From IMG/VR virus record IMGVR_UViG_3300027971_000055, positions 1 to 63,600 of that record: DNA of 63,600 nt. The stretch is one strand, 5' to 3'. This document shows positions 1 to 63,600 of this stretch, piece after piece. Each line of letters opens with the position of its first letter. Positions within the stretch are counted from its first letter, which is position 1. Made by a program: the position numbers and the translations under genes. The notes below the pieces were generated by a model that worked only from the letters and a program-made list of their open reading frames with translations, did not search any database and was not told the DNA's origin. The stretch is from a virus.

Positions 1-1
1 A

Positions 2-226
2 ACAGGCGCTAATCAAGTAAGGAATAATACATTATTAAATTCAAAAGAAAAATCTACTCTTTTATATAGAAATAGATTAGAAAAAAATCACATTAAAAAG
101 GGTGTATACGATACTATTAAATCAATAGATGATTTAGGAAAAGCAGAACTTAATGGATTATTAGAGATGATTGCAGAAGACGAGGCAGCTATGGACTTAC
201 GCAACGCGCCAGACTCTAACCCCTAG
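2..226 (+). CDS. Giant virion protein, 3' end only
   Basis: This is the C-terminal tail of the gene found complete at 55410-62597; the window begins inside it. The reading frame starts at base 2 and ends at a TAG at 224-226. Differences from the right-hand copy at bases 100 and 160 are third-position changes. It is a fragment only because of where the contig was cut. The last 30 bases are also antisense to the end of the small minus-strand gene at 197-397. Confidence 0.9.
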   Translation, partial: TGANQVRNNTLLNSKEKSTLLYRNRLEKNHIKKGVYDTIKSIDDLGKAELNGLLEMIAEDEAAMDLRNAPDSNP

Positions 227-397
227 GTGATTATCTTTGCTAGTTATAAAAACTTTTACTTGTACCTTTGCCCTTTTAGCACCACATTCAGCGGCATAAA
301 GAGTTTCAGCAGTATTTAAAGTAGGTATAAAAAAGCTATCCCCTATGTCCATATACTCAAAAGGGAACAGCCATGTAGGTTCACTAAGCTGATCCAG
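197..397 (-). CDS. Small conserved-looking phage protein with probable CUG start
   Basis: An open frame of 66 codons follows the primase-helicase gene on the same strand, overlapping its end by 14 bases. The only plausible start placed correctly after the Shine-Dalgarno (AAGGAG, spacing 6) is CTG at 395-397; an in-frame TAA lies just upstream and the first ATG is about 15 codons in. The product contains FPFEYMDIGDSFFIPTL and ends GVRVWRVA, an ending I associate with small phage proteins. Of the three variant sites between the two copies that are specific to this gene, two are synonymous and one is Thr/Ile, as expected for real coding sequence. Its 3' end overlaps the giant virion gene antisense by 30 bases. 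Function is unknown. An alternative is initiation at the internal ATG. Confidence 0.65.
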   Translation of the reverse strand: MDQLSEPTWLFPFEYMDIGDSFFIPTLNTAETLYAAECGAKRAKVQVKVFITSKDNHLGVRVWRVA

Positions 398-3302
398 ATA
401 TATCTCCTTTTACTTTAGCTAATATATCTTTCTTTTGAAATGCATAACACATCAAGTTATACTCTGAACTACTTGCATCTTTCCAACCTGTAAGCATTCG
501 TTTCTTTTCTTCCCAGAATTTAATATCTGAATTAGCAATACGCTTTTTAAAGTCAGCTTTATTAATATCTAACTCAGCAATTAAGTAATTATTAAATATG
601 CTTCGTGGTATATAAATAGTACCTGTATCATCTTCGGCTCTAATAACTAATGGAGTTCTTGGTTCATCTGCAACCTTACCATCTCTCATAACTAAAGTGC
701 CAGAATGGTTCTTAATTAAAAACTCTGTAAGAATATTCTCATAGTCGATAGTATTAAACTGAATGACATTGTTCTTAATATTAAGCATCTCAGTTATTAA
801 TCGTTCGTATATTTTTTCTACATTACAGTTATCTAATATACCATATTCAAGTGCAACTTCTCCAGCACCCAAAGGTAATGCAATTAAGTTATGGTAATAT
901 CTATCTCCAGGATCAGAGCCATAGTCTTTAACAAATCTATCTACCCATTTTTGATATCGTGGGCCTAGTTTTTGGTCTTCATTAAAATGCCTAATGATTT
1001 CACCTTTATTCTCTAAATCATATATAGCCTGTATAAATTTAGACCCTGCATGACCGTAGTTAGCTTTAAAGGCTTCAAACACACGCTTACCGTAGTTTAA
1101 ATCTGTTTGTAATATCTTAGGTTGACCTAGCATAAACTCAATAATACGAGCCACTTCACCGTTAGGGTCATGTTTTAATGCGGTCAACTTATCGTATATA
1201 GATTTATTAGATGTAAACAAAGCTATCATACTAGCTGATGCCTCAAAGTCTCGTTCAGCATTTACCGATGCTTGCATTTTAAGTTTAGGTTTACCAGTAG
1301 AAATCATATGCGACATTTCTGATAAGTCTTCAGCATCTAAGTTAGTAACCTCATCGTGAGCATAAGTCATATTATGTAGCGTGCTAATTCTTCCTTTTAA
1401 AGCATTAAACGTACCGCCCTTTTTAGCGTGAACATATAACACTTTAGGGTTACCCCATATACTTACAGCAGAGAATAACGCACCTGTTTTAGCCGCACCT
1501 GTATCGCCTGTTAGACAAATAATGCCGCCATCAGTATTAGTATAAGCCATAAGCGGAGAAGCAAAGCCAGCTAACATAGCATATTGATGTAGTTCCATAC
1601 CAGGAGTATCTAGTTGATTAGCGGCTTTCTTCCATTCTTCAAACGTACCTTTAGGTGCCATATGCTTACCAATCTTATCTGTAATGGCTGAGAAAGGTGA
1701 CTGGGAAACTGAGCCATCTCTTTTATATTCTCTATCACCTATTACAAAAGAAGTTCTGTCGTCATCTGTCCAACCCATTTGATTTCGCATAATGTCTGCT
1801 TCTACTTCGTTAGATAAAACTTTACCCCACTTAATTAAATAATCCATAACTATTATTACCTCGTTCTTTTTTAAATATATGCCATGATTGGCTAAATGTG
1901 ATGCAGTTTTAATTGGCTCGTAGGCTAATCTCATTGGAAATAAAAACTCTACGGGTTTGTCTTTAGGAAATGTGCATCTAAGTAATAAACAGTCCCCGTC
2001 TGCCGGATTTTTAAGTCTTTGCTTAGGTTTAAAATGATATTCTGATACTTCAGATGGTTCTTTTTCTAGGTATTGATTAGTATCAGGGTCCCATACAGGT
2101 AGTTCTTTTTTATATATACCACCATTAGCCCCATGAATATATGGAAACATACTAGCTGGTAATATGAAAGGTTCTTCGGTAGATAATGCAGTGGTGGATT
2201 CTTGAGTTATTACATTACCTACTTGTTCTTGTTTAGGCACGGGTACCATTTTAAATACCTTACCTAACTTAAGTGGATTAGTTATTCTGCCTCTATGTGG
2301 GCAACCATTACATCCGCCAGGATTAGCATTGTCAAAAGAACCACAAGAATGTACCCCATCAAAAGAAGCCGCTTTTAGTATTGTATCTTCACGACTATAG
2401 TTCTTTGCTCCTTCTGATAAGGTATGTATAGCAGTCTCAGAATCAACGCAACGACTAGCTACGGTTAATCCAGCAGTCCATAATTCATAGCTAACATCGT
2501 TGGGATGCTCCATCATATGTTTAATTTGGTTACATCCAGTACCTAACATACTTTCTTTTAAAATTTTATCAAAGCTAGCTTCCCAATTATCTAGCCCATG
2601 CATTCTTCTTTCTTCTTCGGTTAGACCTTTAAATGCGGCTTTTAATACATCTTCTGTTGAAGAGTCTACTGGTCCTAAAAATTCTTTAAATTCTTCAAAG
2701 ACGTAAACAGGTAATTCATCGCTAATTACTTTCGTTGGTGATGGTGGATTAGTTTTGTAGTTAAGGCAGTTAGGTGCACGAGTAATGCGACCTTTATCAG
2801 ATGTCACTGATGGGTCAATTTTAAAGTCTTTATCTAAACACAGTTTTTTAAATTTTTCAGAGTATTCTTTCCATTCTTCAATAGGGATGTCTGCATTAAA
2901 AGCCCACCATGCCCATATACCTCGACCAGAATCTACTCTAATAGGTGGTGGTAAGTTAGTCTCAATAAGAAATTTATCTAATGCATTGTTAGCTTCTTCT
3001 TTGGATTTATATTTTTTATTGTTTTTTTCTTCGTCAGGTATGCCTTCTTGTGGGTCTACATCTAGGTCTACAAAGAGTGATCTAGAATATAAAGCGTTGT
3101 CTTTTCTTGAATAACTTTTTTGAGAACTGTGGGTTACATATATATTGTGACCGTCTTGTTTTAACTCGTTTATTTTAGGTTCTACTTCATCTATAGACTC
3201 TACGTAATAATTTGTTGTTTTTCCTGTAGTCTCTATGGTCGCTATACAGTAGACCCCTTGAGATGGCAATATCTTTTTATAAAATTCTGTTATGCCTATC
3301 AT
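384..3302 (-). CDS. AEP-type primase fused to DUF927-like helicase
   Basis: This is a predicted replicative primase-helicase of 972 residues. The N-terminal archaeo-eukaryotic primase signature is FVDLDVD (D79, D81, D83), then SGRGIW near 125 and a conserved R-x-P-x-C-x-N-Y-K block at 175-183. A Cys cluster (C320, C331, C334) may bind a metal. The C-terminal ATPase has Walker A GDTGAAKT (599-606), Walker B with D650-E651 and a TSN sensor near 697-699, as in DUF927/SF3-like helicases. A longer frame reaches a TTG at 3332, but the ATG at 3302 follows AGAAAG at good spacing. No DnaB or T7 gp4 homologue is visible, so this is probably the main replicative primase and helicase. A partial variant copy lies at 62755-63600. 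Confidence 0.88.
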   Translation of the reverse strand: MIGITEFYKKILPSQGVYCIATIETTGKTTNYYVESIDEVEPKINELKQDGHNIYVTHSSQKSYSRKDNALYSRSLFVDLDVDPQEGIPDEEKNNKKYKSKEEANNALDKFLIETNLPPPIRVDSGRGIWAWWAFNADIPIEEWKEYSEKFKKLCLDKDFKIDPSVTSDKGRITRAPNCLNYKTNPPSPTKVISDELPVYVFEEFKEFLGPVDSSTEDVLKAAFKGLTEEERRMHGLDNWEASFDKILKESMLGTGCNQIKHMMEHPNDVSYELWTAGLTVASRCVDSETAIHTLSEGAKNYSREDTILKAASFDGVHSCGSFDNANPGGCNGCPHRGRITNPLKLGKVFKMVPVPKQEQVGNVITQESTTALSTEEPFILPASMFPYIHGANGGIYKKELPVWDPDTNQYLEKEPSEVSEYHFKPKQRLKNPADGDCLLLRCTFPKDKPVEFLFPMRLAYEPIKTASHLANHGIYLKKNEVIIVMDYLIKWGKVLSNEVEADIMRNQMGWTDDDRTSFVIGDREYKRDGSVSQSPFSAITDKIGKHMAPKGTFEEWKKAANQLDTPGMELHQYAMLAGFASPLMAYTNTDGGIICLTGDTGAAKTGALFSAVSIWGNPKVLYVHAKKGGTFNALKGRISTLHNMTYAHDEVTNLDAEDLSEMSHMISTGKPKLKMQASVNAERDFEASASMIALFTSNKSIYDKLTALKHDPNGEVARIIEFMLGQPKILQTDLNYGKRVFEAFKANYGHAGSKFIQAIYDLENKGEIIRHFNEDQKLGPRYQKWVDRFVKDYGSDPGDRYYHNLIALPLGAGEVALEYGILDNCNVEKIYERLITEMLNIKNNVIQFNTIDYENILTEFLIKNHSGTLVMRDGKVADEPRTPLVIRAEDDTGTIYIPRSIFNNYLIAELDINKADFKKRIANSDIKFWEEKKRMLTGWKDASSSEYNLMCYAFQKKDILAKVKGDISGSA

Positions 3303-3340
3303 GTTTATTCTTTCTATTTTTAGAGACAACAATGCCCCAT

Positions 3341-3354
3341 CACATTAATATGTG
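3341..3354. repeat. Short inverted repeat between primase and HTH genes
   Basis: CACAT-TAAT-ATGTG forms a 5-bp stem immediately upstream of the primase-helicase gene and downstream of the HTH gene. On the plus strand it is followed by five T. It could be an operator for the adjacent HTH protein or a weak terminator of an antisense transcript. The stem is too short to be sure of either. Confidence 0.25.
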
Positions 3355-3394
3355 TTTTTAAAATTATTACGGAGAAATTCTATTTTACTACTTT

Positions 3395-3706
3395 TTAAAT
3401 CTTATTGTTTATATTTAACTCTAAATATTTTTTAGCATCGAGAAGAGTTACAACAGGTAATTGCCCGTCATGTAACCCCTCTTTAACCAATACTATAAAG
3501 TTTTCAATTTTTGTACAATTTTTATCTCTAATAGCTTTACCCCTAAACCAACTATGAATAGTCATTCTTGACACTTCAAAAACTTCTGCTACATATTGCG
3601 CAGGTAGGTTTGATTTAACACATAGTTTTGCCAATCGTACCCCTAATCTTTTTGGGTCAAAGTTTTTTAAGTCTAATAGAAACTCTTCACTATATGGTCT
3701 TGCCAT
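3395..3706 (-). CDS. Helix-turn-helix DNA-binding protein
   Basis: This 103-residue protein has a helix-turn-helix at about residues 33-58: LPAQYVAEVFEVSRMTIHSW, in which AEVFEVSRMTIHSW reads as turn plus recognition helix, followed by a basic FRGKAIR stretch. That suggests an XRE-like or transposon-type HTH. It starts with ATG (MARPYSEE). It lies between the possible ssDNA-binding protein and the primase, so it may regulate replication genes or assist initiation. It has no ligand or peptidase domain typical of a CI/LexA-type repressor, and no integrase is present, so a lysogeny role is unsupported. Confidence 0.7.
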   Translation of the reverse strand: MARPYSEEFLLDLKNFDPKRLGVRLAKLCVKSNLPAQYVAEVFEVSRMTIHSWFRGKAIRDKNCTKIENFIVLVKEGLHDGQLPVVTLLDAKKYLELNINNKI

Positions 3707-3716
3707 TTACTTCCCC

Positions 3717-4589
3717 TTATGATTTAACTGACCATTTTTTCATTACGTCATTAGCATTATTTACTGTTTGAGGTTTAACTTCTTCAGTGCTTCTTAACAC
3801 TGGCTCATCTATAACATCTGCTACTGGTGCACTAACAACTTGTGGTGTTATAACTTCTTCACTTGTTGAGTCATTTTGATATACAGTTAATTTAACAGCT
3901 TGTTCTGCGGCAGAAGATTTACTTTGTCGTTGTAATACTTCCAAGTCACTAGAATTAACTGCGGCGGCAGGGTTAAATAAAACTTTAGGTGTTGAAGCCT
4001 TTGGATCAAATTGCATCTTAGTAACAACACGACCAGCACTAACATTGTTATTAGCTAACATTTGAATATATGGTCTAAATGGATATTTACCACCTTCTTC
4101 CTTACCAAAACACGATGTAGCAGGTAAAACTAATTGCATAACATCACCAGAAAGATCATTAGGTAATACAACTGCCATTCTCCATGATAGACGACATGCA
4201 GTGCCCGTACCATTAACACCTGAATTTTTAGCACTGAATTGACAAGTATCACAGGTTTTAGATTGGGGTGATTTAACATCAATATCAGGTACACGAGAGT
4301 CACTAGACCAACATGTTGGACTAATCTTTTCACCTTCCTTATATGATTGTGCATAGAATGTTCTTGAAGCGGTGTGTGCCATTTTAACAATGACAATGTC
4401 CATATAATTATTTTCTGAGACACTTACTTCTTTACCACCGACTACTTTGCGAAACGACTTACCACGAATTGAAATACGTTTATTGCCACTATTAATGGCA
4501 CCGCCAGCAACGGCTAGTGTATCTTCGTCTAAACCTGTTTGAATAAGGTTTGGACTATTTTGTAATATTACCGATAATTCACTGTTCAT
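3717..4589 (-). CDS. Possible ssDNA-binding replication protein
   Basis: This 290-residue protein sits in the replication block. A beta-rich core (about 30-220) contains a Cys cluster, TCDTCQF followed about 16 residues later by ACRLSWR, which could bind zinc. The C-terminal third (from about 225) is low complexity and rich in acidic and Ser/Thr/Val residues before ending in KKWSVKS. A folded core plus disordered tail next to primase and SNF2 helicase resembles phage ssDNA-binding proteins, but I recognise no definitive motif and the tail end is basic, unlike classical SSB. The ATG at 4589 follows GGAG at spacing 6 and is preferred to a GTG 12 bases upstream, which falls at the stop of the previous gene. 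Confidence 0.5.
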   Translation of the reverse strand: MNSELSVILQNSPNLIQTGLDEDTLAVAGGAINSGNKRISIRGKSFRKVVGGKEVSVSENNYMDIVIVKMAHTASRTFYAQSYKEGEKISPTCWSSDSRVPDIDVKSPQSKTCDTCQFSAKNSGVNGTGTACRLSWRMAVVLPNDLSGDVMQLVLPATSCFGKEEGGKYPFRPYIQMLANNNVSAGRVVTKMQFDPKASTPKVLFNPAAAVNSSDLEVLQRQSKSSAAEQAVKLTVYQNDSTSEEVITPQVVSAPVADVIDEPVLRSTEEVKPQTVNNANDVMKKWSVKS

Positions 4590-4600
4590 TATTTTCTCCA

Positions 4601-5011
4601 CTAAATTGACTTGCTTATTGGTTTGCGTACAGTTATTTTAAATTCTCTCATGGTGCTGATACCGGGAGGAAGACCCTCGTTTGACCGAGAACCCATATAC
4701 TCTTTAAAATTATTTTGACTAATGCGTTGTTGCAATAGGTCTAGTGCGTTGTTATCCACAACGAATTGCTTAAAGTTGTCCCAATCGCTACAAACATAAT
4801 CTTCTTTTAAAGACTTAATGATAGTCCCACTCCCTGTACGAATGCTATCAGCATTTATTTCATTGCAGGCTACCATCATAGCCCGTTCCAATTCGTCTAA
4901 GTCCGCTTTTAAATCAGCATCCTTTAACTCGAATTGATTTTTAAGTGTATTCCTTTCTGTTCTAATTGTCAAGTATGTTGTTACTAAATCATCTAATTTC
5001 ATGTCGCTCAT
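4601..5011 (-). CDS. Hypothetical coiled-coil protein of the replication block
   Basis: The protein has 136 residues. Residues 1-55 are heptad-like and charged (TYLTIRTERNTLKNQF, then LKADLDELERAMM), predicting a coiled coil. The C-terminal half is compact and ends in a basic TVRKPISKSI. It starts with ATG after AAGGAG and ends 11 bases before the ATG of the next gene, with the GGAG of that gene between them, so the two are probably co-translated. I do not recognise a family; context suggests a replication or recombination accessory role. Confidence 0.7.
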   Translation of the reverse strand: MSDMKLDDLVTTYLTIRTERNTLKNQFELKDADLKADLDELERAMMVACNEINADSIRTGSGTIIKSLKEDYVCSDWDNFKQFVVDNNALDLLQQRISQNNFKEYMGSRSNEGLPPGISTMREFKITVRKPISKSI

Positions 5012-5105
5012 TTATTTCTCCTTCGATAACTGATGCTATATAACTAATTAAAAAGACTGCTGATACAAAAACTACTAAACTAATTACTACATATTCTTCA
5101 CTCAT
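4989..5105 (-). CDS. 38-residue single-span membrane protein
   Basis: A short frame starts with an ATG that overlaps the TGA of the SNF2 helicase gene by four bases (ATGA), so it would be translationally coupled. The product is MSEEY followed by a strongly hydrophobic stretch of about 20 residues (VVISLVVFVSAVFLISYIA) and a short charged tail. Its last codons overlap the start of the next gene by 23 bases and contain that gene's Shine-Dalgarno. No family is recognised. The hydrophobic composition and start geometry argue that it is real. Confidence 0.5.
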   Translation of the reverse strand: MSEEYVVISLVVFVSAVFLISYIASVIEGEINERHEIR

Positions 5106-6667
5106 GTTTCTATTTCCTCTCTATATAAATCTACTAGCTTGCTATGCATATCCACTTTGTTTTGTAGCATGTCATACATTCTTCTTTCAATATCTGAGCC
5201 TTGTAAATGTACCACCGTCATCTTATTAACTTGTCCTACTCTATCCATACGAGCAATACATTGTAAATATGTTTCGACTGATAGCACGGGAGACCAAAAT
5301 ACTACCGTATCAGCCGCCGTTAAAGTTACACCGTGTGATGCCGCTTGGGGCTGAATAACTAATACGCGAGGGTCATACATATTTTGAAACCTAGATATAA
5401 TTGCAGGGCGTTCGGTAGCTGATACTGATCCATTAATTATTTCACTAGTGATGCCGTGTGAATTAAGATACCTTGACACCACTTCAATTGTATGTCTATA
5501 TGGTACAAAGATAATTGTCTTATGTTCTGTCTCGTCTAGCACCTCTTGCAAAGCCGCTAAACGTGGGGATATATCAAACTCAATAACATCTTTGTTATCT
5601 GTATAAACTGCACCGCCTGAGATTTGGAGTAGCTTATTAACATTAGCCGCCGCGTTTACCGCAGTTACTTGTTCTCCAGCCGTGTTTATTAACATTTCTT
5701 TTTTCAACATTGTGTAATATTTATGCACTTGGGCTGTCAATGGAACTTCTCTTGTCTGATACATAACATCGGGCAAATCTAGACAATCTTTTTTAGCATA
5801 TCTAATAGCAGGTTTTAATGCTTTGAATACTTCATCTTTTGAGTTTGTCTTTGGTAGCCATTTGAAACGAGATACTTGATACATAACTTTATCTCTCCAC
5901 CCTGCCGTCACCTTAGGAACTCTTTGAGGACAGACTAATCTAGCCAATCCATACGCATCTACTGGTGATTGAGAAGCTGGGGTTCCTGTAAGCATCCATA
6001 ATCTAGTTGATGGTTTTAATATTCTAGATATTGTTTTCCATCTAGAAGTTGTAATGGTTTTATATGCATTAGCTTCATCTATTACAACTAAATCAAAATC
6101 AGCTTTAGATATGGCGTCTCTTACTACATTAACCCCATCATAATTAATAATAACAAATTCATATTCACCATTAATAATCTTAATCCTTTTCTCTGCCGTA
6201 CCATGTGCTATGGCTGACGACCTATGCATGCAAGTATTAAAGACATCGCCTTGCCATGCTGAATACATTATAGATAAAGGACATATAATAAGAACCCGTT
6301 TAATTTTCTTTTGGAGCATTAAATAATCGCATGCCCATAACACAGATGATGTTTTTCCCGTGCCTGCTTCATTAAAACAAAAAGCACGATGATTAATAGA
6401 TAAAAATTCTGAAGTTACGCGTTGATGGTCAAACGGTTTATATAAACCTGGCCAATTATAATCTCGTGTGATAGGGGATGGTAAGTTATTTCTGAATGAT
6501 ACTAGTTGATTAAGGCGGGTCATCTCATCAAGTCCCCAGTATACTAATACCTCGGAGAGATTGCCTCTTTTTTCTAGAACTTCACTTTTTTCTATATTAT
6601 TTATTATGCTATCTACTATATGAGTAGGAGCAATAAACTTTACTGCTGAATTTTCTATAATTTCCAT
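5102..6667 (-). CDS. SNF2-family helicase
   Basis: This 521-residue superfamily 2 ATPase resembles the SNF2 branch. Seen motifs: a Q-like motif YKPFDHQRV (76-84), Walker A EAGTGKTS (100-107), motif II DEAN (197-200), motif III TGTP (227-230), and motif VI QCIARMDRVGQ (469-479). SNF2 proteins translocate on double-stranded DNA; phage members probably remodel replication or recombination intermediates or displace bound proteins. The ATG follows AAGGA. It lies between a small basic HNH-like gene and the single-span membrane gene, in one minus-strand operon with primase and polymerase. Confidence 0.92.
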   Translation of the reverse strand: MEIIENSAVKFIAPTHIVDSIINNIEKSEVLEKRGNLSEVLVYWGLDEMTRLNQLVSFRNNLPSPITRDYNWPGLYKPFDHQRVTSEFLSINHRAFCFNEAGTGKTSSVLWACDYLMLQKKIKRVLIICPLSIMYSAWQGDVFNTCMHRSSAIAHGTAEKRIKIINGEYEFVIINYDGVNVVRDAISKADFDLVVIDEANAYKTITTSRWKTISRILKPSTRLWMLTGTPASQSPVDAYGLARLVCPQRVPKVTAGWRDKVMYQVSRFKWLPKTNSKDEVFKALKPAIRYAKKDCLDLPDVMYQTREVPLTAQVHKYYTMLKKEMLINTAGEQVTAVNAAANVNKLLQISGGAVYTDNKDVIEFDISPRLAALQEVLDETEHKTIIFVPYRHTIEVVSRYLNSHGITSEIINGSVSATERPAIISRFQNMYDPRVLVIQPQAASHGVTLTAADTVVFWSPVLSVETYLQCIARMDRVGQVNKMTVVHLQGSDIERRMYDMLQNKVDMHSKLVDLYREEIET

Positions 6668-6689
6668 ACTATCCTTAACTAAATAAACT

Positions 6690-6706
6690 AAGCCTCACCG
6701 AGGCTT
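6690..6706. terminator. Hairpin upstream of SNF2 helicase gene
   Basis: AAGCCTC-ACC-GAGGCTT is a perfect 7-bp stem with a 3-base loop. On the plus strand it is followed by TTTTAAA; in the direction of transcription of the surrounding genes it is followed only by a broken T stretch. It may act as an attenuator between the 6758-7069 gene and the helicase, or block antisense transcription. Confidence 0.4.
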
Positions 6707-6757
6707 TTAAATACTACTAACTGATTATTTTACTACTATTGATTTATATGTCAAGTA

Positions 6758-7069
6758 TTATTTTTTACGTTCTTTTTTACTTACTTCGGAAACAAGATTG
6801 CCTTTTGAATCTCTTTTGAATGATCGGTTTTTAGATGCACTTTGAATGCGTAAACCGTCTTTATTTGAACCACCTTTATCAAGGGCTTTTACATGTGCTA
6901 CGTCTTTACCTTCTCGCTTATCAGCCTTGCCATTACCATTTAAATCTGCGCCTTTTTTATCAACAGAGCGACGACCACGCTGACGTTCCATACGACGCTC
7001 GTGTTCACCCCTATCTTTTTCCTGCTGATATTCTTTCTTATAAGGTCTTGGTTTATTAACGTAAGGCAT
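6758..7069 (-). CDS. Small basic HNH-like protein
   Basis: This 103-residue protein is very basic and polar. The segment DVAHVKALDKGGSNKDG followed by LRIQSASKNRSF matches the layout of an HNH nuclease (D-x-D-H-I-x-P, then NL, then N/H), but the catalytic DH is AH here, so activity is doubtful. The N-terminal half is an Arg/Lys/Glu-rich helix. It may be a DNA-binding relic of an HNH endonuclease, or an active variant. No strong Shine-Dalgarno precedes its ATG; a TATAAT box lies only seven bases upstream. Confidence 0.6.
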   Translation of the reverse strand: MPYVNKPRPYKKEYQQEKDRGEHERRMERQRGRRSVDKKGADLNGNGKADKREGKDVAHVKALDKGGSNKDGLRIQSASKNRSFKRDSKGNLVSEVSKKERKK

Positions 7070-7075
7070 AGCGGT

Positions 7076-7105
7076 ATTATATCTTAAGTCTTATTAAATT
7101 CACAA
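7076..7105 (-). promoter_or_regulatory. Possible sigma70 promoter with near-leaderless transcript
   Basis: TTGTGA, an 18-base gap and TATAAT read toward the 6758-7069 gene, inside the end of the nuclease gene upstream. The -10 ends seven bases before the ATG, so transcription from it would give an almost leaderless message, which fits the missing Shine-Dalgarno there. AT richness makes chance matches common. Confidence 0.3.
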
Positions 7106-7740
7106 GACTTTACAGGGCAATATCCACATAAAGGGGTAGGGTTTGGTTGCCATGTATTTGAATTATATGAGTGGTCTAACCTAGTAAGTGGTCCCAAAAA
7201 ATGTCCCCAAGACTTATCTATGTCTTCTCGTTTATATTCTTCAGGGATAAATTGGTTATGAGCTAGAAATAATAACCCTGCTTTTACCTTATTAACTTGT
7301 GGGAAGTGGGCAAAGGTCATCAATGCCATCAATCTTAACTGCTTAGGGTCGGGATATTTATTACTTCCTGTTTTGTAATCTACAACAAATGCAGTATCAC
7401 CGTCAACAATAAGTAGGTCACAAACACCACGAACCCAACGGTTATCATCCTCAAATCCGCAAGGCGTTTTTTCTTTCGTAAGTGCCATTTCATATTCACA
7501 ATATTTATCTCCTGGAATTGCAATTAAATTATCTACCAACCCTTTATATCGCTCATAGTTTTTAGCGAGTTCGGTATTACTTCTTACATAGTCTTCCAGT
7601 GCTTTATGCACCTCTTTACCATATATAGTTTGTGGAGTATCTTGAAAAACATAGTTTTTAACTATGCGAAGTTCATAATATTTTTTAGGACAGTTTTGAT
7701 ATTCTTTAAGGGAAGAATAAGACCATGTAAAATCACTCAT
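7084..7740 (-). CDS. PD-(D/E)XK nuclease of the Cas4/AddB type
   Basis: This 218-residue protein has the PDDEXK_1 layout: an N-terminal TWSYSSLKEYQNCPKKYY block, H45, then D108 in VRGVCDLL and DYK at 121-123. Four cysteines, C17, C205, C208 and C213, are placed like the Fe-S-binding cysteines of Cas4 and AddB, so a [4Fe-4S] cluster is likely. Such enzymes are 5'-3' or end-processing exonucleases used in recombination. The ATG at 7740 overlaps the stop of the upstream HNH gene by eight bases; the frame extends one codon to a TTG, which is not preferred. Confidence 0.85.
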   Translation of the reverse strand: MSDFTWSYSSLKEYQNCPKKYYELRIVKNYVFQDTPQTIYGKEVHKALEDYVRSNTELAKNYERYKGLVDNLIAIPGDKYCEYEMALTKEKTPCGFEDDNRWVRGVCDLLIVDGDTAFVVDYKTGSNKYPDPKQLRLMALMTFAHFPQVNKVKAGLLFLAHNQFIPEEYKREDIDKSWGHFLGPLTRLDHSYNSNTWQPNPTPLCGYCPVKSCEFNKT

Positions 7741-8260
7741 CAATAAATTTGTTACTCTTTCTGTTATTTAAACTACCTTGTATTACTTGTAGGTTTTCGG
7801 GAACATGTAACCCTGATACATTTTTACCTTGTAGTGGAATGATATGATCTACGTGCCACTGAATACCTGTTGATTTATTTAACGATGTAGCTAATGTATA
7901 CATAACCTGTATTTGTTTTAAATTTTCTTCTGTTAACCATGCAGGTAATCTTTGTTTCTTTGCAGTATACCTTTTATTAGTATGAAAGTTTATTATATCT
8001 TTATTATTTGCCCGCCATGCTCTATTTCTAGCATTCTTTTTATCTTTGTTCTTTTCAAAATTAGCATGATACCAAGCTAAAGTTCTTTCATTTTCTTTTT
8101 TCCTATATTCTTCGTCTTTCTTTCGTTCTTTTTGATACTCTTTACTATATACTTTTCTTTTTTCTTTATGTTTTTCTCTATAAGCTTTAAATGCATCTTT
8201 ATGTTCATGGTAATAACGTCTTAAATTTTCTATTCTATCCTCACGGTTCTTGTAAGGCAT
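7733..8260 (-). CDS. HNH endonuclease (free-standing)
   Basis: This 175-residue protein has a C-terminal HNH site: WHVDHIIPL (D138, H139), ENLQVI with N156 and NNRKSNK near 165-171. The first 100 residues are Lys/Arg/Glu-rich helices that could grip DNA. It overlaps its upstream neighbour by one base (TAATG). A second, related HNH gene lies at 8980-9582, so the pair probably arose by mobility or duplication. Roles could be homing or packaging-linked nicking; position in the replication block favours homing. Confidence 0.85.
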   Translation of the reverse strand: MPYKNREDRIENLRRYYHEHKDAFKAYREKHKEKRKVYSKEYQKERKKDEEYRKKENERTLAWYHANFEKNKDKKNARNRAWRANNKDIINFHTNKRYTAKKQRLPAWLTEENLKQIQVMYTLATSLNKSTGIQWHVDHIIPLQGKNVSGLHVPENLQVIQGSLNNRKSNKFIDE

Positions 8261-8496
8261 TAGTCACATCCCTTTACACCACACTCACAAACTTTTTGCA
8301 CCTCGCCTGTTGATGGATTAAGTTCATACTCGGGTAAAACTTCTTTCCCTACGGGTTTCATTTGATCCCATTCTTTATCTATAGGTAACTCTTTGTTCTT
8401 CCTAAAAATTAAATCAAAGTTTTTTTCAAACTGTTCGTTGTTAGGTTTAGACTGCAACCAATCTCCTGTTATATCATTCCTAGCTGTTTTTTTCAT
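8260..8496 (-). CDS. Small conserved-looking phage protein
   Basis: The 78-residue product begins MKKTARNDITGD and continues with WLQSKPNNEQFEKNFDLIF. I recall this D-I-T-G-D ... F-D-x-I-F pattern from small proteins of aquatic phages, but no function is known to me. The C-terminal CECGVKGCD has three cysteines and could bind metal. It overlaps the oxygenase gene upstream by 17 bases and the HNH gene downstream by one, showing tight operon packing. Confidence 0.7.
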   Translation of the reverse strand: MKKTARNDITGDWLQSKPNNEQFEKNFDLIFRKNKELPIDKEWDQMKPVGKEVLPEYELNPSTGEVQKVCECGVKGCD

Positions 8497-8983
8497 AGTG
8501 TGTCCTTATATCAACTAATAAATCCTCAAATGATAACTCGTGTTTTTCTTTAGCAAACTCAATACTTAATAAATATCTTGTCGTTTCAAAATTATACACC
8601 GTGTGGTTTACTTGTGTGTTAAATAAATAATAGGTCATTGGTTTATAAGGAAGTTCTTCTATCTTAAAGACTTGTTCAGACTTCTTTGGAGCAAACGCAC
8701 AAAAACTTCTTGAGTGGGGAGTAAGTAACATATTGATGCCGACGCCACGTTTTGTGTCTGTATGCCAATCGTAGCAAGTGTATGGGTCTAGTTTTAAAAT
8801 GCCTGCTATAAAATCGTAGCGTTTAACTAACCATTTAAAAAATTCATCTTGGAATAATACTTCGGGGGGTACAAGCTTAGCTTTAAAATTAAAATAATCT
8901 ATCCACTCACTAGAGTTATAAGCCTTATCAAGAAGGCTTTGTGTTATGCTAGATTTATTTAATAGTTCATAGTAAGGTTTCAT
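8480..8983 (-). CDS. 2-oxoglutarate/Fe(II)-dependent oxygenase-like protein
   Basis: This 167-residue protein shows the iron-binding facial triad of 2OG-Fe(II) oxygenases: H74-x-D76 in DWHTDTKRG, H127 in NHTVYN, and R136 in TTRYLLSIEF placed to bind 2-oxoglutarate. The jelly-roll strands around GINMLLTPH and YYLFN fit. Such enzymes hydroxylate protein side chains or nucleobases; the substrate here is unknown. It lies between two HNH endonuclease genes and starts inside the stop of the upstream one (ATGA). The position beside polymerase and nucleases makes DNA or a replication protein a conceivable target, but this is inference. Confidence 0.75.
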   Translation of the reverse strand: MKPYYELLNKSSITQSLLDKAYNSSEWIDYFNFKAKLVPPEVLFQDEFFKWLVKRYDFIAGILKLDPYTCYDWHTDTKRGVGINMLLTPHSRSFCAFAPKKSEQVFKIEELPYKPMTYYLFNTQVNHTVYNFETTRYLLSIEFAKEKHELSFEDLLVDIRTHYEKNS

Positions 8984-9582
8984 ATAAAAAATCTTTCTGT
9001 GTGTTTATTACTTTTTCTAGAATTCCATAAAGCAGGTACAACTTGAATGTTTGTATAAGCATTAGTTCCACCTTTTGTTACAGGAATAATATGATCTATA
9101 TGCCATTTAAATGCAAACAACTTTTCCCTTCTAACTCTTACATCATATGCTTCATTAAATACAAACACATCTAATGGTGTCATTTCTTTTTCTAATGTTC
9201 GTCTTAAATGTTTAAGTCTGGCCGTAACTCTACGATTTAAATGTTTACCTTTTTCAGTTTTTCTATATCGACTATGGCGCGCTAATTCTTTTTTTCTTCC
9301 TTCTTCTGAATCTCTATATAGTTTCTGCTTTGCATTAATTTTTTCTTTGTGCTTAACATAATCAGCTCTTTGCCTAGCTCGCTGTCTTTCTTTATCTTCT
9401 TCTGTATATTCTGACCATTTCTTATGTCTTCTTTTACCTACCCTTGTTAAATCATAGAGTCTTTTCTTTTCTTTTGCTATAGGGCTGGCTCGATACTTTT
9501 TATATTGTTCTAGTAGCTTTTCTTTGTTCCGCTGATAATATTCTCTTCGTTTAGCATTAATTTCATCAAGAGTTTTAGGCAT
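8980..9582 (-). CDS. HNH endonuclease, second copy
   Basis: This 200-residue protein has C-terminal HNH motifs WHIDHIIPV (D163, H164), TNIQVVPALWN (N178, N187) and SRKSNKH, very like the 7733-8260 protein. Both have long charged helical N-termini (repeated Tyr-Arg/Lys patterns such as KLYRD and SRYRK). It sits immediately after the DNA polymerase gene with a one-base overlap, a common place for homing endonucleases. Confidence 0.86.
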   Translation of the reverse strand: MPKTLDEINAKRREYYQRNKEKLLEQYKKYRASPIAKEKKRLYDLTRVGKRRHKKWSEYTEEDKERQRARQRADYVKHKEKINAKQKLYRDSEEGRKKELARHSRYRKTEKGKHLNRRVTARLKHLRRTLEKEMTPLDVFVFNEAYDVRVRREKLFAFKWHIDHIIPVTKGGTNAYTNIQVVPALWNSRKSNKHTERFFI

Positions 9583-11450
9583 CAGCAGTCTCCGTAGCTT
9601 TCTCCATACTTGGCTTCACATGCAACGGGTAAACCCTCTGCCCATGTAGGTGGTATTGACATTATATTAGTAATAAAATTTACTGCAGTATCTATATCTA
9701 CCTTAGGCACGACACATACTACTGCATCATGCACGGTTAAAACGGGTCTATATTTTTCATTTATTTTTAACATTTGCTCGCCTACAATAATGCGGGCAAG
9801 GGCTTGCACTACATTTTCTACTACTGAACCGCCCCATATAGTAACATCACCTCTCCTAGACTTATAAACAAACTTAGTTTTTCCATCTATCTTCTCAGTT
9901 CGTAAGTTTGGATAATAAATGTATAGCCCATTAGGTAGTTTAATCCCGGCTGCGGAAACTTCTAAACATTTGTGTCGTCCAAGATAATATGGCTTCATAC
10001 TAGGTGACCAATTAGCCATGTCCTTTAACGCCCTATCGCATTCTTCCCATAACTTAATTACTTTATCATTAACTTCACGATAAACTTTAACAAGCCTTTG
10101 GCATTCTAAATTATCTAATACTGCTTTTGGGGGTTGGGTCTTTAATGTGTGTTGTAGCTTAGCCCATCCTGTTCCATATCCTAAACCTAGTGTGCAAGTC
10201 TTACCAACAAATCGTTCTACTGGGTTGTCTTTAGTTATAGTCCTACCATAAACTTTAGAAGCGAATTCGGAATACACATCTCGACCATCTTTATACCACT
10301 CTACAATATCTTCTTGCCCTGCTAGCCATACAAGAATCCTAGCTTCAATTTGTGATGAGTCTGAGTTAATAATTAACGAGCCTCTTGGGGCTACTACTGC
10401 GTTCTTTAATGCTTTCTTTTTTTTATCTCGTGAGGGTAAGTTTTGGAAGTTAACCTTATCTGAGCCTGCCCATCGCCCTGTGTGCGCGCCGTAGTATTTA
10501 AGAGGAATAGGTAGTTTGCCTTTGTTTCTAGCACCAATGTCTAAGAATCTTTTAATTCGTGACTCTTCTATAGTTGATTTAGTACCTAGACGAACAGCAC
10601 ATAGTTCTTGTATGAATGAGTCTTCATGTTCAGTTAATGCAATAAAGCCTTCATCGTTCTTGGCTAAAGCAAATGTTTCTTTGCCTGTCGTTGGAGATAT
10701 TTTTAACGGAACCTCAACTTTATATTCTTCTAATAGTTCAGCAAATTGTTTATTAGATGCTAACTTTTTACGAACACATTCTTCATCTTCACATTCTAGT
10801 CTAACCATTAAATTGCCTAGCACCTCTTTCTTTTCCGCTTCAACCTCATCTAATCGTTCAGATAAAAGAGCGTCATCGAGATACAATACAGGCTCCATAT
10901 ACATACGAAGCGTTAAGTCTATAAGTTTTAGTTCGTTGGCAGGGAAGTTTTGTGCTAGGACATTATAAAGTTTATAGGTAAGTTCAACGTCGTTCTTACA
11001 ATACTCACCATATTGTTTTAAATCTTGTAATTCAAAGTCTTCTACGCGTTTACCTTTAGCATCAATTACTTCCGTGCCTTTTTTACCTAATTGGTAGTAT
11101 TCCACAAGAAACGCGAGAGAACCACCCACATCCACACCATGCTTAGCACGAGCCATGCCAAGAGTATCAAGATAAATAGCTGGAATAATGTTAAAAATAA
11201 ACGAGAGAATGGCACCATCGAATTGTGTATTATGGCAGAGTAAGATGGCTTCGTTCCAATCAATCTCCATAAGTTTAGTTTTAATATAGTTATGTGAGCC
11301 TGTAATCCATTGAGTTTCTTGGTCGTCAATCTTAACACCCACTCCAATAACTTGAAATCTTTCATCGCGTATGTATTCCTCTGTGGTTAGGTTTGATAGA
11401 CTAAAACCCTGTTCGTAAAAGGTTTCAAAGTCAAGTGTGATTAGGTTCAT
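9582..11450 (-). CDS. Family A DNA polymerase with 3'-5' exonuclease
   Basis: This is the replicative polymerase, 622 residues. The exonuclease domain has DFET (D7, E9), NTQFD (D78) and YCKNDVELTY (D154). Polymerase motif A is SDSSQIEARI (D364). Motif B is RFVGKTCTLGLGYG (R413, K417), in which L421 aligns with Pol I Phe762. Motif C is VHDAV (H574, D575), with Ala where Pol I has Glu. Leu762 enzymes are known from virioplankton surveys and have been linked to slower, possibly temperate replication. No 5'-3' exonuclease domain is present. The start ATG overlaps the stop of the upstream gene by four bases. Confidence 0.95.
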   Translation of the reverse strand: MNLITLDFETFYEQGFSLSNLTTEEYIRDERFQVIGVGVKIDDQETQWITGSHNYIKTKLMEIDWNEAILLCHNTQFDGAILSFIFNIIPAIYLDTLGMARAKHGVDVGGSLAFLVEYYQLGKKGTEVIDAKGKRVEDFELQDLKQYGEYCKNDVELTYKLYNVLAQNFPANELKLIDLTLRMYMEPVLYLDDALLSERLDEVEAEKKEVLGNLMVRLECEDEECVRKKLASNKQFAELLEEYKVEVPLKISPTTGKETFALAKNDEGFIALTEHEDSFIQELCAVRLGTKSTIEESRIKRFLDIGARNKGKLPIPLKYYGAHTGRWAGSDKVNFQNLPSRDKKKKALKNAVVAPRGSLIINSDSSQIEARILVWLAGQEDIVEWYKDGRDVYSEFASKVYGRTITKDNPVERFVGKTCTLGLGYGTGWAKLQHTLKTQPPKAVLDNLECQRLVKVYREVNDKVIKLWEECDRALKDMANWSPSMKPYYLGRHKCLEVSAAGIKLPNGLYIYYPNLRTEKIDGKTKFVYKSRRGDVTIWGGSVVENVVQALARIIVGEQMLKINEKYRPVLTVHDAVVCVVPKVDIDTAVNFITNIMSIPPTWAEGLPVACEAKYGESYGDC

Positions 11451-11716
11451 AAGGTTGATAATAGTAACAGAACAACTACCACAACTGCAACCATTATTTT
11501 GCTATTTCTATCTTCATTCTTTTCAGAGTCATCGTGTATATATACCCCACCCCATGCTTCTCTTGCACTGCGTGGTGTAGGTCTATCAAACGCATCGGGT
11601 TGAAAAAACCTCCACCCTTTTTTATAATTATTTTTAAATACTTTTTGTTGCCATTCTTCAAATTCTTGGATTGCTAGTCTTGCATTTGGGTTAAAGTTAT
11701 TTAATTTTGCATTCAC
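11447..11716 (-). CDS. Small C-tail-anchored membrane protein, probable GTG start
   Basis: The frame is open further upstream, but that part overlaps the zinc-finger gene; a GTG at 11716 follows GGAG at spacing 10 and gives an 89-residue protein. It starts MNAKLNNFNPNARLAI, has a polar aromatic middle (KKGWRFFQPDAF) and ends in a hydrophobic helix of about 16 residues (MVAVVVVVLLLLSTL). This predicts a protein inserted by its C-terminus. It ends inside the start of the polymerase gene (ATGA). No family recognised. Confidence 0.6.
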   Translation of the reverse strand: MNAKLNNFNPNARLAIQEFEEWQQKVFKNNYKKGWRFFQPDAFDRPTPRSAREAWGGVYIHDDSEKNEDRNSKIMVAVVVVVLLLLSTL

Positions 11717-11732
11717 TAATACTTTTCTCCTA

Positions 11733-11927
11733 TTATTTTGCGTATTTCGCAAATTCGTCTCGGCACTCGGTAGAACACCAACGGCGGTCGTCTTTGACTG
11801 GGATTTCACACCATATACACTTCCCTGTTTGATTAGAAGGTTTTTTGATTTTATCGTGCGCATTTTTTACTCCCATGTCAATCATGTGTTGCATTAAATC
11901 ATTGGCTACATCGACGTCGTCGCTCAT
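11733..11927 (-). CDS. Small zinc-finger protein
   Basis: The 64-residue product has an N-terminal acidic helix and a C-terminal zinc knuckle, C-x2-C ... C-x3-C, in GKCIWCEIPVKDDRRWCSTE then CRDEF. This resembles the small DksA/TraR-like or zinc-ribbon proteins common in phages and may contact RNA polymerase or DNA. It starts with ATG overlapping the previous stop by four bases. Confidence 0.7.
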   Translation of the reverse strand: MSDDVDVANDLMQHMIDMGVKNAHDKIKKPSNQTGKCIWCEIPVKDDRRWCSTECRDEFAKYAK

Positions 11928-12163
11928 CGTACAAATTCTTTATCTCTTGATTGAATGTAGAAATACTTACGCCACACACCTCCTCTAGGTTGAGCTTTAG
12001 GTAAACTAATTAAGCCTTTTTTATCTAACTCTCTTATTCTTTGATGATTACCATGAGATTGTAGTATGACATGATTTCTACTTGAGTTTGGATGGTCTTC
12101 CATATATTGATTTACAATTGTGATGAGTTCTTCATCGGTTTTTCTTCTATAATCCGTTGCCAT
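11924..12163 (-). CDS. Small winged-helix-like protein
   Basis: The ATG at 12163 (MATDYRRKTDEE) follows GGAG and overlaps the upstream stop (TAATG); a longer frame has no better start. The product has 79 residues. SRNHVILQSHGNHQRIREL followed by DKKGLISL reads like a winged helix-turn-helix (helix, recognition helix, then wing), and RGGVWRKYFYI could be the wing strand. A DNA-binding regulator is plausible; not a family I can name. Confidence 0.6.
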   Translation of the reverse strand: MATDYRRKTDEELITIVNQYMEDHPNSSRNHVILQSHGNHQRIRELDKKGLISLPKAQPRGGVWRKYFYIQSRDKEFVR

Positions 12164-12375
12164 TAAAACAAACACTCCCCTACTAATTGAAATAAATCTT
12201 CTTTAACTACTATTGGTTTATCTAGTTTTACTACTTTAACATTAGGATTGTTTTCTGTAAACCACTTAGCTTCCTTGACAGACCACCTATGTTTGCGTAT
12301 AACCTCGCCTTCGTCATCTAATATTGCGTGACTAAAAGGTATCATCACCATGTCTCCTATTCCAATTTTCTTCAT
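12163..12375 (-). CDS. Hypothetical small protein
   Basis: This 70-residue frame (MKKIGIGDMVMIPFSH) is beta-rich with no recognised motif. The first ATG at 12375 has GGA directly against it, too close to work well. GGAG lies five codons in, so ATG 12345 (spacing 8) could be the real start, giving 60 residues. The C-terminus is followed at once by the winged-helix gene. Function unknown. Confidence 0.55.
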   Translation of the reverse strand: MKKIGIGDMVMIPFSHAILDDEGEVIRKHRWSVKEAKWFTENNPNVKVVKLDKPIVVKEDLFQLVGECLF

Positions 12376-12493
12376 TCCAAAACCATATGCGTCTATATCT
12401 TTTTGTGTATCGTCTTGTGTTCTTGTCTGACACTCGCATTTTAATAACGCGTTTTCTTAGACTAAACAAACCTTTGACTTGATATACAATCAC
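12332..12493 (-). CDS. Possible 53-residue basic protein
   Basis: A GTG-started frame directly after the 12494-12628 gene encodes a strongly basic peptide (RKRVIKMRVSDK, RRYTKRYRRIWFWNEEN). An internal ATG 18 codons in is an alternative start. It overlaps the next gene's first codons, although the overlap shrinks to 14 bases if that gene starts at 12345. The Shine-Dalgarno is weak. I list it because it fills an otherwise empty 118-base gap. Confidence 0.3.
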   Translation of the reverse strand: MIVYQVKGLFSLRKRVIKMRVSDKNTRRYTKRYRRIWFWNEENWNRRHGDDTF

Positions 12494-12628
12494 TTAACTT
12501 CTCGTTTCGCAGTTTCTAAAGTTTTTTAATGTTTGCATATGATTATATTCCATGATAGACCATGTAAGTAATGCACCTAATATAATCCCTATTACAATAT
12601 ACCCTGTGCCTTCATATTTATTATCCAT
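12494..12628 (-). CDS. 44-residue single-span membrane protein
   Basis: An ATG at 12628 is preceded by GGAGG at ideal spacing and overlaps the stop of the upstream gene (TAATG). The product is MDNKYEGT, a hydrophobic helix of about 18 residues (GYIVIGIILGALLTWSIM) and a polar tail ending NCETRS. The start signals are among the best in this arm, so it is very likely translated. No family recognised. Confidence 0.7.
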   Translation of the reverse strand: MDNKYEGTGYIVIGIILGALLTWSIMEYNHMQTLKNFRNCETRS

Positions 12629-12867
12629 TACAATCCTCCGTTAGCTTCAATCATTCGTTGTGTTGATTCTTTATAGCTTTTAATGCCTGTAATCTTCTCA
12701 GCATTGGCTTCGTCTTTATATAATGGTGTTATCACTATGTTATGTTTTTTTGTTGGCAAGTCTCTTATCCATGATAGTTCTTTCGGTCTTGCCTGCATAA
12801 TACTTGACCACACAAGTTCGCCGTAACTATTGAATTCTTCGATTGCCCATGCGTATGGGTCTTTCAT
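12628..12867 (-). CDS. Hypothetical small protein
   Basis: The 79-residue product (MKDPYAWAIEEF) starts at an ATG preceded by AAGGA. The sequence is mixed alpha/beta with no recognised motif; WSSIMQARPKELSW and the C-terminal helix stand out. It is nine bases from the wall-hydrolase gene upstream and carries the GGAGG of the next gene near its own stop. Function unknown. Confidence 0.65.
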   Translation of the reverse strand: MKDPYAWAIEEFNSYGELVWSSIMQARPKELSWIRDLPTKKHNIVITPLYKDEANAEKITGIKSYKESTQRMIEANGGL

Positions 12868-12876
12868 ATGATGTCC

Positions 12877-13230
12877 TTAGTAAAATACATGGTTGTTTAT
12901 TATAACACGGGGTTTCATTCCCCATTGGTTGTTAAGTGCGACATTGTGAAAATGTGATGCGCCTTTAGAATAATCTTTCGCTTTAAAGTTTAATATTTGA
13001 CGGGCAAGTTTATAGTAATTAGTATTGTATAGAGCCGATGGCTCGGGTGGTTTTAGTTTACCATACCATGAAAACTGATAGGGCTTTCTCATTTCAATAC
13101 AAACATTTTCGGGTTTAAAATCAGCACGTCTGTATAGAACATATCCTACTGCGATTTGTCCTGCTAGTCCTTCTCCCCTTGCTTCCATGAATATAGTTGT
13201 GGCTAAACAAGCCAACGCTTGGTCTATCAT
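12877..13230 (-). CDS. SleB-like cell wall hydrolase
   Basis: This 117-residue protein matches the catalytic domain of the SleB/Hydrolase_2 family: LATTIFMEARGEGLAGQIAV (predicted catalytic E16 in MEARGE), VGYVLYRR, VCIEM and QFSWYG. These enzymes cut glycan strands of peptidoglycan. It has no signal peptide and lies in the early/replication arm, far from the holin-lysozyme cassette at 47358-48293. It could be a second endolysin or an enzyme acting at another time. Start ATG follows GGAG. Confidence 0.82.
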   Translation of the reverse strand: MIDQALACLATTIFMEARGEGLAGQIAVGYVLYRRADFKPENVCIEMRKPYQFSWYGKLKPPEPSALYNTNYYKLARQILNFKAKDYSKGASHFHNVALNNQWGMKPRVIINNHVFY

Positions 13231-13265
13231 AGCACGCTCCTTAAATAAGAAACCAGTTCTTTAGT

Positions 13266-13493
13266 TTAATTAGATGGGTTTTTGAGTTCTAACTCTTTGA
13301 GCATTTGAAGTATGTGAATGGCTTTGTCTATATCTTTTAAGCCACCTTTGTCGCGCCATCGTGTAATATATTTAATAGCGTTGCCTTCGGGAAATGGAAT
13401 ATTGTTTGCATGGATATATTCCATCGGTTGAATTTTGTATTTTTTGTAGTGGTCTCCATCCACTTGAATTTCTAATGCACTTTTTTCTGTCAT
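13266..13493 (-). CDS. DUF3310 protein
   Basis: The 75-residue product fits DUF3310, a domain common in phages and often labelled nucleotide kinase without firm proof: QVDGDHYKKYKIQPMEYI, GNAIKYITRWRDKGGLKDI and a final amphipathic helix. It starts with ATG after GGAG and overlaps the VRR-NUC gene stop by four bases. A role in nucleotide metabolism is likely but the biochemistry is not settled. Confidence 0.85.
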   Translation of the reverse strand: MTEKSALEIQVDGDHYKKYKIQPMEYIHANNIPFPEGNAIKYITRWRDKGGLKDIDKAIHILQMLKELELKNPSN

Positions 13494-13777
13494 TCTATCT
13501 CCTTTATTAGAGTTAATAGTTCTTGCATATTACCTTCATTTATTACTATTGCCAAGCCATTTCTACTGATTATTTGGTCTATGTTGTATTTTTGTAACGC
13601 AGTTAGTGTGCCTTTGCCTGCCTTACATTCTATTGCTATGAACCTGCCTTTGTAGCAAGCGATGATGTCGGGGATACCACTCTTTCCGTATCCCCCTGTT
13701 TGTGGTGAGAAATGATATGCGTTAATATCATCTAAGATTTTTTTTACTTTTACTTTTACTCTTCCTTCGGGTGTCAT
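13490..13777 (-). CDS. VRR-NUC domain nuclease
   Basis: The 95-residue protein is a minimal VRR-NUC: GKSGIPDIIACYKGRFIAIE then CKAGKG, giving the catalytic D ... E-x-K of the PD-(D/E)XK fold, followed by a helix with LQKYNIDQI. Phage VRR-NUC proteins are structure-specific nucleases, some resolving four-way junctions. It overlaps the previous gene by 50 bases and the next by four. Its start, MTPEGRVKVKVKK, has only a weak Shine-Dalgarno. Confidence 0.88.
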   Translation of the reverse strand: MTPEGRVKVKVKKILDDINAYHFSPQTGGYGKSGIPDIIACYKGRFIAIECKAGKGTLTALQKYNIDQIISRNGLAIVINEGNMQELLTLIKEIE

Positions 13778-14165
13778 TCTCTTCGTTCCAATCTAATTTA
13801 TTCATACCATCTTCAATGCCAAGTAGTGAGCGTAGTTCGCACTCTTCTAAAACAACGATATACATTGTTTCCGATACTCTCCAACCGACATCACCCATAC
13901 TATCATCGTGTGGATAGTAAAATATATCTATTGCATTTACTTCTTCATCATTAAGATATTTCTTACCCGATGCTCTAGCCATTGTGAGCTTACTTAGTAT
14001 ATTGTCGGGTAGTGTATCTTCGGTAAAAGTTCTCCTAAATTTATTCCCTACAAACACAATGTAGTTTGGGTTTATATATCTTACAGGCACGCGATGATGG
14101 TTCTTTAATGTTTCATGTGGTAGTGCGTGTAAATCATCTAGGTCAAACAAGTTTATCATATTCAT
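13728..14165 (-). CDS. Hypothetical protein of the MoxR/VWA region
   Basis: I place the start at ATG 14165, preceded by AAGGGA at spacing 5, giving 145 residues; the longer frame runs into the upstream gene. The body is acidic (MNMINLFDLDDLHAL) and beta-rich; the C-terminus is a basic tail (RRKSKSKSKKNLR) overlapping the VRR-NUC start. No domain recognised. It begins one base after the previous stop. Confidence 0.6.
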   Translation of the reverse strand: MNMINLFDLDDLHALPHETLKNHHRVPVRYINPNYIVFVGNKFRRTFTEDTLPDNILSKLTMARASGKKYLNDEEVNAIDIFYYPHDDSMGDVGWRVSETMYIVVLEECELRSLLGIEDGMNKLDWNEENDTRRKSKSKSKKNLR

Positions 14166-14166
14166 A

Positions 14167-15234
14167 CTATCCCTTTGGAATGATGATTGCACAATGGTCA
14201 AAGTAATTTAACTTGCTACCCCATCTGTCTTTAGTTTTATTAATAACAAGTATGTCTTCAAAGTATTCATCACGATTATAGAAATAATCTTTAACTACAT
14301 ACTGCTCTCTTTCTCTTTCATCTTTTTCTTCTATCTTAAGTTTCTGCATGGTTAGAATATGTCTTATACTATCTATCTCATCATAGTCATCTAACGACTC
14401 TACTCGCTTAAGTTCCTTAGTATATATGATTGGCTTCTCATCATCAACCCTACCCTTCTCAACATAATTAAACTTGGCTCTACCTACTACATACCCTTCT
14501 GTCCCGTATGTCAATAGCATATGAAATTCTTTACCTAATACATCGGTAAGCGATTCTTTAAGTGTATTTGCCTTTACATCAATGTCATTCATTTTTGCTA
14601 ATGTTTCTATCATCTTAGTTTTTATTTTGTCATCTAATACACTCATAGGTGTCTGCCCTAGTAATACCTTTAACATATCATGTATTTCTTCGTTGTCTAT
14701 TTTATGATAGTTTTTATCACTAAGTATTCTATCTACATTACCAACCATGTCTGATACTTCTCTTACATATTGAGCAGATATTACATCACCCTTAGTCGGT
14801 ATAGCTTTCTGTAATTTAATGTTCTTAATAAGTTGTGGCAATTTAACAGAACGCAAAGTATGATGGTCAGTAGTGTTTTGTGATTTCTCTTTATAAAAGC
14901 GTGGATTATAAAAGTAATATGTCATACCATGCACCTTACCATTACTAGCCCAAGCCAATCCATATGGTAAGCCATCATCTAATGTTAGAAGAAACGCATC
15001 TATCTCAGTATACTCACCCTTCTTAACACCTTCTACCCAATCACGAATTTCAGATTTAAAGTAATAAGCATAGTTATCACCATAACCTTTATTCTTGAGC
15101 ATCTCTATCTTCTGAAATACTTTTAGCCCATACTTATGGTTAAGTTCCATAATAAGTTTCTTACTCTCGGCATTATAGTTGATGTCGTAATCTAGTTGCG
15201 TAGTGTAGCACGCGTCATAAATATAACCTTGCAT
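14167..15234 (-). CDS. Hypothetical protein of the MoxR/VWA region
   Basis: This 355-residue soluble, charged protein follows ATG with GGAG at good spacing. It has no transmembrane helix and no motif I can name; LTLDDGLPYGLAWASNG and VVKDYFYNRDEYF are notable segments, with a helical centre (about 130-220). It lies in a run of co-directional genes with identical-style ribosome sites that also encode VWA, MoxR and DUF3150 proteins, so it may be a substrate or partner of that module. Confidence 0.65.
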   Translation of the reverse strand: MQGYIYDACYTTQLDYDINYNAESKKLIMELNHKYGLKVFQKIEMLKNKGYGDNYAYYFKSEIRDWVEGVKKGEYTEIDAFLLTLDDGLPYGLAWASNGKVHGMTYYFYNPRFYKEKSQNTTDHHTLRSVKLPQLIKNIKLQKAIPTKGDVISAQYVREVSDMVGNVDRILSDKNYHKIDNEEIHDMLKVLLGQTPMSVLDDKIKTKMIETLAKMNDIDVKANTLKESLTDVLGKEFHMLLTYGTEGYVVGRAKFNYVEKGRVDDEKPIIYTKELKRVESLDDYDEIDSIRHILTMQKLKIEEKDEREREQYVVKDYFYNRDEYFEDILVINKTKDRWGSKLNYFDHCAIIIPKG

Positions 15235-15243
15235 AATTTTCTC

Positions 15244-15504
15244 CTAGTGTATGTTGTTAGATGTATCTACAAAAAATGTTTCATCGTGGTCTTTTGTTAA
15301 ATTTGATAAGTGGTCATATCTAACACCCATTGTTTTTAAGAACGACTCCTTATCAATCTCTGCGTTAAGTGCTGATACAACAAGGGCAAAGGCGAGTGCA
15401 TCTAGTCCTTGTCCAAAACTTAATTCACTTTTTTCTAATACTGCTATTAGTTCTTTAACCTTAGCACCTACTTTATAATTTACTTCTTTTATTTCTTTTT
15501 TCAT
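15244..15504 (-). CDS. Hypothetical small protein
   Basis: An 86-residue protein (MKKEIKEVNYKVGAKVKELI) with predicted helices, including a hydrophobic one, LDALAFALVVSALNAEI, that looks like a packed helix rather than a membrane span. Strong GGAG before the ATG. No family recognised; part of the module between 13728 and 19788. Confidence 0.65.
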   Translation of the reverse strand: MKKEIKEVNYKVGAKVKELIAVLEKSELSFGQGLDALAFALVVSALNAEIDKESFLKTMGVRYDHLSNLTKDHDETFFVDTSNNIH

Positions 15505-15513
15505 TTCTATCTC

Positions 15514-16434
15514 CTATAAGTATCTGTAAACAAAATTGTTATTAACTTTAATATCTAAACCCCATGCACTTGATGATATGTTTTGTGTGTAGTCAAACTC
15601 TTTAACATTAAACACATCATTATTTTTTTGTAATACTTTATATATCTTTTTCTTAGCCCTATCATAACTTTCTTTAATATTATTACTATATCTCCACCAA
15701 CTTACTGCATTCATGTATAGTATAAAAGAGTCAAACGGGCTACTCTCTAGTATCTCATCAGCTTTATCCATAACTTCTTTAGTATTATCTCCATCTTTAA
15801 TGTCAAGGTATCCGTAATTGCCATTCTCTACCCAATACTTAGGGAAGTATTCTCTACCTATTTCTTTAATGATGTCGCTTATCTTATCTTGTTCTAAATT
15901 AACATACATTACTTCTGCAACCTTATAAGCATTTTCATACTTAGCTAGTAACGCTTTAGATTTCTCTCGGCTAAGAGTTTTCTTAACGAAGGTATATTTA
16001 CTACTCTCATGTAACTCCAATGTATCCATATTCATACGCAACCCCCTAAAGATTGGTATGACTCGCCATGTATTATTTTCTTTATCTATTTTCTTACTAT
16101 AAATAATTCCACCATGTCTGACACTACTGCTAAAGTTTCCACTAAAATATCCACTTGACATGATTTGTCTTAATCCTTGATGCATATACCTACTACCTAC
16201 ATCAAACTCTATTGTGTTATCACTTCTTACAATACCAAACACATTAGGTTCAGAGATGTCTTTTCTATAGTAATAACATAATCTGAATTGTGGCACTCCA
16301 TCAACCACATCTTTTAAGAAATACTTATGCCCATATTTTCTATCACTAAAAGGAAATCTATTTTCACTCCCCCTATATGGCTCTTGAGTTTCGGATATTT
16401 TTAATAGCCTTTGATAATTAAATTCTCTGTTCAT
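15514..16434 (-). CDS. Hypothetical protein of the MoxR/VWA region
   Basis: The ATG at 16434 (MNREFNYQRLLK) sits in the leader GGAGAATAGTATGAA, identical to that of the MoxR gene, so it is preferred to an upstream start inside the VWA gene. The 306-residue product is soluble and rich in aromatic and charged residues, with GSRYMHQGLRQIMSSG and WRVIPIFRGLRM as distinct blocks. I do not recognise a domain. It immediately follows the VWA gene and is probably functionally tied to it. Confidence 0.65.
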   Translation of the reverse strand: MNREFNYQRLLKISETQEPYRGSENRFPFSDRKYGHKYFLKDVVDGVPQFRLCYYYRKDISEPNVFGIVRSDNTIEFDVGSRYMHQGLRQIMSSGYFSGNFSSSVRHGGIIYSKKIDKENNTWRVIPIFRGLRMNMDTLELHESSKYTFVKKTLSREKSKALLAKYENAYKVAEVMYVNLEQDKISDIIKEIGREYFPKYWVENGNYGYLDIKDGDNTKEVMDKADEILESSPFDSFILYMNAVSWWRYSNNIKESYDRAKKKIYKVLQKNNDVFNVKEFDYTQNISSSAWGLDIKVNNNFVYRYL

Positions 16435-16435
16435 A

Positions 16436-17683
16436 CTATTCTCCTTTTTTAATAATCTTACCACTTGGCACTTTTAGATTTTCATTCTGAGTTACAAGCC
16501 ACATAGTCGGTGCAGATATATTCCATTGGATATCATTCTCTACATACCCATCTGTAAATACAATCACACCTTCTGCTACTATCTTATGTTTATTTATATA
16601 ATCACTAACACTACTAACATGAGTTCCACCACCACCTAATGGTTTTAATAGTTTCGCTATGTTTTCATATTGGGAAGGCTCAAACTTCTGTTCACCATGC
16701 ACTTCTGTATCCCACCATAAAACACGAACACCACTAGGGGAACACACCGAACAAATAGATGCCAGTTCCGATGCAAACTCAGTAAGTTCTAGGCTACCTA
16801 TTGAACCCGATGTATCAATCGCTATGATTAACTCGCCAACACTATTAGTTTCAAGGCTTGGCATATAAATATCATTAGCCATAAGTCGTTTGTTAAATCT
16901 TCGCCAAGTAAATTCTTCACTACCTTTGGTTGATGATGTAACAAAATCTCTTAGTTCATGTCGCCAATCAATCTTAGGTGCTAACAATTCTTCAATGGCT
17001 CTAGGCATCTTACTGCCCATTCTGCCTGCAAGTATGCCACCTTGTCGTAATGCCCTATCAATCTTATCTGATAACTCACCGACTTGTTCGGGTGTCATTT
17101 GCTCTGATGCATTAAAGTCATGTTCATCTAGTGTTTTAGTAGGCATACCCCTACCACCTTGTGAATTACCATTACCCTTACCACCTTGTGAATCTCCATC
17201 ACCACTACCTTCACCTTCTAATGATTGTGCGTTCTTTGCACGCTCACTATTTTCCTTCTTGAGATAGTCATACACTTGCTTGACCGACCAATTATGAAAC
17301 TTGTCGTGATACAAGCCACCATCGGGCAATTTACATAATGACTTATCATTAAGGTGTGTAATTACATCATTAACAACATAATCTGCTGATGCATTCATTA
17401 AGTGTGGGTTATCTTTAAATTCATTCTTAAACCTACCAATATGTTTTAGTGCTACATGAAGGTTCTCATGCAATACCAATGCTCTGAGTTCTTGGTCTGT
17501 TAGTTTAGATATAAATTTATTACCATACTTCTTGTTATACCCATCGGTGTATGCCGTTATTTCTTCATCAACTACAACACTATTACCCATCAACATAATG
17601 CCCGAGTAGAGTGCCGTTTCTGCGTGTTTCATCAATGCGACATGGGCTTTCTTTAGTCGCATACTTTGGTCTATGCTATTCAT
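16436..17683 (-). CDS. HExxH metallopeptidase-VWA protein (DUF2201 type)
   Basis: This 415-residue protein joins two domains. Residues 1-150 form a zinc-metallopeptidase-like domain with LHENLH (H72-E73-x-x-H76). A Gly/Ser/Glu-rich linker spans about 155-180. Residues 285-415 form a von Willebrand A domain with a complete metal-ion adhesion site: DTSGS (D290, S292, S294), T354 in GGGGTHVS and D378 in VFTDGY. The pattern matches the DUF2201 family, which partners with MoxR AAA+ ATPases; the ATPase at 17696-18757 is the next gene upstream. The VWA is expected to bind a partner via Mg2+, and the peptidase-like part may cut or merely bind it. Confidence 0.88.
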   Translation of the reverse strand: MNSIDQSMRLKKAHVALMKHAETALYSGIMLMGNSVVVDEEITAYTDGYNKKYGNKFISKLTDQELRALVLHENLHVALKHIGRFKNEFKDNPHLMNASADYVVNDVITHLNDKSLCKLPDGGLYHDKFHNWSVKQVYDYLKKENSERAKNAQSLEGEGSGDGDSQGGKGNGNSQGGRGMPTKTLDEHDFNASEQMTPEQVGELSDKIDRALRQGGILAGRMGSKMPRAIEELLAPKIDWRHELRDFVTSSTKGSEEFTWRRFNKRLMANDIYMPSLETNSVGELIIAIDTSGSIGSLELTEFASELASICSVCSPSGVRVLWWDTEVHGEQKFEPSQYENIAKLLKPLGGGGTHVSSVSDYINKHKIVAEGVIVFTDGYVENDIQWNISAPTMWLVTQNENLKVPSGKIIKKGE

Positions 17684-17695
17684 AACTATCTCCTA

Positions 17696-18757
17696 TTAAA
17701 ATAACACATGGTTATCAACTGCCCATTTAGAAATCTCTGCGTTGTTTCTTACCAACTTCATACCATTCTTATGACGCACCATCATAGTAAAGAATACTGC
17801 CTGCAACTCACTACTTTCCATGCGATTTACAAACTTCATAAACTTACTAACTTCGTCTTGTGTTTTCAATGTGTCTGTAGCTTGGAACATCAACATCAAC
17901 AACGCTGATACTTCTGTCGGCATAGCAATCTCAGTAGGTTTCTCTAGTATGCTTTCAAACTTCGGTAAAGACTTTTCTATCTGTAGGAACGCTGACATAT
18001 CGCCTGCACATGACTGACCAAGCGTGCCTGCTAGTGCGACCATCGTTGCATTCTCACCTAGTATCTCTTTGTTATCCACAATGACTGATGATTTTGCCAA
18101 TGAACGGGGTGATACAAACGATAACATCGGCTTGCTTGGATTAAAGATATAGGGATTATCTGCTTGCCCATCATCTAAGTAACTATTCAAACATCTTGGG
18201 AACATATGAACCCATGCTCTTATCAACGAGTGAACACCATTATCGCCTGCCCACTTGAGCCAACTATCTGCATTAGGCTTTTCCATACGCATGATACAAA
18301 CACGATTGCCTGCATGAGCCAACATACTATCGCCCACACCATCGCTTGCATTGTTACTTGTTGCAAACACTATGCTACCTTCGGGCAACGGGGTATCGCC
18401 AACACATCTCTCTAGCATTAGTCTTGTGAATATAACTTGTAGTAGTTTCGGTGATTTCATAAACTCGTCTAGCAATATGACTTTAGGTTTTGGTGATGAT
18501 AGTTTAAACAAACTACCCACATAGCTTTCCAACGATTTTGTTTCGTGATTAGGGATAGTCATAGCTATGTCTGACATATCTTTAACAGGGCAATCTACAT
18601 AGATGTAATCATACCCATCGCCTAAATCTTCTTCTAACATACTTAATAGCGATGTCTTACCACAACCTGGCTCGCTCTGTATCACAGGTGTAAGTGTCTT
18701 ACCGATTACAGGAATTAACTTTCTTAGTTCATTGATACTTACTGATACTAGGTTCAT
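17696..18757 (-). CDS. MoxR-like AAA+ ATPase
   Basis: This 353-residue ATPase has Walker A SEPGCGKTS (28-36), Walker B VILLDEF (D97, E98), sensor 1 FATSNN (131-136) and the arginine-containing SFVSPRSLAK block typical of MoxR proteins. MoxR ATPases act as chaperones that load metals or remodel partners through VWA proteins. It lies between the DUF3150 gene and the HExxH-VWA gene. The ATG at 18757 is set by the leader GGAGAATAGT. Confidence 0.9.
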   Translation of the reverse strand: MNLVSVSINELRKLIPVIGKTLTPVIQSEPGCGKTSLLSMLEEDLGDGYDYIYVDCPVKDMSDIAMTIPNHETKSLESYVGSLFKLSSPKPKVILLDEFMKSPKLLQVIFTRLMLERCVGDTPLPEGSIVFATSNNASDGVGDSMLAHAGNRVCIMRMEKPNADSWLKWAGDNGVHSLIRAWVHMFPRCLNSYLDDGQADNPYIFNPSKPMLSFVSPRSLAKSSVIVDNKEILGENATMVALAGTLGQSCAGDMSAFLQIEKSLPKFESILEKPTEIAMPTEVSALLMLMFQATDTLKTQDEVSKFMKFVNRMESSELQAVFFTMMVRHKNGMKLVRNNAEISKWAVDNHVLF

Positions 18758-18837
18758 ACTATTCTCCATTTATATAATTAACTGATAGAACGATGCTAAA
18801 CTACACTTGTTCAATTACAACTAACACTTCATTTAAT

Positions 18838-18867
18838 AAAGCGTAGTTCAGCACGCTCACTATTTAA
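18838..18867 (+). repeat. Copy of the AAGCGT inverted-repeat family, flipped
   Basis: Plus-strand AAAGCGTAGTTCAGCACGCT followed by CACTATTTAA matches the repeat found upstream of three minus-strand genes, but in the opposite orientation and without a following ribosome site. It lies between the MoxR and DUF3150 genes. Confidence 0.65.
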
Positions 18868-18873
18868 CTTAAC

Positions 18874-19788
18874 TTAAAACTTAAACTTAGATAAGATGTC
18901 ATCAACTTCCGACTTCACCTTATCTCTTACTGCATCACTCTCTCTGATTGACTTGATATCAACCCCATTGAGTGCATTCTCTAACTTAACTACTACTTCA
19001 CTTAACTTACTACTTATCTCATTATCAATAGGTTTAAACTTCTTAAAGGTATCACATAATTCTTTGGCTTTCTCTATGGTCGTATCATAGATTTTGCGTT
19101 TCTTGATTATAACTTCGCCCGTTGTTCCGTCTTGCTTTTCAATAACTCCACAACAATGCGAGATACTTTCCATTACTTCTGTGATACGGGCAACTTGGTC
19201 ATTTACGATGCCAGTTATAATCTGCTCTGCTTGGCTCTCGTATTGTAGTTTTAAATCACTAGCGATATCATCTGATATACTGCATCGCCAATCATGACTA
19301 GGCACTTCTGCCACATATAATTTTATTCCGAATTTATTTCTTACTTCATCTACATTTGGGTAATCATCTTGGCTAAACATATCGCCTTGTTTGAATGCCA
19401 TGTCTGATACGATTGATTGGTAGTTCAACAGGAAATTATCCAATAGGCGATAGTATTCCGTTTGGTGGTCTGTAAACTCTACCTTAAACTTCTCTAGGTT
19501 TGCGACAGGCAATAGGTCTTGGCTATTGTTCCAACGGAAAGTGCTACGCTTTAACCAATTGTAAATAGTCTGTCTGTAATTACTTACCTTCTTATGATGT
19601 ATGTCATCTGCTAATAGGTTCTTAACAAATCTGCCTGCACTAGCGTCTGCATTTTTTAATGTCGTTACTTCATCAGAGATAACTCTGTCTTGCTTGGTTG
19701 CACTCCACACATTCACATCTACTGACACCAATACTGCCGATGTCGCCAATGAAATGATATGGTTTGGTTGTTGTATTTCAAAGTTCAT
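18874..19788 (-). CDS. DUF3150-like partner of the MoxR/VWA module
   Basis: This 304-residue, mostly helical protein resembles DUF3150, found beside MoxR and VWA genes in phages and integrative elements: an N-terminal VSVDVNVWSATKQDR block, a middle DWRCSISDDIASDL and a helical C-terminus. The start ATG is preceded by AAGGAGAACGAT and, upstream of that, a repeat leader cassette and a promoter (19898-19926), so it is the first gene of the MoxR/VWA transcript. Function is unknown; a substrate-recognition or assembly role is inferred from linkage. Confidence 0.7.
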   Translation of the reverse strand: MNFEIQQPNHIISLATSAVLVSVDVNVWSATKQDRVISDEVTTLKNADASAGRFVKNLLADDIHHKKVSNYRQTIYNWLKRSTFRWNNSQDLLPVANLEKFKVEFTDHQTEYYRLLDNFLLNYQSIVSDMAFKQGDMFSQDDYPNVDEVRNKFGIKLYVAEVPSHDWRCSISDDIASDLKLQYESQAEQIITGIVNDQVARITEVMESISHCCGVIEKQDGTTGEVIIKKRKIYDTTIEKAKELCDTFKKFKPIDNEISSKLSEVVVKLENALNGVDIKSIRESDAVRDKVKSEVDDILSKFKF

Positions 19789-19798
19789 ATCGTTCTCC

Positions 19799-19836
19799 TT
19801 AGTTAGTAAGCGTGCTTAGCTACGCTTTGTTTTAAA
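19799..19836 (-). repeat. Leader cassette repeat upstream of DUF3150 gene
   Basis: On the minus strand the sequence AAGCGTAGCTAAGCACGCTT, then ACTAACTAAGGAG, forms a 6-bp stem (AAGCGT/ACGCTT) joined to the Shine-Dalgarno. Nearly the same element precedes the genes at 20859 and 21584. It may form a 5' RNA hairpin that tunes message stability or translation. Confidence 0.7.
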
Positions 19837-19897
19837 TTGTTTTCATTCATGTCATAACTATTTCGTGATATATAAGTTTCACTACCCACACAACTAC

Positions 19898-19926
19898 ATT
19901 ATAGTATAACTTTACATATAAACCAA
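19898..19926 (-). promoter_or_regulatory. Sigma70-like promoter of the DUF3150-MoxR-VWA transcript
   Basis: TTGGTT, a 17-base gap and TATAAT read toward the DUF3150 gene. The gap (TATATGTAAAGTTATAC) is identical to that of the 21710-21738 promoter, so it belongs to a repeated promoter family in this arm. Confidence 0.65.
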
Positions 19927-19957
19927 GTGATTGGGTGAGATAGTCAAGCCTATACCC

Positions 19958-20113
19958 CTACTTAATATTCTTTTCTGCTATCTTTAAACGCTTTGAGTAA
20001 TAGATTGCATCTTGTATTGCCTGCCACTCAAATAAATTTCGTTCTTTAATCTGGGCTATCTGTTGTTCTTCTTCTAATTGTTTCTGATGCCACATACTAT
20101 CTATGTTATCCAT
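19958..20113 (-). CDS. Hypothetical small helical protein
   Basis: The ATG at 20113 (MDNIDSMWHQKQLEEEQQ) follows GGAGAACGCT and gives 51 residues; a longer frame from 20158 overlaps the upstream gene and lacks a clear ribosome site. The product is a charged helix rich in Glu, Gln and Lys. It is the last gene before the promoter of the MoxR module. Function unknown. Confidence 0.6.
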   Translation of the reverse strand: MDNIDSMWHQKQLEEEQQIAQIKERNLFEWQAIQDAIYYSKRLKIAEKNIK

Positions 20114-20150
20114 AGCGTTCTCCTGTTCTGTTATTAAATAATTTTTATAC

Positions 20151-20324
20151 TTACCCATACTTACTCTCCATTTCGTTTTTGTATTCCCAATTTATATCTG
20201 ATAACCATTCACTAAAGTTCTCTCCTACATCATCTTCATAAAAGGTTTTCTTTGTGCCATCTAAAAACTTTACTACTACCACTACTTCGTCTATCTGATT
20301 ATGTTCCATTTCAGTTTCACTCAT
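20151..20324 (-). CDS. Hypothetical small acidic protein
   Basis: Start at ATG 20324 (MSETEMEHNQIDE), preceded by GGGGA; 57 residues. It contains VVVVVKFLDGTKKTFYEDDV, a beta-rich segment, and an acidic C-terminus. It overlaps the upstream 40-residue gene by eight bases (ATGAGTGA). No family recognised. Confidence 0.6.
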   Translation of the reverse strand: MSETEMEHNQIDEVVVVVKFLDGTKKTFYEDDVGENFSEWLSDINWEYKNEMESKYG

Positions 20325-20439
20325 CTTGTTCCCCTTCATCTACTGAAAACCTTATCCACCTAGTCCCATTACAAATTTCTACAACTTCGTAGTCTAGGTC
20401 TGCGTCATCTAATACTTTATATAGTTCTTGTGGTGTCAT
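20317..20439 (-). CDS. 40-residue hypothetical protein
   Basis: An ATG at 20439 follows GGGGG at spacing 8. The product begins MTPQELYKVLDDAD and ends FSVDEGEQDE; a short helix followed by a beta pair (YEVVEICNGTRWIRF). It fills the gap between the zinc-ribbon gene and the 57-residue gene, overlapping both slightly, which supports it being real. Function unknown. Confidence 0.6.
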   Translation of the reverse strand: MTPQELYKVLDDADLDYEVVEICNGTRWIRFSVDEGEQDE

Positions 20440-20663
20440 CTTACATTCCCCCCTTTGTTATTTAACCCATGTAAGTCTGTTAGGTTTGTTATCACCATGT
20501 AATTACTCTTATGCATAGGTGCTATTGTGTGTTTCTTCATGCGAGATATTATTTCACCACACTTTAAGCAAGTGTTATAGCCTAGTTTCCGTCTGCCTGC
20601 CACAATGTCATCACCACACTTGATGCAATCACTTAGTTTCTTAGTCTGTGTCAAGTTCGTCAT
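20436..20663 (-). CDS. Small zinc-ribbon protein (DksA/TraR-like finger)
   Basis: The ATG at 20663 follows GGAGAACAAC, the same leader as the next gene upstream; 75 residues result. It carries C-x2-C ... C-x2-C in CIKCGDDIVAGRRKLGYNTC then LKCGE, like a DksA/TraR zinc finger, and a conserved-looking tail HKSNYMVITNLTDLHGL. Proteins of this type can bind RNA polymerase. The longer frame from 20747 lies inside the neighbouring gene and is rejected. Confidence 0.7.
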   Translation of the reverse strand: MTNLTQTKKLSDCIKCGDDIVAGRRKLGYNTCLKCGEIISRMKKHTIAPMHKSNYMVITNLTDLHGLNNKGGNVR

Positions 20664-20859
20664 GTTGTTCTCCACCGATTGCTCGGATAAAATGTAGTAG
20701 TTCCCGACACACTTCATACCTACCATGCACGATGTCGTGTTCCCCATCTAATATCGTAGGGTTTAGCCCATTCACAACTTCTGCGTCATGTTTGAGTTCA
20801 TCTTTGAGCCACTCGGTAATATGAATTACCATGTTCTTATACTTCAATGGTCTTGCCAT
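20641..20859 (-). CDS. Hypothetical small protein
   Basis: This 72-residue protein (MARPLKYKNMVIHITEWLKD) is acidic towards the C-terminus and predicted helical. It has a strong leader (AAGGAGAACAAC) and is the first gene after repeat cassette 20870-20905. It overlaps the zinc-ribbon gene by 23 bases. Function unknown. Confidence 0.65.
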   Translation of the reverse strand: MARPLKYKNMVIHITEWLKDELKHDAEVVNGLNPTILDGEHDIVHGRYEVCRELLHFIRAIGGEQHDELDTD

Positions 20860-20869
20860 GTTGTTCTCC

Positions 20870-20905
20870 TTAGTTAGTAAGCGTGCTTAACTACGCTTGG
20901 TTTAA
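20870..20905 (-). repeat. Leader cassette repeat upstream of 20641-20859
   Basis: Minus-strand AAGCGTAGTTAAGCACGCTT followed by ACTAACTAAGGAGAAC. The hairpin and linker match the cassette at 19799-19836 almost base for base, including the junction with the Shine-Dalgarno, although the downstream genes are unrelated. Confidence 0.75.
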
Positions 20906-21216
20906 TCTTCACAATTACCACCTATACAATGTTGCGTTAAGATTTCATTCTCAATCTCTTCTTGTGCATCTCGTATAAGATAATCTTCAGCGTTCTCATT
21001 CAAGCGTTCAAACATATTGTGTTCATAAACTTTAACCTTGCATGGTAACCCTGTATCTTCAACTCGGTCTTTAATGATTGACGCTATATGACTTTCGGGG
21101 GTGAATTGATTATCTCCCCAATCATCTTCTTTGTTCCATGAGTTAATCTCACTCACTCTATTCTTATCCATCTTAACTTCTACTATTGCTACATACTTAA
21201 TATACTCAGTCGCCAT
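20902..21216 (-). CDS. Hypothetical acidic protein
   Basis: The ATG at 21216 (MATEYIKYVAIVEVKMD) is set by AAGGAGAACGAT, identical to the DUF3150 leader; the upstream extension overlaps the next gene. The 104-residue product is acidic, with a ferredoxin-like beta/alpha start and a C-terminal helix ending HCIGGNCED. Function unknown. Confidence 0.65.
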   Translation of the reverse strand: MATEYIKYVAIVEVKMDKNRVSEINSWNKEDDWGDNQFTPESHIASIIKDRVEDTGLPCKVKVYEHNMFERLNENAEDYLIRDAQEEIENEILTQHCIGGNCED

Positions 21217-21226
21217 ATCGTTCTCC

Positions 21227-21388
21227 TTAGTCTGATTGTTCACATTCCAATACATCTAAAACACCCTGTATTTCTTGCCACTTCTCGGGGTGTTGTAGGG
21301 CTTTTAACTCTGCGTCTTTCATAGAGCCTGCATCAATCTCGCAGTCATACTCTATTGTTTCTTGTATCTTTAGCTTAAATCTTTTCAT
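21227..21388 (-). CDS. 53-residue hypothetical protein
   Basis: Two adjacent ATGs occur; the second, at 21388, lies five bases from GGGGA and is preferred. The product starts MKRFKLKIQETIEYDCEIDA and continues with a helix (MKDAELKALQHPEKWQEI). Its stop runs into the ribosome site of the next gene. No family recognised. Confidence 0.6.
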   Translation of the reverse strand: MKRFKLKIQETIEYDCEIDAGSMKDAELKALQHPEKWQEIQGVLDVLECEQSD

Positions 21389-21398
21389 CATGTTCCCC

Positions 21399-21584
21399 TT
21401 ATCTAAGAATTGTAACTAACAATAAAAACGCTGATATACCCCAACCTATTACTTCGCTGATAATCATTCGTCTATACTTTTCTTTGGGGATAGTGATGTA
21501 TTCCGACATATTTACTTCCCTGTCATAGTTATAAGGGCTTTGCATTTTAATTTTTTGTCCTTTGAATATTGGTCTTGTTTTCAT
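21399..21584 (-). CDS. Small membrane protein
   Basis: The 61-residue frame (MKTRPIFKGQKIKMQ) has GGAG eight bases from its ATG and ends with a hydrophobic helix (IISEVIGWGISAFLLLVTIL). A second start, MSEYITIPKEK at 21509, has its own GGGAAG and would give 36 residues keeping the same helix. Both may be used. It is the first gene after the repeat cassette 21599-21633 and promoter 21710-21738. Confidence 0.6.
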   Translation of the reverse strand: MKTRPIFKGQKIKMQSPYNYDREVNMSEYITIPKEKYRRMIISEVIGWGISAFLLLVTILR

Positions 21585-21598
21585 AATCTAATCTCCTA

Positions 21599-21633
21599 TT
21601 TAGTAAGCGTGCTTAACTACGCTTGGTTTTAAT
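21599..21633 (-). repeat. Leader cassette repeat upstream of 21399-21584
   Basis: Minus-strand AACCAAGCGTAGTTAAGCAC followed by GCTTACTAAATAGGAG. Third forward copy of the hairpin-plus-ribosome-site leader, located between promoter 21710-21738 and the first gene of this transcript. Confidence 0.75.
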
Positions 21634-21709
21634 AAAATTTCTAACACTACTTTTTGCTGTGCGATTAGCTGATGTATCATGTATTAAATACGCTACTCAC
21701 ACAATACCC

Positions 21710-21738
21710 ATTATAGTATAACTTTACATATAACACAA
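21710..21738 (-). promoter_or_regulatory. Sigma70-like promoter next to the octamer array
   Basis: TTGTGT, a 17-base gap and TATAAT read away from the octamer array toward 21399-21584. The gap is identical to that of the 19898-19926 promoter. It is about 90 bases from the nearest octamer, so a protein bound to the array could influence it. Confidence 0.65.
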
Positions 21739-21825
21739 GGGTTTCGGCTGACTATCTCACTCGTAGTTTTCACTCTATTTTGCGTAGCTTGGGGTTGATT
21801 AATGCTAAGTTATTGATTTATATGA

Positions 21826-22242
21826 TGTTCCAATTGTTCCAACGATGTTCCAAGTTTTCACTTTACTAATAAGAACAAAATAGGCTTGATAAATCGTGTG
21901 CTGAAATCGGGTAAGTCTTTGTTTTATATATATTATATTATATATTTATTAAGTAAGTAGTATGCTAGAAAATGGTCTTGTTCCAATGTTCCAAGTTTTT
22001 TTAAGTGAATATATATGCTAGCATTTTTTATGTTTGCTCTGCGTGAATCTAACTTAGTCTGACTAAATTTCTCAAATATATTCCCTATTGCAAAAAACTT
22101 GGAACATTGGAACAACCTTTATAATCAACAACTTAGCTTGGAACATTGTTGGAACAACTTTACATATAATTGGAACACTTTTTGGAACAAGACTGGAACA
22201 ACCTATCACCTATTAATATCTTATACCATACAACTTGGAACA
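21826..22242. repeat. Mirror array of 13 octamers; candidate replication origin or control region
   Basis: Five TGTTCCAA octamers (starting 21826, 21835, 21846, 21979, 21987) are followed by eight in inverted orientation, TTGGAACA (starting 22099, 22107, 22138, 22149, 22170, 22182, 22193 with one mismatch, and 22235). Between and within the two sets lie a nearly pure A/T block (21921-21955) and the palindrome ATGCTAGCAT (22015-22024). Bases 21978-22001 and 22092-22115 form a perfect 24-bp inverted repeat. Iteron arrays beside an AT-rich unwinding zone are typical of replication origins; multiple operators are the main alternative. The 1,028-base stretch 21634-22661 holds no convincing gene. 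Confidence 0.8.
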
Positions 22243-22333
22243 AGCCTGATACGCCAATACTTTACATAAGCATGGTTAGAGTATATCTTACACGACACAA
22301 TACAAGTTCACAACCAACATAACCAGCTAAGCC

Positions 22334-22368
22334 AAAACCAAGCGTATTTAAGCACGCTCACTAAATAA
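22334..22368 (+). repeat. Copy of the AAGCGT inverted-repeat family, flipped
   Basis: Plus-strand AACCAAGCGTATTTAAGCAC followed by GCTCACTAAATAA matches the leader cassette without a ribosome site. It lies in the non-coding region beyond the octamer array. Confidence 0.65.
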
Positions 22369-22423
22369 CAACCACGCTAAATTATATCTTCAACCACGCA
22401 ACCACACGCACTTCACACTCAAC

Positions 22424-22452
22424 ACGCTCGTCGACATAGAACTGGTCTCAAT
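22424..22452. repeat. GCTCGTCGACATAGAACTGG element, copy 1
   Basis: The block CGCTCGTCGACATAGAACTGG followed by T-C-T-C-A-A recurs at 23486-23513 with two changes and in degenerate form at 22583-22604. Each copy lies just beyond a UUCG hairpin terminator or in the same non-coding region. Binding site or processing signal; function unknown. Confidence 0.6.
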
Positions 22453-22624
22453 TAGGTGGCAGGCATTCGGTGGCTAGAAATTTTATAGTTTGAGCAGATT
22501 GATTAGGCAGCGGAAGGGAATTGTATGAGCTAAGAATATAACAGATGATAAAACACACATTAAATATTTAATATATACACACACATCGACAATCACTGGT
22601 TTCAAAAATTGAGACCAAAAAAAA

Positions 22625-22646
22625 GCAGAGAGCCGAAGCTCTCTGC
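22625..22646 (-). terminator. Intrinsic terminator with UUCG tetraloop
   Basis: On the minus strand GCAGAGAGC-TTCG-GCTCTCTGC is followed by eight T. The 9-bp stem with a stable UUCG loop and U tract is an excellent Rho-independent terminator for the 22662-23345 gene, insulating it from the octamer region. Confidence 0.93.
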
Positions 22647-22661
22647 CTAGTCACTACTGTA

Positions 22662-23345
22662 TTACTTGTTAAACTTTTTAATCAAAGCCTCGCCTTGTGA
22701 TAACCAAGAGCCAAACTCTTTTTTAACCGTAGCAGTTAGAAGCTCATCGCCTCTTGCCTCGGCAGTTTTAATCCTAGCTTTGAGGGTCTTGATATTATCG
22801 TTAAAAGCCTCGACAATAGTTTTTACTGCACGACCCTTTTTATTAGGATTTTCAATACCAACTACTTGACGGATTGAAGCTAACAAGTTTTTCATACCAG
22901 CTGATACATGGTCTTTACCTTTTTTACGCAACGGCTTAGCAAGAGCATAAATATATGGGTCACTCTTAGCTAGTGCGGTAAACTTTTGCTGAGTATAACC
23001 CATCGCTAAGCCTACGGTCATATGCACCTTAATTGCATTTTTATTCTTAGCGTCATTAAACTCTGCCTCAGTGACCTGTTGCATTTTGTTATCTTTAACC
23101 ATGTTGAAAGTATCATGGTCTTTTGCATACCACTCTTTAAAGCGTCTAGCAAAACCGAGTTTAATCTCGGCTACATCATTGTCACTAGGCTTGGTTAGAA
23201 TGTTTGGCACTCTATCCAATATTTTCTTAGCAGTGCCTAGCATGTCACTATATGCACCTTGATACTCATATGCTAAGCCACTAAGAGATTGAGAGGATAC
23301 TGCTACTGCCTTGCTTACTGCTTCTACTACTTTTGCTTTTTTCAT
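22662..23345 (-). CDS. Hypothetical basic helical protein
   Basis: This 227-residue protein is Lys/Ala-rich and helical with no membrane span (MKKAKVVEAVSKAVAVSSQS; KTLKARIKTAEARGDELL). It has its own promoter (23407-23435), Shine-Dalgarno GGAG and a very strong terminator directly after its stop, so it forms a single-gene transcript, probably highly expressed. It lies beside the octamer array. A nucleoid-like or origin-binding role is possible from composition and place, but I recognise no family. Confidence 0.7.
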   Translation of the reverse strand: MKKAKVVEAVSKAVAVSSQSLSGLAYEYQGAYSDMLGTAKKILDRVPNILTKPSDNDVAEIKLGFARRFKEWYAKDHDTFNMVKDNKMQQVTEAEFNDAKNKNAIKVHMTVGLAMGYTQQKFTALAKSDPYIYALAKPLRKKGKDHVSAGMKNLLASIRQVVGIENPNKKGRAVKTIVEAFNDNIKTLKARIKTAEARGDELLTATVKKEFGSWLSQGEALIKKFNK

Positions 23346-23406
23346 ACATACTCCATAAGTTAAGTTAAGTTAAATAACAGCACGATAATCTGTTGCTGTT
23401 GGTATC

Positions 23407-23435
23407 GTTATATATAGTCTTAGCGTATATGTAAA
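23407..23435 (-). promoter_or_regulatory. Sigma70-like promoter of 22662-23345
   Basis: TTTACA, a 17-base gap and TATAAC read toward the gene starting at 23345. The same hexamers and gap length occur at 24321-24349, supporting both. Confidence 0.7.
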
Positions 23436-23462
23436 GCGTATTCAAACACGCTTACTAATTAA
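23432..23462 (+). repeat. Copy of the AAGCGT inverted-repeat family, flipped
   Basis: Plus-strand AAAGCGTATTCAAACACGCT followed by TACTAATTAAG. The repeat abuts and slightly overlaps the -35 of the 23407-23435 promoter, so a factor binding it could control that promoter. Confidence 0.6.
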
Positions 23463-23485
23463 GCCTTGAGGGCTACACACGCACA

Positions 23486-23513
23486 CAACATGCTCGTCGA
23501 CATAGAACTGGTA
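23486..23513. repeat. GCTCGTCGACATAGAACTGG element, copy 2
   Basis: ATGCTCGTCGACATAGAACT followed by GGTATCAA repeats the 22424-22452 block. It lies between the terminator at 23540-23555 and promoter 23407-23435. The order terminator, this element, AAGCGT repeat is kept at both loci. Confidence 0.6.
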
Positions 23514-23539
23514 TCAAAATGGTAGCTACAAAAAAAGGT

Positions 23540-23555
23540 GGGGGCCGAAGCCCCC
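23540..23555 (-). terminator. Intrinsic terminator with UUCG tetraloop
   Basis: Minus strand GGGGGC-TTCG-GCCCCC, then ACC and seven T. It terminates the 23561-23746 gene, six bases after its stop. Confidence 0.9.
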
Positions 23556-23560
23556 GAAGA

Positions 23561-23746
23561 TTACTTAATGTTTTTCCATTTCATACTACCCTTTACTTCC
23601 GCTAACTCCTCCTCATCAAGTTGTTTTTTTAATGTCTTTATTACATGATCTACATGACCACGTTCTAAAAGTAAGATTAAGGCTCTTAGTAACATCGGTT
23701 CAAGTGTTGGTCTCATAATTGTTTTAATATGGTCTGTCTTATTCAT
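23561..23746 (-). CDS. Hypothetical small helical protein
   Basis: This 61-residue protein (MNKTDHIKTIMRPTLEP) forms helices with LLRALILLLERGHVDHVI and an acidic/basic tail. Start ATG follows GGAG. It lies between two UUCG hairpins. Hydrophobicity suggests a small soluble bundle or peripheral membrane protein. Function unknown. Confidence 0.65.
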   Translation of the reverse strand: MNKTDHIKTIMRPTLEPMLLRALILLLERGHVDHVIKTLKKQLDEEELAEVKGSMKWKNIK

Positions 23747-23767
23747 ACATTACTCCTTAGTTAAGAA

Positions 23768-23783
23768 GGGGGCCGAAGCCCCC
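23768..23783 (-). terminator. UUCG hairpin without U tract
   Basis: GGGGGC-TTCG-GCCCCC, the same core as 23540-23555, lies between the stop at 23789 and the next gene's ribosome site, but only TTC follows. It may be a weak attenuator or protect the 3' end of the upstream message while allowing read-through. Confidence 0.6.
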
Positions 23784-23788
23784 GAAGG

Positions 23789-24124
23789 TTACTTATCGTT
23801 TGGCATATTAGCTACAGCGTGTGCTAATCCATCGTAGATTATATTGTTGAGAAATGCTGTATTCTTATATATGATACCTTTTGCATCACTCATTATCTTT
23901 GGTCTACACTGACTCATATGCTTACTGGTTGATTGGGAATATTTGTCATAGTTACCAAACCATGCATGACTAATTGCATCATACACATACATCGGAAAGT
24001 GTTTACCATAACTATATACTACATAACACATATCATGTTCCCATACACCAAAGGTGTTACTACCCTTGAACTCTTTACATTCCGCTACTACAACACTTGC
24101 GTTCTTGTTGGCTATCTTATTCAT
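23789..24124 (-). CDS. Hypothetical phage protein with SYGKHFP motif
   Basis: This 111-residue protein has YVVYSYGKHFPMYVYDAISH then AWFGNYDKYSQSTSKHMSQC, a layout I associate with a small phage domain of unknown function (possibly DUF8033; low certainty). Conserved-looking Tyr, His and Ser residues could form a site. Its ATG overlaps nothing and has GGAG; it follows the two-span membrane gene by one base. Confidence 0.65.
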   Translation of the reverse strand: MNKIANKNASVVVAECKEFKGSNTFGVWEHDMCYVVYSYGKHFPMYVYDAISHAWFGNYDKYSQSTSKHMSQCRPKIMSDAKGIIYKNTAFLNNIIYDGLAHAVANMPNDK

Positions 24125-24125
24125 A

Positions 24126-24275
24126 CTATTGCTCCTCTGTTAGTGAAAGATAAAAGTATAAGCATGCGGCAACTACACACAACGCCGCACCTATTGGTGT
24201 GTGGATATAAAACAATGCAATACCACCAACCATTAACATTACTAAACCCTCTATGAATCTGATTACTTGTCGCAT
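24126..24275 (-). CDS. 49-residue two-span membrane protein
   Basis: ATG at 24275 is preceded by GGAG at spacing 6. The product MRQVIRFIEG is followed by two hydrophobic helices (LVMLMVGGIALFYIH and IGAALCVVAACLYFYLSL) split by a short TP turn, ending SLTEEQ. A hairpin membrane protein of this size could be holin-like or an inner-membrane host-takeover protein. It is the first gene after promoter 24321-24349, hence likely early. Confidence 0.7.
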   Translation of the reverse strand: MRQVIRFIEGLVMLMVGGIALFYIHTPIGAALCVVAACLYFYLSLTEEQ

Positions 24276-24320
24276 AATAAACTCCTAGTTAATACAAAGC
24301 TTGATTGCTTTGTTGAGTAT

Positions 24321-24349
24321 GTTATATAGTAGTGCTAGCTATATGTAAA
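24321..24349 (-). promoter_or_regulatory. Sigma70-like promoter of the early small-gene cluster
   Basis: TTTACA, 17 bases and TATAAC, matching 23407-23435. It drives 24126-24275 and downstream genes. A predicted G-quadruplex lies directly upstream. Confidence 0.7.
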
Positions 24350-24356
24350 GTAAATA

Positions 24357-24385
24357 CCCAATACCCTACCCATACCCCACCCCCC
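24357..24385 (-). other. Predicted G-quadruplex upstream of promoter
   Basis: The minus strand carries five G tracts (6, 4, 3, 3 and 3 G) with loops of 1-4 bases, satisfying the usual G3+ N1-7 rule, in a genome that is otherwise poor in G runs. It ends seven bases before the -35 of promoter 24321-24349. Two further G4 tracts lie near 24410-24422. Otherwise the stretch 24276-24522 holds no gene that I can see. Confidence 0.65.
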
Positions 24386-24522
24386 AAAATTAAGTATAAT
24401 GTAACTCCTACCCCATACCCCATAATCTACACAAATAACTACGCAATTTACAAAACACCCCCCGTCACTAATATAACTTGACATATTAAAAAATTTCTAC
24501 AAAAAAATTGGAAAGTTTAGGG

Positions 24523-24852
24523 CTAGGCTGAGAAGGAGGAACCACACCCACACGTGCTAGTAGCTGCGGGATTTTTTATTTCAAAACCTGAAGTCATTAA
24601 AGAGGTGTTGTAACTTATAACAGCCCCGGTCAGGTATTGCATGCTATGTGCATCTACAAGTAAAGATATTTCATCTTGGTCTATTACAAAGTCATCTTCA
24701 TTTTGGGTATCATCAAAAGTAAAACCATATTGGAAACCAGAACAACCACCACCGGACACATAGATTCTTAGTTTAAGTCCACGTGCTTCTTCATCTGCTA
24801 ACAAGTCTTTTATTTTTACTATGGCAGAGCTATCTAGGGTTATCTGGTTCAA
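24523..24852 (-). CDS. ErpA/IscA-like A-type Fe-S carrier
   Basis: This 109-residue protein is a full-length A-type iron-sulfur carrier: VSGGGCSGFQYGF with C37, and the C-terminal CGCGSSFSA with C101 and C103, the three conserved cysteines. Such proteins hand Fe-S clusters to apo-enzymes. Probable recipients include the Cas4/AddB-like nuclease here or host enzymes; the radical SAM enzyme PqqE is an intriguing but unproven candidate given the phage pqqA. The start overlaps the SprT gene stop (ATGA). Confidence 0.92.
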   Translation of the reverse strand: MNQITLDSSAIVKIKDLLADEEARGLKLRIYVSGGGCSGFQYGFTFDDTQNEDDFVIDQDEISLLVDAHSMQYLTGAVISYNTSLMTSGFEIKNPAATSTCGCGSSFSA

Positions 24853-25193
24853 ATGGCTTTAGGATCGAAGTTGTATAACTCGGAGTAAACGTTTTTAATA
24901 CGAAGGAATTTGGCACCATGCTCATGGAAGTCATCATCGCCCCGAACATAGAGAGCTAGGTGTACCATTTCATGAAGAAGTGTTTGGAAGATAGTAGTAA
25001 AGTGCCCACAAGCGTTAGAACTTATTTGAATTTCCATCTCGTGCTCATCAAAGCAACCGTATATATTAGGGTTCTTAATAACTTTGAACTTAACTTTATG
25101 AGACTTAGGCATGGGCAAAGTATTGAATGGTGCCATCTGGCATGCCATGTTGTAAAGTATTTCTAAATTTTTTCTAGTTAACGTAGTTTTCAT
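24849..25193 (-). CDS. SprT-like zinc metalloprotease
   Basis: This 114-residue protein has LLHEMVHLALY (H74, E75, H78) and a downstream HEHGAKF supplying the third zinc ligand, as in SprT/SprT-like domains. Cellular relatives (Spartan/DVC1) remove proteins cross-linked to DNA; phage members are little studied. It overlaps both neighbours by four bases in a tight early operon with the Fe-S carrier. Confidence 0.85.
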   Translation of the reverse strand: MKTTLTRKNLEILYNMACQMAPFNTLPMPKSHKVKFKVIKNPNIYGCFDEHEMEIQISSNACGHFTTIFQTLLHEMVHLALYVRGDDDFHEHGAKFLRIKNVYSELYNFDPKAI

Positions 25194-25525
25194 ACGTTAG
25201 GTTTAATTTGTTGACGCGGACCAAACAGTTCCTTCTTATATACTGCAGTGGTATCAATTTCAGGAAAGTAAATATGAACTACCGCCTCTACAATTTTCCA
25301 ACAGCCAGGGTGTATGAAACCAGGCTCACTTGCATATGCATAATAGTAGTAAAGAGACTTAGCTAACTCAGGGGAACAAGCTTCAGAAGTTAAAACAATC
25401 TCACCTACCTCAGTTTTCATGACAAACTCTTGGGGTAATGCTTCTTTGGCATTAATCTGGTTAACCCACATAGAAAAGAACCACAAAATGAGGCCCACAA
25501 CAAAAAAAGTAAGAAAATCCTTCAT
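25190..25525 (-). CDS. Membrane-anchored or exported hypothetical protein
   Basis: This 111-residue protein starts with a hydrophobic segment (MKDFLTFFVVGLILWFFSMW) that could be a signal peptide or anchor, ending near VNQINAKEA. The rest includes GEIVLTSEACSPELAKSLYY and HPGCWKIVEAVVHIYFPEID, with two cysteines that could pair in the periplasm. It is the first gene of the minus arm, after a TATAAT at 25546-25551 and GGGGGAAAG ribosome site. Function unknown. Confidence 0.7.
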   Translation of the reverse strand: MKDFLTFFVVGLILWFFSMWVNQINAKEALPQEFVMKTEVGEIVLTSEACSPELAKSLYYYYAYASEPGFIHPGCWKIVEAVVHIYFPEIDTTAVYKKELFGPRQQIKPNV

Positions 25526-25561
25526 AACTTTCCCCCTAAAACACCATTATACTTAAAAAAG

Positions 25562-25589
25562 TTGTAACTTAATGACAAAGTAGTATAAA
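25562..25589 (+). promoter_or_regulatory. Divergent region with plus-strand promoter
   Basis: TTGTAA, 16 bases and TATAAA read toward the terminase operon. On the minus strand a TATAAT (25546-25551) without clear -35 faces the opposite arm. This 97-base gap therefore likely launches both arms. Confidence 0.5.
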
Positions 25590-25622
25590 ATAGTTAAATT
25601 AGCTGCAAAATTAATATCATAG

Positions 25623-26252
25623 GTGACACAGCAACCCATGCAAATGCAAAAAACCCAACAAAATCAAACATATAACGGTAAAGAAGTCGTTATAATACCC
25701 CATTTAGAAGAAAATATCTCTCTACCTAGAAACGCTCGTGCTGCATTACCCGAATTAAGTAACGAAGAAGAACTAGAAATGATGGTTAATACCATTAAAT
25801 TGATGTCAGACTTAACCGGACAGCCTATAGAAGCTACGCAAGAAGACATAGACGAGGCAAAAACGGTAATAAAAACCATTATTAAAGAACCTGAAACCAA
25901 ATTACAGCTTAAAAAGTACAAAAATTCAGTATTAGCTAGCTTAGCTGGGATGGTTGCAGAGTTAGATGCACAAGTAGTAGATGATTTAAAGGATTTAAAG
26001 ACGTTTGTTGTTAATGGTCTAATAAAAGAAGCAGCAACTGCAGAAAAATCTAAGGAAAGAATCACAGCACTACGTGCAATTGGTGAGGTAGATGGAGTAG
26101 ATGCATTTAAAAAGACTACAGAAGTCATACATAAGAACATGTCACTCGATGATATTGAAGAAAGACTAAGAACATTAGTAACTAGGATTGAAAAACGAAT
26201 ACAAGAAAAAGAACATAATGTAATAGATGCAGAAATAGTTAAAGATGAGTAA
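25623..26252 (+). CDS. Terminase small subunit (putative)
   Basis: The 209-residue product precedes the large terminase gene and overlaps it by eight bases. The C-terminal half is helical, with ITALRAIGEVDGVDAFKKTT then EVIHKNMSLDDIEERL, a pattern I associate with small terminase subunits of aquatic phages, which bind the packaging site. The frame opens with a GTG (MTQQPMQ) but an ATG five codons later is equally possible; neither has a clear ribosome site. Confidence 0.7.
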   Translation: MTQQPMQMQKTQQNQTYNGKEVVIIPHLEENISLPRNARAALPELSNEEELEMMVNTIKLMSDLTGQPIEATQEDIDEAKTVIKTIIKEPETKLQLKKYKNSVLASLAGMVAELDAQVVDDLKDLKTFVVNGLIKEAATAEKSKERITALRAIGEVDGVDAFKKTTEVIHKNMSLDDIEERLRTLVTRIEKRIQEKEHNVIDAEIVKDE

Positions 26253-27795
26253 TGATAAGAAGGAACAAGAGGCTCGGATAGCGAGTTTACTTATATTTTT
26301 ACAATCAAATAATAAATATTTAGAAAAAGAAGAAGCTGAACTAGTTGACTCGTTAGTAGAAGCTACGAGTGGTAGGATAGTACAAGACGTAGGTAGTACA
26401 AGTTTTTTAGAATTTATACAACACGTGTACCCAGGGTATATAGTAGGAGCGCATCATGCTAGGTTGGCTAAGATATTTGAAGATATTGCTGCAGGAAAGA
26501 AAAAACGAGTTATTGTTAACATTGCACCAAGACATGGTAAATCAGAGCTTATTTCGTATCTTGCGCCAGCATGGTTTCTCGGTAAATTTCCTCATAAAAA
26601 GGTTATTATGGCGTCTCACACAGCTGATCTGGCGGTTGGCTTTGGTCGTCGTGTCCGTAATTTGGTGGGTAGTGACGCGTATAAAGATATTTTTCCGACA
26701 GTAGAATTACAAGCTGACTCTAAGTCTGCAAGTAGATGGGGGACAAATTTTAATGGAGAGTATTTTGCTATTGGTGTGGGTGGTGCCCTCGCTGGTCGTG
26801 GGGCTGATTTGTTTATCATTGATGACCCACACTCTGAACAAGATGCTAAACTTAACCGATCTGATGTTTTTCTCCCTGCTTGGGAGTGGTTTCAGTCTGG
26901 CCCATTACAGCGTCTTATGCCGGGCGGTGCGATTATTGTAGTGATGACTCGGTGGAGTAAACTTGATTTAACCGGGCAAATTGTGAACCAGATGGTTAAG
27001 AATGAAGAAGTAGATCAATGGGAAGTAGTAGAATTTCCAGCTATCATTGAGGATAAAGATGGTAAAGAACAACCATTATGGCCTGAGTTTTGGAGTTTAG
27101 AAGAATTACTTAGTAAGAAAGCTGCATTAGATGTACGATACTGGAACTCACAATATTTACAAAACCCAGTATCAGAAGAAGGTGCATTAATAAAAAGAGA
27201 GTGGTGGAATATATGGGAAAAAGAAGATCCACCCGATTGTGAATTTACAATCATGAGTTTAGATGCCGCCCAAGAGGCGAATAACAGAGCGGACTACAAT
27301 GCGCTCACCACTTGGGGCGTCTTTTTTAACGAAGAAACTAATAACTATAATATAATACTGTTAAACTCGATTAAGAAACGATTAGAGTTTCCTGAACTCA
27401 AAGAACTATGTATAGAAGAGTATAAAGAGTGGGAACCTGACTCGTTTTTAGTAGAAAAGAAATCTAATGGTGCAGCCTTATATCAAGAGTTTAGACGTAT
27501 GGGTATACCGGTAGGTGAATTTACACCAGGTAAAGGGCAAGATAAGATTAGTCGAGTCAATGCAGTATCTGATTTATTTAGAAGTGGCATTGTGTGGGCA
27601 CCTGATAGACGATGGGCTAAAGAAGTAATAGAAGAATGTAATGATTTTCCAAGTGGTGCCAATGATGACTTGGTAGATAGTACAACGTTAGCATTAATGA
27701 GATTTAGACAAGGTGGGTTCATTAGATTACCTAGTGATGAAGCAGATGAGATTAAAGCATTTAAAAGTTCTAGGAATAGATTGTACTCAATATAA
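26245..27795 (+). CDS. Terminase large subunit
   Basis: This 516-residue packaging motor has a Walker A variant NIAPRHGKSE (92-101), Walker B DLFIIDDPHSE (D193-D194), coupling motif MTRW (234-237) and a C-terminal RNase H-like nuclease with D340 in MSLDAA and an acidic NDDLVDS near 480. It translocates DNA into the prohead and cuts it. Circular map and lack of a defined end fit headful packaging, though not proven. Confidence 0.95.
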   Translation: MSNDKKEQEARIASLLIFLQSNNKYLEKEEAELVDSLVEATSGRIVQDVGSTSFLEFIQHVYPGYIVGAHHARLAKIFEDIAAGKKKRVIVNIAPRHGKSELISYLAPAWFLGKFPHKKVIMASHTADLAVGFGRRVRNLVGSDAYKDIFPTVELQADSKSASRWGTNFNGEYFAIGVGGALAGRGADLFIIDDPHSEQDAKLNRSDVFLPAWEWFQSGPLQRLMPGGAIIVVMTRWSKLDLTGQIVNQMVKNEEVDQWEVVEFPAIIEDKDGKEQPLWPEFWSLEELLSKKAALDVRYWNSQYLQNPVSEEGALIKREWWNIWEKEDPPDCEFTIMSLDAAQEANNRADYNALTTWGVFFNEETNNYNIILLNSIKKRLEFPELKELCIEEYKEWEPDSFLVEKKSNGAALYQEFRRMGIPVGEFTPGKGQDKISRVNAVSDLFRSGIVWAPDRRWAKEVIEECNDFPSGANDDLVDSTTLALMRFRQGGFIRLPSDEADEIKAFKSSRNRLYSI

Positions 27796-27805
27796 GGATT
27801 AAATT

Positions 27806-30304
27806 ATGGCAACTAATATAGATAAAAGTGTATACCAAGCTCCGATGGGATTAGATCAAGATCCACAAAACCCAGAAACGGATACGTTAAGTATTGAAAT
27901 TGAAAACCCAGATAGTGTAACGCTTGATGATGGTAGTATGGAAATTACTATTGTGCCTGGTAAAGAAGGCGATGATGAGTTTAATGATAACTTAGCAGAA
28001 GAGATGAACGAAGGTGAGTTAACTGAGTTGTCAGGTGATTTGCTTGGTGAGTTTGATGCTGATATTAATTCAAGAAAAGATTGGTTAACTACTTATGTAG
28101 ATGGCTTAGAGTTACTAGGTCTTAAAGTAGAAGACAGAACAGAACCATGGCCAGGCGCATGTAACGTATATCACCCTCTTATGACAGAAGCGCTTGTGAA
28201 GTTCCAAGCTGAAACTATGATGGAAACATTCCCCGCCGCAGGGCCAGTTAAAACTGTAATTATTGGCAAACAAACAAAAGAAAAAGAAGATGCAGCTGAA
28301 CGTGTAAAAGATGATATGAATTATCAGCTCACGGATATGATGCCCGAATATAGACCTGAACATGAGCGTATGCTATGGGGTCTTGGTTTATCAGGTAACG
28401 CATTTAAGAAAGTTTATTATGATCCAAACATGCAACGGCAAGTGGCAATGTATGTTCCAGCTGAAGATATTGTAGTACCTTACGGTGCCTCTAATTTAGA
28501 AACAGCTGAGCGTGTTACTCATGTGATGCGTAAAACTAAAAATGAATTACATAAACTACAAGTAGCAGGTTTTTATCGTGATGTAGATTTAGGTGAACCA
28601 TATTTAGATATTGATGAAGCTGAGAAAAAGATTGCAGAAAAACTAGGTTTTAATCCATCAGAAGATGATCGTTATAAGATTCTTGAAATACATGTTAATT
28701 TAGATTTAGAAAATGGTGATAGTGAAGATGGCATTGCATTACCTTATGTAGTAACAATTGAAAAAGGTACAGGCCTTATCTTAGCAATTCGTCGTAATTG
28801 GAATCCAGATGATGAGTTAAAATCTAAGCGTCAACATTTTGTACACTACGGTTATATTCCAGGCTTTGGCTTTTATTGCTTTGGCTTAATTCATTTGATA
28901 GGTGCTTTCGCCAAATCAGGTACTATGATCTTACGTCAACTTGTTGACGCGGGTACCCTATCAAACTTACCAGGCGGACTTAAATCTCGCGGGCTACGCA
29001 TTAAAGGGGATGACACGCCTATTGCACCAGGTGAATTCCGTGACGTAGATGTACCAAGTGGTGCTATTCGTGACAACATTTTAATGCTGCCTTACAAAGA
29101 ACCCTCACAAGTATTACAAAGTTTAATGAATGGTATTATTGAAGAAGGACGACGTTTTGCTTCTGCTGCTGATATGAAAGTATCAGATATGTCTGCTAAC
29201 TCTCCAGTGGGTACTACGTTAGCTATATTAGAAAGAACATTAAAAGTAATGAGTGCAGTTCAAGCACGTATTTACTACGCGATGAAGCAAGAGTTTAAAT
29301 TACTTAAAGGCATTATTCGTGACTACACACCGGAAGAGTATTCTTATGATCCTGAAGTAGGTGATCGCCGTGCTAAACAAGCTGATTATGATAATGTAGA
29401 TGTAATTCCAGTTAGTGACCCTAATGCTGCAACCATGTCACAGAAAGTAGTTCAGTATCAAGCTGTGATGCAAATGGCGCAATCTAACCCACAAATCTAC
29501 GACCAAGTAGAACTTAATAAACAAATGTTAGAAGTACTTGGTGTTAAGAATATTAGCAAACTTATACCATCATCCGATGACCAGAAACCAAAAGACCCTG
29601 TGTCTGAAAATATGAATATTATTAATGGTAAACCTGTTAAAGCATTTATTTACCAAGACCATCAAGCACATATTCAAGTACATATGACAGCCATGCAAGA
29701 TCCTAAGATTCTACAAATGGTAGGACAAAACCCTCAAGCACAAGCTATTCAAGCAGCAGCTATGGCACACATTAATGAGCACGTTGCGTTTGAATATAGA
29801 AAACAACTTGAAGAACAATTAGGCGTTCCATTACCTAAACCTGATGAAACATTACCAGAAGACATAGAGTTTGAATTATCTAAAGTTATGGCTGAAGCTG
29901 CTAAGAAACTTTCTGCTAAGTCTGCTTCTGAGGCTCAACAAGAACAAGCTCAACAACAGCAACAAGATCCAATTATCCAAATGCAACAACAAGAGCTACA
30001 GTTAAAAGCTCAAGATTTACAAATCAAACAGCAAAAAACTATGGCAGATATTCAATCAGATCAAGCTAGACTTGAACTTGATAAGATGCGTATTGAATCA
30101 CAAGAACGTATTGCTGGTGCTCAGTTAGGTGCTAATGCTGTAATGGATGATAAACAGCTAGAAGCTAAACAGTTGTTAGAAGGTACAAAAATTGGTATAG
30201 AAGCAGTTAGAGCTAATGATCAATTAGAGCACCAAAAACAACAAGCTGAAAAACAACAATCTATACAAATGCAACAAATGAATCAACAACAACCAAAGGA
30301 GTAG
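27806..30304 (+). CDS. Portal protein
   Basis: This 832-residue protein has the P22-type podophage portal layout: DRTEPWPGACNVYHPLMTEA near the start, ERMLWGLGLSGNAFKKVYYD, and a long C-terminal Gln-rich coiled coil (about 700-832) that could form the barrel inside the capsid. The acidic N-terminal 90 residues are unusually long. It follows the terminase by ten bases. Confidence 0.92.
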   Translation: MATNIDKSVYQAPMGLDQDPQNPETDTLSIEIENPDSVTLDDGSMEITIVPGKEGDDEFNDNLAEEMNEGELTELSGDLLGEFDADINSRKDWLTTYVDGLELLGLKVEDRTEPWPGACNVYHPLMTEALVKFQAETMMETFPAAGPVKTVIIGKQTKEKEDAAERVKDDMNYQLTDMMPEYRPEHERMLWGLGLSGNAFKKVYYDPNMQRQVAMYVPAEDIVVPYGASNLETAERVTHVMRKTKNELHKLQVAGFYRDVDLGEPYLDIDEAEKKIAEKLGFNPSEDDRYKILEIHVNLDLENGDSEDGIALPYVVTIEKGTGLILAIRRNWNPDDELKSKRQHFVHYGYIPGFGFYCFGLIHLIGAFAKSGTMILRQLVDAGTLSNLPGGLKSRGLRIKGDDTPIAPGEFRDVDVPSGAIRDNILMLPYKEPSQVLQSLMNGIIEEGRRFASAADMKVSDMSANSPVGTTLAILERTLKVMSAVQARIYYAMKQEFKLLKGIIRDYTPEEYSYDPEVGDRRAKQADYDNVDVIPVSDPNAATMSQKVVQYQAVMQMAQSNPQIYDQVELNKQMLEVLGVKNISKLIPSSDDQKPKDPVSENMNIINGKPVKAFIYQDHQAHIQVHMTAMQDPKILQMVGQNPQAQAIQAAAMAHINEHVAFEYRKQLEEQLGVPLPKPDETLPEDIEFELSKVMAEAAKKLSAKSASEAQQEQAQQQQQDPIIQMQQQELQLKAQDLQIKQQKTMADIQSDQARLELDKMRIESQERIAGAQLGANAVMDDKQLEAKQLLEGTKIGIEAVRANDQLEHQKQQAEKQQSIQMQQMNQQQPKE

Positions 30305-30307
30305 TAA

Positions 30308-30502
30308 ATGATAGACCCAACGTTAGAACTACTAATTAACAAAGTAGCTGAAAAACGCAAAGATATATTAAGTTCAATTGCTGACGGTTCTGCTAAAGAT
30401 TATGCGCATTATCAATCTGCTGTAGGATATATAAGAGCTTGCGATACTATACAAGGTATTATTGCCGACATCGTAAATAAGATGGAGAACTCAGATGAGT
30501 GA
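30308..30502 (+). CDS. Hypothetical small helical protein
   Basis: The 64-residue product (MIDPTLELLINKVAEKRKDI) is all helix, with DYAHYQSAVGYIRACDTIQG in the centre. It sits between portal and co-chaperonin genes, overlapping the latter by eight bases. Such small genes are common after portals; I do not know the function. Confidence 0.75.
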   Translation: MIDPTLELLINKVAEKRKDILSSIADGSAKDYAHYQSAVGYIRACDTIQGIIADIVNKMENSDE

Positions 30503-30941
30503 ACAAATACTCACAATGAATAAAAATTTAGTTGATGCTGCTGGTCGACCAATTAATATTCCATCGGTAGATGCAGTAGAAGTAGAAGATATACCTATCG
30601 AAGAACGGGGTTTACAGTTACCAGAACCTAAAGGATACAAAATACTTTGTGCAATTCCAGATGCTTCAGAAACTTATCAAGGCGGTATTGTCAAAGCAGA
30701 TTCAACTAGAACTATAGAAGAACATTCAACTGTAGTTTTGTTTGTAGTTAAAGTAGGTGATTTAGCTTATAAAGATGAAGCAAGATTTCCTACTGGTCCG
30801 TGGTGTAAAGAAGGTGATTTTGTTTTAACGCGTGCATACGCGGGTACTAGATTTAAAATTCACGGAAGAGAATTCCGCATTATTAACGACGATACAGTTG
30901 AGGGGGTTGTTGCTGATCCTCGCGGCTATACTCGCGCATAG
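30495..30941 (+). CDS. GroES-like co-chaperonin
   Basis: This 148-residue protein has a Cpn10-like fold: PEPKGYKILCAIPDASETYQ, then GGIVKADSTRTIEEHSTVVL as mobile loop, GDFVLTRAYAGTRFKIHGRE and a hydrophobic end. Phage co-chaperonins (T4 gp31 type) team with host GroEL to fold capsid protein. Location ahead of scaffold and capsid genes supports this. Confidence 0.82.
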   Translation: MSEQILTMNKNLVDAAGRPINIPSVDAVEVEDIPIEERGLQLPEPKGYKILCAIPDASETYQGGIVKADSTRTIEEHSTVVLFVVKVGDLAYKDEARFPTGPWCKEGDFVLTRAYAGTRFKIHGREFRIINDDTVEGVVADPRGYTRA

Positions 30942-30951
30942 GAGAATTAAA

Positions 30952-31956
30952 ATGGCTGACGTAAAAGATGGAGACATTGTTTTTGAATATCCAGATGATG
31001 ATGAAATACCAGGTAGTAAGTTACCTGAAGAAAAAGAAAAAACTGAAGTTAAAGTAGAAACAAAAGCAGATGATATTGACCTTGAAATTGAAGACGATAC
31101 ACCCCCTGCAGATAAAAATAAAGAACCACTACCAAAAAATCTTGTTGAAGACCTAGAAAATGATAATTTAGAAGAGTATTCAGACCGAGTTAAAACTCGT
31201 ATGGCTCAACTTAGAAAAGTTTATCATGATGAAAGACGTGAGAAAGAATCTGCTGACCGAGAAAGACATGAAGCAATTAGATTCGCTCAACAAATCTCCG
31301 AAGAAAATAAAAAATTAAAATCTAGTTTAAGTAACGGAGAAGAAACTTATATCGAGACCCTTAAAAATGCGCTTGAAAGTGAACTTTCTTTAGCTAAAGA
31401 ATCTTACCGTAAAGCCTATGATTCAGGAGAAACAGATAGTATAATTGATGCACAACAAAAGATGAATGATGCTCAGTTTAGACTATCACAAGCTAAACAG
31501 TATGAGCCTAGATTTAAAAATGCTTTACAGGAACCCGAAAATCCTGTATATATACAACAAAATGAACAACGTTCGTTTAAACCTGACGATAAAGCCGCAG
31601 CTTGGCAAGAAAAGAACGACTGGTTTGGTAAAGACGAAGAAATGACAAGCCTTGCATTAGGCGTACATGAAAAATTAGTTAGAAGCGGGATCAGTCCTAC
31701 CTCTGACGAATATTACCGTCGTATTGATAGTACGATGCAGAAACGATTCCCAGAAAACTTTGGGGATGCAACGCTAGACGAGGAAAAACCCGCCGAGCGC
31801 ACAAAACCTTCGACTGTAGTTGCACCGGCAACGCGTAGCACCGCGCCTAAAAAAGTGCGTCTGACAAAGACACAAGTAGCGTTAGCCAAGAAATTTGGTA
31901 TAACACCGGAACAATATGCAAGAGAAACTTTAAAATTGGAGAATGCAAATGGATAA
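30952..31956 (+). CDS. Scaffolding protein
   Basis: The ATG at 30952 follows GGAGAATTAAA; an upstream extension lies in the co-chaperonin gene. The 334-residue product is acidic and disordered at first (YPDDDEIPGSKLPEEKEK), then a long coiled coil (about 90-210) and a basic C-terminal helix-turn (KKVRLTKTQVALAKKFGITP), as in podophage scaffolds where a basic end binds coat protein. Confidence 0.82.
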   Translation: MADVKDGDIVFEYPDDDEIPGSKLPEEKEKTEVKVETKADDIDLEIEDDTPPADKNKEPLPKNLVEDLENDNLEEYSDRVKTRMAQLRKVYHDERREKESADRERHEAIRFAQQISEENKKLKSSLSNGEETYIETLKNALESELSLAKESYRKAYDSGETDSIIDAQQKMNDAQFRLSQAKQYEPRFKNALQEPENPVYIQQNEQRSFKPDDKAAAWQEKNDWFGKDEEMTSLALGVHEKLVRSGISPTSDEYYRRIDSTMQKRFPENFGDATLDEEKPAERTKPSTVVAPATRSTAPKKVRLTKTQVALAKKFGITPEQYARETLKLENANG

Positions 31957-32401
31957 TACAAACAGAACAGATCGTGAAGTAGATACAAGAGAAGAATTTC
32001 AACGTGCAGAAAGTTGGAAACCTGCCTCCCTATTACCTGAATTTAAAAAGGTACCTGGATGGGCATACCGTTGGATCAGAACTAGTCTATTAAATGAGGC
32101 TGATAATCTAAATGTTTCTTCAAAGATGCGTGAAGGATGGGAACCCGTTAAATTAGCGGACCACCCTGAAATGAAAATAATGATTGACCAAAATGCTCGG
32201 TTTAAAGACGGAGTTGAAATTGGTGGATTATTATTATGTAAAATTCCAGAAGAGTTTGTTGCACAACGTAAGGCTCACTATAAAAATATAGCAGATCAAC
32301 AAGCCGAAGCAGTCGACAACAGCTTTATGAAACAGAATGATGCTCGTATGCCTCTTTTCTCAGAGAAGAAAGCTACATCGTCATTCGGTAAAGGTAAATA
32401 A
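31949..32401 (+). CDS. Hypothetical head-region protein
   Basis: Of two in-frame ATGs, 31949 has GGAG at spacing 7-8 and overlaps the scaffold stop (ATGGATAA). The 150-residue product contains FKKVPGWAYRWIRTSLLNEA, then MREGWEPVKLADHPEM and a C-terminus RMPLFSEKKATSSFGKGK. I have seen this type between scaffold and decoration genes in related phages, without a known role. Confidence 0.7.
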   Translation: MDNTNRTDREVDTREEFQRAESWKPASLLPEFKKVPGWAYRWIRTSLLNEADNLNVSSKMREGWEPVKLADHPEMKIMIDQNARFKDGVEIGGLLLCKIPEEFVAQRKAHYKNIADQQAEAVDNSFMKQNDARMPLFSEKKATSSFGKGK

Positions 32402-32419
32402 CAAAAAAGGAGACATATT

Positions 32420-33025
32420 ATGTCAGCAACAGCAACCCCGTACGGCTTTAAACCCGTAAATGAAATTGGCGGTCTACCATATGCTGGTAGTACACGTCAA
32501 ATCAAGATTGCTTCCGGCTACGCTTCAAATATATACTACGGACAAGTAGTTTCTATTGTAGCTGCAGGTACAATCCAAGTAGTAGTAACGAATGGTGATA
32601 ACTCAACACCGTTCCCAGCAGGCACAATCGGTGTTTTTGTAGGTTGCACTTACACAAACCCATCAACTAAGCAATTAACATTTGCACAATACTGGCCAAC
32701 TGGTACAGTAGCGTCTGATGCTATGGCTTACGTTGTAGACGATTACAATACATTATTCCAAGTTCAAGCTGACGGCTCATTAGCTCAAGCAACACTTGGC
32801 TCTAATGCTATTTTAGCAGCAGTTCAATCAACATCTACAGGTTCAACAACTACAGGTAATTCAAACACAGCAATTAGCACTTCAGTGGCTACTACTTCTG
32901 GTTATGCGTTCCGTATTGTAGATTTCGTTGAGAGTACAACATCAACAGTGGGTGATGCATATACTGACGTCTTGGTTAAATTTAATCCAGTCGCTCATTC
33001 ATATAACAACCCAACTGGTATCTAA
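32420..33025 (+). CDS. Probable capsid decoration/stabilising protein
   Basis: The 201-residue protein (MSATATPYGFKPVNEIGGLP) is Thr/Ser/Ala-rich and beta-predicted, with no charged coiled coil. Position immediately before the major capsid gene and a strong GGAG suggest an abundant head surface protein. Identity as decoration protein is inferred from position and composition. Confidence 0.65.
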   Translation: MSATATPYGFKPVNEIGGLPYAGSTRQIKIASGYASNIYYGQVVSIVAAGTIQVVVTNGDNSTPFPAGTIGVFVGCTYTNPSTKQLTFAQYWPTGTVASDAMAYVVDDYNTLFQVQADGSLAQATLGSNAILAAVQSTSTGSTTTGNSNTAISTSVATTSGYAFRIVDFVESTTSTVGDAYTDVLVKFNPVAHSYNNPTGI

Positions 33026-33037
33026 GGAGAATAAAAC

Positions 33038-33952
33038 ATGGCTATTTCACGCGCACAGCTCCTTAAAGAGCTCTTACCAGGACTAAATGCACTATTTGGT
33101 TTAGAATATAAACGTTACGGCGAAGAACATAAAGAAATCTACGAAACAGAGACTTCAGAACGTTCATTCGAAGAAGAAACAAAACTTTCAGGCTTTGCGG
33201 CAGCACCTGTTAAAAACGAAGGCAATGCCATCGCTTACGACAATGCTCAAGAAGCTTTCACTGCTCGATACAATCACCAAACTATCGCTCTTGGCTTTTC
33301 TTTAACAGAAGAAGCTGTAGAAGATAACTTGTATGACACATTATCAGCACGTTACACAAAGGCTTTAGCTCGCGCTATGGCTTACACAAAACAAGTTAAG
33401 GCTGCTGCAGTTCTTAATAATGGTTTCACTAACTCCGCTGCTTATTACGGTGGTGATGGTGTTCCATTGTTCTCTACCGCACATCCAACTGTTGGTGGTG
33501 GCACAAATAACAACACTCAAACAACTGCAACTGATTTGAACGAAACAGCACTAGAACAAGCTGTTATCAACATAGCTGCATGGACTGATGAGCGTGGTCT
33601 TTTAATTGCTGCTCAACCACGTAAGTTAATAGTTCCACCAGGTAATCAGTTCGTTGCAACTCGTTTGCTCGAAACTGAACTTCGTGTTTCTACAGCTGAC
33701 AATGATATCAATGCTCTTAAAAATAATGGTTCAATCCCAGAAGGATATTCAATTAACCATTACTTAACAGACACTGATGCATACTTCTTAACAACTGATG
33801 TACCTAACGGCATGAAACACTTTGTGCGTACTCCGTTATCTACTTCTATGGATGGCGATTTTGACACAGGCAATGTTAGATACAAAGCTCGTGAGCGTTA
33901 TTCATTTGGTTGGTCAGATCCTCTCGGTATGTGGGGTTCACAAGGCGCTTAA
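33038..33952 (+). CDS. Major capsid protein
   Basis: The 304-residue protein has a coat-like layout: N-terminal arm (MAISRAQLLKELLPGLNALF), an extended E-rich loop, VPLFSTAHPTVGGGTNNN, QPRKLIVPPGNQFVATRLLE, and C-terminal GNVRYKARERYSFGWSDPLG. This matches the Mu gpT-like branch of HK97-fold capsid proteins. It has GGAG before the ATG and a strong terminator after it. Confidence 0.9.
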   Translation: MAISRAQLLKELLPGLNALFGLEYKRYGEEHKEIYETETSERSFEEETKLSGFAAAPVKNEGNAIAYDNAQEAFTARYNHQTIALGFSLTEEAVEDNLYDTLSARYTKALARAMAYTKQVKAAAVLNNGFTNSAAYYGGDGVPLFSTAHPTVGGGTNNNTQTTATDLNETALEQAVINIAAWTDERGLLIAAQPRKLIVPPGNQFVATRLLETELRVSTADNDINALKNNGSIPEGYSINHYLTDTDAYFLTTDVPNGMKHFVRTPLSTSMDGDFDTGNVRYKARERYSFGWSDPLGMWGSQGA

Positions 33953-33979
33953 TTGCGTTTTGAAACAATGTACCAAGTT

Positions 33980-34008
33980 AAACCCAGTTTCGGCTGGGTT
34001 TTTCTTTA
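33980..34008 (+). terminator. Intrinsic terminator after the capsid gene
   Basis: AAACCCAG-TTTCGG-CTGGGTTT followed by TTCTTT. An 8-bp stem and T-rich tail 28 bases after the capsid stop; it separates the capsid operon from pqqA. Confidence 0.92.
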
Positions 34009-34065
34009 CCTGCTATTCATGGTTTTACGTATTCCACAGGCAAATCTTCGGAGTAATATGTAGTT

Positions 34066-34082
34066 ATACACACGGTGTGTAT
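34066..34082. promoter_or_regulatory. Perfect 17-bp palindrome upstream of pqqA
   Basis: ATACACAC-G-GTGTGTAT is an uninterrupted palindrome with one central base, 19 bases before the pqqA ATG and directly upstream of its ribosome site. It could be an operator for a dimeric repressor or a tight RNA hairpin near the ribosome site. I see no convincing -35/-10 pair in 34009-34065. Confidence 0.6.
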
Positions 34083-34101
34083 TAAATTTAAAGGAAAAAT
34101 T

Positions 34102-34173
34102 ATGTGGACAACTCCAGCAGCAACTGAAATGAGATTTGGCTTTGAAGTGACTATGTACGTAATGAACAAGTAA
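34102..34173 (+). CDS. pqqA: PqqA, peptide precursor of pyrroloquinoline quinone
   Basis: A 23-residue product starts MWTTPA, continues with RFGFEVTMY and ends in K. PqqA peptides share MW-x-K-P-A, D/E-x-R, G-x-E-V-T-x-Y and a final N-R/K, and the match here extends over nearly the full length. The essential Glu and Tyr that are cross-linked by PqqE are E15 and Y19 with the required three-residue spacing. AGGA lies six bases before the ATG. The gene is alone between two terminators, among late virion genes. No pqqB-E genes are present, so host enzymes would be needed. Each PQQ consumes one PqqA, so an abundant phage copy could raise PQQ output. Confidence 0.9.
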   Translation: MWTTPAATEMRFGFEVTMYVMNK

Positions 34174-34197
34174 TTAGATATTACATTGTTTGCATTT

Positions 34198-34220
34198 AAG
34201 GGCTTTTGTAGCCCTTTTTT
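34198..34220 (+). terminator. Intrinsic terminator after pqqA
   Basis: AAGGGCT-TTTGT-AGCCCTT followed by TTTTG. A 7-bp stem with T tract 25 bases after the pqqA stop. Confidence 0.92.
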
Positions 34221-34231
34221 GTTGTATAATA

Positions 34232-34260
34232 CTTGCAAATAGTATGTATTCATGTATTAT
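34232..34260 (+). promoter_or_regulatory. Possible promoter for the next virion genes
   Basis: TTGCAA, 16 bases and TATTAT read toward 34350. The direct repeat ATATCCGG (34265-34272 and 34275-34282) follows, within a 130-base leader without a gene. Some signal must restart transcription here since two terminators lie upstream. Confidence 0.4.
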
Positions 34261-34349
34261 TTGAATATCCGGGTATATCCGGTTTATTAGACTGTCCCGG
34301 CAGACGCATACAAGACTAATAGACTTAACTTTGTATGGAGAAATATATT

Positions 34350-34829
34350 ATGTCATCAACAACCTTTTCGGGTCCAGTGACGTCTACAGCCGGTTTTATT
34401 ACAGGTACAGGCGTTAATTCAACAGTTACAGCATCAACATTAACAGTTACAGCAGATACTTACAACGGTCAAACTATCGGTTTAAGTCGCGCAGCAGGTA
34501 TTACAGTAACCCTCCCAGCAGCTACAGGCACAAATGCCGTATATAAATTTTTGGTTGAAACAACAGTTACATCTAATAGTTATAAAATTCAAGTGGCTAA
34601 CGCAACAGACGTAATTAGTGGCACATTAAATGTTGCCGGTACTACAGGCACTCCGTTTGGCACTCTTCCAGCTTCTGACACAATCACAATGAATGGCACT
34701 ACACAAGGCGGCGTTATAGGTTCATACGTTGAACTTACTGATGTTGATGCAGGTATCTTTGCTATTACTACTGGCGGTCTTATTGGCTCTGGCACAGTAG
34801 TTACACCATTCTCTGCAGCTGTAAGTTAA
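34350..34829 (+). CDS. Probable structural protein, beta-rich
   Basis: ATG 34350 (MSSTTFSGPVTSTAGF) follows GGAG; an upstream ATG has no site. The 159-residue product is Thr/Gly/Val-rich, with repeats like TASTLTVTADTYNGQTIGLS, and lacks cysteine and long helices. It is likely a capsid decoration or fibre-like protein. Function inferred only from composition and place. Confidence 0.65.
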   Translation: MSSTTFSGPVTSTAGFITGTGVNSTVTASTLTVTADTYNGQTIGLSRAAGITVTLPAATGTNAVYKFLVETTVTSNSYKIQVANATDVISGTLNVAGTTGTPFGTLPASDTITMNGTTQGGVIGSYVELTDVDAGIFAITTGGLIGSGTVVTPFSAAVS

Positions 34830-34838
34830 TTAATCACT

Positions 34839-34855
34839 GGGGGCGCCTAGCCCCC
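34839..34855 (+). terminator. GC-rich hairpin between structural genes
   Basis: GGGGGC-GCCTA-GCCCCC followed by TTACT. Strong 6-bp GC stem but a poor T tract, so an attenuator or partial terminator. Confidence 0.6.
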
Positions 34856-34878
34856 TTACTAAACAAAGGAGATTAATT

Positions 34879-35391
34879 ATGGCTATGCAATATGATGTAA
34901 AACAAACGCATTTAAATTCTAGTGGGTATCTAGTTAAATATCCTGTTCGTGTTAAAGGGTTATCGTATACTGGCACAGCTACTGCGGGGTATGTAACTTT
35001 ATTTGATACGGCTACAACACCTGTTTCATCAGGCGTAACTTATGCACGATCTGGTACAACTGTAACAGTAACAAAAACAGCTCATGGATTAATTACCGGT
35101 GATGTTATCGGTATTCACTTCTTATCAAATTCTGGTGTTTCAGCTACTGATGGTACATATTCTATTACTAGAACAACTGCTGATGCATTCACTTTAGTTG
35201 ATATTAATACAGGTACTATTTCTAGCACTGCAGCTATATATGTTGTAGGTAAATGGCTTATGACTTACGAACCCGCAGCTACTGATGTATTTGCCAATGT
35301 TCCTTTTATTCCTGGTGAAGGTGTACGAGCTGATACAGGCGTGTATGCTGAAATGTCTAACGTGGATTCGGTACAAATATTCTATGGCTAG
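34879..35391 (+). CDS. Probable structural protein
   Basis: The 170-residue protein (MAMQYDVKQTHLNSSGYL) has an Ig/jelly-roll-like beta pattern; TVTVTKTAHGLITGDVIGIH and GTYSITRTTADAFTLVDI form a ubiquitous phage tail/head surface motif (T-x-HGL-x-x-GD). It overlaps the next gene by eight bases. Virion location is likely; exact role unknown. Confidence 0.7.
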   Translation: MAMQYDVKQTHLNSSGYLVKYPVRVKGLSYTGTATAGYVTLFDTATTPVSSGVTYARSGTTVTVTKTAHGLITGDVIGIHFLSNSGVSATDGTYSITRTTADAFTLVDINTGTISSTAAIYVVGKWLMTYEPAATDVFANVPFIPGEGVRADTGVYAEMSNVDSVQIFYG

Positions 35392-35644
35392 TAAGAAAAA
35401 AGGTCCTAGCCTAGCAATCGGACGTGGTGAGAAACTTCCTGTATCGAAAGGTGCAGGACTCACGGCTAAAGGTCGTGCAAAGTATAACGCAGCTACTGGG
35501 TCAAACCTCAAGGCTCCTCAACCACAAGGTGGCGCTCGTAAGAGATCGTTTTGTGCTAGGATGTCTGGTATGCCTGGTCCTATGAAAGATGAAAAAGGTA
35601 GACCTACTAGGAAAGCCGCATCACTAAAAAGGTGGAAATGCTAA
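35384..35644 (+). CDS. DUF6321-like small basic protein
   Basis: The 86-residue product starts MASKKKGPSLAIGRGEKLPV and contains GLTAKGRAKYNAATGSNLKA and KRSFCARMSGMPGPMKDEKG, matching my memory of DUF6321 in aquatic phages. It is basic and likely binds nucleic acid or packs in the head. The ATG overlaps the previous stop; the longer frame is a shadow. Confidence 0.8.
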   Translation: MASKKKGPSLAIGRGEKLPVSKGAGLTAKGRAKYNAATGSNLKAPQPQGGARKRSFCARMSGMPGPMKDEKGRPTRKAASLKRWKC

Positions 35645-35862
35645 TGAGTACAGAACGAGAACTTGCCGAACACGGTATCGAAATTAAACACATTCAAACA
35701 GACGTAGACACCCTTATGGAAGATATGAACGAGTTAAAGAAAAGACTTGATGCTATTGAGTCCGCCCTTAACGAAATTAAAGGTGGTTGGAAAGTATTTA
35801 TATTTATTGCGGGACTAGCCTCAGCCGTTGTAAGTTGGGCAGTTGCACATTGGTTTAAGTAG
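35644..35862 (+). CDS. Coiled-coil, C-terminal membrane-anchored protein (XhlA-like)
   Basis: The 72-residue product starts at an ATG sharing a base with the preceding TAA. A coiled coil (about 5-48; IQTDVDTLMEDMNELKKRLD) precedes a single C-terminal span (VFIFIAGLASAVVSWAVAHW). This layout is that of XhlA-type lysis-associated proteins, but it lies far from the lysis cassette. A membrane role at lysis or entry is inferred. Confidence 0.7.
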   Translation: MSTERELAEHGIEIKHIQTDVDTLMEDMNELKKRLDAIESALNEIKGGWKVFIFIAGLASAVVSWAVAHWFK

Positions 35863-35870
35863 GAGTTTAT

Positions 35871-36119
35871 ATGAAAGCATTTATAGATAAAATATTTAAA
35901 AAAAGGAAACACGATGCTGAACAAGTTGAAGAAAATAAAGAAATACTTAGCGAACAAATTGAAACAAGTATTAAAGAACGTATAGATCAAAATAAAATTA
36001 ATATGGACGAAGTAGAAAAAGAAACACAAAAAGAAGTCTATAAAAAACCAAGTCATTACTTCGGTGGTGATTGTAAATGTGTTAAGTGTGTAAGGTGGAG
36101 AAATCAAAATGCCAAGTAA
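35871..36119 (+). CDS. Hypothetical charged protein
   Basis: The 82-residue product is a long charged helix (IKERIDQNKINMDEVEKETQ) ending in GGDCKCVKCVRWRNQ, a C-x-C-x2-C cluster that may bind zinc. It overlaps the next gene by 11 bases. Function unknown. Confidence 0.65.
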   Translation: MKAFIDKIFKKRKHDAEQVEENKEILSEQIETSIKERIDQNKINMDEVEKETQKEVYKKPSHYFGGDCKCVKCVRWRNQNAK

Positions 36120-36657
36120 ATCTAAATCGCAACATAATTTAATGGCGGCAGTAGCTAACAACCCAGCCTTTGCTAAAAAAGTTGGTATTCCAAAATCAGT
36201 AGGAGAAGAGTTTATGAAAGCAGATAAAACTAAGAAGTTCGGACCAGGTGGATCAACAGGCGCACTAAAAGCAACAGATTCAAGTGAAAATCCTGGATTA
36301 TCAAAATTACCAACGGAAGTGAGAAATAAAATGGGCTACATGAAAAAAGGCGGTATGGCTAAAAAAGGTATGAAAGAAGGCGGCATGGCTAAATCAGACA
36401 TGAAAGAAGATACAAAGATGGACATGGCACAAGATAAAAAGATGGCTAAAAAAGCTGTAGGCATGCATGAGAAACAACTTCATGGTGGTAAAAAGTCAGA
36501 CTTAACTGCTCTTAAAAAAGGTGGTATGGCTAAAGGATGTGGTTATTCTAAAGGCGGTCAACTTGCTAAAGCTAATGGCGTTGCTGTTCGTGGTAAAACA
36601 AAAGGTACCATGGTTGCTATGCGCAGTGGTGGTAAAACTAAATCTAAGATGTGCTAG
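36109..36657 (+). CDS. DUF3008-like protein with KGG repeats
   Basis: This 182-residue basic protein has an N-terminal DUF3008 signature (MPSKSKSQHNLMAAVANNPA, then FAKKVGIPKSVGEEFM). The rest is Lys/Gly/Met-rich with repeated KKGGMAK, KEGGMAK and SKGGQLAK units and a final AVRGKTKGTM-like block. The same tag occurs in the following genes. Small, abundant, basic: a packaged DNA-condensing or internal head protein is plausible. Confidence 0.75.
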   Translation: MPSKSKSQHNLMAAVANNPAFAKKVGIPKSVGEEFMKADKTKKFGPGGSTGALKATDSSENPGLSKLPTEVRNKMGYMKKGGMAKKGMKEGGMAKSDMKEDTKMDMAQDKKMAKKAVGMHEKQLHGGKKSDLTALKKGGMAKGCGYSKGGQLAKANGVAVRGKTKGTMVAMRSGGKTKSKMC

Positions 36658-36666
36658 GAGAATAGT

Positions 36667-37041
36667 ATGGCTACTGTAGATCCAAAAATAAGAGAAGAAT
36701 TAAAAGCTAAACTAGAAGCTGAAAAAGCAACTAATACACAAGCTGAAAACAAAAAAGCAGCCGAGGTATATAAAGAATTTGCAGCAACCTATAAAAGAGA
36801 ACGCGAACTTAATCCTAAAGATACACCTGATGGTTATATAGATAGAAAAGTCGATGCTTTAGGTGATTTAGCTAGAAAAGTGGGTAAAGCAATGGGCACA
36901 AATAAAATGACTAGTCAAGACGATGAGGCTCAAATGGCTGCTCGTAAAGATGTTAAAGGATACAAAAAAGGTGGTTCAACTGCATCTAAACGTGCAGACG
37001 GCTGCGCTGTTCGCGGTAAAACAAAAGGCACAATGTGCTAG
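36667..37041 (+). CDS. Small protein with RADGCAVRGKTKG C-terminal tag
   Basis: The 124-residue product is a charged helix (residues 1-60) followed by a low-complexity tail GYKKGGSTASKRADGCAVRG then KTKGTMC. The last 16 residues nearly match the end of the next protein and part of the previous one. Leader GGAGAATAGT precedes its ATG and the next gene's too. Function unknown; likely virion-associated. Confidence 0.7.
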   Translation: MATVDPKIREELKAKLEAEKATNTQAENKKAAEVYKEFAATYKRERELNPKDTPDGYIDRKVDALGDLARKVGKAMGTNKMTSQDDEAQMAARKDVKGYKKGGSTASKRADGCAVRGKTKGTMC

Positions 37042-37050
37042 GAGAATAGT

Positions 37051-37497
37051 ATGGATAATATAAATGAAAAAATAGATGACTTAGTTGGCACTACAAAACG
37101 TATAAATGCAAAAAAAACAGGACCACAAAGAGAAATTGGGCCTAGCCAAATTAAATCAATTAAACATAAAGATATTAGGACAGCACTCCCATCTTCTTTA
37201 AAACCATATGCAGATGCGATTGTATTTGATGAGGAAAAATTAATCAATAGACGAAAAGCTATGGATAAAGATGTAAAACCTGATTTTTCTAATAGATCAC
37301 AGCAGATATTCAAACAGATTGAATATCCAGACCAACAAAAAGAACTAAATGATTTATATGAGACAGGTATTTCAGACAAAGACATTGCTACTGCAAAAGG
37401 TAAGAAAAAAGGTGGCATGATTAAAAAAATGTCTAATGGTGGTACAGCTTCATCTCGTGCTGATGGTTGTGCAGTTAGAGGAAAGACAAGAGCATAA
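37051..37497 (+). CDS. Hypothetical protein with RADGCAVRGKT C-terminal tag
   Basis: The 148-residue product has a mixed globular body (SLKPYADAIVFDEEKLINRR) and a tail KKKGGMIKKMSNGGTASSRA then DGCAVRGKTRA. The stop codon overlaps the next start by one base. Function unknown. Confidence 0.7.
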   Translation: MDNINEKIDDLVGTTKRINAKKTGPQREIGPSQIKSIKHKDIRTALPSSLKPYADAIVFDEEKLINRRKAMDKDVKPDFSNRSQQIFKQIEYPDQQKELNDLYETGISDKDIATAKGKKKGGMIKKMSNGGTASSRADGCAVRGKTRA

Positions 37498-37769
37498 TGA
37501 GACCTTCACGTGGTATGGGCGCTATGATGCCTGATAAAATGCCTAAGGGTAAAAAGAAAGCCCGTAGAGATAGCACAGACTTTACTCAGTTTAAAGAAGG
37601 TGGCACTGTAAACAAAGCTGGTAACTACACAAAACCTAGTTTACGTAAAAGAATATTTAACAGTATTAAAGCCGCTGCCGTGCAAGGTACAGGTGCAGGT
37701 CAATGGTCAGCACGTAAGGCTCAACTCATGGCTAAACGATATAAAGCTTCAGGTGGCGGATATAAATGA
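37497..37769 (+). CDS. Small basic conserved-looking phage protein
   Basis: The 90-residue product starts MRPSRGMGAMMPDKMPKGKK and contains FKEGGTVNKAGNYTKPSLRK, RIFNSIKAAAVQGTGAGQWS and ARKAQLMAKRYKASGGGYK. I recall this type as widespread in aquatic podophages without assigned function. Very basic; DNA or portal-proximal role conceivable. Confidence 0.78.
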   Translation: MRPSRGMGAMMPDKMPKGKKKARRDSTDFTQFKEGGTVNKAGNYTKPSLRKRIFNSIKAAAVQGTGAGQWSARKAQLMAKRYKASGGGYK

Positions 37770-38014
37770 GTGCATTAGCTAAACCACAACGTTCACTAAA
37801 AGCGTGGGGTGAACAAAAGTGGAGAACTAAGTCAGGTAAAAAATCTAGTGAAACAGGTGAAAGATACTTACCTGAAAAAGCTATTAAGTCATTAAGCTCA
37901 CAAGAATATGCAGCAACAACAAAAGCAAAAAGAGCAGGTAAAGCTAAAGGCAAACAGTTTGTAGCTCAGCCTAAATCTATTAAACAAAAAGTAAAACCTT
38001 TTAGAAAAATATAA
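37766..38014 (+). CDS. DUF5872-like small basic protein
   Basis: The 82-residue product matches DUF5872: SLKAWGEQKWRTKSGKKSSE, TGERYLPEKAIKSLSSQEYA then ATTKAKRAGKAKGKQFVAQP. Lys-rich. It overlaps the previous gene by four bases (ATGA). The domain is common in phages and giant viruses, with no known function. Confidence 0.82.
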   Translation: MSALAKPQRSLKAWGEQKWRTKSGKKSSETGERYLPEKAIKSLSSQEYAATTKAKRAGKAKGKQFVAQPKSIKQKVKPFRKI

Positions 38015-38016
38015 TC

Positions 38017-38967
38017 ATGGTAGATAGAACCACAGGGACCACGAGTTTTAATTTAGATTTAAACAATCTGGTTGAAGATGCATTTGAACGATGTGGACAA
38101 GAGTTGCGTACTGGATATGATCTACGTACTGCACGCCGTTCACTAAACCTACTTACTATTGAGTGGGCTAACCGCGGCATTAACATGTGGACGATTGAAC
38201 CTGGTCAAATTAATTTAAACCAAAACCAAATTATGTATGCCTTGCCTACTGATACTATAGACCTTCTTGATATGGTGACTAGAACCGGTACAGGTCAGAA
38301 CCAACAAGATATTAATATTAACCGTATTAGTGAATCAACCTACATTACAATACCTAATAAGAATGCAACAGGACGTCCTATCCAAGTGTGGATTAATAGA
38401 CAGAGTGGTCAAGAAAACCCTACTGATTTATATACAGACGGTGCCGTTACTGCAACGGCTACTACGATTAACTTAACTTCTATTGTAGGCCTAGCGCAGT
38501 TTGGCTTCATTAGATTAGATAACGAAACAATTCAATACGGTGGACTTACAACGACAGTAAGTGGCGCTACAACGTACTACCAATTAACGGGATGTGTACG
38601 AGGTGTTAATAACACAACTGCTGCGACTCATATAACAGCTACTAGAGTATATATACAAAACTTACCTACTGTTAATGTATGGCCAGCACCAGATCAAAGT
38701 GACAACTATCAGTTTGTGTATTATAGATTAAGACGGATTCAAGATGCAGGCAATGGTATAACCGTAGAAGATATTCCGTTTAGATTTATTCCTTGCATGG
38801 TTGCAGGGTTAGCGGCGTATTTAAGTATGAAATTACCTAATGTGGCTCCTGAGCGTATTATGATGTTAAGACAAGATTATGAAGCAGCATTCCAATTAGC
38901 AGCAGACGAGGATAGAGAAAAAGCAAGTATTAGGTTTGTGCCTCGTGAATCGTTTTTTAGAGGCTAA
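38017..38967 (+). CDS. P22 gp4-like head-to-tail adaptor
   Basis: This 316-residue protein resembles the P22 tail accessory factor gp4 family: helical N-terminus (LVEDAFERCGQELRTGYDLR, TARRSLNLLTIEWANRGINM W), a central beta insert (about 130-220) and a final helical region (FRFIPCMVAGLAAYLSMKLP then YEAAFQLAADEDREKAS). It closes the portal and mounts the tail. Confidence 0.82.
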   Translation: MVDRTTGTTSFNLDLNNLVEDAFERCGQELRTGYDLRTARRSLNLLTIEWANRGINMWTIEPGQINLNQNQIMYALPTDTIDLLDMVTRTGTGQNQQDININRISESTYITIPNKNATGRPIQVWINRQSGQENPTDLYTDGAVTATATTINLTSIVGLAQFGFIRLDNETIQYGGLTTTVSGATTYYQLTGCVRGVNNTTAATHITATRVYIQNLPTVNVWPAPDQSDNYQFVYYRLRRIQDAGNGITVEDIPFRFIPCMVAGLAAYLSMKLPNVAPERIMMLRQDYEAAFQLAADEDREKASIRFVPRESFFRG

Positions 38968-38970
38968 GTA

Positions 38971-39399
38971 ATGCCAACCAAGTACGCTAGTGCCAAGAAC
39001 TCAATTGCACAATGTGACCGTTGTGGGTTTAGATATAAGTTAAAAGAACTTAAACGCTTAGTTATTAAGACAAAAAATGTTAATATACTAGTGTGTCATG
39101 AATGCTGGGAACCGGATCAGCCGCAATTACAACTAGGTATGTACCCGGTTAATGACCCACAAGCAGTGCGTAATCCAAGACCTGATTTAGGTTATTACCA
39201 ATCTGGTTTAAATGGTTTACAGACAGATGAAACAACAGGCGTATCAACCTCACAAACAGGTGTCCCTTTAATGGGTAGTAGAGTTATACAGTGGGGTTAT
39301 AATCCTGTAGGTGGTGCTAGTTATTTTGATGCGGCACTAACACCGAATGACTTAGTAGGAACAAGTGCACTAGGTGATGTAACAATATCAATATCTTAA
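38971..39399 (+). CDS. Zinc-ribbon head/tail-region protein
   Basis: The 142-residue product has C15-x2-C18 (CDRCGFRYKLKEL) and C42-x2-C45 (CHECWEPDQPQL), a zinc ribbon, followed by a Pro/Gly-rich tail. Small zinc-ribbon proteins often accompany gp4-like adaptors in such phages. Structural role inferred. Confidence 0.75.
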   Translation: MPTKYASAKNSIAQCDRCGFRYKLKELKRLVIKTKNVNILVCHECWEPDQPQLQLGMYPVNDPQAVRNPRPDLGYYQSGLNGLQTDETTGVSTSQTGVPLMGSRVIQWGYNPVGGASYFDAALTPNDLVGTSALGDVTISIS

Positions 39400-39410
39400 G
39401 GAGAAGTAAA

Positions 39411-39599
39411 ATGGCATATAGATCAAAAGCAGATGGTATTGCTCAACAAGGTAAAACAAAAGGTCGTAACTTAGGTGACGACGGAGCTACAGTAGCTACA
39501 CAAAATGGTCCAATTAAAGGCACTGTTGGTAAATTAAATACTGACATGAAAAAAATGGGTCGTGGACTAGCTAAAATTGCAGCACAAAAAAAGGGATAA
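39411..39599 (+). CDS. Small basic protein with ADG-GKTKG motif
   Basis: The 62-residue product starts MAYRSKADGIAQQGKTKGRN, a variant of the RADGCAVRGKTKG tag that ends 36667 and 37051 products, here at the N-terminus. Basic; unknown function. Confidence 0.65.
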   Translation: MAYRSKADGIAQQGKTKGRNLGDDGATVATQNGPIKGTVGKLNTDMKKMGRGLAKIAAQKKG

Positions 39600-39604
39600 T
39601 AATC

Positions 39605-39826
39605 ATGGCACAAGATAAAAAACCAATAGACGTACCTAACGCAGATATTTATTTTTCACAAGACCCTAACAAGTTAAAAGCACAAGACCTTAATATAGGT
39701 ACTGGCAGACAACGTGTTAGTGCAGGAGATCCTGGTTCTGATGCAATGAATAGACATGGTGAACTTGAAACTCGCGGTAATGGCGCAGCTACTAAAGGCC
39801 GCAAAGCTCGTGGGCCTATGGCGTAA
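39605..39826 (+). CDS. Hypothetical small protein
   Basis: The 73-residue product (MAQDKKPIDVPNADIYFSQD) is low complexity and hydrophilic, ending GAATKGRKARGPMA. Probably a minor virion protein on position; no family recognised. Confidence 0.6.
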   Translation: MAQDKKPIDVPNADIYFSQDPNKLKAQDLNIGTGRQRVSAGDPGSDAMNRHGELETRGNGAATKGRKARGPMA

Positions 39827-39829
39827 TAA

Positions 39830-40465
39830 ATGACGTACACTGAACTTGTCGCACAAATACAGGACTACACAGAAAATACGTTTACTACAACGGATATAAA
39901 CACGTTTATAACTCAAGCAGAACAACGTATCTATAATACAGTCCAACTACCTGCACTACGTAAAAACGTAACAGGTTCACTAAGTTCTGGCAATAAGTAT
40001 TTAGCTATGCCTACAGATTGGTTAGCTACATTTAGCTTAGCTGTTATTAATACAGACAACGAATACTTATATCTTCTAAACAAAGACGTGAACTTTATTA
40101 GGCAATCATTTCCTGATACTGACTCAGCTTTTTATGGTGAACCACAATACTATGCGGTATTTAATGCTACATCGTTTATTGTAGGTCCTACACCTGACGC
40201 TAACTACTCATCAGAGCTTCATTACTTCTATTATCCTGAGTCAATTACAACAGCAGGCACTTCATGGGTAGGTACTAATTTTAGTTCTGTCCTTCTTTAT
40301 GGGTCTTTACTAGAGGCTTATACTTATATGAAGGGTGAAGCAGACGTGATGGCTACTTATAAAGCTCGATACGATGAAGCAATGTTATTACTCAAACAGC
40401 TTGGTGATGGCAAAGATAGACAGGACTCATACCGATCAGGTCAAGTTAGATACCCTGTACAATAA
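39830..40465 (+). CDS. Head-tail adaptor-like protein
   Basis: This 211-residue protein starts MTYTELVAQIQDYTENTFTT then DINTFITQAEQRIYNTVQLP, and later LPTDW-like AMPTDWLATFSLAVI, LHYFYYPES and a closing helix LLYGSLLEAYTYMKGEADVM. This is the pattern of a helical phage adaptor (SU10-adaptor-like). It likely binds the portal or gp4-like ring. Confidence 0.75.
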   Translation: MTYTELVAQIQDYTENTFTTTDINTFITQAEQRIYNTVQLPALRKNVTGSLSSGNKYLAMPTDWLATFSLAVINTDNEYLYLLNKDVNFIRQSFPDTDSAFYGEPQYYAVFNATSFIVGPTPDANYSSELHYFYYPESITTAGTSWVGTNFSSVLLYGSLLEAYTYMKGEADVMATYKARYDEAMLLLKQLGDGKDRQDSYRSGQVRYPVQ

Positions 40466-40476
40466 AGGAAACTAAA

Positions 40477-40932
40477 TTGGCAATCTCACAAACACTAGCA
40501 ACAAGCTTTAAAGTTGAAATTTTAGATGGTATACATAATTTTGGTGTGGGCGTTATTCGTGCGTCTACTGCAGCGGATACTTTTAAAATAGCCCTATATT
40601 CAACCTTAGCTACGCTTGGCTCTACAACAACAGTATATACAACACAGGATGAAGTGACAGGTACAGGCTATACAGCAGGTGGTAATACATTAGTTATATC
40701 TCAAGTTCCAACATCAACAAGTACTGAAACAACAGCATGGTTAAACTTTGATAATTCTAGTTGGACTACTGCAAGCTTTTCAGCAGATGGTGCTTTGATA
40801 TATAATAGTACTCAAGGTAATAAAGCAGTCGCAGTATTAAACTTTGGTGGCACTAAAACCGCTACCGCGCAAACTTTTACAGTAACATTCCCAGCATCTA
40901 CATCGGACGCTGCAATTATAAGGATTACATAA
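40477..40932 (+). CDS. Beta-rich structural protein, TTG start
   Basis: The 151-residue product reads MAISQTLATSFKVEILDGIH from a TTG at 40477, with AAGGAA seven bases upstream and no ATG nearby. It is Thr/Ser-rich with GTGYTAGGNTLVISQVPT and AVAVLNFGGTKTATAQTFTV. The protein at 42362-42820 is a diverged paralogue with matching blocks. Probably a small tail/head surface protein. Confidence 0.7.
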   Translation: MAISQTLATSFKVEILDGIHNFGVGVIRASTAADTFKIALYSTLATLGSTTTVYTTQDEVTGTGYTAGGNTLVISQVPTSTSTETTAWLNFDNSSWTTASFSADGALIYNSTQGNKAVAVLNFGGTKTATAQTFTVTFPASTSDAAIIRIT

Positions 40933-42360
40933 ATGACAACAGTATCTTCTGTGTTTTCAGAAGCACCGCAAGTTAAAGTAAGTAATGCAAGACCGTTAGA
41001 AAAAGATTTATATAAGATGATGTGGGACATACCAGAGTATAGAGCAGTTGCTCCTGGTGAACTTATATCACAAGAATTTTTGAATCAAGCTAGACCTCCT
41101 AAGGGGGCGTCAGTATTAGACTTAGGATGTGGCACTGGACGTGGCTCTCTTAACTTAGCTTTTTTCGGTGGCTTAAATGTCACTATGGTTGACTTCGCAG
41201 ATAATTGTTTAGACGAAGATATTCGACCGATGTTAGAAACACAGAAGCATGCTATGCGATTTGTAGAGGCAGACTTATCTCAACCCCTACCTGTTACAGC
41301 AGCTTATGGATTTTGTACGGATGTGATGGAGCATATTAGACCTCATCACGTAGATAGAGTAATAGATAATTGTTTGGCTGCTTGTCAGCATGTTTTTTTT
41401 CAGATTGCTACTGAAGATGACATCATGGGTAAGATAGTAGGACATAAGCTTCATTTAAGCGTACACCCATATGAGTGGTGGCTAAAGAAATTTATTGATA
41501 GAGATTGTATTATTCATTGGTCTAAAGAAGCCCCAGGATATTGTTTATTCTATGTAAGTGCTTGGATGAAAGGTGAAGACGTTGTTGACGCTGGAGTGCT
41601 TAATACAGACGATGAAACGATTACAGCTAACGTAAAACACAACATTCAAAGGGATTTTATGCAGGTTCAACCGCACCCTACGAATGACCAAGAAGTTATG
41701 ATTGTGGGCGGGGGGCCATCATTGAATGAGCACCTTGAAACTATTAGACAAAAGAGGGCTGATGGTGTTAAACTAATCACAATTAATGGGGCTTATAAAT
41801 GGTGCCTAGATAATGGACTAACGCCTTCTGCTATGGTTATGGTAGATGCTAGACCTTTCAACGCACGATTTACTCAACCCGTAGTAGACCATTGTAAGTA
41901 TTTTATTGCTTCTCAATGTGATCCTACTACGTTTGATGGGCTTCCAAAAGACAGAACTTATATATGGCACACAAGCACGGAATTGCTAAATGACATATTA
42001 GCTAAACATTATAAAACATGGTATCCGGTTCCAGGAGGATCTACAGTCCTTTTAAGAGCCATACCGTTATTTAGAATGTTAGGATTTAAACAGTTTCATC
42101 TCTTTGGATGTGATTCTTGTTTAGATGAAAAAGAGGTTCACCATGCATATGAACAGCAAGAAAATGATGGACAGCCAATCATACCCGTAAACGTGGGCGG
42201 GAAAATATTTAGCTGCAATCCGTGGATGATTTCTCAAGCACAAGAATTTATTGATTTGATTCGTATGCTAGGGGATGAAATTGAATTAAACATTTACGGC
42301 GGTTTACTCCGTCATATTTTAGAAACAGGCGCTTCAAACGCCGACATTAAGGAGAATTAA
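40933..42360 (+). CDS. SAM methyltransferase fused to DUF115 (MAF/MptE-like) domain
   Basis: This 475-residue protein has a class I methyltransferase N-terminus: VLDLGCGTGRG (61-71) and D87 in MVDFADN, with DVMEHI after. The C-terminal half is DUF115-like: VMIVGGGPSLNEH (255-267), LITINGAYKWCLDNGLTPSA, MVMVDARPFNARF and VPGGSTVLLRAIPLFRMLGF. DUF115 proteins act in glycan or pterin pyrophosphate chemistry and flagellin glycosylation. The fusion could decorate a virion sugar or alter host surface glycans. It lies among virion genes between two paralogous small structural genes. Confidence 0.85.
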   Translation: MTTVSSVFSEAPQVKVSNARPLEKDLYKMMWDIPEYRAVAPGELISQEFLNQARPPKGASVLDLGCGTGRGSLNLAFFGGLNVTMVDFADNCLDEDIRPMLETQKHAMRFVEADLSQPLPVTAAYGFCTDVMEHIRPHHVDRVIDNCLAACQHVFFQIATEDDIMGKIVGHKLHLSVHPYEWWLKKFIDRDCIIHWSKEAPGYCLFYVSAWMKGEDVVDAGVLNTDDETITANVKHNIQRDFMQVQPHPTNDQEVMIVGGGPSLNEHLETIRQKRADGVKLITINGAYKWCLDNGLTPSAMVMVDARPFNARFTQPVVDHCKYFIASQCDPTTFDGLPKDRTYIWHTSTELLNDILAKHYKTWYPVPGGSTVLLRAIPLFRMLGFKQFHLFGCDSCLDEKEVHHAYEQQENDGQPIIPVNVGGKIFSCNPWMISQAQEFIDLIRMLGDEIELNIYGGLLRHILETGASNADIKEN

Positions 42361-42361
42361 A

Positions 42362-42820
42362 ATGGCTGCATCAGCATGGCAATTATATAATTATGCTAAG
42401 CGATATATAGGTAACGGAACAATTACACTAGGCGCTGGCGTGTTTAAAATGTTATTAGCAAGAAGTGCAAGTAACGCATCAACATTTACCATAAGTACTT
42501 ACGCTCAGATTACGAATGAAATTTCTGCTACAGGTGGTTATGCAACAGGTGGTAAAAACTTAGTACCAGCAACAGCTTCTTGGACAGTAGGCGCTTCAGC
42601 AAAACAAATGAAGTTCACAATGTCTACAGTAGGTTTAGCGTTTACAGCTTCTGGTGCTTCATTGACTAACGTTAAATACGCGATCATTCGTAACTCAACT
42701 GGCGCTCTTGCTGGTAAGTTATTATGTTTCTGCCAATTATCTAGTACTCAATTTACTGTAACGTCACCAAATACATTGACAGTTTTACCTGCTGCTACCG
42801 GCATCTTTACTCTAACTTAA
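42362..42820 (+). CDS. Beta-rich structural protein, paralogue of 40477-40932
   Basis: The 152-residue product shares layout with 40477-40932: E-x-x-ATGGYATGGKNLVPATAS versus E-V-TGTGYTAGGN, then AIIRNSTGAL versus ALIYNSTQG, and a FTVTSPN end. GGAG precedes the ATG. Likely a small tail surface protein duplicated around the methyltransferase gene. Confidence 0.7.
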   Translation: MAASAWQLYNYAKRYIGNGTITLGAGVFKMLLARSASNASTFTISTYAQITNEISATGGYATGGKNLVPATASWTVGASAKQMKFTMSTVGLAFTASGASLTNVKYAIIRNSTGALAGKLLCFCQLSSTQFTVTSPNTLTVLPAATGIFTLT

Positions 42821-42830
42821 GAGTTTAGTC

Positions 42831-43790
42831 GTGGCAGTGACAAGCGGCTGGGGACGAGGTACCTGGAGTTCTGCTGATTGGGGGCAAGGAATTGTCATCG
42901 AGGCAGGCGTAGGGACAGTTACGCTCGCGGGTGTAGCACCTTCAGTCGTACAAGGTAGGGTAATAACCCCGGCAGTTGGGACAGTAACACTAGCAGGTAT
43001 AGCACCTAGTATAAACGTTGGGACTGACGTAGCACCTGCAGTTGGAGCAGTAACAATCACGGGTATAGCACCTACGGTAATACAAAATGCGATAGTTACA
43101 CCAGCAGTTAGAGCGGTTACAATCACAGGCATAGCACCTTCAGTTACACAAGGTAAAATAATAACCCCTACAGTTGGGGCATTAACACTAGCGGGCATAG
43201 CACCTAGTTTAATATTAAATAATATTGTAACTCCTACAGTAGGTACGCTAACACTAGTAGGCGTAGCACCTACAATACCTGGTGCTGCTGTAACACCTAA
43301 CGCTGGATCTATAACTATAGCAGGTCAAGCATCAACTGTTATATTAGATAAAATAATTACTCCTGCAGTTGGGGCAGTAACAATAACAGGTGTAGCACCA
43401 AGCGTATTAAGAGATAATATTGTAACCCCTACAGTCGGAGCGCTAACACTAGTAGGCGTAGCACCTGATATAAGTAGAAGTATTACACCTAGCACAGGTA
43501 TATTGACATTAGTAGGCGTTGCTCCCGATGCACTACAAGGTAACGTTATAACACCTAGCGTTGGCAGTTTAGTCTTAGCAGGTAATGCTCCTTCAGTTAC
43601 ACAAGGTAATATAATAACTCCTAGTGTAGGTACGTTGACAATAGTAGGAACAACTGCGAATGTAAGTGGAAGTATTACACCACCAAAAGGCACCTTAACA
43701 TTAGTAGGTGGAACGGTTACACTAAGTAACTCAAATTGGACGGTAATAAACACAGCACAAACACCTGGATGGGTGCAAATTGCAGCATAA
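42831..43790 (+). CDS. Tandem-repeat virion protein (about 13 units of 20-22 residues)
   Basis: This 319-residue protein begins at a GTG with little ribosome site (MAVTSGWGRGTWSSADWGQG). Residues 27 onward repeat a unit VGTVTLAGVAPSVVQGRVIT with P-A/T, about thirteen times, ending in WVQIAA. It predicts regular beta-strands stacked like a fibre. The same unit occurs at the end of the 50236-50592 protein (VGIAPTITVA). Candidate tail fibre shaft or spacer. Confidence 0.75.
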   Translation: MAVTSGWGRGTWSSADWGQGIVIEAGVGTVTLAGVAPSVVQGRVITPAVGTVTLAGIAPSINVGTDVAPAVGAVTITGIAPTVIQNAIVTPAVRAVTITGIAPSVTQGKIITPTVGALTLAGIAPSLILNNIVTPTVGTLTLVGVAPTIPGAAVTPNAGSITIAGQASTVILDKIITPAVGAVTITGVAPSVLRDNIVTPTVGALTLVGVAPDISRSITPSTGILTLVGVAPDALQGNVITPSVGSLVLAGNAPSVTQGNIITPSVGTLTIVGTTANVSGSITPPKGTLTLVGGTVTLSNSNWTVINTAQTPGWVQIAA

Positions 43791-43835
43791 AAGAATAATT
43801 TGTAGTAAAATATAGCAAACTAAAAGGAATTTATT

Positions 43836-45446
43836 ATGGCAAGCACCTATTCAGCACTGAAAATAGAACTCATAGCTACAGGCGAACAGTCTGGTACATG
43901 GGGCACAACAACTAACACTAACTTAGGCGACGCAGCTCTTGGTGAAGCTATTACAGGATCTGCTGATGTAGCCTTCTCTAGTGCAGACGTTACTGTAACT
44001 CTTACTGATACAAATGCTACTCAAGCGGCGCGTAACTTACGACTTAATCTAACAGGTACTACAGGCGGCGCTCGTAGCTTAATTTTAGGTTCAGGTTGTC
44101 AAATTGAAAAACTATATTTAATTAATAATACTTGTGCTGACGCAATCACAGTTAAAAATACAACCGGTACAGGTATTGCAGTAGCAGCAGGTAAATCTAT
44201 GTTTGTGTATAACAATGGCACTAACGTTGTTGACGCAGTAACTCATGCTACTTCATTGACCCTTGGTTCTGCTCTTCCAATAGCTTCAGGTGGTACAGGT
44301 TCAACTTCAACAACATATGCTAGTTTAACAGCTAACGTAACAGGAACTCTTCCAGTAGCTAATGGAGGTACAGGCATTACAAGTTTAGGCACAGGCGTAG
44401 CAACCTTTTTAGGAACACCTTCATCAGCTAATTTAGCAGCCGCACTTACAGATGAAACAGGCACAGGGGCAAATGTATTTGCAACTTCACCAACACTTGT
44501 AACCCCCGTATTAGGAACTCCAGCATCAGGTACATTATCAAGCTGTACAGGTCTTCCATTGACAACAGGCGTAACAGGCACATTACCAGTAGCTAACGGT
44601 GGTACAGGTGTAGCTACATTAACAACTGCTTACGGCGTGGTAGCTGCAGGTACAACTGCAACAGGGGCGTTACAAAATATTGGTACAGGAACAACTGGTC
44701 AAATATTAACATCTAACGGTGCAGGGGTATTACCATCATTTCAAGCAGCAGCAGGTGGCGGTGGTCTAGGTGGCACTACAGTATTTACTGCTGACGGAAC
44801 TTTTACAATCCCAACAGGAAAAACAGTAGTAAAAGTTACTGTTCAAGCTGGTGGAGGTGGCTCGGGAGGTAGAAGCAATGCAGCAGGAGGATGGGGAGAT
44901 TCAGGTGGTGGTGGTGGTTATACTGTTAAATATCTTACAGGATTAACTCCTGGCAATACTTTAGCAGTAACTAGAGGAGCTGGTGGAACTGCTGGAAGCT
45001 CAGGTGGCAGTAGTGGTGGCACGGGAGGAACTTCATCTGTAGCTAGTGGGACACAAACTATTACTACTATATCTGCTACAGGAGGGGGAGGTGGTACAGG
45101 AAATCAATATTCAGGTAGTCAAGTATTAGGTTCAAATGGCGGTGCAGGTGGATCTACGTCAGGTGGAGATTATAGTGTGCCAGGTGGTGTAGGGTATAGT
45201 ATTGGTATTCCTAGTACTGCAAATTGCGCTGCCCTGGGTTTTGGTCTTTTTGCTGGAGGTAATTCTATGCTTTCTATGCGAAATGTATATGCAGCTTCTA
45301 CAGCAGCAGCCTCATATGTTCCCAATATGGCAAGTGTTAGTGGAGTAGGTTATGGTGGAGGAGCAACTGGTGTTAGCAGTCTTTATTCTTATAGTTCTCC
45401 TGCTGGCGCGGTAGGAGCTGGAGGCATCATTATTTTTGAATATTAG
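43836..45446 (+). CDS. Receptor-binding tail fibre with glycine-rich tip
   Basis: This 536-residue protein starts MASTYSALKIELIATGEQSG TWG, a fibre attachment type, has repeats VTGTLPVANGGTGI, PVANGGTGV and then a C-terminal glycine-rich domain (about 325-536) with TFTIPTGKTVVKVTVQAGGG and clusters GGSGG and GAGG, ending GAGGIIIFEY. Glycine-rich tips are receptor-binding surfaces of tail adhesins. Genes just downstream vary in composition, as expected near a host-range locus. Confidence 0.85.
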   Translation: MASTYSALKIELIATGEQSGTWGTTTNTNLGDAALGEAITGSADVAFSSADVTVTLTDTNATQAARNLRLNLTGTTGGARSLILGSGCQIEKLYLINNTCADAITVKNTTGTGIAVAAGKSMFVYNNGTNVVDAVTHATSLTLGSALPIASGGTGSTSTTYASLTANVTGTLPVANGGTGITSLGTGVATFLGTPSSANLAAALTDETGTGANVFATSPTLVTPVLGTPASGTLSSCTGLPLTTGVTGTLPVANGGTGVATLTTAYGVVAAGTTATGALQNIGTGTTGQILTSNGAGVLPSFQAAAGGGGLGGTTVFTADGTFTIPTGKTVVKVTVQAGGGGSGGRSNAAGGWGDSGGGGGYTVKYLTGLTPGNTLAVTRGAGGTAGSSGGSSGGTGGTSSVASGTQTITTISATGGGGGTGNQYSGSQVLGSNGGAGGSTSGGDYSVPGGVGYSIGIPSTANCAALGFGLFAGGNSMLSMRNVYAASTAAASYVPNMASVSGVGYGGGATGVSSLYSYSSPAGAVGAGGIIIFEY

Positions 45447-45448
45447 TT

Positions 45449-45799
45449 ATGGCATACTCTAAAGCATCCAAACTTGCACTAAAAGCTAAAAAAGTTTATT
45501 CATCTATAGAATCACCTTGGCATTGTTATTATCACGCTTTAAGTGGTGATGAACTAAAAGAACAGATTATGACTATTGCTTACAAACCAACAGATCAAAT
45601 GAATAGTTGGTCATTTAAAGATTTAACTACACCTTATAAAGAAAGAGAAGAACAAGGTTTAGTTGAGTTTGTAAAACAAAAATATAAAGTAACAGATAAT
45701 GAAATACCTGAATGTATAAATTGCATTAAAGAGTTTCTTGATGACGCTAAAATTGAATATACAGGAAAACCATTTTTTAATAAGGAAATAACAATATGA
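45449..45799 (+). CDS. Hypothetical protein following the fibre
   Basis: The 116-residue product (MAYSKASKLALKAKKVYSSI) is lysine-rich and helical, with NEIPECINCIKEFLDDAKIE. It starts two bases after the fibre stop. A chaperone or trimerisation aid is possible by position; no motif supports it. Confidence 0.6.
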   Translation: MAYSKASKLALKAKKVYSSIESPWHCYYHALSGDELKEQIMTIAYKPTDQMNSWSFKDLTTPYKEREEQGLVEFVKQKYKVTDNEIPECINCIKEFLDDAKIEYTGKPFFNKEITI

Positions 45800-46044
45800 A
45801 ATATGCTTTAGTATGTAAAAATGAACCTAGACAACAAGGTTATAGAGTAGCTGAAATTGTTGATGCTATTCCTTTTGAACCAGCACCTGAACATCAATGG
45901 ATTGAATGTGCTGATGATTTAATTGCGGATGCAAAATGGTTTGATCCAAGTGACAATACATTTAAAGACTTTCCAATTCCTGAACCAACTCAAGCAATGG
46001 TAGCTGACGGACAACCAAAAACAAACGGAACACAAGAAATTTAA
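45796..46044 (+). CDS. Hypothetical small fibre-region protein
   Basis: The 82-residue product begins MKYALVCKNEPRQQGYRVAE and resembles small proteins that follow fibre genes and end in a Pro/Gly-rich tail (PIPEPTQAMVADGQPKTNGT). Tail fibre assembly role possible. It overlaps the cupin gene by one base. Confidence 0.6.
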   Translation: MKYALVCKNEPRQQGYRVAEIVDAIPFEPAPEHQWIECADDLIADAKWFDPSDNTFKDFPIPEPTQAMVADGQPKTNGTQEI

Positions 46045-46325
46045 TGATTCAAGCTGCACCACTTAAACATAGTTTTACCTATGATGGTGCGCAATCAAAT
46101 GTTTATCACGCCAACAAAGGCGAGGGCTTGCCAAAACATAGTCACTCTTATAGTCATGCTACTATTTGCCACAATGGTTCTTGCGTTATAAGAATGGAAG
46201 GCAAAGAAAAGATTATTAATAAACACAGTGGTGCATTTAATTTGCCTGGTGGTGAGTGGCATGAGATTGAAGCATTAGAAGATGACACTGTATTTGTAAA
46301 TGTATTCGCTGAAGGAAAATATTAA
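46044..46325 (+). CDS. Cupin-domain protein
   Basis: The 93-residue protein is a single small cupin: EGLPKHSHSYSHATICHNGS (H-x-H), a turn, then FNLPGGEWHEIEALED. Metal-binding His residues are present. Small cupins in phages include sugar or metal enzymes. The overlap with the previous gene and place after the fibre suggest surface sugar chemistry or simple cargo. Confidence 0.75.
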   Translation: MIQAAPLKHSFTYDGAQSNVYHANKGEGLPKHSHSYSHATICHNGSCVIRMEGKEKIINKHSGAFNLPGGEWHEIEALEDDTVFVNVFAEGKY

Positions 46326-46349
46326 ATAATAAATAAAAAAGGACAAAAC

Positions 46350-47081
46350 ATGATATTTATATTTAAAAAAAAGAAAATAATTTTAGATTGTTTTACTAAT
46401 GATAGTGTAGTTTTTGATCATTATCAAATAACCAAATCTTCTGATTTTATTCCTGAATGGTTTAAAAACGCACCAAAAGAATATGATGATAATTTTCATA
46501 AAACATCTACTATTAAAAGATGTATTGGTATTAATAATAATTTAACTTCAGGTTTTATATTGCCAATGTGGTCGCAATTAGCTATTACAATTAAGGATAA
46601 ATATTATCAATGGCAATTTTCTGATCGTAAAACTGAATGTGGCGCTCATGATCCTTTACAATGGAATTTTTTTGCCAATCAAAACGAATACGGGCATATG
46701 AAAATTACATCGCCGCATCTTATAATGTCTAAAAATGATATTAATTTTTTTTACACAAAACCATTTTGGCATTTAAAACCAAATAATAATTTTTTAATCC
46801 CATCAGGTATTATTGATTACAAATATCAAAATGGAACTCATATAAATATGTTTGTTAATATAAAAGAAGACAATAATATTTTTATTGATCAAAATGAACC
46901 TATAGTGCAAATAATTCCATTAACCGAAAAAGATATTAAATTAAAATATCATTTAATTTCAGATGAAGAATTTAAAAATAAAAATAATAAATCAAGATAT
47001 TTTACTCATAATTATCAAATTGGTAAAAAATTAATTGATAAAAAAGAAAAGAAATGCCCTTTTGGTTTTGGCAAAGAGTAA
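46350..47081 (+). CDS. Hypothetical protein, Asn/Ile/Lys-rich
   Basis: The 243-residue product (ILDCFTNDSVVFDHYQITKS) contains SDFIPEWFKNAPKEYDDNF, IKRCIGINNNLTSGFILPMW, and a C-terminal KKCPFGFGKE. I recall similar conserved proteins in cyanophages and other marine phages, without function. Its Asn/Ile/Lys and A+T content clearly exceeds its neighbours, a sign of separate origin. Confidence 0.7.
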   Translation: MIFIFKKKKIILDCFTNDSVVFDHYQITKSSDFIPEWFKNAPKEYDDNFHKTSTIKRCIGINNNLTSGFILPMWSQLAITIKDKYYQWQFSDRKTECGAHDPLQWNFFANQNEYGHMKITSPHLIMSKNDINFFYTKPFWHLKPNNNFLIPSGIIDYKYQNGTHINMFVNIKEDNNIFIDQNEPIVQIIPLTEKDIKLKYHLISDEEFKNKNNKSRYFTHNYQIGKKLIDKKEKKCPFGFGKE

Positions 47082-47085
47082 AAAT

Positions 47086-47358
47086 ATGAACATGGAAAAA
47101 ATAACGAGCATGTTGTTCCCAGTGATAGTCTCGGCTATTGCGTGGTTACTTACTTCAATGGCGTCTATACAAGCAGACCTCATCAGTATCAAATCTAAAA
47201 TGCCTAATCTTATTACAGAACAAGGTGTACCGACTGACAGCCCTATATCAGCAGAAGCAAGAGCTAGAATGAAAGAAGAACTAAGAGCTCAGATGGGTGA
47301 ACTTAACGTACGTATTCGTATTTTAGAAGAACATGAAAAATCAAAAGGATTTAAATAA
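47086..47358 (+). CDS. Small membrane protein before the holin
   Basis: ATG 47086 (MNMEKITSMLFPVIVSAIAW) gives 90 residues: one N-terminal span (MLFPVIVSAIAWLLTSMASI) and a charged C-terminal coiled coil (MKEELRAQMGELNVRIRILE). It precedes the holin gene with a one-base overlap, so it may be an antiholin or spanin-like component. Confidence 0.65.
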   Translation: MNMEKITSMLFPVIVSAIAWLLTSMASIQADLISIKSKMPNLITEQGVPTDSPISAEARARMKEELRAQMGELNVRIRILEEHEKSKGFK

Positions 47359-47843
47359 TGTTTAGTATTCTCTCATCCATATTAGGTTTTGCAACTGCAG
47401 GACTACCTAGCATATTAGGATTCTTTCAACAAAAGGGAGACCAAGCGCATGAACGTGAAATGGCTAAGATGCAAAACGAACAAGCTATGCTTATGGCTCA
47501 AAAAGGTTTTCAATCTCAAGAAAAAATAGCAGCTATTGAATTGGAGGGTACTTATGCAGAAACATTCGCACAAGAAAGACAAGCGCTTTATGAACACGAT
47601 GCTAAATTGGTACACGATGCAGCACCCTGGGTTAGAACTCTTAATGCAAGTGTCCGCCCTATTGTTGCTTTCACTTTTGTAGCACTACTTTTATTTGTAG
47701 ATATTGGTGGTTTTATTTGGGCAGTTAAAACTGCAGGGTTTAGCCGCGAGTCTATGGATGTTATATTTTCATCTGATGAAATGGCTATTGTAGGTTCTAT
47801 TATTGGCTTCTACTTTGGTGCTAGGACTTGGGAAAAAAAATAA
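47358..47843 (+). CDS. 3-TM holin (GTA-type)
   Basis: The 161-residue protein fits the three-span holin family seen in gene-transfer-agent release: an N-terminal hydrophobic segment, a charged helical middle, APWVRTLNASVRPIVAFTFV and ALLLFVDIGGFIWAV, and a final IVGSIIGFYFGARTWEKK. It would form the membrane lesion that lets the lysozyme out. Confidence 0.85.
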   Translation: MFSILSSILGFATAGLPSILGFFQQKGDQAHEREMAKMQNEQAMLMAQKGFQSQEKIAAIELEGTYAETFAQERQALYEHDAKLVHDAAPWVRTLNASVRPIVAFTFVALLLFVDIGGFIWAVKTAGFSRESMDVIFSSDEMAIVGSIIGFYFGARTWEKK

Positions 47844-48293
47844 GTGAATGTATCAAAAGCTGCTATCGCTCTTATCAAACATCACGAGGGTGTGCGTAGT
47901 CGTCCCTATCGTTGCCCTGCAAACTTGTGGACTGTTGGTGTGGGTCACCTTATCGGCGATGGTAAATCTTTGCCTGATTCTTATAACAGAACTTTTACAA
48001 CGGAAGAAATAGATGCGCTCCTTATACGGGATCTCAATAGATTTGAACGTGGAATATCTAAGATGTTACCTAACGTGCCTCTTAGACAATGTGAATTTGA
48101 TTGCTTGGTATCTTTTGCCTTTAATCTTGGTCTGGGTACATTTCAAAGATCAACACTCCGTCAAGCGCTGCTTCGCGGAAATAAGACGCAAGCTATGGAA
48201 TCATTAGTGAAATATTGTCGCGCAGGTGGTAAAATACTCAGAGGTCTACAAACTCGTAGATTAGACGAAAAAGCACTTTTTGAAGGTAAATAA
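47844..48293 (+). CDS. GH24 lysozyme (endolysin) with Glu-Cys-Thr site
   Basis: The 149-residue enzyme matches phage GH24 lysozymes: HHEGVRSRPYRCPANLWTVG then VGHLIGDG. The catalytic triad aligns as E15, C24, T30, i.e. Cys at the T4L Asp20 position, a known natural variant type. It cleaves the bacterial cell wall. It starts with GTG directly after the holin stop. Confidence 0.92.
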   Translation: MNVSKAAIALIKHHEGVRSRPYRCPANLWTVGVGHLIGDGKSLPDSYNRTFTTEEIDALLIRDLNRFERGISKMLPNVPLRQCEFDCLVSFAFNLGLGTFQRSTLRQALLRGNKTQAMESLVKYCRAGGKILRGLQTRRLDEKALFEGK

Positions 48294-50233
48294 TGCCGTT
48301 AAGTAAGCTCATATTTAAACCAGGTGTTAACCGAGATCAAACTAATTACGCTTCAGAAGGCGGCTGGTATGAAACTCAATGGGTACGATTCCGTTCAGGT
48401 TTTCCAGAAAAAATGGGTGGGTGGGAGCCTAGAAATTTTGTGGCTTACAACGGCGCTGCTCGAAGTCTTTTTTCATGGAGCACAACAGATAGCAATATCT
48501 TATTAGGTGTTGGCACAGATACTAAAATGTATGTGGGTGCTGGTACTAATCTATATGATATTACCCCTATACGAGCCACATTTACTTCCCCTGCTACCAA
48601 TAATTGCATAAGTACAACTAGCGGATCTAAAGTTATTACAGTAACTCTTGCTGGATATGGGGGCATTACAGGTGACTTTGTAACAATAAGTGGGGTAACA
48701 GGTAATCCTGGTGGAGTCCCCAACGCACAAATTAATGCCGAACAACAAATAACTTTTCTAACCTCAAGTACATTTACATTTACGGTTACAACTGCGGCTA
48801 CAAGTACCACATCAAGCCAAGGTGGCACCGCTATTACTATGGCGTTCCAAATTAACATAGGCTATTCTACGTCTACTGCAGGTTATGGTTGGGGTACATC
48901 TACATGGAGTCGAAGTACATGGGGTTCTAGTTCTACTACCGCTGTGTTTTTCCCTGCCAGGTTAATATTCCAAGACAAATTTAATAATGACTTAATCTTT
49001 AATATCCTAGGTAGCGATATTTATTACTGGGCATATACAAGTGCATTTAATACTCGTGCTGTTTTATTATCTTCACTCTCAGGAGCTGTTGCCGTACCTC
49101 AACAAGTTGGTAAAATTTTATTTTCACCAAGTGGTCACTTATTAGCTTTTAGTTGTACTAACTACGATGCTTCTCAACCTGGTCCTAACTACCTAGGAAC
49201 CTTCGATCCATTACTTATTAGATGGGCAAATGTAAGTGCTGATATTGGACCTGACCCACTTAACTGGCAGCCTACTTTAACTAATACTGCAGGGTATTTA
49301 AGACTTTCTATTGGTTCTAGGATTGTATCTGCACTAAGAACTAAACAAGAAATCCTTGTATGGACAGACGTATCACTATCATCACTACAATTCTTAGGTA
49401 CATCAGAAGTATTTGGTTTACAAGAAGTTTCTTCAGCCACTACTATTTTTGGTGCTAACACGGTAGTTGGTGCTAATAACGTGGTTTACTGGATGGGTAA
49501 CGATAAATTCTATACCTACTCAGGTCGTGTAGATACCTTACCTTGTACACTACGTCAGTATGTGTTTACTGATATTAACAGACAACAACAAGGACTATTC
49601 TTTGCAGGACAAAATGCTGAGTTTAATGAAGTCATCTGGTTCTATTGTACTGAAAACGCTACTGAAATAGATCGTTACGTTATTTATAACTATGCTGAAA
49701 ACATTTGGTATTTTGGTGACTTAGAAAGAACTGCGTGGATTGATACAGGTGTGATTGATTATCCAGTAGCAGCTAAAGACGGGTATGTTTATTTACATGA
49801 ATACGGTGTTAATGATGGACAACCTGCAGGCGCTCCGCCATTAGCTATTTCAGCCTACATACAATCAGCAGATATAGACATTGAAGACGGGGATAAATAT
49901 ATGCTTATGCGTCGTATTATTCCTGATGTAAACTTTAATAATTCAGAAACTGTTAATCCTGTAACAAGTGCTACGATTGTGCCTCAAGTCACTATGACTG
50001 TAGGGGTTAGAAACTTTCCAGGCGCTGCATCAACGACTACAAATGCCGAGGGAGAATCTACAGCAGAAGACGTTATTACATCAACAGCCACTATAGATCA
50101 GTATACAAATCAAGTATTTATCAGAGCTCGTGGTCGTCAAATGAGTTTTAAAATTAGTTCTAACGGTGTAGGTACCCAATGGCAACTTGGTATGCCTCGT
50201 GTAGATGCAAGGCCTGATGGACTAAGAAGCTAA
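48293..50233 (+). CDS. P22 gp10-like tail hub protein
   Basis: This 646-residue protein has the gp10 opening: LSKLIFKPGVNRDQTNYASE then GGWYETQWVRFRSGFPEKMG GWE, then repeated beta blades (SLFSWSTTDSNILLGVGTDT; ATIFGANTVVGANNVVYWMG). P22 gp10 caps the adaptor and carries the needle and spikes. Here it lies after the lysis cassette. Confidence 0.85.
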   Translation: MPLSKLIFKPGVNRDQTNYASEGGWYETQWVRFRSGFPEKMGGWEPRNFVAYNGAARSLFSWSTTDSNILLGVGTDTKMYVGAGTNLYDITPIRATFTSPATNNCISTTSGSKVITVTLAGYGGITGDFVTISGVTGNPGGVPNAQINAEQQITFLTSSTFTFTVTTAATSTTSSQGGTAITMAFQINIGYSTSTAGYGWGTSTWSRSTWGSSSTTAVFFPARLIFQDKFNNDLIFNILGSDIYYWAYTSAFNTRAVLLSSLSGAVAVPQQVGKILFSPSGHLLAFSCTNYDASQPGPNYLGTFDPLLIRWANVSADIGPDPLNWQPTLTNTAGYLRLSIGSRIVSALRTKQEILVWTDVSLSSLQFLGTSEVFGLQEVSSATTIFGANTVVGANNVVYWMGNDKFYTYSGRVDTLPCTLRQYVFTDINRQQQGLFFAGQNAEFNEVIWFYCTENATEIDRYVIYNYAENIWYFGDLERTAWIDTGVIDYPVAAKDGYVYLHEYGVNDGQPAGAPPLAISAYIQSADIDIEDGDKYMLMRRIIPDVNFNNSETVNPVTSATIVPQVTMTVGVRNFPGAASTTTNAEGESTAEDVITSTATIDQYTNQVFIRARGRQMSFKISSNGVGTQWQLGMPRVDARPDGLRS

Positions 50234-50235
50234 AA

Positions 50236-50592
50236 ATGGCGTTACTATTATTTGCCCCACCGGTACTGCCACTAGCACCAAGTGATTATACCCCTGAGTA
50301 TTTTAATCAGTTAATACGCGCACTTAATGTGTATTTAAAACAAGCAGGATCTACAACGCCTATTGTGATAGATCAGTTAACGTTATTAGCACTGCCCACA
50401 AGTCCAGTAGGTTTAAGACCAGGAACTGTGTGGAACGATGGTGGGTTTTTAAAGATTGTATTATCTAACACAATACAAGTAGCAACAGGATCATTAAGTA
50501 TAGTAGGTAAAGCTCCATCACTAGATATTATTGCTCCACCTGTAAGAAACGTTAACTTAGTGGGCATAGCGCCTACAATTACAGTAGCATAA
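50236..50592 (+). CDS. Small tail protein with AP-repeat end
   Basis: The 118-residue product begins MALLLFAPPVLPLAPSDYTP, has a helical FNQLIRALNVYLKQAG and ends with two repeat units (GSLSIVGKAPSLDIIAPP; VGIAPTITVA) like those of 42831-43790. It follows the hub gene by two bases; candidate needle or hub accessory. Confidence 0.7.
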   Translation: MALLLFAPPVLPLAPSDYTPEYFNQLIRALNVYLKQAGSTTPIVIDQLTLLALPTSPVGLRPGTVWNDGGFLKIVLSNTIQVATGSLSIVGKAPSLDIIAPPVRNVNLVGIAPTITVA

Positions 50593-50638
50593 GGGCTTAG
50601 AAACATGATATTATTAGCGTATATTTAAGGACTCAATT

Positions 50639-52369
50639 ATGGCATACCAAACATCTCAAGGATTAGCATCATTAGGTCGTAACGGCGACTCAGTTTTAGT
50701 TCATATGAACCCCACCGAAGTAGCAGGATTACAAAGTCTAGCTATGTCTCAAGGCGGTTCATTAACTATAAACCCACATACAGGTCTTCCTGAAGCATTT
50801 AGCTTAGGCGGATTCTTTAAGTCATTGCTTCCTATGTTTGTTGGTGCCGCTATGCCAGCTTCTGCTGGTTTATTTGCGGGGATCGCTGCCGGTGCTGCAA
50901 CAGGAGCACTGACTAATAAAGACAAACTAATGGGTGCTATAACCGGCGGTCTTGGAGGTTATAGTGGTTTTAATATAGGTGAAGGTTTACGTGCCGCAGC
51001 GTTGCCAGGAGCAACAGCAAGTACAGCATTAGAAGGTACAGCAGCAAATATTGGGGGGCAAGGTGCTGCAGACGCTATTGGGACAAACGTACTTCAACAG
51101 CAACCCGCAGGATTTGGCGGGCTAGGTTTTGGAGTTACAACTCCAGCAGAGGCTCAAGCTTTAAATTCATCTAATTTACTTAATCAATCAGGGTTTTTTA
51201 ATAGCGGTAGTTCAGGAGCAGGTAATATTATTAATCCCGCTTTAGATAACATATCTCAAATAAGTACAGGCGCAGGTAATGTATTTTCAGGTAATCAAGC
51301 TGCTATTGATGCATATACAAAAGGTGTAGGAGCTAAAACAGCTATGGGGGCCTTAGCTAAAACAGCTTTGCCTATAGGTGGTGCTGCGTTAGGTGGTTTA
51401 GAACCTTCAGATTTATATGGTGACCCTATTAACATGGACGAAGCAAAAAAGAAACAAGCTTATAATCCGTATGCGTCGTTAAATTTAAATAATGATACAG
51501 GATTAAGACTCTACGCAGACGGCGGTGCAATTGCAGCGGGCGGTATAAGAGATTTATATGGTTCAACAGATAACCCAGAAATATCACCTCCACCTACTAA
51601 TGGATATGGACTTGGTAGATTAAATAATTTAGCAAGCGCACAAGAAATGGACACCGCTAAAACTTATGGGTATGCTATGGGTGGTCCAGTAAGCTTTGCA
51701 GATGGTGGTGACTCTAATAAAAAAGATGCGTTAGGATTACCAAGTTTATCTCCAGATATGTCAATGGACCGAAATGTAGGAGCTAATAATTCAGCAATGA
51801 TACAAAGCGTTATGGGAACTATGCAAGAGAATGCACCAATGGCACAAGGTCAAGCACCTGAACAAACTAATGATAGCCTAATTGCTAAAGTTACTGCTAA
51901 TTTAAAAGCTGATCCTAACTATCAACCTACTAATGCTATTGAAGCATCTATTGTTAAACAAATTAGAGGTACTGATCCGATGCAACAAGGTCAGCCAAGC
52001 TTACAAGGCTTAGGTTCATTAGCACCTAGTCAACCTATGGCACCGAGTTATAATCCTTCTATGGCTATGGGCCCTACTTATTTTGCTGGTATGAATGCAC
52101 CTCGTAGTATGGCTCGTGGTGGTTATTTAGATGGTCAAGGTGATGGTATGTCTGACTCAATACCTGCTACAATAGAAGGTAAACAACCCGCTCGTTTAGC
52201 AGACGGTGAATTTGTAGTGCCAGCAGATGTTGTAAGTCATATTGGTAATGGTTCATCTAAAGCAGGTTCACAAAGACTTTACTCAATGTTAGATAAAGTA
52301 CGTAAAGCTAGAACTGGAAATAAAAAACAAGGTAAACAAATTAACCCTAATAAATACATGCCTGCATGA
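50639..52369 (+). CDS. Ejection/internal virion protein with GG motifs
   Basis: This 576-residue protein is Gly/Ala-rich with hydrophobic glycine helices (about 60-110) able to enter a membrane, and repeated Gly-Gly motifs (YADGGAIAAGG, FADGGDS, MARGGYLDGQGD). The end DSIPATIEGKQPARLADGEF and VVPADVVSHIGNGSSKAGSQ is a block I recall from many aquatic podophages. Likely a DNA-ejection protein. Confidence 0.72.
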   Translation: MAYQTSQGLASLGRNGDSVLVHMNPTEVAGLQSLAMSQGGSLTINPHTGLPEAFSLGGFFKSLLPMFVGAAMPASAGLFAGIAAGAATGALTNKDKLMGAITGGLGGYSGFNIGEGLRAAALPGATASTALEGTAANIGGQGAADAIGTNVLQQQPAGFGGLGFGVTTPAEAQALNSSNLLNQSGFFNSGSSGAGNIINPALDNISQISTGAGNVFSGNQAAIDAYTKGVGAKTAMGALAKTALPIGGAALGGLEPSDLYGDPINMDEAKKKQAYNPYASLNLNNDTGLRLYADGGAIAAGGIRDLYGSTDNPEISPPPTNGYGLGRLNNLASAQEMDTAKTYGYAMGGPVSFADGGDSNKKDALGLPSLSPDMSMDRNVGANNSAMIQSVMGTMQENAPMAQGQAPEQTNDSLIAKVTANLKADPNYQPTNAIEASIVKQIRGTDPMQQGQPSLQGLGSLAPSQPMAPSYNPSMAMGPTYFAGMNAPRSMARGGYLDGQGDGMSDSIPATIEGKQPARLADGEFVVPADVVSHIGNGSSKAGSQRLYSMLDKVRKARTGNKKQGKQINPNKYMPA

Positions 52370-52779
52370 ACACTGTACAGATAGTAGTTTCCAATAACAT
52401 ATATAGTGTTTGGGAAGATGTAAAAGAATATTTAAATGCATCTATTAATGTAAGTGGTGGAGATTATACGTTAGAGCAGTTAAAAATGTTATTAGTACGA
52501 GGGGAACAAACGTTGTTAGTATCTATTAATGAAAAAGGTGTACTTAACGGAGCTATGACAGTAGAGTTTATAAACTACCCTAATAACCGAGTGATGCACA
52601 TTACAGCATTAGGTGGTAATGGAATTGTTAATGATGAAACGTTTAGCCAAGTAGAATCGTGGGCTAAAATGCAAGGCGCTACAAAAGCAAGTGCGTGGGC
52701 TCAAGAGGCGCAGGCTAGGCTATATAAAATCAAATCAAATTTTAATACTGTAAGATACGTTGTGGAGAAAGACTTATGA
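52366..52779 (+). CDS. GNAT-like small virion protein
   Basis: The 137-residue product resembles the acetyltransferase fold (LLVSINEKGVLNGAMTVEFI, FSQVESWAKMQGATKASAWA), like T7 gp13-type proteins in ejection-gene clusters. A helix-turn around the cofactor loop is not clear, so activity is uncertain. Overlaps both neighbours by four bases. Confidence 0.6.
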   Translation: MNTVQIVVSNNIYSVWEDVKEYLNASINVSGGDYTLEQLKMLLVRGEQTLLVSINEKGVLNGAMTVEFINYPNNRVMHITALGGNGIVNDETFSQVESWAKMQGATKASAWAQEAQARLYKIKSNFNTVRYVVEKDL

Positions 52780-53891
52780 AATTATTTAACTTGTTTAACT
52801 GGGTAACTAACCTAGTAGAGGCATTCACATTCTACGCTGGTGGGGGTTCATCAGGTGGCAGTAGTGCGCCTAGTAATTCTACATCCTATTCTACAAACTT
52901 GCCCGAGTATGCTAAGCCATACTATGAAGAGCTTTTAAAACAAACAGGTAAAAATGTTTATACAACAGACTCATCTGGCGCTGTAACCGGCGTTAACGCA
53001 ATGCCTACTTATACGGGCGATAGGATTGCAGGGTTTACTCCAGGACAAGAATCTATTCAAAGAGAAGTAGGTGGCTTGAGGATGCCAGGTGGTTTTGGTA
53101 CGGCTGCTACAGGATTAGATACTGGACAAACTTTAGGTTTTGGTGCTGCAGGCGCAGGGTTATCAAGTGCATTAGGATATAGACCTACAACAACTTATGG
53201 TGGTACATTTGGGGCTCCTGAAGCTTCATATTATATGTCCCCTTATGCTTCTAATGTAACAGATATTGCAGTTCGTGAAGCTGAAAAACAAAGAGACTTA
53301 GCTAAATCTGCAGGTGCTTTAGGATCAATTGGTCGTGGTACTTTTGGTGGTGCAAGACAAGCTTTACTACAAGCTGAGCAAGAAAGAGGCGCTAATCAAA
53401 ATATTGGGGATATTAGAGCTAAAGGTCAACAAGAGGCTTACACAAATGCTCAGGCACAATTTCAAGCTGATCAAGCGCGTCGACTACAAGCTGAACAACT
53501 TAATCAACAAGGTCAACAATTTGGCGCGGGTCTTGGTAAAGATATTGGGCTTGCAGGGCTTACTACGGGTATTGATGCATCAGGTAAACAAGCCGCTGTT
53601 GCTGCAGCTACACAAACAGCTAACCTTGAAAGACTTAAAGCTCAAGCTTCAACTGAAAACGAAAAACAAGCATTACAACAACAAATTAATGATCTTCAAT
53701 ATCAAACATTTCAAGAACGAAACAATTATCAAAAACAACAACTTGAATATCTTAGTAATATTCTTCGTGGTAATGCAGCGGCATTGGGTTCTACTCAAGT
53801 ACAATATACACCGCAGCCTTCAACGATATCTCAAATTGGTGGTTTAGGTTTAGCAGGTCTTGGTTTGGCTAACGTACTAGGTAAAAGTTAA
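52776..53891 (+). CDS. Ejection protein, coiled-coil
   Basis: The 371-residue protein has an N-terminal hydrophobic stretch, a Gly/Ser/Tyr region (SYYMSPYASNVTDIAVREAE), then a long Gln/Ala-rich coiled coil (about 180-330) and a Gly/Leu hydrophobic end (IGGLGLAGLGLANVLGKS). Typical of internal virion proteins that enter the host envelope. Confidence 0.72.
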   Translation: MKLFNLFNWVTNLVEAFTFYAGGGSSGGSSAPSNSTSYSTNLPEYAKPYYEELLKQTGKNVYTTDSSGAVTGVNAMPTYTGDRIAGFTPGQESIQREVGGLRMPGGFGTAATGLDTGQTLGFGAAGAGLSSALGYRPTTTYGGTFGAPEASYYMSPYASNVTDIAVREAEKQRDLAKSAGALGSIGRGTFGGARQALLQAEQERGANQNIGDIRAKGQQEAYTNAQAQFQADQARRLQAEQLNQQGQQFGAGLGKDIGLAGLTTGIDASGKQAAVAAATQTANLERLKAQASTENEKQALQQQINDLQYQTFQERNNYQKQQLEYLSNILRGNAAALGSTQVQYTPQPSTISQIGGLGLAGLGLANVLGKS

Positions 53892-53899
53892 GGATAACT

Positions 53900-55390
53900 A
53901 TGAATATTATTAAATTACAAGATGAACTAAGAAGTGTACCAGATAATGCACTAATTGGTTATGTTCAAAATCCTACAGGTCATGTACCTAGTTATCTAGC
54001 ATTAAGTGAATTACAACGTCGTAAAGATATGCGTGAAAAATATCAATCACAACAAGCACCTCAATCAAGTGTAGCAGATGACTTAGAACAAAAGGCTGCA
54101 CCACAACCCCAAGCTCAAGGTGTTGCAAGTCTTCCTGTACCTGAAACTATGTATCAAGATCAAAACTTTGCTTCGGGTGGTATTGTATCGTTTGCTGGCC
54201 CTGAGGGTAGCTATGTTATACCATCTAAAACTCCACAACAATATTATCAAGGTATTGCAGGGAATAAGGATATCGGTAAGTCATTTATGTTTAATAAGTT
54301 TGAAACTCCGTATGATGAGGCTATTAACTACTATAGTGGATTAAAACAAAATGCTAATAATCCAGAAGCAAAAAGACAGTTAGAGGATGCTGTTCAAGAA
54401 TTACAACTACAAAAATATAGATTTACACGTAGTAAAGAAGATCCTACTGAAAGAATGACACAAACAGGTTTAAAAGGTGATGCATCTGGTAAACCAATAC
54501 CTCCATCATTAACATTAGCAAGCATGAAAAATAAAATAGAAGGAAATAATCCTTCACCGCAAAACCCAGTTGATGAAGTTAAAAGAGGTGCAACAGGTCA
54601 AAAACCACCAAATGAAACACCTGTAGCTGATACTGTAGATGTAACAGGCGATCCTTATTACTTTGAAAAAAGACCTGAAGATGCGGCTGAAACAGAAAGA
54701 GATAGATATAAACAAATGTATGGTGATGACCCATTTGTTAAACGTAGCCAAACTAGATTAGAATCTATGGATAAACGCGCTAAATCTATGGACGATAGCA
54801 ACTTAGGATTAGCATTAATGTCGGCTGGGTTTAAAACTATGCAAGGTACTTCTCCGTATGCATTAGCTAATATTGGCGCGGGTGCTGAAGCTGGTGTTAA
54901 ATCTTATGGTGACACACAAAAACAATTGGCAGAGCTTGATGAAAAACGCTTTAATGTGGATTCTAAAATTGCGGATGCGGAAAGAGCGGTTAAACTTGCT
55001 GCTATGCAACACGGCTTTAAAAGTGAAGAATATAACAAAGCTTCTAATGATCTTGTTAGAACAAAAATTATTGAAGGTAAGCTTGACATTGAGAAATATA
55101 AAGTTCTTGCTGGCACTAAAGAAACACAAGCTCTTATGAAACAAAAATCAGATTTTCTTACTAAGAGAGATACATACCTTAAAAATAATTACTCAATAAA
55201 AAATGCTCTTGATGTTTATAACAATAAAGCAGCTTTTGATAAACTTCCTGAAAATGAAAAACAATCTGTATTAAAAGATGTAAACACATATAATCAGTAT
55301 GTACAAGAATTAAAAATAAGTTACCCACTAGCTAATATGGATTTACCTACTAGGGATCCAATTGCTCTTTTAAATAAAACTAGACAATAA
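53900..55390 (+). CDS. Ejection/internal virion protein
   Basis: The 496-residue protein starts with NIIKLQDELRSVPDNALIGY then VQNPTGHVPSYLALSELQRR, which I recall as typical of aquatic podophage internal proteins, has FASGGIVSFAG (GG motif) near 90 and a long C-terminal coiled coil (about 300-430). Disordered Pro/Gln linkers between. Confidence 0.72.
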   Translation: MNIIKLQDELRSVPDNALIGYVQNPTGHVPSYLALSELQRRKDMREKYQSQQAPQSSVADDLEQKAAPQPQAQGVASLPVPETMYQDQNFASGGIVSFAGPEGSYVIPSKTPQQYYQGIAGNKDIGKSFMFNKFETPYDEAINYYSGLKQNANNPEAKRQLEDAVQELQLQKYRFTRSKEDPTERMTQTGLKGDASGKPIPPSLTLASMKNKIEGNNPSPQNPVDEVKRGATGQKPPNETPVADTVDVTGDPYYFEKRPEDAAETERDRYKQMYGDDPFVKRSQTRLESMDKRAKSMDDSNLGLALMSAGFKTMQGTSPYALANIGAGAEAGVKSYGDTQKQLAELDEKRFNVDSKIADAERAVKLAAMQHGFKSEEYNKASNDLVRTKIIEGKLDIEKYKVLAGTKETQALMKQKSDFLTKRDTYLKNNYSIKNALDVYNNKAAFDKLPENEKQSVLKDVNTYNQYVQELKISYPLANMDLPTRDPIALLNKTRQ

Positions 55391-55409
55391 GGAATAGACT
55401 GAGCCTATT

Positions 55410-58400
55410 ATGGCATTAATAGACGATTTACGCGCTGAATATCCTGGCCGGTACAGGACAATGACCGATAAGGAAATAGCCGACCAATTATATAAAGATC
55501 ACTATGCTACCGAAATGCCCAAGATTTCTTTCTATAAGCAGTTAGGTATAGACGTTCCCGAATCAAGTTATGCTGAGATAATAGGAAGAGATTTACCATT
55601 AGCTGGCGCACAGGGTGTAGTAGGTCTATATGAAGGTGTTAAAGGTCTTACAGGGTTTGTCCCATTATCTAAAGGTAAAATTCCTAAAGCAATAGAGAGT
55701 GCAGAAAAATCTGTTTTTGGTGGCTCAGCTTCAGATTTACAACAATATCTAGAGTCCTTAAAATCAGAAGGACAACAAATGGTATCGCAAGGTGCCGCAG
55801 AAATTCCCTCAACAGGTAACTTATTACGTGACGCTACTGGGCAACTTATATATGCTGGACAAAACCCACAACAAATTGGACAAATAGTTGCCCAGTCATT
55901 ACCTTCTACTTACGGAGGAGCATTAATTGGTAGGGGTATAAGTGCAACTGGAGCTAAATTTGGTAAGGACATAACTCCTATTACTGCAGCTGCATCGGGT
56001 GAAGGTACGTTAGCTGCTGGTTCTGGTTTAGAATCCGTCCGTCAACAAACTGAAAATAAAGAAGTTACAACCCCTCAACAACTTATAACTGCATTTAGTG
56101 GTTATATGACTAATAAACTAGGTAGGCTTGGTAATAGGGCTGCTAAATACTTAGGTGTTGATGATATGGATGTTATATTAGTACGTGGTAATATGGGTTC
56201 TACACCTGCAGCAAATCAAAAAGCACAAAGTAAATTAGTAGCTGGATTAAAATCAGCACTTAGTGAATCAGTGTTTGAAGAACTTCCACAATCAACACAA
56301 GAACAAATATCACAAAATATAGCTTTAGGTAGACCTTACGATGAAGGTGTTGCAGAACAAATGGCTGCGGGTATAATTGGTGGTGCGGGAGCAGGGTTTG
56401 GGTTTGGTACATATAATCAGTATAAAGTAAATAAAGCATTAGATAATATGCCACCGCCCCCAACAGACGTAGACGCAGAGCCACCAGGTATAGATATAGA
56501 AGTACCAAAAACAGACACAAAGAAAAATGCCAAAACAAGAAAAGATTTAATAGATTCTATAGAAGATGCAGAAACAAAAAAATCATTAGAAGAACTTTTA
56601 GGTAAGAAAGGGAAACCAAGTGGAACTCAACAGACAACAGCTGGAACTAGCGATGAAGTATCTGGAGGATCAGATGATGGAACTACCGGAGGAACTAAAA
56701 AACCTGTCGGAGGTGGAGTGGATGGGGCTGCAACTGATGAACTCACAGATAAGACTGGAGAGGGAAGAAGCGACGTTGCATTAGAAACAATTACTACAAA
56801 CGACGTAGGTAAACCTTTTCCGTCAACAGGTCAAGCACACAAATTTCGTAGAGATAATAAACTTGAAAACTTATATTCTGTTATTACACAAGCTGACGGC
56901 ACTATTGCTCTTGTGCCAAAGATACCAGTTACAGAACAAAAACCCCTAGTAACTAAAACTAAAAAACCTGCAGTGACAAAAGAACCCGAAGTAGCTGCAG
57001 AAGAAACAGAAGAAGATATACCAGATGAAGAAATTGGTTGGGAAAAGTTTGAAGAAACTAAACCTGACGGTACTATAACTTCGGGGTTTAGAAGAAAACA
57101 AACTACTACTCAGAAAGATGCCCCAGTAGTTATATCAGCTAAGACGCCTAAATCTACCGAAGTATTAAAATCAGAAGCGGAACTTACAGAAGCTGATAAA
57201 GCCGATTTAGAACAAGAAGAAGCTGATGAAGAAGCCGCAAGTCAAGCTAGAATAGATGAAGCTAATCAAGGTGGATTTGAAGACTTACCTGATTACGTTA
57301 AAATAGGTTCTAAATTAGCATCTAAATCCCCAATAGTACAAGCAGAAGAATCTGATCCTAATGCTAGTACTGAATCTAAACGACAAGAAGCTAGAAGATT
57401 AGCGGTTAAACATGCCGCATTTGATCAAGCGATGGATGAGTTTGATACTGTAAGTACTGAAGATTTTGACGCAAAATTAAAAGAATTAGCTAATGAAAAG
57501 ATGGAAGAACTAAAAAAAGAGATGCGGGATAAAGGAGCTACTGAAGAAGAAATTAATAATAAACTTAGTACTAAAAAATTCTCTATTAATAAGCCATTAG
57601 AGTTTATAAAAGGTTCTACTCAAGCACAACGTTTTAGTAACTATTATAAAGAGTTTAATAAATTTTTAGGTACGAAGAAATTAAAACCTAGAAGAATTAA
57701 ACAAGCAACTACTCGCGAAGAATTTACAGAAACTCTATCTAAACAAGAAAGAAAATTATTTAATAAAGCATACTCTAGCTATATAACTACACAAGTTAAA
57801 TCTTTAAAATCTGGTGTTGCTTCTGTTGATGAAACGGAATCTAATGAAGCTGCATTATATAGAAAACTACAAGACGAAATAGAGCTAGTAAAAAAGAAAA
57901 AAGGTAGTCAAGCTAAAGTAGATAAGTATAAAGCAGATTACGCGATAGCTCGTGCAAAAGCACAAAAAACTTCTTTAAGTAGACAAGTTGTTGAGACAGA
58001 TACATCTGCACTATCTGATAAAGTTGCTAACCTAGAACAAGCTATTAAAGACGGCGAGAATGAAATCAAGTCTATTAAAGCTGCTAAAAAAATTAAAGAT
58101 AAAGCAGTGCAAATTAAAGGCGTTCAAACACAGATTAATAAAGATAGGGTTGAATTAAAACTTGCTAAAACAGAGTTAGATACGGCTCAAAAAACTACTA
58201 CAGTATTAGGTGCACCGGGAAGATACACAAATATATCTACTGAAGAAACTAGAGCAACTGAAATATTAACTAAACAAAATAAAAAGAATAAGAAAAAAGA
58301 AAAGGCTATACAAGAAGGAAATCCTGAAGAAGTATTAGAGGTTCTTGATGATGAGACTGAAGAATTAGCTAAATCTATTATTGTTCAAGATAAGAAAAAA

Positions 58401-61400
58401 ACGGAAGAAGAAGCTAAAGAGAAAGCTAAAAAACAACCTAAGATTACTGTTGTTGGTAAACTAAATATGATTGTGTCTAAGAGTATTACTCAGGGCAAAA
58501 ACATAATTGAAACATTAGATGATTTATATGATAGTAAGAATAAAGAAAAAGCTCGTAGCTACCAACGCACAGCCTTGTTGTTTAGCGAAGTATTAAGCAA
58601 GCTTCAAAATAAAGGATATGATTTACCTAAAGTAGTATTTGGTCCAGTACCTAATGATCGTCCTGGTATGTATAATCCAGAAACAAATACTATTACTATT
58701 AATGATACTTCAGAAGTAGAGTACGGCAGGGTATTAGTGCATGAAACACTACACTATTTATTAGACCATATTGTAGAAGAGTATCAAAAAAGTCCTAATA
58801 GCAATTTGCTATCCCCGTCTCAAAAAGTATATCTAGGAGCTTTATTAGAATCTTATAACTATGCAAGACAAAATGCAGCTTCATTAGTTGAAAAAAATAA
58901 ATTTGATGCATCATTAAAAGATTTTGCAGAAGAAATCAAGACTATGGAGTTTAAAGAGTTCCTAGCTGAAGCCGTAGAAGGAATGCAGTTTTCAATTGCA
59001 TTGGGTAAATTAGAACCTATGCCTGGTCGTGTATTACCTTTTCTACGACAGTTAGCTAGAGATATTGCGGGTATGTTAGGCTTTAGACTTGAGCATAGAT
59101 TGCCTACTACAAAAGATAAACCGGTACAAGCATTTATATTAGAAGCAGTGTTAAACGATATTGAAAGTATTCTTACAGGTGAAGACTATGTGGCACCTAA
59201 TCCATTATTTAGATCTGGCGACGTATCGTTTGCTAGAAAAATAGATTTATCTGAAGATGCTGAAGAAGCTAGTAAAGCTGAAAGGTCTTTTGATGATTTA
59301 GTAGACAATGATAAGAGCACAATGTTAGAGCGCGGAGTTAAGTCTACAGTACAAAAAATGACTGAAACTTTTTCTAGTGGTCAAAATTTTATAGATGAAG
59401 TAGCTACTACTTTTTCTAATGAGAGGTTTGTATTAGAAAGACTCCAAGAAAACATGGACAGATCAGGGGCTATTAGCTATGCCGAAGATTCATTCAACAA
59501 TTTCTATGATTATATATCTACAGCTTTTGGTAAAGCACAGTGGTATTTGAAACAAAAAATAGAAAACCCAAGAAAAACTTATATTATAACTTTATCTAAT
59601 ATTGCAAACGCTAAAGGAGTATCTAATTCTAAAGCAGCTACAATACTTAAATATTATGCAATTGCATTTCATGCGCCTGAAAGACGTAAAACAAAATGGT
59701 TACTAAACGTACCACTAGAAAAATTAAATAAAATAAAATTTAAAAGTACTTTATTTGGCACTGTTGAAGACACCCCTGCAAATATAAGAGAAAGATTTTT
59801 TGACACTATTTCATCTGATGTTATAGCTAAATTATCTGAAGAGCAAAGAAAATATATAGCTGAGTCTTTAAAAAATGATTTAATTAGATTAGTTAACACA
59901 AAAGGCGCTATTACTGCAACAGGTTATAGCCCAGCGGGATATAAAAAAACAAACATAACAGAAGCTGATTATAACGTTATTGAAGACTTAAGTTTTAATG
60001 ATGAGCAAGTATGTAAAAATAAATATATGGCTGAATCATCAGAAATGAGAACTTTAGTACAACAATTTTTTGCTGCTAAAAAACAATTACAAGACGCAAC
60101 TACAGAATTAAATAGAATGGCAGGGTACTGGAGTAATGCTACTGATGCTATTGTTGAATTCTATGGATGGAAAAATTACTCTCCATTTAAAGTTAGGCCT
60201 GGAGATAGAGCAGCATTTAAATTAAATATAGAAGGGACTGCATTAGGACGTACAGGTAAAGATTATCCGGGTTCTAGATTTGAAGGTAGCAGTGCTGATG
60301 TAGAAAACCCAGTAAACCAAGTGTTGGTAGAAGCTGCACAATCTGCGGCAAGAGCTGGTGCTGACGGTTTAATGAGATCGATTATAAACGCAGTAAACCA
60401 AGGTTATTTAAAAGGTGTTTTAATAGATGGCAAGGGCAATGCTCGTAAAAAAACTGAACTAAATAAGCCTACTTATACCTTCCAAGAAAGATATACAGGA
60501 AAAGTAGATGAAGCAATATTAAAAAGACCTGACATATTATATGCATATAACAAAGATGGTTCTATGGATTTAGTAAAAATTACTGATTTAAAACAATTAG
60601 AAGCTATTCGTAGAACTTATTCTATTAATAATGAAAGCATAATAAATTCTGCAGTTCAGTTTTTAAATAAAGGTACAAGTGCCATGGGTCAAGGACATAC
60701 CAGATTAAACCCAGGTTTTGCTCCATACAATTTTGTACGTGACATTTTAACAAACGTTGGTATTGTATCCATGAAAGAGAACCCATTAGTTGGAGCTAGA
60801 ATTATTTCAGCAGTTGTAACAGAGATAATAGCTAAGGGAGGTATAGCTAAGGCAGCTAGATTCTCATTCTTATTCCATAACAACAGACTTGATGATATTG
60901 AAAAACTAGCAGAAAAAGATGGATTTTATAAATCATTATCAGAATATGGTAAAAAAGGTGGTAATGTTTCGGTAGTACAAGGGTTAAGCGCAGCTAGTGC
61001 TATGGAAATGCTATCTAAAGAATTAGATAAAAGTTTAACGCTACGTTCTAAAGATGACATACTTAAATATTTTGACATGTATAATTCTATGTTTGAGTTT
61101 GGCGCTCGTGTAGCAGTATACAGAGTTATGAAACGTCATTTCCAAGATCAAATGTCTAAAGAATTAAATGCATTGCCTAGCCAAGTAGAACAAGCGGCTA
61201 TTTTTAAAGCAGTTGCATATACAAAAAATTTAGCAAACTTTGAAGAACGTGGTTTATATACTAAACAATTAGGTACTTACTTTATGTTCTTTGGAGCAGG
61301 TGCTGTTGGTGCTAGACAAGCATTAAAAGCTTTAAGTCCTGCTTGGAGAAAGTATGAAGCAGTAGCTAATACGCTGCCCGAAAATATTCAAAAAGACCCA

Positions 61401-62597
61401 GTTAAAATGGCTAAATTTAAAAAACGATTTACGGAACAAAAATTTTGGAGTCGTACAGTTGCTGCGGCAATGATTGGAATAGGGTATAGTTTATGGCAAT
61501 TAATGCATTTGATGGCAGGATTAGACGATGATGACAAAGATCAAGAAGGAAGAAATAAAATAGCCACGGATGATTCTCGTAGATGGACTAGAAACGCTAG
61601 AATTTATTTAGGGTATGATGAAAAAACTCATAAAGATGTAATGGGTAACATACCTTGGGGATTTGGTCCTAATGCATTTATGGCTTTTGGTGCTCAAATA
61701 GCGGCGTATACTTCAGGCGAAGGGGTAGAATTAAAAGATTTTGCAGTTAATACTATGCATATTGCAATGGATTCATACCTACCTATTCCTACAACAGGCA
61801 TTGACCCTACAGATAACACCACTGCATTTCTTGTTGATATGATAACTCCAAGCATAGCTAAACCATTAAATCAATTTGCTATGAATAGAAACTCATTAGA
61901 TCAACAAATCTATAGAAGCAGTTATAACAAATACTCTTCAGCTTATTCAGGTAATGATTCTATTCCTAGATACTTTAAAGATGCATCTGAATGGGCATTT
62001 GAAGTGTCTGATGGAAAAGTAGTAATGTCCCCAGACGCAATGTATTTTTATGCTAATAACTATGCTGACGGTATCTCTAAAATAGTAGAAAGTTTATATG
62101 GAGGTATTTCAGTACTAAAAGGAGATAAGTATTTTGACCTTGAAAAAGATGCCTTTATATTTGATAGCTTTTTAAATACTACTTCTAATCTTGATGCTAG
62201 AAGGTTTGATACATTAAAAAATAATTTAACTGAAAAATCTAAAATATATGAGGATATGAAACTACGTAATCCACAACAAGCATATAAATATGCAAATATC
62301 ATTAATCCTAATCTAGAGGTAAAATTAAAAGTATTAAATTATTTTAATAATAAAGCATTAAAGCCAGTAGAAACAGGCGCTAATCAAGTAAGGAATAATA
62401 CATTATTAAATTCAAAAGAAAAATCTACTCTTTTATATAGAAATAGATTAGAAAAAAATCACATTAAAAAAGGTGTATACGATACTATTAAATCAATAGA
62501 TGATTTAGGAAAAGCAGAACTTAATGGATTGTTAGAGATGATTGCAGAAGACGAGGCAGCTATGGACTTACGCAACGCGCCAGACTCTAACCCCTAG
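55410..62597 (+). CDS. Giant 2,395-residue polyvalent virion protein with HExxH site
   Basis: This is the largest gene. The N-terminus (MALIDDLRAEYPGRYRTMTD) is followed by Gly-rich hydrophobic helices (about 150-340), a Thr/Gly/Pro linker (390-520), long coiled coils (about 540-1010), a metallopeptidase-like segment VLVHETLHYLLDH (H1111, E1112, H1115) with EFLAEAVEGM nearby, and a C-terminal region (from about 1750) with LNPGFAPYNFVRDILTN that resembles the LPD38 polyvalent domain. Probably injected with DNA, with enzymatic domains acting in the host. The start has a weak ribosome site. Its last 30 bases are antisense to the small gene at 62568-62768. Confidence 0.78.
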   Translation: MALIDDLRAEYPGRYRTMTDKEIADQLYKDHYATEMPKISFYKQLGIDVPESSYAEIIGRDLPLAGAQGVVGLYEGVKGLTGFVPLSKGKIPKAIESAEKSVFGGSASDLQQYLESLKSEGQQMVSQGAAEIPSTGNLLRDATGQLIYAGQNPQQIGQIVAQSLPSTYGGALIGRGISATGAKFGKDITPITAAASGEGTLAAGSGLESVRQQTENKEVTTPQQLITAFSGYMTNKLGRLGNRAAKYLGVDDMDVILVRGNMGSTPAANQKAQSKLVAGLKSALSESVFEELPQSTQEQISQNIALGRPYDEGVAEQMAAGIIGGAGAGFGFGTYNQYKVNKALDNMPPPPTDVDAEPPGIDIEVPKTDTKKNAKTRKDLIDSIEDAETKKSLEELLGKKGKPSGTQQTTAGTSDEVSGGSDDGTTGGTKKPVGGGVDGAATDELTDKTGEGRSDVALETITTNDVGKPFPSTGQAHKFRRDNKLENLYSVITQADGTIALVPKIPVTEQKPLVTKTKKPAVTKEPEVAAEETEEDIPDEEIGWEKFEETKPDGTITSGFRRKQTTTQKDAPVVISAKTPKSTEVLKSEAELTEADKADLEQEEADEEAASQARIDEANQGGFEDLPDYVKIGSKLASKSPIVQAEESDPNASTESKRQEARRLAVKHAAFDQAMDEFDTVSTEDFDAKLKELANEKMEELKKEMRDKGATEEEINNKLSTKKFSINKPLEFIKGSTQAQRFSNYYKEFNKFLGTKKLKPRRIKQATTREEFTETLSKQERKLFNKAYSSYITTQVKSLKSGVASVDETESNEAALYRKLQDEIELVKKKKGSQAKVDKYKADYAIARAKAQKTSLSRQVVETDTSALSDKVANLEQAIKDGENEIKSIKAAKKIKDKAVQIKGVQTQINKDRVELKLAKTELDTAQKTTTVLGAPGRYTNISTEETRATEILTKQNKKNKKKEKAIQEGNPEEVLEVLDDETEELAKSIIVQDKKKTEEEAKEKAKKQPKITVVGKLNMIVSKSITQGKNIIETLDDLYDSKNKEKARSYQRTALLFSEVLSKLQNKGYDLPKVVFGPVPNDRPGMYNPETNTITINDTSEVEYGRVLVHETLHYLLDHIVEEYQKSPNSNLLSPSQKVYLGALLESYNYARQNAASLVEKNKFDASLKDFAEEIKTMEFKEFLAEAVEGMQFSIALGKLEPMPGRVLPFLRQLARDIAGMLGFRLEHRLPTTKDKPVQAFILEAVLNDIESILTGEDYVAPNPLFRSGDVSFARKIDLSEDAEEASKAERSFDDLVDNDKSTMLERGVKSTVQKMTETFSSGQNFIDEVATTFSNERFVLERLQENMDRSGAISYAEDSFNNFYDYISTAFGKAQWYLKQKIENPRKTYIITLSNIANAKGVSNSKAATILKYYAIAFHAPERRKTKWLLNVPLEKLNKIKFKSTLFGTVEDTPANIRERFFDTISSDVIAKLSEEQRKYIAESLKNDLIRLVNTKGAITATGYSPAGYKKTNITEADYNVIEDLSFNDEQVCKNKYMAESSEMRTLVQQFFAAKKQLQDATTELNRMAGYWSNATDAIVEFYGWKNYSPFKVRPGDRAAFKLNIEGTALGRTGKDYPGSRFEGSSADVENPVNQVLVEAAQSAARAGADGLMRSIINAVNQGYLKGVLIDGKGNARKKTELNKPTYTFQERYTGKVDEAILKRPDILYAYNKDGSMDLVKITDLKQLEAIRRTYSINNESIINSAVQFLNKGTSAMGQGHTRLNPGFAPYNFVRDILTNVGIVSMKENPLVGARIISAVVTEIIAKGGIAKAARFSFLFHNNRLDDIEKLAEKDGFYKSLSEYGKKGGNVSVVQGLSAASAMEMLSKELDKSLTLRSKDDILKYFDMYNSMFEFGARVAVYRVMKRHFQDQMSKELNALPSQVEQAAIFKAVAYTKNLANFEERGLYTKQLGTYFMFFGAGAVGARQALKALSPAWRKYEAVANTLPENIQKDPVKMAKFKKRFTEQKFWSRTVAAAMIGIGYSLWQLMHLMAGLDDDDKDQEGRNKIATDDSRRWTRNARIYLGYDEKTHKDVMGNIPWGFGPNAFMAFGAQIAAYTSGEGVELKDFAVNTMHIAMDSYLPIPTTGIDPTDNTTAFLVDMITPSIAKPLNQFAMNRNSLDQQIYRSSYNKYSSAYSGNDSIPRYFKDASEWAFEVSDGKVVMSPDAMYFYANNYADGISKIVESLYGGISVLKGDKYFDLEKDAFIFDSFLNTTSNLDARRFDTLKNNLTEKSKIYEDMKLRNPQQAYKYANIINPNLEVKLKVLNYFNNKALKPVETGANQVRNNTLLNSKEKSTLLYRNRLEKNHIKKGVYDTIKSIDDLGKAELNGLLEMIAEDEAAMDLRNAPDSNP

Positions 62598-62768
62598 GTG
62601 ATTATCTTTACTAGTTATAAAAACTTTTACTTGTACCTTTGCCCTTTTAGCACCACATTCAGCGGCATAAAGAATTTCAGCAGTATTTAAAGTAGGTATA
62701 AAAAAGCTATCTCCTATGTCCATATACTCAAAAGGGAACAGCCATGTAGGTTCACTAAGCTGATCCAG
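62568..62768 (-). CDS. Small protein with probable CUG start, second copy
   Basis: Variant copy of the 197-397 gene. Relative to the left copy, one Thr codon is Ile (ATT) and two other changes are silent. The CTG start and AAGGAG are unchanged, as is the 30-base antisense overlap with the giant gene. Present because the contig overlaps itself. Confidence 0.6.
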   Translation of the reverse strand: MDQLSEPTWLFPFEYMDIGDSFFIPTLNTAEILYAAECGAKRAKVQVKVFITSKDNHLGVRVWRVA

Positions 62769-63600
62769 ATATATCTCCTTTTACTTTATTTAGTATATCT
62801 TTCTTTTGGAATGCATAACACATCAAGTTATACTCTGAACTACTTGCATCTTTCCAACCTGTAAGCATGCGTTTCTTTTCTTCCCAGAATTTAATATCTG
62901 AATTAACAATACGTTTTTTAAAGTCAGCTTTATTAATATCTAATTCAGTAATCAAATAATTGTTAAATATGCTTCGTGGTATATAAATAGTACCTGTATC
63001 ATCTTCTGCTCTAATAACTAATGGAGTTCTTGGTTCATCTGCAACCTTGCCATCTCTCATAACTAAAGTGCCAGAATGGTTCTTAATTAAAAACTCTGTA
63101 AGAATATTCTCATAGTCGATAGTATTAAACTGAATAACATTGTTCTTAATATTAAGCATCTCGGTTACTAATCGCTCGTATATTCTTTCTACATTACAGT
63201 TATCTAATATACCATATTCAAGGGCTACTTCTCCAGCACCCAAAGGTAATGCAATTAAGTTATGGTAATATCTATCTCCAGGATCAGAGCCATAGTCTTT
63301 AACAAATCTATCTACCCATTTTTGATATCGCGGGCCTAATTTTTGGTCTTCATTAAAATGCCTAATGATTTCACCTTTATTCTCTAAATCATATATAGCT
63401 TGTATAAATTTAGAACCTGCATGACCATAGTTAGCTTTAAATGCTTCAAACACACGCTTACCATAGTTTAAATCTGTTTGTAATATCTTAGGTTGCCCTA
63501 GCATAAACTCAATAATACGAGCCACTTCACCGTTAGGGTCATGTTTTAATGCGGTCAACTTATCGTATATAGATTTATTAGATGTAAACAAAGCTATCAT
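62755..63600 (-). CDS. Primase-helicase, 3' part (second variant copy)
   Basis: This is the C-terminal 281 codons of the gene at 384-3302, starting inside the ATPase domain (IALFTSNKS sensor); the rest lies beyond the window end. It differs from the first copy at five residues (Arg/Lys, Val/Ile, Thr/Ala, Val/Ala and Asn/Ala), against more than twenty silent changes. Confidence 0.92.
   Translation of the reverse strand: MIALFTSNKSIYDKLTALKHDPNGEVARIIEFMLGQPKILQTDLNYGKRVFEAFKANYGHAGSKFIQAIYDLENKGEIIRHFNEDQKLGPRYQKWVDRFVKDYGSDPGDRYYHNLIALPLGAGEVALEYGILDNCNVERIYERLVTEMLNIKNNVIQFNTIDYENILTEFLIKNHSGTLVMRDGKVADEPRTPLVIRAEDDTGTIYIPRSIFNNYLITELDINKADFKKRIVNSDIKFWEEKKRMLTGWKDASSSEYNLMCYAFQKKDILNKVKGDISGSA

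What the first reader, a model, noticed from the sequence alone, without database searches (positions are those of the whole stretch)
13728..19788. MoxR ATPase, HExxH-VWA protein and DUF3150 form a phage chaperone-protease-like module
The three proteins are adjacent, share near-identical ribosome leaders and follow a dedicated promoter. MoxR/VWA pairs load metals or remodel protein partners in cells. Here the VWA protein keeps both HENLH and a complete metal adhesion site. Three unassigned proteins (14167, 15244, 15514) and perhaps 13728 lie in the same run and may be substrates or extra parts. A 6 kb investment inside a replication arm suggests host takeover, counter-defence or virion maturation.
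Basis: partly seen in the sequence, partly recalled or inferred. Interest (0 to 1): 0.75.

Follow-up and report, generated by a model that had tools for sequence, protein, structure and literature searches.

The report
Removable phage ATPase-protease gene block
A block of neighbouring genes for a three-protein machine (a ring-type ATPase, an adaptor-like protein and a metal-dependent protease) sits in an uncultured phage as a removable unit; related phages live without it, and the same trio turns up on bacterial plasmids and chromosomes, which makes its unknown job testable.

Summary
On the minus strand, window 13728-19788 encodes T (DUF3150-like), M (MoxR-like AAA+ ATPase), V (HExxH metallopeptidase plus VWA domain), then unassigned A, B, C, D. 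In uncultured phage contigs T-M-V is strictly ordered (58 of 58 V-fetched loci with enough upstream sequence); HExxH and MIDAS motifs are intact in 111 of 111 V proteins. The trio also occurs on plasmids and bacterial chromosomes. New point: the block is all or nothing. Flanking genes U and N lie 6.1-7.3 kb apart with it (30 loci) and 406-766 bp apart without it (12 loci), and block-less relatives keep similar terminase and portal genes. That argues against an obligatory virion-maturation role and for an accessory early function. Best reading: an ATPase-driven metalloprotease or remodelling machine, T as adaptor, acting on proteins tied to DNA replication or host takeover; its target is unknown. 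The MoxR plus metallopeptidase-VWA pair in phages is already published; the DUF3150 trio and its block-wise gain and loss were not found in my searches. New variant of a known kind.

The parts
18874..19788 (-). T: DUF3150-like third component, 304 aa, first gene of the block
   Evidence: T directly before M in 103 of 103 eligible contigs
17696..18757 (-). M: MoxR-like AAA+ ATPase (listed ORF to 18769; SD-preceded ATG at 18757, read by eye)
   Evidence: phrog_1297 7.9e-49; Walker A/B and sensor residues conserved
16436..17683 (-). V: HExxH zinc metallopeptidase domain plus VWA domain with MIDAS, 415 aa
   Evidence: PF13203 3.3e-31, PF09967 3.2e-18; both motifs in 111 of 111 relatives
15514..16434 (-). 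A: unassigned protein that follows V; confident AlphaFold model (pLDDT 91.6), no solved relative found
   Evidence: 91 of 101 eligible contigs
15244..15504 (-). B: 86-aa gene, only in the nearest relatives; probably not a core part
   Evidence: 8 loci
14167..15234 (-). C: unassigned 355-aa protein, missing in one sub-clade
   Evidence: 68 of 91 eligible contigs
13728..14165 (-). D: unassigned protein, last gene of the block, directly before N (ATG at 14165)
   Evidence: A to D 73 of 75, D to N 83 of 84 eligible contigs
19897..19920 (-). Promoter-like element (exact 24-nt repeat, TATAAT)
   Evidence: 2 copies in the window, 0 expected
19809..19827 (-). Hairpin-like palindromic leader before T; 6 copies at 18.8-23.5 kb (one more at 18839-18857 between T and M)
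   Evidence: 6 matches, 0.11 expected
13490..13777 (-). N: VRR-NUC/Hjc-like nuclease; flank kept in block-less phages, so outside the block
20902..21255 (-). U: upstream flank gene kept in block-less phages (SD-preceded start near 21216)

Best explanation
T-M-V is a three-part protein-remodelling machine. M would form an ATP-driven AAA+ ring. V would dock on it through its VWA/MIDAS domain and act on client proteins with its zinc metallopeptidase domain. T would be a dedicated adaptor or regulator. A, C and D are lineage-specific partners, client selectors or substrates. The block is transcribed with the early/replication genes and is gained or lost as one unit, so it is accessory. Its clients are most likely proteins connected with DNA replication, recombination or host takeover, not virion proteins. 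Shown: gene content, order, intact motifs, block-wise presence and absence, spread to plasmids and chromosomes. Inferred: complex formation, proteolysis, adaptor role, early expression, and the nature of the clients.
For: Order: T to M 103 of 103, M to V 101 of 101 eligible contigs; 58 of 58 eligible V-fetched loci carry T-M-V. Motifs: 111 of 111 V proteins keep HExxH and the D-T/S-S-G/A-S core; M motifs near-invariant. On a V tree of 102 rows the T label needs 6 changes against 27.5 in shuffles, 0 of 500 as low. Cell genomes picked only by Pfam DUF3150: of 7 enlarged loci, 5 have an HExxH plus DxSGS protein directly or one gene downstream of DUF3150, and 3 of these also a Walker-A protein upstream; V is so different there that my V model misses it. 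Accessory unit: 20 of 24 polymerase-fetched loci have the block, 4 lack all of T/M/V/A/C/D; two classes of U-N spacing; 2 label changes on the polymerase tree. Virion genes kept without it: terminase 84% and 90%, portal 80% and 92% identical to the window in two block-less records. Context: Pfam families around 14 T+ bacterial loci include DnaB, SSB, Rad52, RadC, Toprim and helicases, not listed among the top 25 for 11 T-less loci. The NorQ/NorD abstract supports VWA docking on a MoxR ring (PMC9976466, abstract and outline).
Against: No biochemistry. HExxH does not prove proteolysis. M has no Pfam match over cut-off to a MoxR model (AAA_3 E 0.026, below cut-off). The replication context may just be the usual early region of mobile elements. 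Partial distance correlations follow gene order (T-M 0.43, M-V 0.45, V-A 0.52, A-D 0.32; T-V 0.07), so they show linkage rather than contact. 30 of 80 V-type loci in cell genomes lack a detected T and 11 could not be judged, so V and M can work without T. Two of the 7 Pfam-DUF3150 loci show no such V-like neighbour. Block-less records are fragments (14.8-41 kb), so a copy elsewhere is not excluded.
Confidence: 0.5

Rival explanations
1. Virion maturation: the pair remodels and cleaves structural proteins, as proposed for group 2.2 jumbo phages.
For: Iyer et al. proposed this for the jumbo-phage pair (PMC7824862, passages). In N4-like roseophage RPP1, virion proteins are encoded near the gp24/gp25 homologues (PMC4193335, passages).
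Against: Block-less relatives keep terminase, portal and other virion genes. The block lies in the replication arm on the strand opposite to the virion genes. The trio is on plasmids and chromosomes.
Confidence: 0.12
2. Host-directed counter-defence: the machine removes or inactivates a host defence factor or shuts off a host protein early in infection.
For: Accessory, swappable, early-type position; variable fast-evolving partners A and D; spread among phages and plasmids. The block-less clade has other genes in its early region.
Against: No match of T, V, A or C to PADLOC models and only a weak one for M (E 0.0045). The trio is also chromosomal. No target known.
Confidence: 0.25
3. Self-directed replication or recombination helper: it remodels the element's own replication complexes, as ClpX does for Mu (recalled, no call).
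For: Next to nuclease, DUF3310 and DNA polymerase genes in phages and near DnaB, SSB, Rad52 and RadC families in bacterial loci.
Against: Block-less relatives keep a related polymerase (70% identical) and helicase (76-78%), so it is not needed for replication as such.
Confidence: 0.25
4. Metal or cofactor insertase: HExxH and MIDAS serve a metal-loading chaperone of the NorQ/NorD or CoxD/CoxE kind.
For: Known MoxR/VWA couples do this (PMC9976466 abstract).
Against: No candidate metalloenzyme partner conserved beside the block was identified; the known couples have no peptidase domain like V's (recalled).
Confidence: 0.1
5. Conflict or superinfection-exclusion system carried by the element, like the cellular VMAP ternary systems.
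For: Those are also MoxR plus VWA plus a third protein (PMC7159879, passages). T-less V relatives sit beside reverse-transcriptase genes.
Against: T is not called as VMAP (2 of 48 members touch VMAP-M1, best E 0.022). No effector domain was recognised.
Confidence: 0.13

Closest known systems
MoxR plus metallopeptidase-VWA pair of group 2.2 jumbo phages (Iyer et al. 2021, PMC7824862)
   Same: MoxR-type ATPase beside a VWA protein with an N-terminal metallopeptidase domain, in phages
   Different: As far as the passages I read tell, no DUF3150 third gene and no removable block with A, C and D; a virion role was proposed there
N4-like (Schitoviridae) gp24/gp25-type genes
   Same: M and V homologues: 632 phage records match V and 347 match M, many but not all N4-like; intact V motifs in the XC38 protein
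   Different: No T found beside them in the records checked; M and V are separated by another gene in XC38
Plasmid and chromosomal MoxR-DUF3150-VWA trio (Burkholderia, Cupriavidus, Rhodovastum and others)
   Same: Same three families side by side
   Different: Order mostly M-T-V; A, C and D have no match in those loci
VMAP ternary systems (Kaur et al. 2020, PMC7159879)
   Same: MoxR plus VWA plus a third conserved protein
   Different: Third protein is another family; the VWA component is not described with this metallopeptidase fusion in the passages I read
NorQ/NorD and RavA/ViaA
   Same: MoxR ring working with a VWA partner
   Different: Cellular chaperones with known clients; no DUF3150 (recalled)
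Planktothrix phage Pag-Yong1 (OL906435)
   Same: Named phage record carrying M, T and V in one run (T E 4.8e-19)
   Different: Order M-T-V with small genes between; genes after V are not related to A or C by hhalign

Membership tests
DUF2201 metallopeptidase-VWA | Pfam DUF2201_N and DUF2201 over cut-off | tested here: met
   109.3 vs 23.2 and 66.5 vs 26.4 bits
DUF2201 metallopeptidase-VWA | HExxH and MIDAS residues intact | tested here: met
   Window and 111 of 111 relatives
DUF2201 metallopeptidase-VWA | Proteolytic activity | not testable with these tools
   No assay
MoxR AAA+ ATPase | AAA+ Walker A, Walker B and sensor residues | tested here: met
   K38, D101, E102, N139 conserved
MoxR AAA+ ATPase | Curated MoxR-type Pfam model over cut-off | tested here: inconclusive
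   AAA_3 14.8 vs 27 bits, AAA_5 12.6 vs 22; AAA 20.2 vs 21.2. Relatives are annotated MoxR-like
DUF3150 | Window T over the Pfam cut-off | tested here: not met
   No DUF3150 match at E<=1
DUF3150 | Relatedness through intermediate members | tested here: met
   12 of 48 members at E<=0.1; tblastn to a DUF3150-annotated plasmid family; L168 T over cut-off
DUF3150 | Shared fold | tested here: inconclusive
   Foldseek on viral models: DUF3150-named protein E 4.2e-18 but TM 0.46 and model pTM 0.55
VMAP ternary system | VMAP as third protein | tested here: inconclusive
   2 of 48 T members touch VMAP-M1, best E 0.022
Known anti-phage defence or counter-defence system | Clear PADLOC match of block proteins | tested here: not met
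   None for T, V, A, C; M only E 0.0045

The most novel reading that the evidence does not exclude
T-M-V is a mobile, exchangeable ATP-driven metalloprotease machine that phages and plasmids share to remove host (or rival-element) proteins that block their DNA, with DUF3150 as adaptor and fast-evolving A, C and D selecting the target: a new class of counter-defence or host-takeover system.
Probability: 0.25. Interest if true: 0.85.

Novelty: new variant of a known kind. Interest (0 to 1): 0.6.

Why it matters
DUF3150 is a family without a function: a full-text search of the held library for 'DUF3150' found 0 papers. Linking it tightly to a MoxR-type ATPase and a metallopeptidase-VWA protein across phages, plasmids and chromosomes gives it a physical context. 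Near relatives with and without the block are a natural experiment: the same kind of phage can be compared with and without the machine, which speaks against an obligatory virion role and makes accessory roles directly testable.

Tried and rejected
Virion maturation as main role: lowered, since block-less relatives keep virion genes. A or C as relatives of the genes after V in CRP-7, RHph_TM3_14A, XC38 or Pag-Yong1 (including the AcrVA2-annotated gene): hhalign gave no support. PHROGs for A and C: only single-member weak hits. PDB: no significant sequence match for M, A or C, best E 0.0076 for V; no Foldseek match at E<=0.001 for T or A; VIA best Z 3.8 for A and 9.3 for T (a helical part), not interpretable. 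The 'HNH endonuclease' label that PHROG 1314 and some RefSeq records give to V: rejected, V is DUF2201. The named isolates nearest by terminase (DSL-LC04, HTVC023P, 023Pt_psg01) gave no T, M or V match in the 50 kb searched of each. Mirror-distance test: follows gene order only, not used as evidence of contact. Bacteroidota survey of DUF3150: only the seed genome, 1 of 296. Control limits: searches show only the top 25 of 84 and 97 families; I scanned 102 of 165 and 95 of 119 predicted flank proteins (small or long ones and some loci dropped).
Full report
What is there. The window is one IMG/VR virus record of 63,600 bases. Replication-type genes (DNA polymerase, helicase, primase/helicase) lie on the minus strand of the left part, and terminase, portal and head genes on the plus strand of the right part. 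The finding covers a minus-strand run. In transcription order it is T (18874-19788), M (to 17696), V (to 16436), A (to 15514), B (to 15244), C (to 14167) and D (to 13728), followed by N (VRR-NUC/Hjc-like nuclease) and K (DUF3310 relatives). V is a DUF2201 metallopeptidase-VWA protein far over the Pfam cut-offs. M is an AAA+ ATPase whose relatives are annotated MoxR-like. T has no direct Pfam hit, but its relatives tie it to DUF3150.

More than chance. Two viral-contig scans (by V and by T) gave 156 loci on 121 distinct contigs by shared 300-mers. Where the contig reaches far enough, T is followed by M in 103 of 103, M by V in 101 of 101, V by A in 91 of 101, A by D in 73 of 75, D by N in 83 of 84; C follows V in 68 of 91. 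Half of these loci were fetched with T, so the fairer count is the V-fetched set: 58 of 58 loci with at least 2.8 kb upstream carry T-M-V. All 111 V proteins of at least 380 aa keep HExxH and the MIDAS core. H81, a possible third ligand, is Q in 50 of 84 aligned rows, whereas D101 is invariant in 84 of 84, so D101 is the better guess for the third zinc ligand (inference).

Beyond phages. tblastn finds V in 52 and T in 46 plasmid records, the T count at an E-value limit of 1. In four inspected plasmids the ATPase, T and V lie in one run, in the order M-T-V; in the Simplicispira plasmid (L164) nine annotated genes lie between the ATPase and T. A scan of bacterial genomes by a V alignment kept 80 loci: 39 have T near V, 30 do not, 11 cannot be judged. 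On a V tree T needs 6 label changes against a shuffled mean of 27.5 (0 of 500 shuffles as low; several long branches, so the tree is rough). A, C and D have no match in those loci. As a survey that uses neither my T model nor V, Pfam DUF3150 was searched in 398 genomes of one phylum: 9 match, 8 over the cut-off. Of the 7 loci that I enlarged, 5 have a protein with both HExxH and DxSGS downstream of DUF3150, and 3 of these also have a Walker-A protein upstream; L348 and L349 show no such downstream protein. In a second phylum only the seed genome matched, 1 of 296. DUF3150 is thus rare and scattered in cells.

The block comes and goes as a unit. Loci fetched with the DNA polymerase are not selected for T or V. 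Of 80, 24 have at least 9 kb upstream of the polymerase: 20 carry T-M-V, with D in all 20, and 4 (L284, L290, L292, L296) carry N-K-polymerase with none of T, M, V, A, C, D. L292 and L296 are nearly identical, so these are about three independent contigs. The flank gene U (window 20902-21255) and N are 6,072-7,334 bp apart in 30 loci (about 18 distinct contigs) and 406-766 bp apart in 12 loci; an 88-aa gene related to the one in that gap was found in 16 loci, all block-less or unjudged. On the polymerase tree 33 polymerase-fetched loci plus the window are block-plus, 15 are minus, 32 of 80 are unlabelled, and the label needs 2 changes (13 in shuffles). L317 (minus) and L318 (plus) have identical polymerase proteins and 99.7% identical DNA over 4,222 bp, yet differ completely upstream of N; this is a recent swap or an assembly chimera. 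The records behind the minus loci hold no T or V match, but they are fragments.

What this says about function. Two block-less records encode terminase 84% and 90% and portal 80% and 92% identical to the window's, and the longer one also keeps several further virion genes. So closely related virions are probably built without the block, which argues against the virion-maturation role proposed for the jumbo-phage pair (PMC7824862, passages read). Around 14 T-bearing bacterial loci the most frequent Pfam families include helicases, DnaB, SSB, Rad52, RadC and Toprim, each in 2 or 3 of 102 proteins, besides TPR repeats and transposases. Around 11 T-less loci they are reverse transcriptases, DNA methylases and housekeeping families. 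Only the top 25 families are listed in each, so this is a tendency, not a statistic. Together with the place beside nuclease and polymerase genes in the phages, it favours an early, DNA-linked or host-directed accessory role.

Mechanism. From known MoxR/VWA couples (NorQ/NorD abstract, PMC9976466), the expected arrangement is an ATPase ring with the VWA domain docked at the pore. The metallopeptidase domain would then cut or hold the client. T has a helical C-terminal half in a middling model (pLDDT 83, pTM 0.55) and matches a DUF3150-named viral model (E 4.2e-18); adaptor is the simplest role. A is modelled well (pLDDT 91.6) but matches no solved fold clearly. A and D evolve fast (median distance 1.28 and 1.25, against 0.40-0.53 for T, M, V and polymerase). 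All interaction claims are inference.

Novelty. The MoxR plus metallopeptidase-VWA pair in phages is in print (PMC7824862). Ternary MoxR-VWA systems are in print for cells (PMC7159879, passages). My searches for DUF3150 (0 papers), DUF2201 (4 papers) and MoxR combinations (listings only, apart from the papers named) showed no account of the DUF3150 trio or of its block-wise gain and loss. The library lacks most subscription journals. New variant of a known kind.

Noticed in passing
L197, L198, L200, L204, L210, L217, L221 (e.g. L200:2715-5843): T-less MoxR plus V pairs in bacterial genomes are preceded by a 960-1,100-aa protein with a C-terminal reverse transcriptase domain (YADD or FADD intact in these 7; L200 protein matches PADLOC RT_XIII, 1e-81). 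Possibly an undescribed RT-MoxR-VWA system.
   Followed up: partly
L292:1288-4556 (also L284, L290, L296): Block-less phages carry 124-aa, 633-aa and 340-aa genes upstream; the last matches Peptidase_M28 just over cut-off (21.5 vs 21.3 bits). No match in the block-plus loci searched: possibly an alternative peptidase module.
   Followed up: partly
window 21826-22242: 12 copies of TTGGAACA in about 420 bp, in two opposite-facing groups (14 in the whole window, 2.7 expected), close to the turn of the cumulative GC skew near 24 kb: candidate replication origin or regulator sites.
   Followed up: partly
window 18839-23452: Palindromic hairpin-like element (AGCGTGCTNANCTACGCTT type), 6 copies, 0.11 expected, mostly just before early genes.
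   Followed up: partly
L249:25453-28634 (Planktothrix phage Pag-Yong1): The M-T-V run is followed by a 300-aa gene and a gene annotated as anti-CRISPR AcrVA2.
   Followed up: partly
PHROG 1314; e.g. NC_055823.1, NC_013692.1: V homologues in reference phage records are named 'HNH endonuclease', apparently a propagated label; they are DUF2201 metallopeptidase-VWA relatives.
   Followed up: partly
window 55410-62597: A 2,395-aa plus-strand ORF with partial relatives in other contigs of the clade (35-37% identity); not examined.
   Followed up: no

Follow-up and report, generated by a model that had tools for sequence, protein, structure and literature searches.

According to excerpts from the published accounts, the Rep protein of SaPIs recognizes iterons with its C-terminal domain, and two hexamers have been proposed for it (PMC7581432). 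Origins of PICIs always have two iteron sets that flank an AT-rich region, as stated in the excerpted source (PMC6092414). In the portions of the accounts at hand, Cch2 likewise binds its repeat region via the C-terminal domain (PMC7581432), the alpha protein of P4 combines a Toprim-type primase, a helicase, and a C-terminal winged helix in one protein (PMC4234260), and TcpK inserts its beta-wing into the major groove when it binds tandem GGAACTTTA (PMC6137059). The annotated type 1 origin repeats of P4 are mostly TGTTCACC, i.e., GGTGAACA. The structure of the P4 origin-binding domain has been solved.

The DNA analyzed here, a stretch of 63,600 bases from a virus record (the window), encodes its own terminase large subunit and contains a locus (21800-22250) that, judged from its sequence, is probably a phage replication origin of the SaPI/PICI-satellite and P4 kind, at which iterons would be bound by the C-terminal domain of a helicase and the duplex would open, aided by IHF, at an AT-rich block. 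The array at this locus consists of the following elements.

21826-21853, minus strand: outer left group, three octamers TTGGAACA (21826-21833, 21835-21842, and 21846-21853)
21922-21952: A/T-only run of 31 bases left of the core, candidate unwinding element
21978-22001, minus strand: core left arm, two tandem octamers (21979-21986 and 21987-21994) in a perfect 24-bp inverted repeat
22002-22091: spacer between the core arms
22092-22115, plus strand: core right arm, two tandem octamers (22099-22106 and 22107-22114) in the perfect 24-bp inverted repeat
22138-22242, plus strand: outer right group, octamers at 22138, 22149, 22170, 22182, and 22235 plus CTGGAACA at 22193

The original prediction, which was made from the letters of this stretch, had five octamers on the left facing eight on the right. 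The five are present as TGTTCCAA, the reversed form of TTGGAACA (21826, 21835, 21846, 21979, and 21987); on the right, seven forward copies of TTGGAACA are exact (22099, 22107, 22138, 22149, 22170, 22182, and 22235), but the eighth is the one-mismatch copy CTGGAACA at 22193-22200. The perfect 24-bp inverted repeat was described correctly and is also maximal. Between its arms, the palindrome ATGCTAGCAT is found at 22015-22024 as predicted, but it is not conserved, because the near-identical relative L005 reads ATGTTTGCAT at this position. On both strands of the window, TTGGAACA occurs exactly 14 times versus 2.67 expected (SD, 1.50), a count reached in 0 of 100 shuffles, and 12 of the 14 sit in 21826-22242; the octamer is thus not equally frequent genome-wide. 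An array score composed of GTTC on the left, GAAC on the right, and a tandem core was 15.5 for this place, 8.5 for the second-best place in the window, and at most 8.5 in 30 first-order Markov sequences, which agrees with the nonrandom organization claimed before. The region had also been called gene-free over 1 kb. Indeed, about 1.08 kb without a convincing gene extends from a 61-aa minus-strand ORF (21399-21584) to the 227-aa minus-strand gene at 22662-23345, and the single ORF of at least 60 aa between 21585 and 22661 is a 60-aa frame with a TTG start. A DNA similarity search of the array region against 50,697 phage records gave zero matches, and nothing was found in the window with Rfam (gathering scores) and ARAGORN. 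The sequence ACTTTACATA occurs three times in the window (21721, 22157, and 22259).

The consensus of the host factor IHF is WATCAANNNNTTR. Sites that match it, together with terminator-like hairpins, surround the array.

21604-21625, plus strand: terminator-like hairpin facing the array
21806-21818, minus strand: exact IHF-consensus match in the left flank, in mirror orientation to 22123-22135
22123-22135, plus strand: exact IHF-consensus match right of the core
22339-22360, minus strand: terminator-like hairpin facing the array from the right
22623-22648, minus strand: terminator-like hairpin with 11 pairs and a T run, where the gene 22662-23345 ends

The whole window has nine exact IHF-consensus matches, which is no more than chance (mean, 7.0), and therefore, the evidence lies in the placement of the two that flank the array in mirror orientation. 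Where 0.8 terminator-like hairpins were expected, four were found; three lie around the array and point inward, and the hairpins at 21604-21625 and 22339-22360 are held by the arms of a 34-nt inverted repeat of 94% identity (21597-21630/22334-22367). GC-skew profiling, named in the original prediction as a check, does not decide the matter. The cumulative minimum lies at 26,000 and is confounded, because gene direction flips at the same place, and the genome-wide pattern is unlike that of a simple origin; GC skew is therefore not used here as evidence for bidirectional replication. In the window, minus-strand genes on the two sides of the array differ in third-position skew, and fourfold-site skew differs in 10 of 11 comparable genomes.

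Four genes of the window are of special concern for the function of the array.

384-3332, minus strand: 982-aa primase-helicase with DUF927, predicted initiator; winged helix in the C-terminal ~120 residues (about 859-982)
3395-3706, minus strand: 103-aa helix-turn-helix (HTH) protein beside the primase-helicase gene, kept in nearly all relatives
9582-11450: phage DNA polymerase A
22662-23345, minus strand: 227-aa protein whose family stays next to the array; possible accessory factor

As binders of the octamers, the HTH protein at 3395-3706 and the protein at 22662-23345 had been put forward. The leading candidate is now the C-terminal winged helix of the 982-aa primase-helicase, which was absent from the original prediction. 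This protein matches DUF927 (E = 1.5e-21) and is kin to primases/helicases; Pfam gave no Toprim match at an E value of 0.001, and a weak PriS match was seen (E = 0.075). With a profile of 17 primase-helicases, the PDB matches were Cch of SCC (5dgk; E = 1e-16) and a pathogenicity-island protein (8tch; E = 5e-15) that is named in the structure list as the SaPIBov1 initiation protein with helicase activity. The NCBIfam Cch model matches at an E value of 1.3e-10, far below the cut-off of the model, and the Pfam "Cch helix turn helix domain" (HTH_56) matches 6 of 25 C-terminal domains (best E = 1.6e-4). The AlphaFold model of the C-terminal 190 residues has a pLDDT of 85.0 and a pTM of 0.60. Foldseek alone returned nothing below an E value of 0.001 for this domain. 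VIA-align, run on the candidates of Foldseek, matched the model to TcpK of plasmid pCW3 (Z = 10.0; rmsd, 2.4; 95 residues), residues 453-557 of SaPIBov1 Rep (Z = 9.0; rmsd, 2.7; 95 residues), and Cch (Z = 7.6; rmsd, 6.1; 151 residues); the next matches were one transcription factor (Z = 7.3) and unrelated winged helices (Z = 5). The origin-binding domain of P4 was not in this list, which says nothing about its similarity.

How does the locus compare with the described origins? Like SaPIs and PICIs, the genome that carries the array encodes a predicted initiator helicase of the Rep/Cch family with, on the AlphaFold model, a C-terminal winged-helix domain, and octamers are present on both sides of the A/T run at 21922-21952. 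In contrast to them, it is a full-size phage and not a satellite, the arms are in strict mirror orientation, IHF-like sites are conserved, and the octamer has been rewritten in concert between relatives; furthermore, SaPI origins lie directly downstream of rep, whereas the initiator gene is 18.5 kb away from the array. Since the element is not a satellite and its array does not directly follow a rep gene, this is not a PICI, yet the array appears to work like a SaPI/P4 origin. With ori/crr and alpha of P4, it shares 8-bp iterons with a TGTTC core (TGTTCACC in P4 versus TGTTCCAA here, TGTTC being the only letters shared) and, in the excerpted description, the union of primase, helicase, and C-terminal winged helix in one protein (PMC4234260). 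P4 differs in having two separate regions with repeats in mixed orientation and, according to the same excerpt, a primase of the Toprim type (PMC4234260). The TcpK boxes in oriT of pCW3 are tandem 9-mers, GGAACTTTA, which are read, per the excerpted report, via the beta-wing of a winged helix of similar fold (Z = 10.0) (PMC6137059); however, TcpK is a conjugation accessory protein rather than a replication initiator, and no helicase is part of it. Cch of SCCmec carries DUF927 and is kin to the helicase of the window, whereas the putative SCC origin belongs to a mobile cassette, not a phage, and has few repeats (three iterons), with no mirror arrays reported in the excerpted account (PMC7581432). 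Most telling among the coincidences is that three systems with such a domain have the GAAC core in common. Array regions are enriched about 40-fold in CTTTACATA (15 of 24 genomes), a sequence similar to a portion of GGAACTTTACAG, the target of TcpK.

A comparison with relatives had been suggested as well, and it revealed the array layout in 24 of the 26 genomes read. Scans with the adjacent protein, the terminase, and the MoxR-like ATPase gathered 164 loci, many of which share both array and word with the window; others keep the layout and use a different word. Thirty records, picked mostly for their length or because an array had already been seen, were searched with the primase-helicase; it was found in 27, and the three misses are records of 18 to 26 kb. 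The 24 genomes, the window included, each have one array in a scan that looked for GTTC to the left and GAAC to the right; the scan showed no array in G002 and G022, fragments that may lack that part. In G017, two places tied at a score of 8.0, and the one at 10694 was chosen by hand as matching the array place in a close relative. The layout that recurs comprises outer words, an AT-rich block, two words facing two others ~113 or 124 bp apart, and flanking IHF-like sites. An exact IHF-consensus match lies 64 to 99 bases right of the array center in 18 of the 24 genomes, with 0.0064 expected per genome; on the left, a match falls within the chosen search interval in 5. Once the 24 genomes are oriented by their terminase and replication genes, the core has its AT-rich block on the same side in every one of them. 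An apparent inversion of the module in the G020 group, read from raw orientations, vanished once the loci were oriented by terminase. The gap from GTTC to GAAC in the core is 103 to 136 in the 24 genomes and mostly 111 to 116 or 123 to 125 bp among 37 nonredundant cores; clusters near 103, 113, 124, and 132 to 136 are suggestive only of helical phasing, the null used being one that smooths the same data. The core spacer holds CACTGC/CACCGC in 16 of the 24 genomes, the window not being one of them. To the right of the array center, the motif AACTGGT/ACTGGTTTC (22436-22620 in the window) is enriched and recurs in most of the 24 genomes.

At least 583 stretches bear the primase. Outside this group, the strict core pattern was present in 7 of 45 further helicase-bearing records (reversed control, 1 of 50). 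Six distant genomes were read whole, and all of them carry the primase-helicase, the 103-aa HTH protein, and other replication genes. G044, G060, and G070 have arrays of TGGAACA or TAGAACA, whereas the whole-genome reading revealed no array in G068 and G075 and no array of GAAC-type words in G040; hence, a GAAC array cannot be predicted from the helicase alone. The array of G070 (L375, 5946-6150) is extended on one side by several tandem units of ~52 bases, each with TAGAACA in both orientations. In G040 (L368, about 12900-13700), beside a relative of the adjacent protein, GTGCAAACCATGCAAGCAT and ATGCTTGCATGGTTTGCAC form an inverted repeat that has an AT-rich tract on its outside, and TGTGTCA occurs there repeatedly; read by eye, the inverted repeat and AT tract may be the same origin layout with wholly different words. 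No array was found in Pseudomonas phage Rollin, whose helicase homolog is 24% identical, and in the stretches examined of six MAG contigs with a helicase relative, no place exceeded an array score of 8.5. Four named terminase relatives (DSL-LC04, HTVC027P, 023Pt_psg01, and HTVC023P) have separately annotated primase and helicase genes and are outside the ten phage records that match the primase-helicase of the window; a search for the core pattern showed it to be absent from all four. An iteron origin is thus supported by the fact that the array goes with a SaPI Rep-type helicase and is lacking in terminase relatives without this helicase.

At least eight different words are used among the 24 genomes. 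The array word is TTAGAACA in G011 and ATTGAACA in G001, and the genome consensus words include TGTTCCAA, TGTTCTAA, TGTTCAAT, TGTTCATG, GGTTCATG, TGTTCTCA, TGTTCGGT, AGTTCACA, and AGTTCCAT. At the four positions around GTTC, the identity of left and right arms is 0.64 within a genome versus 0.39 between genomes, and 0 of 10,000 permutations of the right arms reached the observed value. That the arms of one genome share their word implies a trans-acting reader. About ten scattered 8-mers with unlike spacers homogenize poorly by recombination, and therefore, a trans-acting protein is the natural candidate for the reader. We see about even chances that these environmental phages form a widespread family with a SaPI Rep/P4-like origin whose iteron word was rewritten in concert many times, as if initiator and origin switch specificity together. 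Words do not change in step with the divergence of the primase-helicase as a whole (partial correlation, -0.15), nor clearly with that of the wing alone (0.11). G020 and G023, the closest pair with different words, have a 96% shared primase-helicase in which the helix-turn-helix part is identical and two residues differ in the first wing strand; in G026 and G028, which have nearly the same word, the wing is identical. These data are compatible with a wing code for the word but are too few to claim one. The highest partial correlation with the word (0.43; 120 pairs) belongs to family 24 (53900-55387), whose gene is one of the plus-strand genes, at a great distance from those for replication, and whose best Pfam match is unconvincing (E = 0.24).

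The sequences show the array and its conservation, a word that changes in concert, the kinship of the helicase, and a match of the winged-helix fold; from these, we infer binding, melting, direction, priming, and IHF occupancy as follows. The octamers would be iterons bound by the 982-aa primase-helicase via its C-terminal winged helix, with C-terminal domains filling the octamers of both arms and host IHF at the flanking sites bending the arms together. Two oppositely oriented helicase assemblies (rings) could then load on the core, one per arm, the duplex may open at the AT-rich block (21922-21952), and the helicases would move apart after opening. In our model, the primase-helicase itself primes, the phage DNA polymerase A (9582-11450) extends, and the inward-facing terminators would keep transcription out of the origin. 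An iteron origin with an unwinding zone was one of two readings offered by the original prediction, and the conserved layout, the AT-rich block, the IHF-like sites, the inward terminator-like hairpins, and the SaPI Rep/Cch-type helicase all speak for it. Counting against it are the distance of 18.5 kb to the initiator gene, the failure of helicase divergence to follow the word, the 7 of 45 strict-pattern matches, the distant genomes G068, G075, and G040, and phage Rollin.

The locus could also be an origin whose octamers are read by the adjacent family (22662-23345), a separate iteron-binding initiator or accessory factor that recruits the primase-helicase. Homologs of this protein lie 223 to 643 bp from the array center in three distant genomes and in 13 of the 24 close ones. 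In 23 of the 24, the place is taken by a gene of similar size, truncated in one genome by the end of the contig, and between G020 and G023, which differ in their words, the gene has been replaced. However, L102 and L103 have nearly the same adjacent protein and different words, an unlike protein is in place in G004, G005, and G007, and the model of the 227-aa protein has no recognizable DNA-binding fold, its best match (Z = 6.3, on a helical pair) being of no use; a PHROGs search with the family gave nothing convincing. We have therefore dropped this protein as the determinant of the word, although it is linked in place, and consider it an unlikely reader.

Quite improbable, in our judgment, is a large operator/enhancer complex for the minus-strand early genes, in which a repressor on the octamers of both arms would loop the DNA with IHF. 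Promoter-like sites in the array region are rarer than chance (2 versus a mean of 6.2 in shuffles), terminator-like hairpins face inward from both sides, and the array accompanies a SaPI Rep-type helicase, so that the operator for the minus arm, the second of the two earlier readings, has fared poorly. It is true that the array is upstream of the minus-strand arm and that the 103-aa HTH protein, conserved beside the primase gene, correlates with the word better than the other DNA-binding candidates do (partial correlation, 0.38). Its recognition helix, however, is nearly invariant across genomes with different words, and G020 and G023, which differ in their words, encode the identical protein; it was set aside as word determinant and is not the leading binder. 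Multiple inverted sites, IHF-like sites, and terminase genes ~3.4 kb away would also fit a packaging, partition, or recombination site instead of an origin, but we regard such a site as very improbable: the four terminase relatives that have no such helicase have no array either, and searches with proteins of the window turned up neither a partition gene nor a recombinase gene.

If the reading as an origin bound by the primase-helicase is true, a phage group that is known from metagenomes would gain a concrete origin with its initiator, and the self-loading helicase mechanism of SaPI, SCC, and P4 would extend from satellites and cassettes to full-size phages. The many related origins with one layout and different words would then show how a new origin specificity evolves when more than 10 sites and one protein must change together. 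If it is the beta-wing of the helicase that sets the word, the phages would form a series, made by nature, in which initiator-origin pairs exclude one another and the architecture stays constant. Open-licence papers contained no report that we could find on replication origins of DUF927 phages or on iteron/inverted-repeat origins in uncultivated phages, and a pelagiphage genome paper (PMC9599517) makes no mention of a replication origin, iteron, or GC skew.

Some further genes of the window may be mentioned. A VWA/metallopeptidase-like DUF2201 protein (16436-18769) is paired with the MoxR-like ATPase and also present in all six distant genomes, and 20436-20747 encodes a DksA-like zinc-finger protein. 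The product of 24523-24852 matches phrog_17776 of unknown function and resembles the A-type iron-sulfur carriers (HesB/IscA). The plus arm ends with a single ORF of 2,395 aa (55410-62597).

Follow-up and report, generated by a model that had tools for sequence, protein, structure and literature searches.

A pqqA gene in a virus contig related to HTVC023P-type phages carries the operator type of Methylophilaceae pqqA promoters

The major capsid gene of an environmental phage is directly followed, among viral genes, by an open reading frame of only 23 codons, which an earlier note on this DNA had read as pqqA, the gene of the precursor peptide of the redox cofactor PQQ. The locus raises the question of what a phage would gain from such a gene, and of how the gene is expressed. 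The window analysed here is the whole stretch of 63,600 bases of the source record, an IMG/VR virus contig whose terminase, portal and capsid genes are related to those of HTVC023P-type phages. PqqE, PqqD and PQQ dehydrogenase were looked for throughout this viral record and no match was obtained, which agrees with the note's statement that the other PQQ genes are missing from the phage. The features of the locus are collected in Table 1.

Table 1 Features of the pqqA locus, in window coordinates.
Feature	Position	Strand	Basis
Major capsid protein gene (Mu gpT-like, HTVC023P-type phage), synteny anchor	33038..33952	+	Pfam PF10124 8.5e-9, PHROG 371
Intrinsic terminator after capsid gene, upstream boundary of pqqA unit	33980..34001	+	Terminator scan
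PQQ-regulon operator ATTCATGGTTTTACGTAT (host-type pqqA operator)	34015..34032	+	Host-derived matrix; de novo motifs
Predicted -10 box TAATAT (4/6 to consensus), 39 nt after operator start	34054..34059	+	Operator-aligned -10 profile; sequence
Predicted 5'-terminal mRNA hairpin TATACAC-ACG-GTGTGTA	34065..34081	+	Leader fold + z-scores
Shine-Dalgarno AAAGGA	34090..34095	+	Read from sequence
pqqA, 23-aa PQQ precursor peptide MWTTPAATEMRFGFEVTMYVMNK	34102..34173	+	Pfam + NCBIfam profile matches
Intrinsic terminator after pqqA	34198..34222	+	Terminator scan

The pqqA gene, its distribution and its probable hosts

The reading frame translates to MWTTPAATEMRFGFEVTMYVMNK and then a stop codon. The peptide matches the Pfam PqqA profile that the note had proposed for the search (PF08042; 3e-10, 40.3 bits, cut-off 21.1) over 19 of 19 positions, and the NCBIfam equivalog TIGR02107 at 5.6e-10 and 38.8 bits (cut-off 20); both scores are about twice the curated cut-off and bear out the assignment of the gene as pqqA. 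Glu15 and Tyr19 are both present with the expected E-x3-Y spacing, as had been claimed; these are the residues that are turned into PQQ. A degenerate pqqA DNA pattern matched once in the window and in none of 100 shuffles, and a Shine-Dalgarno-like motif lies at the equivalent position in 118 of 120 viral pqqA genes. A chance reading frame is ruled out by the profile scores together with the conservation of the gene. A comparison of the peptide with PDB chains gave no match.

Conservation was assessed in viral copies collected by a scan that imposed neither Glu15 nor Tyr19. Both residues are kept in all 120 copies, and every copy ends at the same length, 22 residues from the Trp. A dN/dS of 0.095 over all codons was rejected as biased, since the search pattern imposes residues, and the free tail was used instead. 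There, in codons 15–23, synonymous change (pS 0.80) is far above amino-acid change (pN 0.14), no dN/dS ratio being quoted because dS is saturated. These substitution patterns indicate that the viral peptide is under strong purifying selection. The two Tyr codons are used in about equal shares among the viral copies, and these are thus not recent copies of each other.

More than 120 IMG/VR stretches carry pqqA (the pattern scan listed at least 120), and the viral loci fall into 21 synteny groups defined by shared flanking genes, three of which are large. Grouping by a single common flanking protein merged nearly all loci and was set aside. A tblastn search of 50,697 phage records returned P19250A (100%), MEP301, Venkman, MEP401, MEP402 and four Melnitz phages, as well as one unassigned environmental phage from Manatee Spring; the genuine matches are Methylophilales phages and this one environmental phage. 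Two further matches, labelled 'Acinetobacter phage', stem from one mislabelled organism and were discarded, one record having been read as a bacterial pqqBCDE locus; going by its annotation, CAKLQF020000010 ('Acinetobacter phage MD-2021a') is a bacterial chromosome with a pqqBCDE operon. None of the phage records names pqqA: the match is either unannotated, as in P19250A, whose peptide equals that of the window, or lies under a 'hypothetical protein', a call that is on the strand opposite to pqqA in both records inspected (ctXG6705 and Melnitz-1). 'PQQ' appears nowhere in the MEP401, MEP301 and Venkman texts, and the one on Melnitz mentions it solely as an ingredient of the medium. When the genome end of MEP402 was used for a distant search, the phages P19250A, MEP301, Venkman and Melnitz matched by the short pqqA patch alone. 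The methylophage HIM624-A is represented by a 23-kb partial genome.

For the assignment of a host, a degenerate pattern for residues 1–19 was run against 84,980 bacterial and archaeal genomes, of which at least 120 stretches matched. The matches listed belong to Methylotenera, Methylobacillus, Methylophilus, Methylopumilus, OM43, other Methylophilaceae or MAGs of broader rank, with one MAG labelled Sulfuritalea. Of 126 host copies among them, 107 share all 23 residues with the window peptide, the pattern itself having fixed residues 1–19. At the DNA level, the nearest host copies among the matches listed show 4 differences from the window over 66 bases; their sources are MAGs of Ca. Methylopumilus, of an uncultured member of the Methylophilaceae and of LD28. 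Most of the Methylophilaceae copies found encode exactly the window peptide, so the host is probably a methylotroph from this family that resembles Ca. Methylopumilus. A single gene of 23 codons thereby helps to assign hosts to anonymous phages.

All of 100 sampled Methylophilaceae genomes have pqqA, in 1 to 12 copies (median 4); the presence of several copies in one methylotroph was known already (PMC9851590). Two genomes were read for the remaining PQQ genes. Ca. Methylopumilus has pqqBCDE above the NCBIfam cut-offs and OM43 KB13 has a PqqB-like gene (named from sequence), and both have a PQQ dehydrogenase. With a profile match, reading frames that are unbroken in relatives and PQQ synthesis genes in plausible hosts, none of the three objections foreseen in the earlier note stands.

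These data bear on the possibility that, instead of serving as a substrate, the peptide blocks host PQQ synthesis as a competitive inhibitor or a signal. A short PqqD-binding peptide could act so in principle; an inhibitor would not need both cross-linked residues, however, and the window peptide is letter-identical to the common host substrate, which makes this reading extremely unlikely.

The operator and its targets in host genomes

The 18-bp operator of the window scores 14.4 bits with a matrix derived from host pqqA regions, the top score on both strands of the 63.6 kb, the next site reaching 10.8. De novo motif searches led to the same site from both sides: cCTCATGATTTTACTTAG was obtained from 98 de-duplicated host upstream regions and tTTAATGATTTTCctTAT, on the other strand, from 112 phage upstream regions. 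With the host matrix, 49% of viral pqqA upstream regions reach at least 11 bits versus 0 of 560 dinucleotide shuffles and 0.14% of random regions from the same contigs (P 9e-47, a value that overstates the number of independent observations, as loci of related viruses do not count separately). In the reverse test, 93% of host pqqA regions reach 11 bits with the phage matrix, as do 1.2% of shuffles. The operator is present in 14 of 20 testable synteny groups. Two observations weigh on the other side: about half of the viral upstream regions score below 11 bits, so that the operator is not universal, and the window operator has a G at a position that is mostly A, yet this G is common in phages.

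The matrix was read against two host genomes. The five best sites in the complete genome of Ca. Methylopumilus universalis are all upstream of genes, namely three pqqA copies, pqqB of the pqqBCDE operon, and a TonB receptor gene resembling PqqU. In OM43 KB13 the top two sites are pqqA promoters, and pqqB, which has the next intergenic site, shares third place; the 18 bases of this site are those of its Methylopumilus counterpart. As the host matrix was trained on pqqA regions only, the pqqB and receptor sites are independent predictions. A matrix trained on phage sequences, with no host DNA, places a pqqA promoter first in both host genomes; the pqqA, pqqB and PqqU-like genes account for nearly all intergenic sites near the top, and the remaining sites fall inside genes, as chance matches do. 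The operator was looked for at the PQQ dehydrogenase genes of both genomes and was absent there, which rules out an operator of methylotrophy at large. A literature search returned no description of such a PQQ regulon in Methylophilaceae, an absence that is no proof.

The PqqU-like gene (596461-598545 in Ca. Methylopumilus universalis) lies behind pqqBCDE and, with its operator, is a candidate for the PQQ importer of these methylotrophs. It also brings up superinfection exclusion, in which extra PQQ would saturate PqqU-like receptors that competing phages use. The operator at this gene is in keeping with the idea, and in E. coli PQQ blocks the PqqU-dependent phage IsaakIselin (PMC12124388). 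Methylophages are not known to use this receptor, however; it scores 479.7 bits against a PqqU equivalog cut-off of 1200, and the KB13 scan has no site at a PqqU-like gene among its best. We regard exclusion as very unlikely.

Promoter architecture and the capsid-side slot

The predicted -10 box of the window stands at the modal phage spacing from the operator: phage boxes lie 39–40 bases after the operator start in 27 of 56 cases, and host boxes 61–62 bases after it in 44 of 94; 33 of 94 host regions have an additional half-site at +25. With the transcription start placed some 7 bases downstream of the -10 box, the phage operator would centre as one site near -42, whereas in the Methylophilaceae hosts the main site would centre near -64, in many cases with a further half-site near -41. 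The phage position suggests the geometry of a class II activator, though a regulator acting at this operator could also be a repressor. The leader begins with the predicted hairpin, and leaders of this kind exceed their shuffles in stability both in phages (mean z -1.48, against -0.26 for a control region) and in hosts (mean z -1.32, against -0.53).

Retention of the operator across unrelated phages would also be expected of a decoy, the phage copies titrating the host PQQ regulator with the peptide secondary. A decoy has no use for a gene, a ribosome site and a terminator, however, and the strong purifying selection indicated for the peptide, with Glu15 and Tyr19 in 120 of 120 copies, argues against it; such a role appears highly improbable.

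The earlier note had placed pqqA under late expression with the virion genes. Read-through from the capsid gene within a late virion operon would still yield a PQQ-supplying peptide, and it fits the position of pqqA just downstream of the capsid gene in the window's synteny group. Against it, the gene lies between two terminators and has its own -10 box, a promoter-like region and a host-type PQQ operator, so that late expression with the capsid genes is unsupported, and the cassette of other phage lineages has recombination or tail genes as neighbours, or is found at the end of a genome. Read-through is accordingly judged unlikely; judging from these elements, pqqA is most likely a self-contained moron cassette of promoter, gene and terminator, controlled by the host, and not a member of a late operon.

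The window capsid is 65–72% identical to the capsids of HTVC023P, DSL-LC04 and Pag-Yong1. In the synteny group of the window (16 loci) the capsid gene is the upstream neighbour of pqqA wherever it is visible, mostly 48–584 bases away; pqqA thus recurs at the equivalent locus of related phage contigs, where the note had suggested looking for it. Among the contigs with the closest capsids, pqqA was found in only 3 of 80, within the stretches compared, some of which are short. In relatives lacking it, what comes right after the capsid terminator is the leader of the next gene, or else reading frames resembling homing endonucleases. Because the contents of the slot differ among relatives, the region downstream of the capsid terminator is a cargo site, or hotspot, and pqqA marks a subset of this phage family. 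Inspection by eye assigned the reading frames in the slot of six relatives to an HNH or GIY-YIG resemblance.

The position of pqqA between the capsid gene and the next virion gene holds as described in the earlier note, except that the latter gene probably starts at 34350 and not at 34335, since the first ATG lies inside a structured leader. This leader (34267-34352) is a conserved structured RNA that probably contains pseudoknots, in the order A-B-C-A'-C'-D-B'-D', with the ribosome site last. Across 24 relatives, each of the 8 pairs of helix B shows compensatory changes and the helix is 98% paired, and covariation is 0.418 versus 0.176 in shuffles; the sequences were picked with a structural descriptor and these counts lean towards pairing. 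An Rfam search of the leader gave no significant match.

Proposed role and comparison with known systems

The reading that best accommodates these observations is that viral pqqA supplies extra PqqA to the host pathway under control of the host PQQ regulator, and on the strength of the comparisons above we consider it likely. The host transcription factor that controls the host PQQ genes would bind the phage operator and, from its position near -42, would probably activate transcription of viral pqqA. Host PqqD would bind the 23-residue peptide, host PqqE would cross-link Glu15 and Tyr19, and the host pathway would complete PQQ. As each PQQ made consumes one PqqA, an extra gene could raise or sustain the PQQ supply during infection for the periplasmic PQQ methanol dehydrogenase, the main energy entry of these hosts. 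A point against this explanation is that hosts already have about four pqqA copies, so that PqqA may not limit PQQ.

The chances are about even that unrelated Methylophilaceae phages repeatedly acquired pqqA together with the host operator, and that viral pqqA is induced by a host sensor of PQQ demand. If so, pqqA and its operator would be a near-universal methylophage accessory, an auxiliary gene inside a host regulatory circuit, and their repeated capture would reveal an undescribed PQQ regulon. The proposal names a regulon that can be tested in aquatic methylotrophs, which are abundant. With the phage-host pairs already in culture (P19250A with LD28; Venkman and Melnitz with OM43 H5P1), virus-driven methanol oxidation through cofactor supply is testable now.

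PqqA as an auxiliary metabolic gene (AMG) of phages is not new. The Lake Baikal paper (Coutinho et al. 2020, PMC7678222) describes PqqA and methanol dehydrogenase AMGs in viral population VP_266 and states that P19250A lacks these AMGs; a list of viral genes in PMC13188868 includes pqqA as well. What appears to be new is the occurrence of pqqA across methylophage isolates, the operator common to phage and host genes and the PQQ regulon, along with a correction to the annotation of these isolates and to the one published statement. As in the window, PqqA of VP_266 belongs to a phage of a predicted methylotroph and was proposed to support methanol oxidation; unlike the window, VP_266 is T4-like and its contig encodes methanol dehydrogenase as well, and the portion consulted describes no operator (PMC7678222).

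The closest known counterpart of the window gene is pqqA of the Methylophilaceae (PF08042, TIGR02107), with the same 23-residue peptide and the same operator type. The three pqqA copies of Ca. Methylopumilus universalis are solitary, as is the phage copy; unlike its host counterparts, the latter resides in a phage in which no other pqq gene was found. The morons and photosynthesis-type AMGs of cyanophages are likewise phage copies of high-turnover host components, carried as single genes without their pathway. The window pqqA resembles them in both respects and differs from them in that its product is a peptide substrate that is consumed, and in that the gene carries a host regulatory site.
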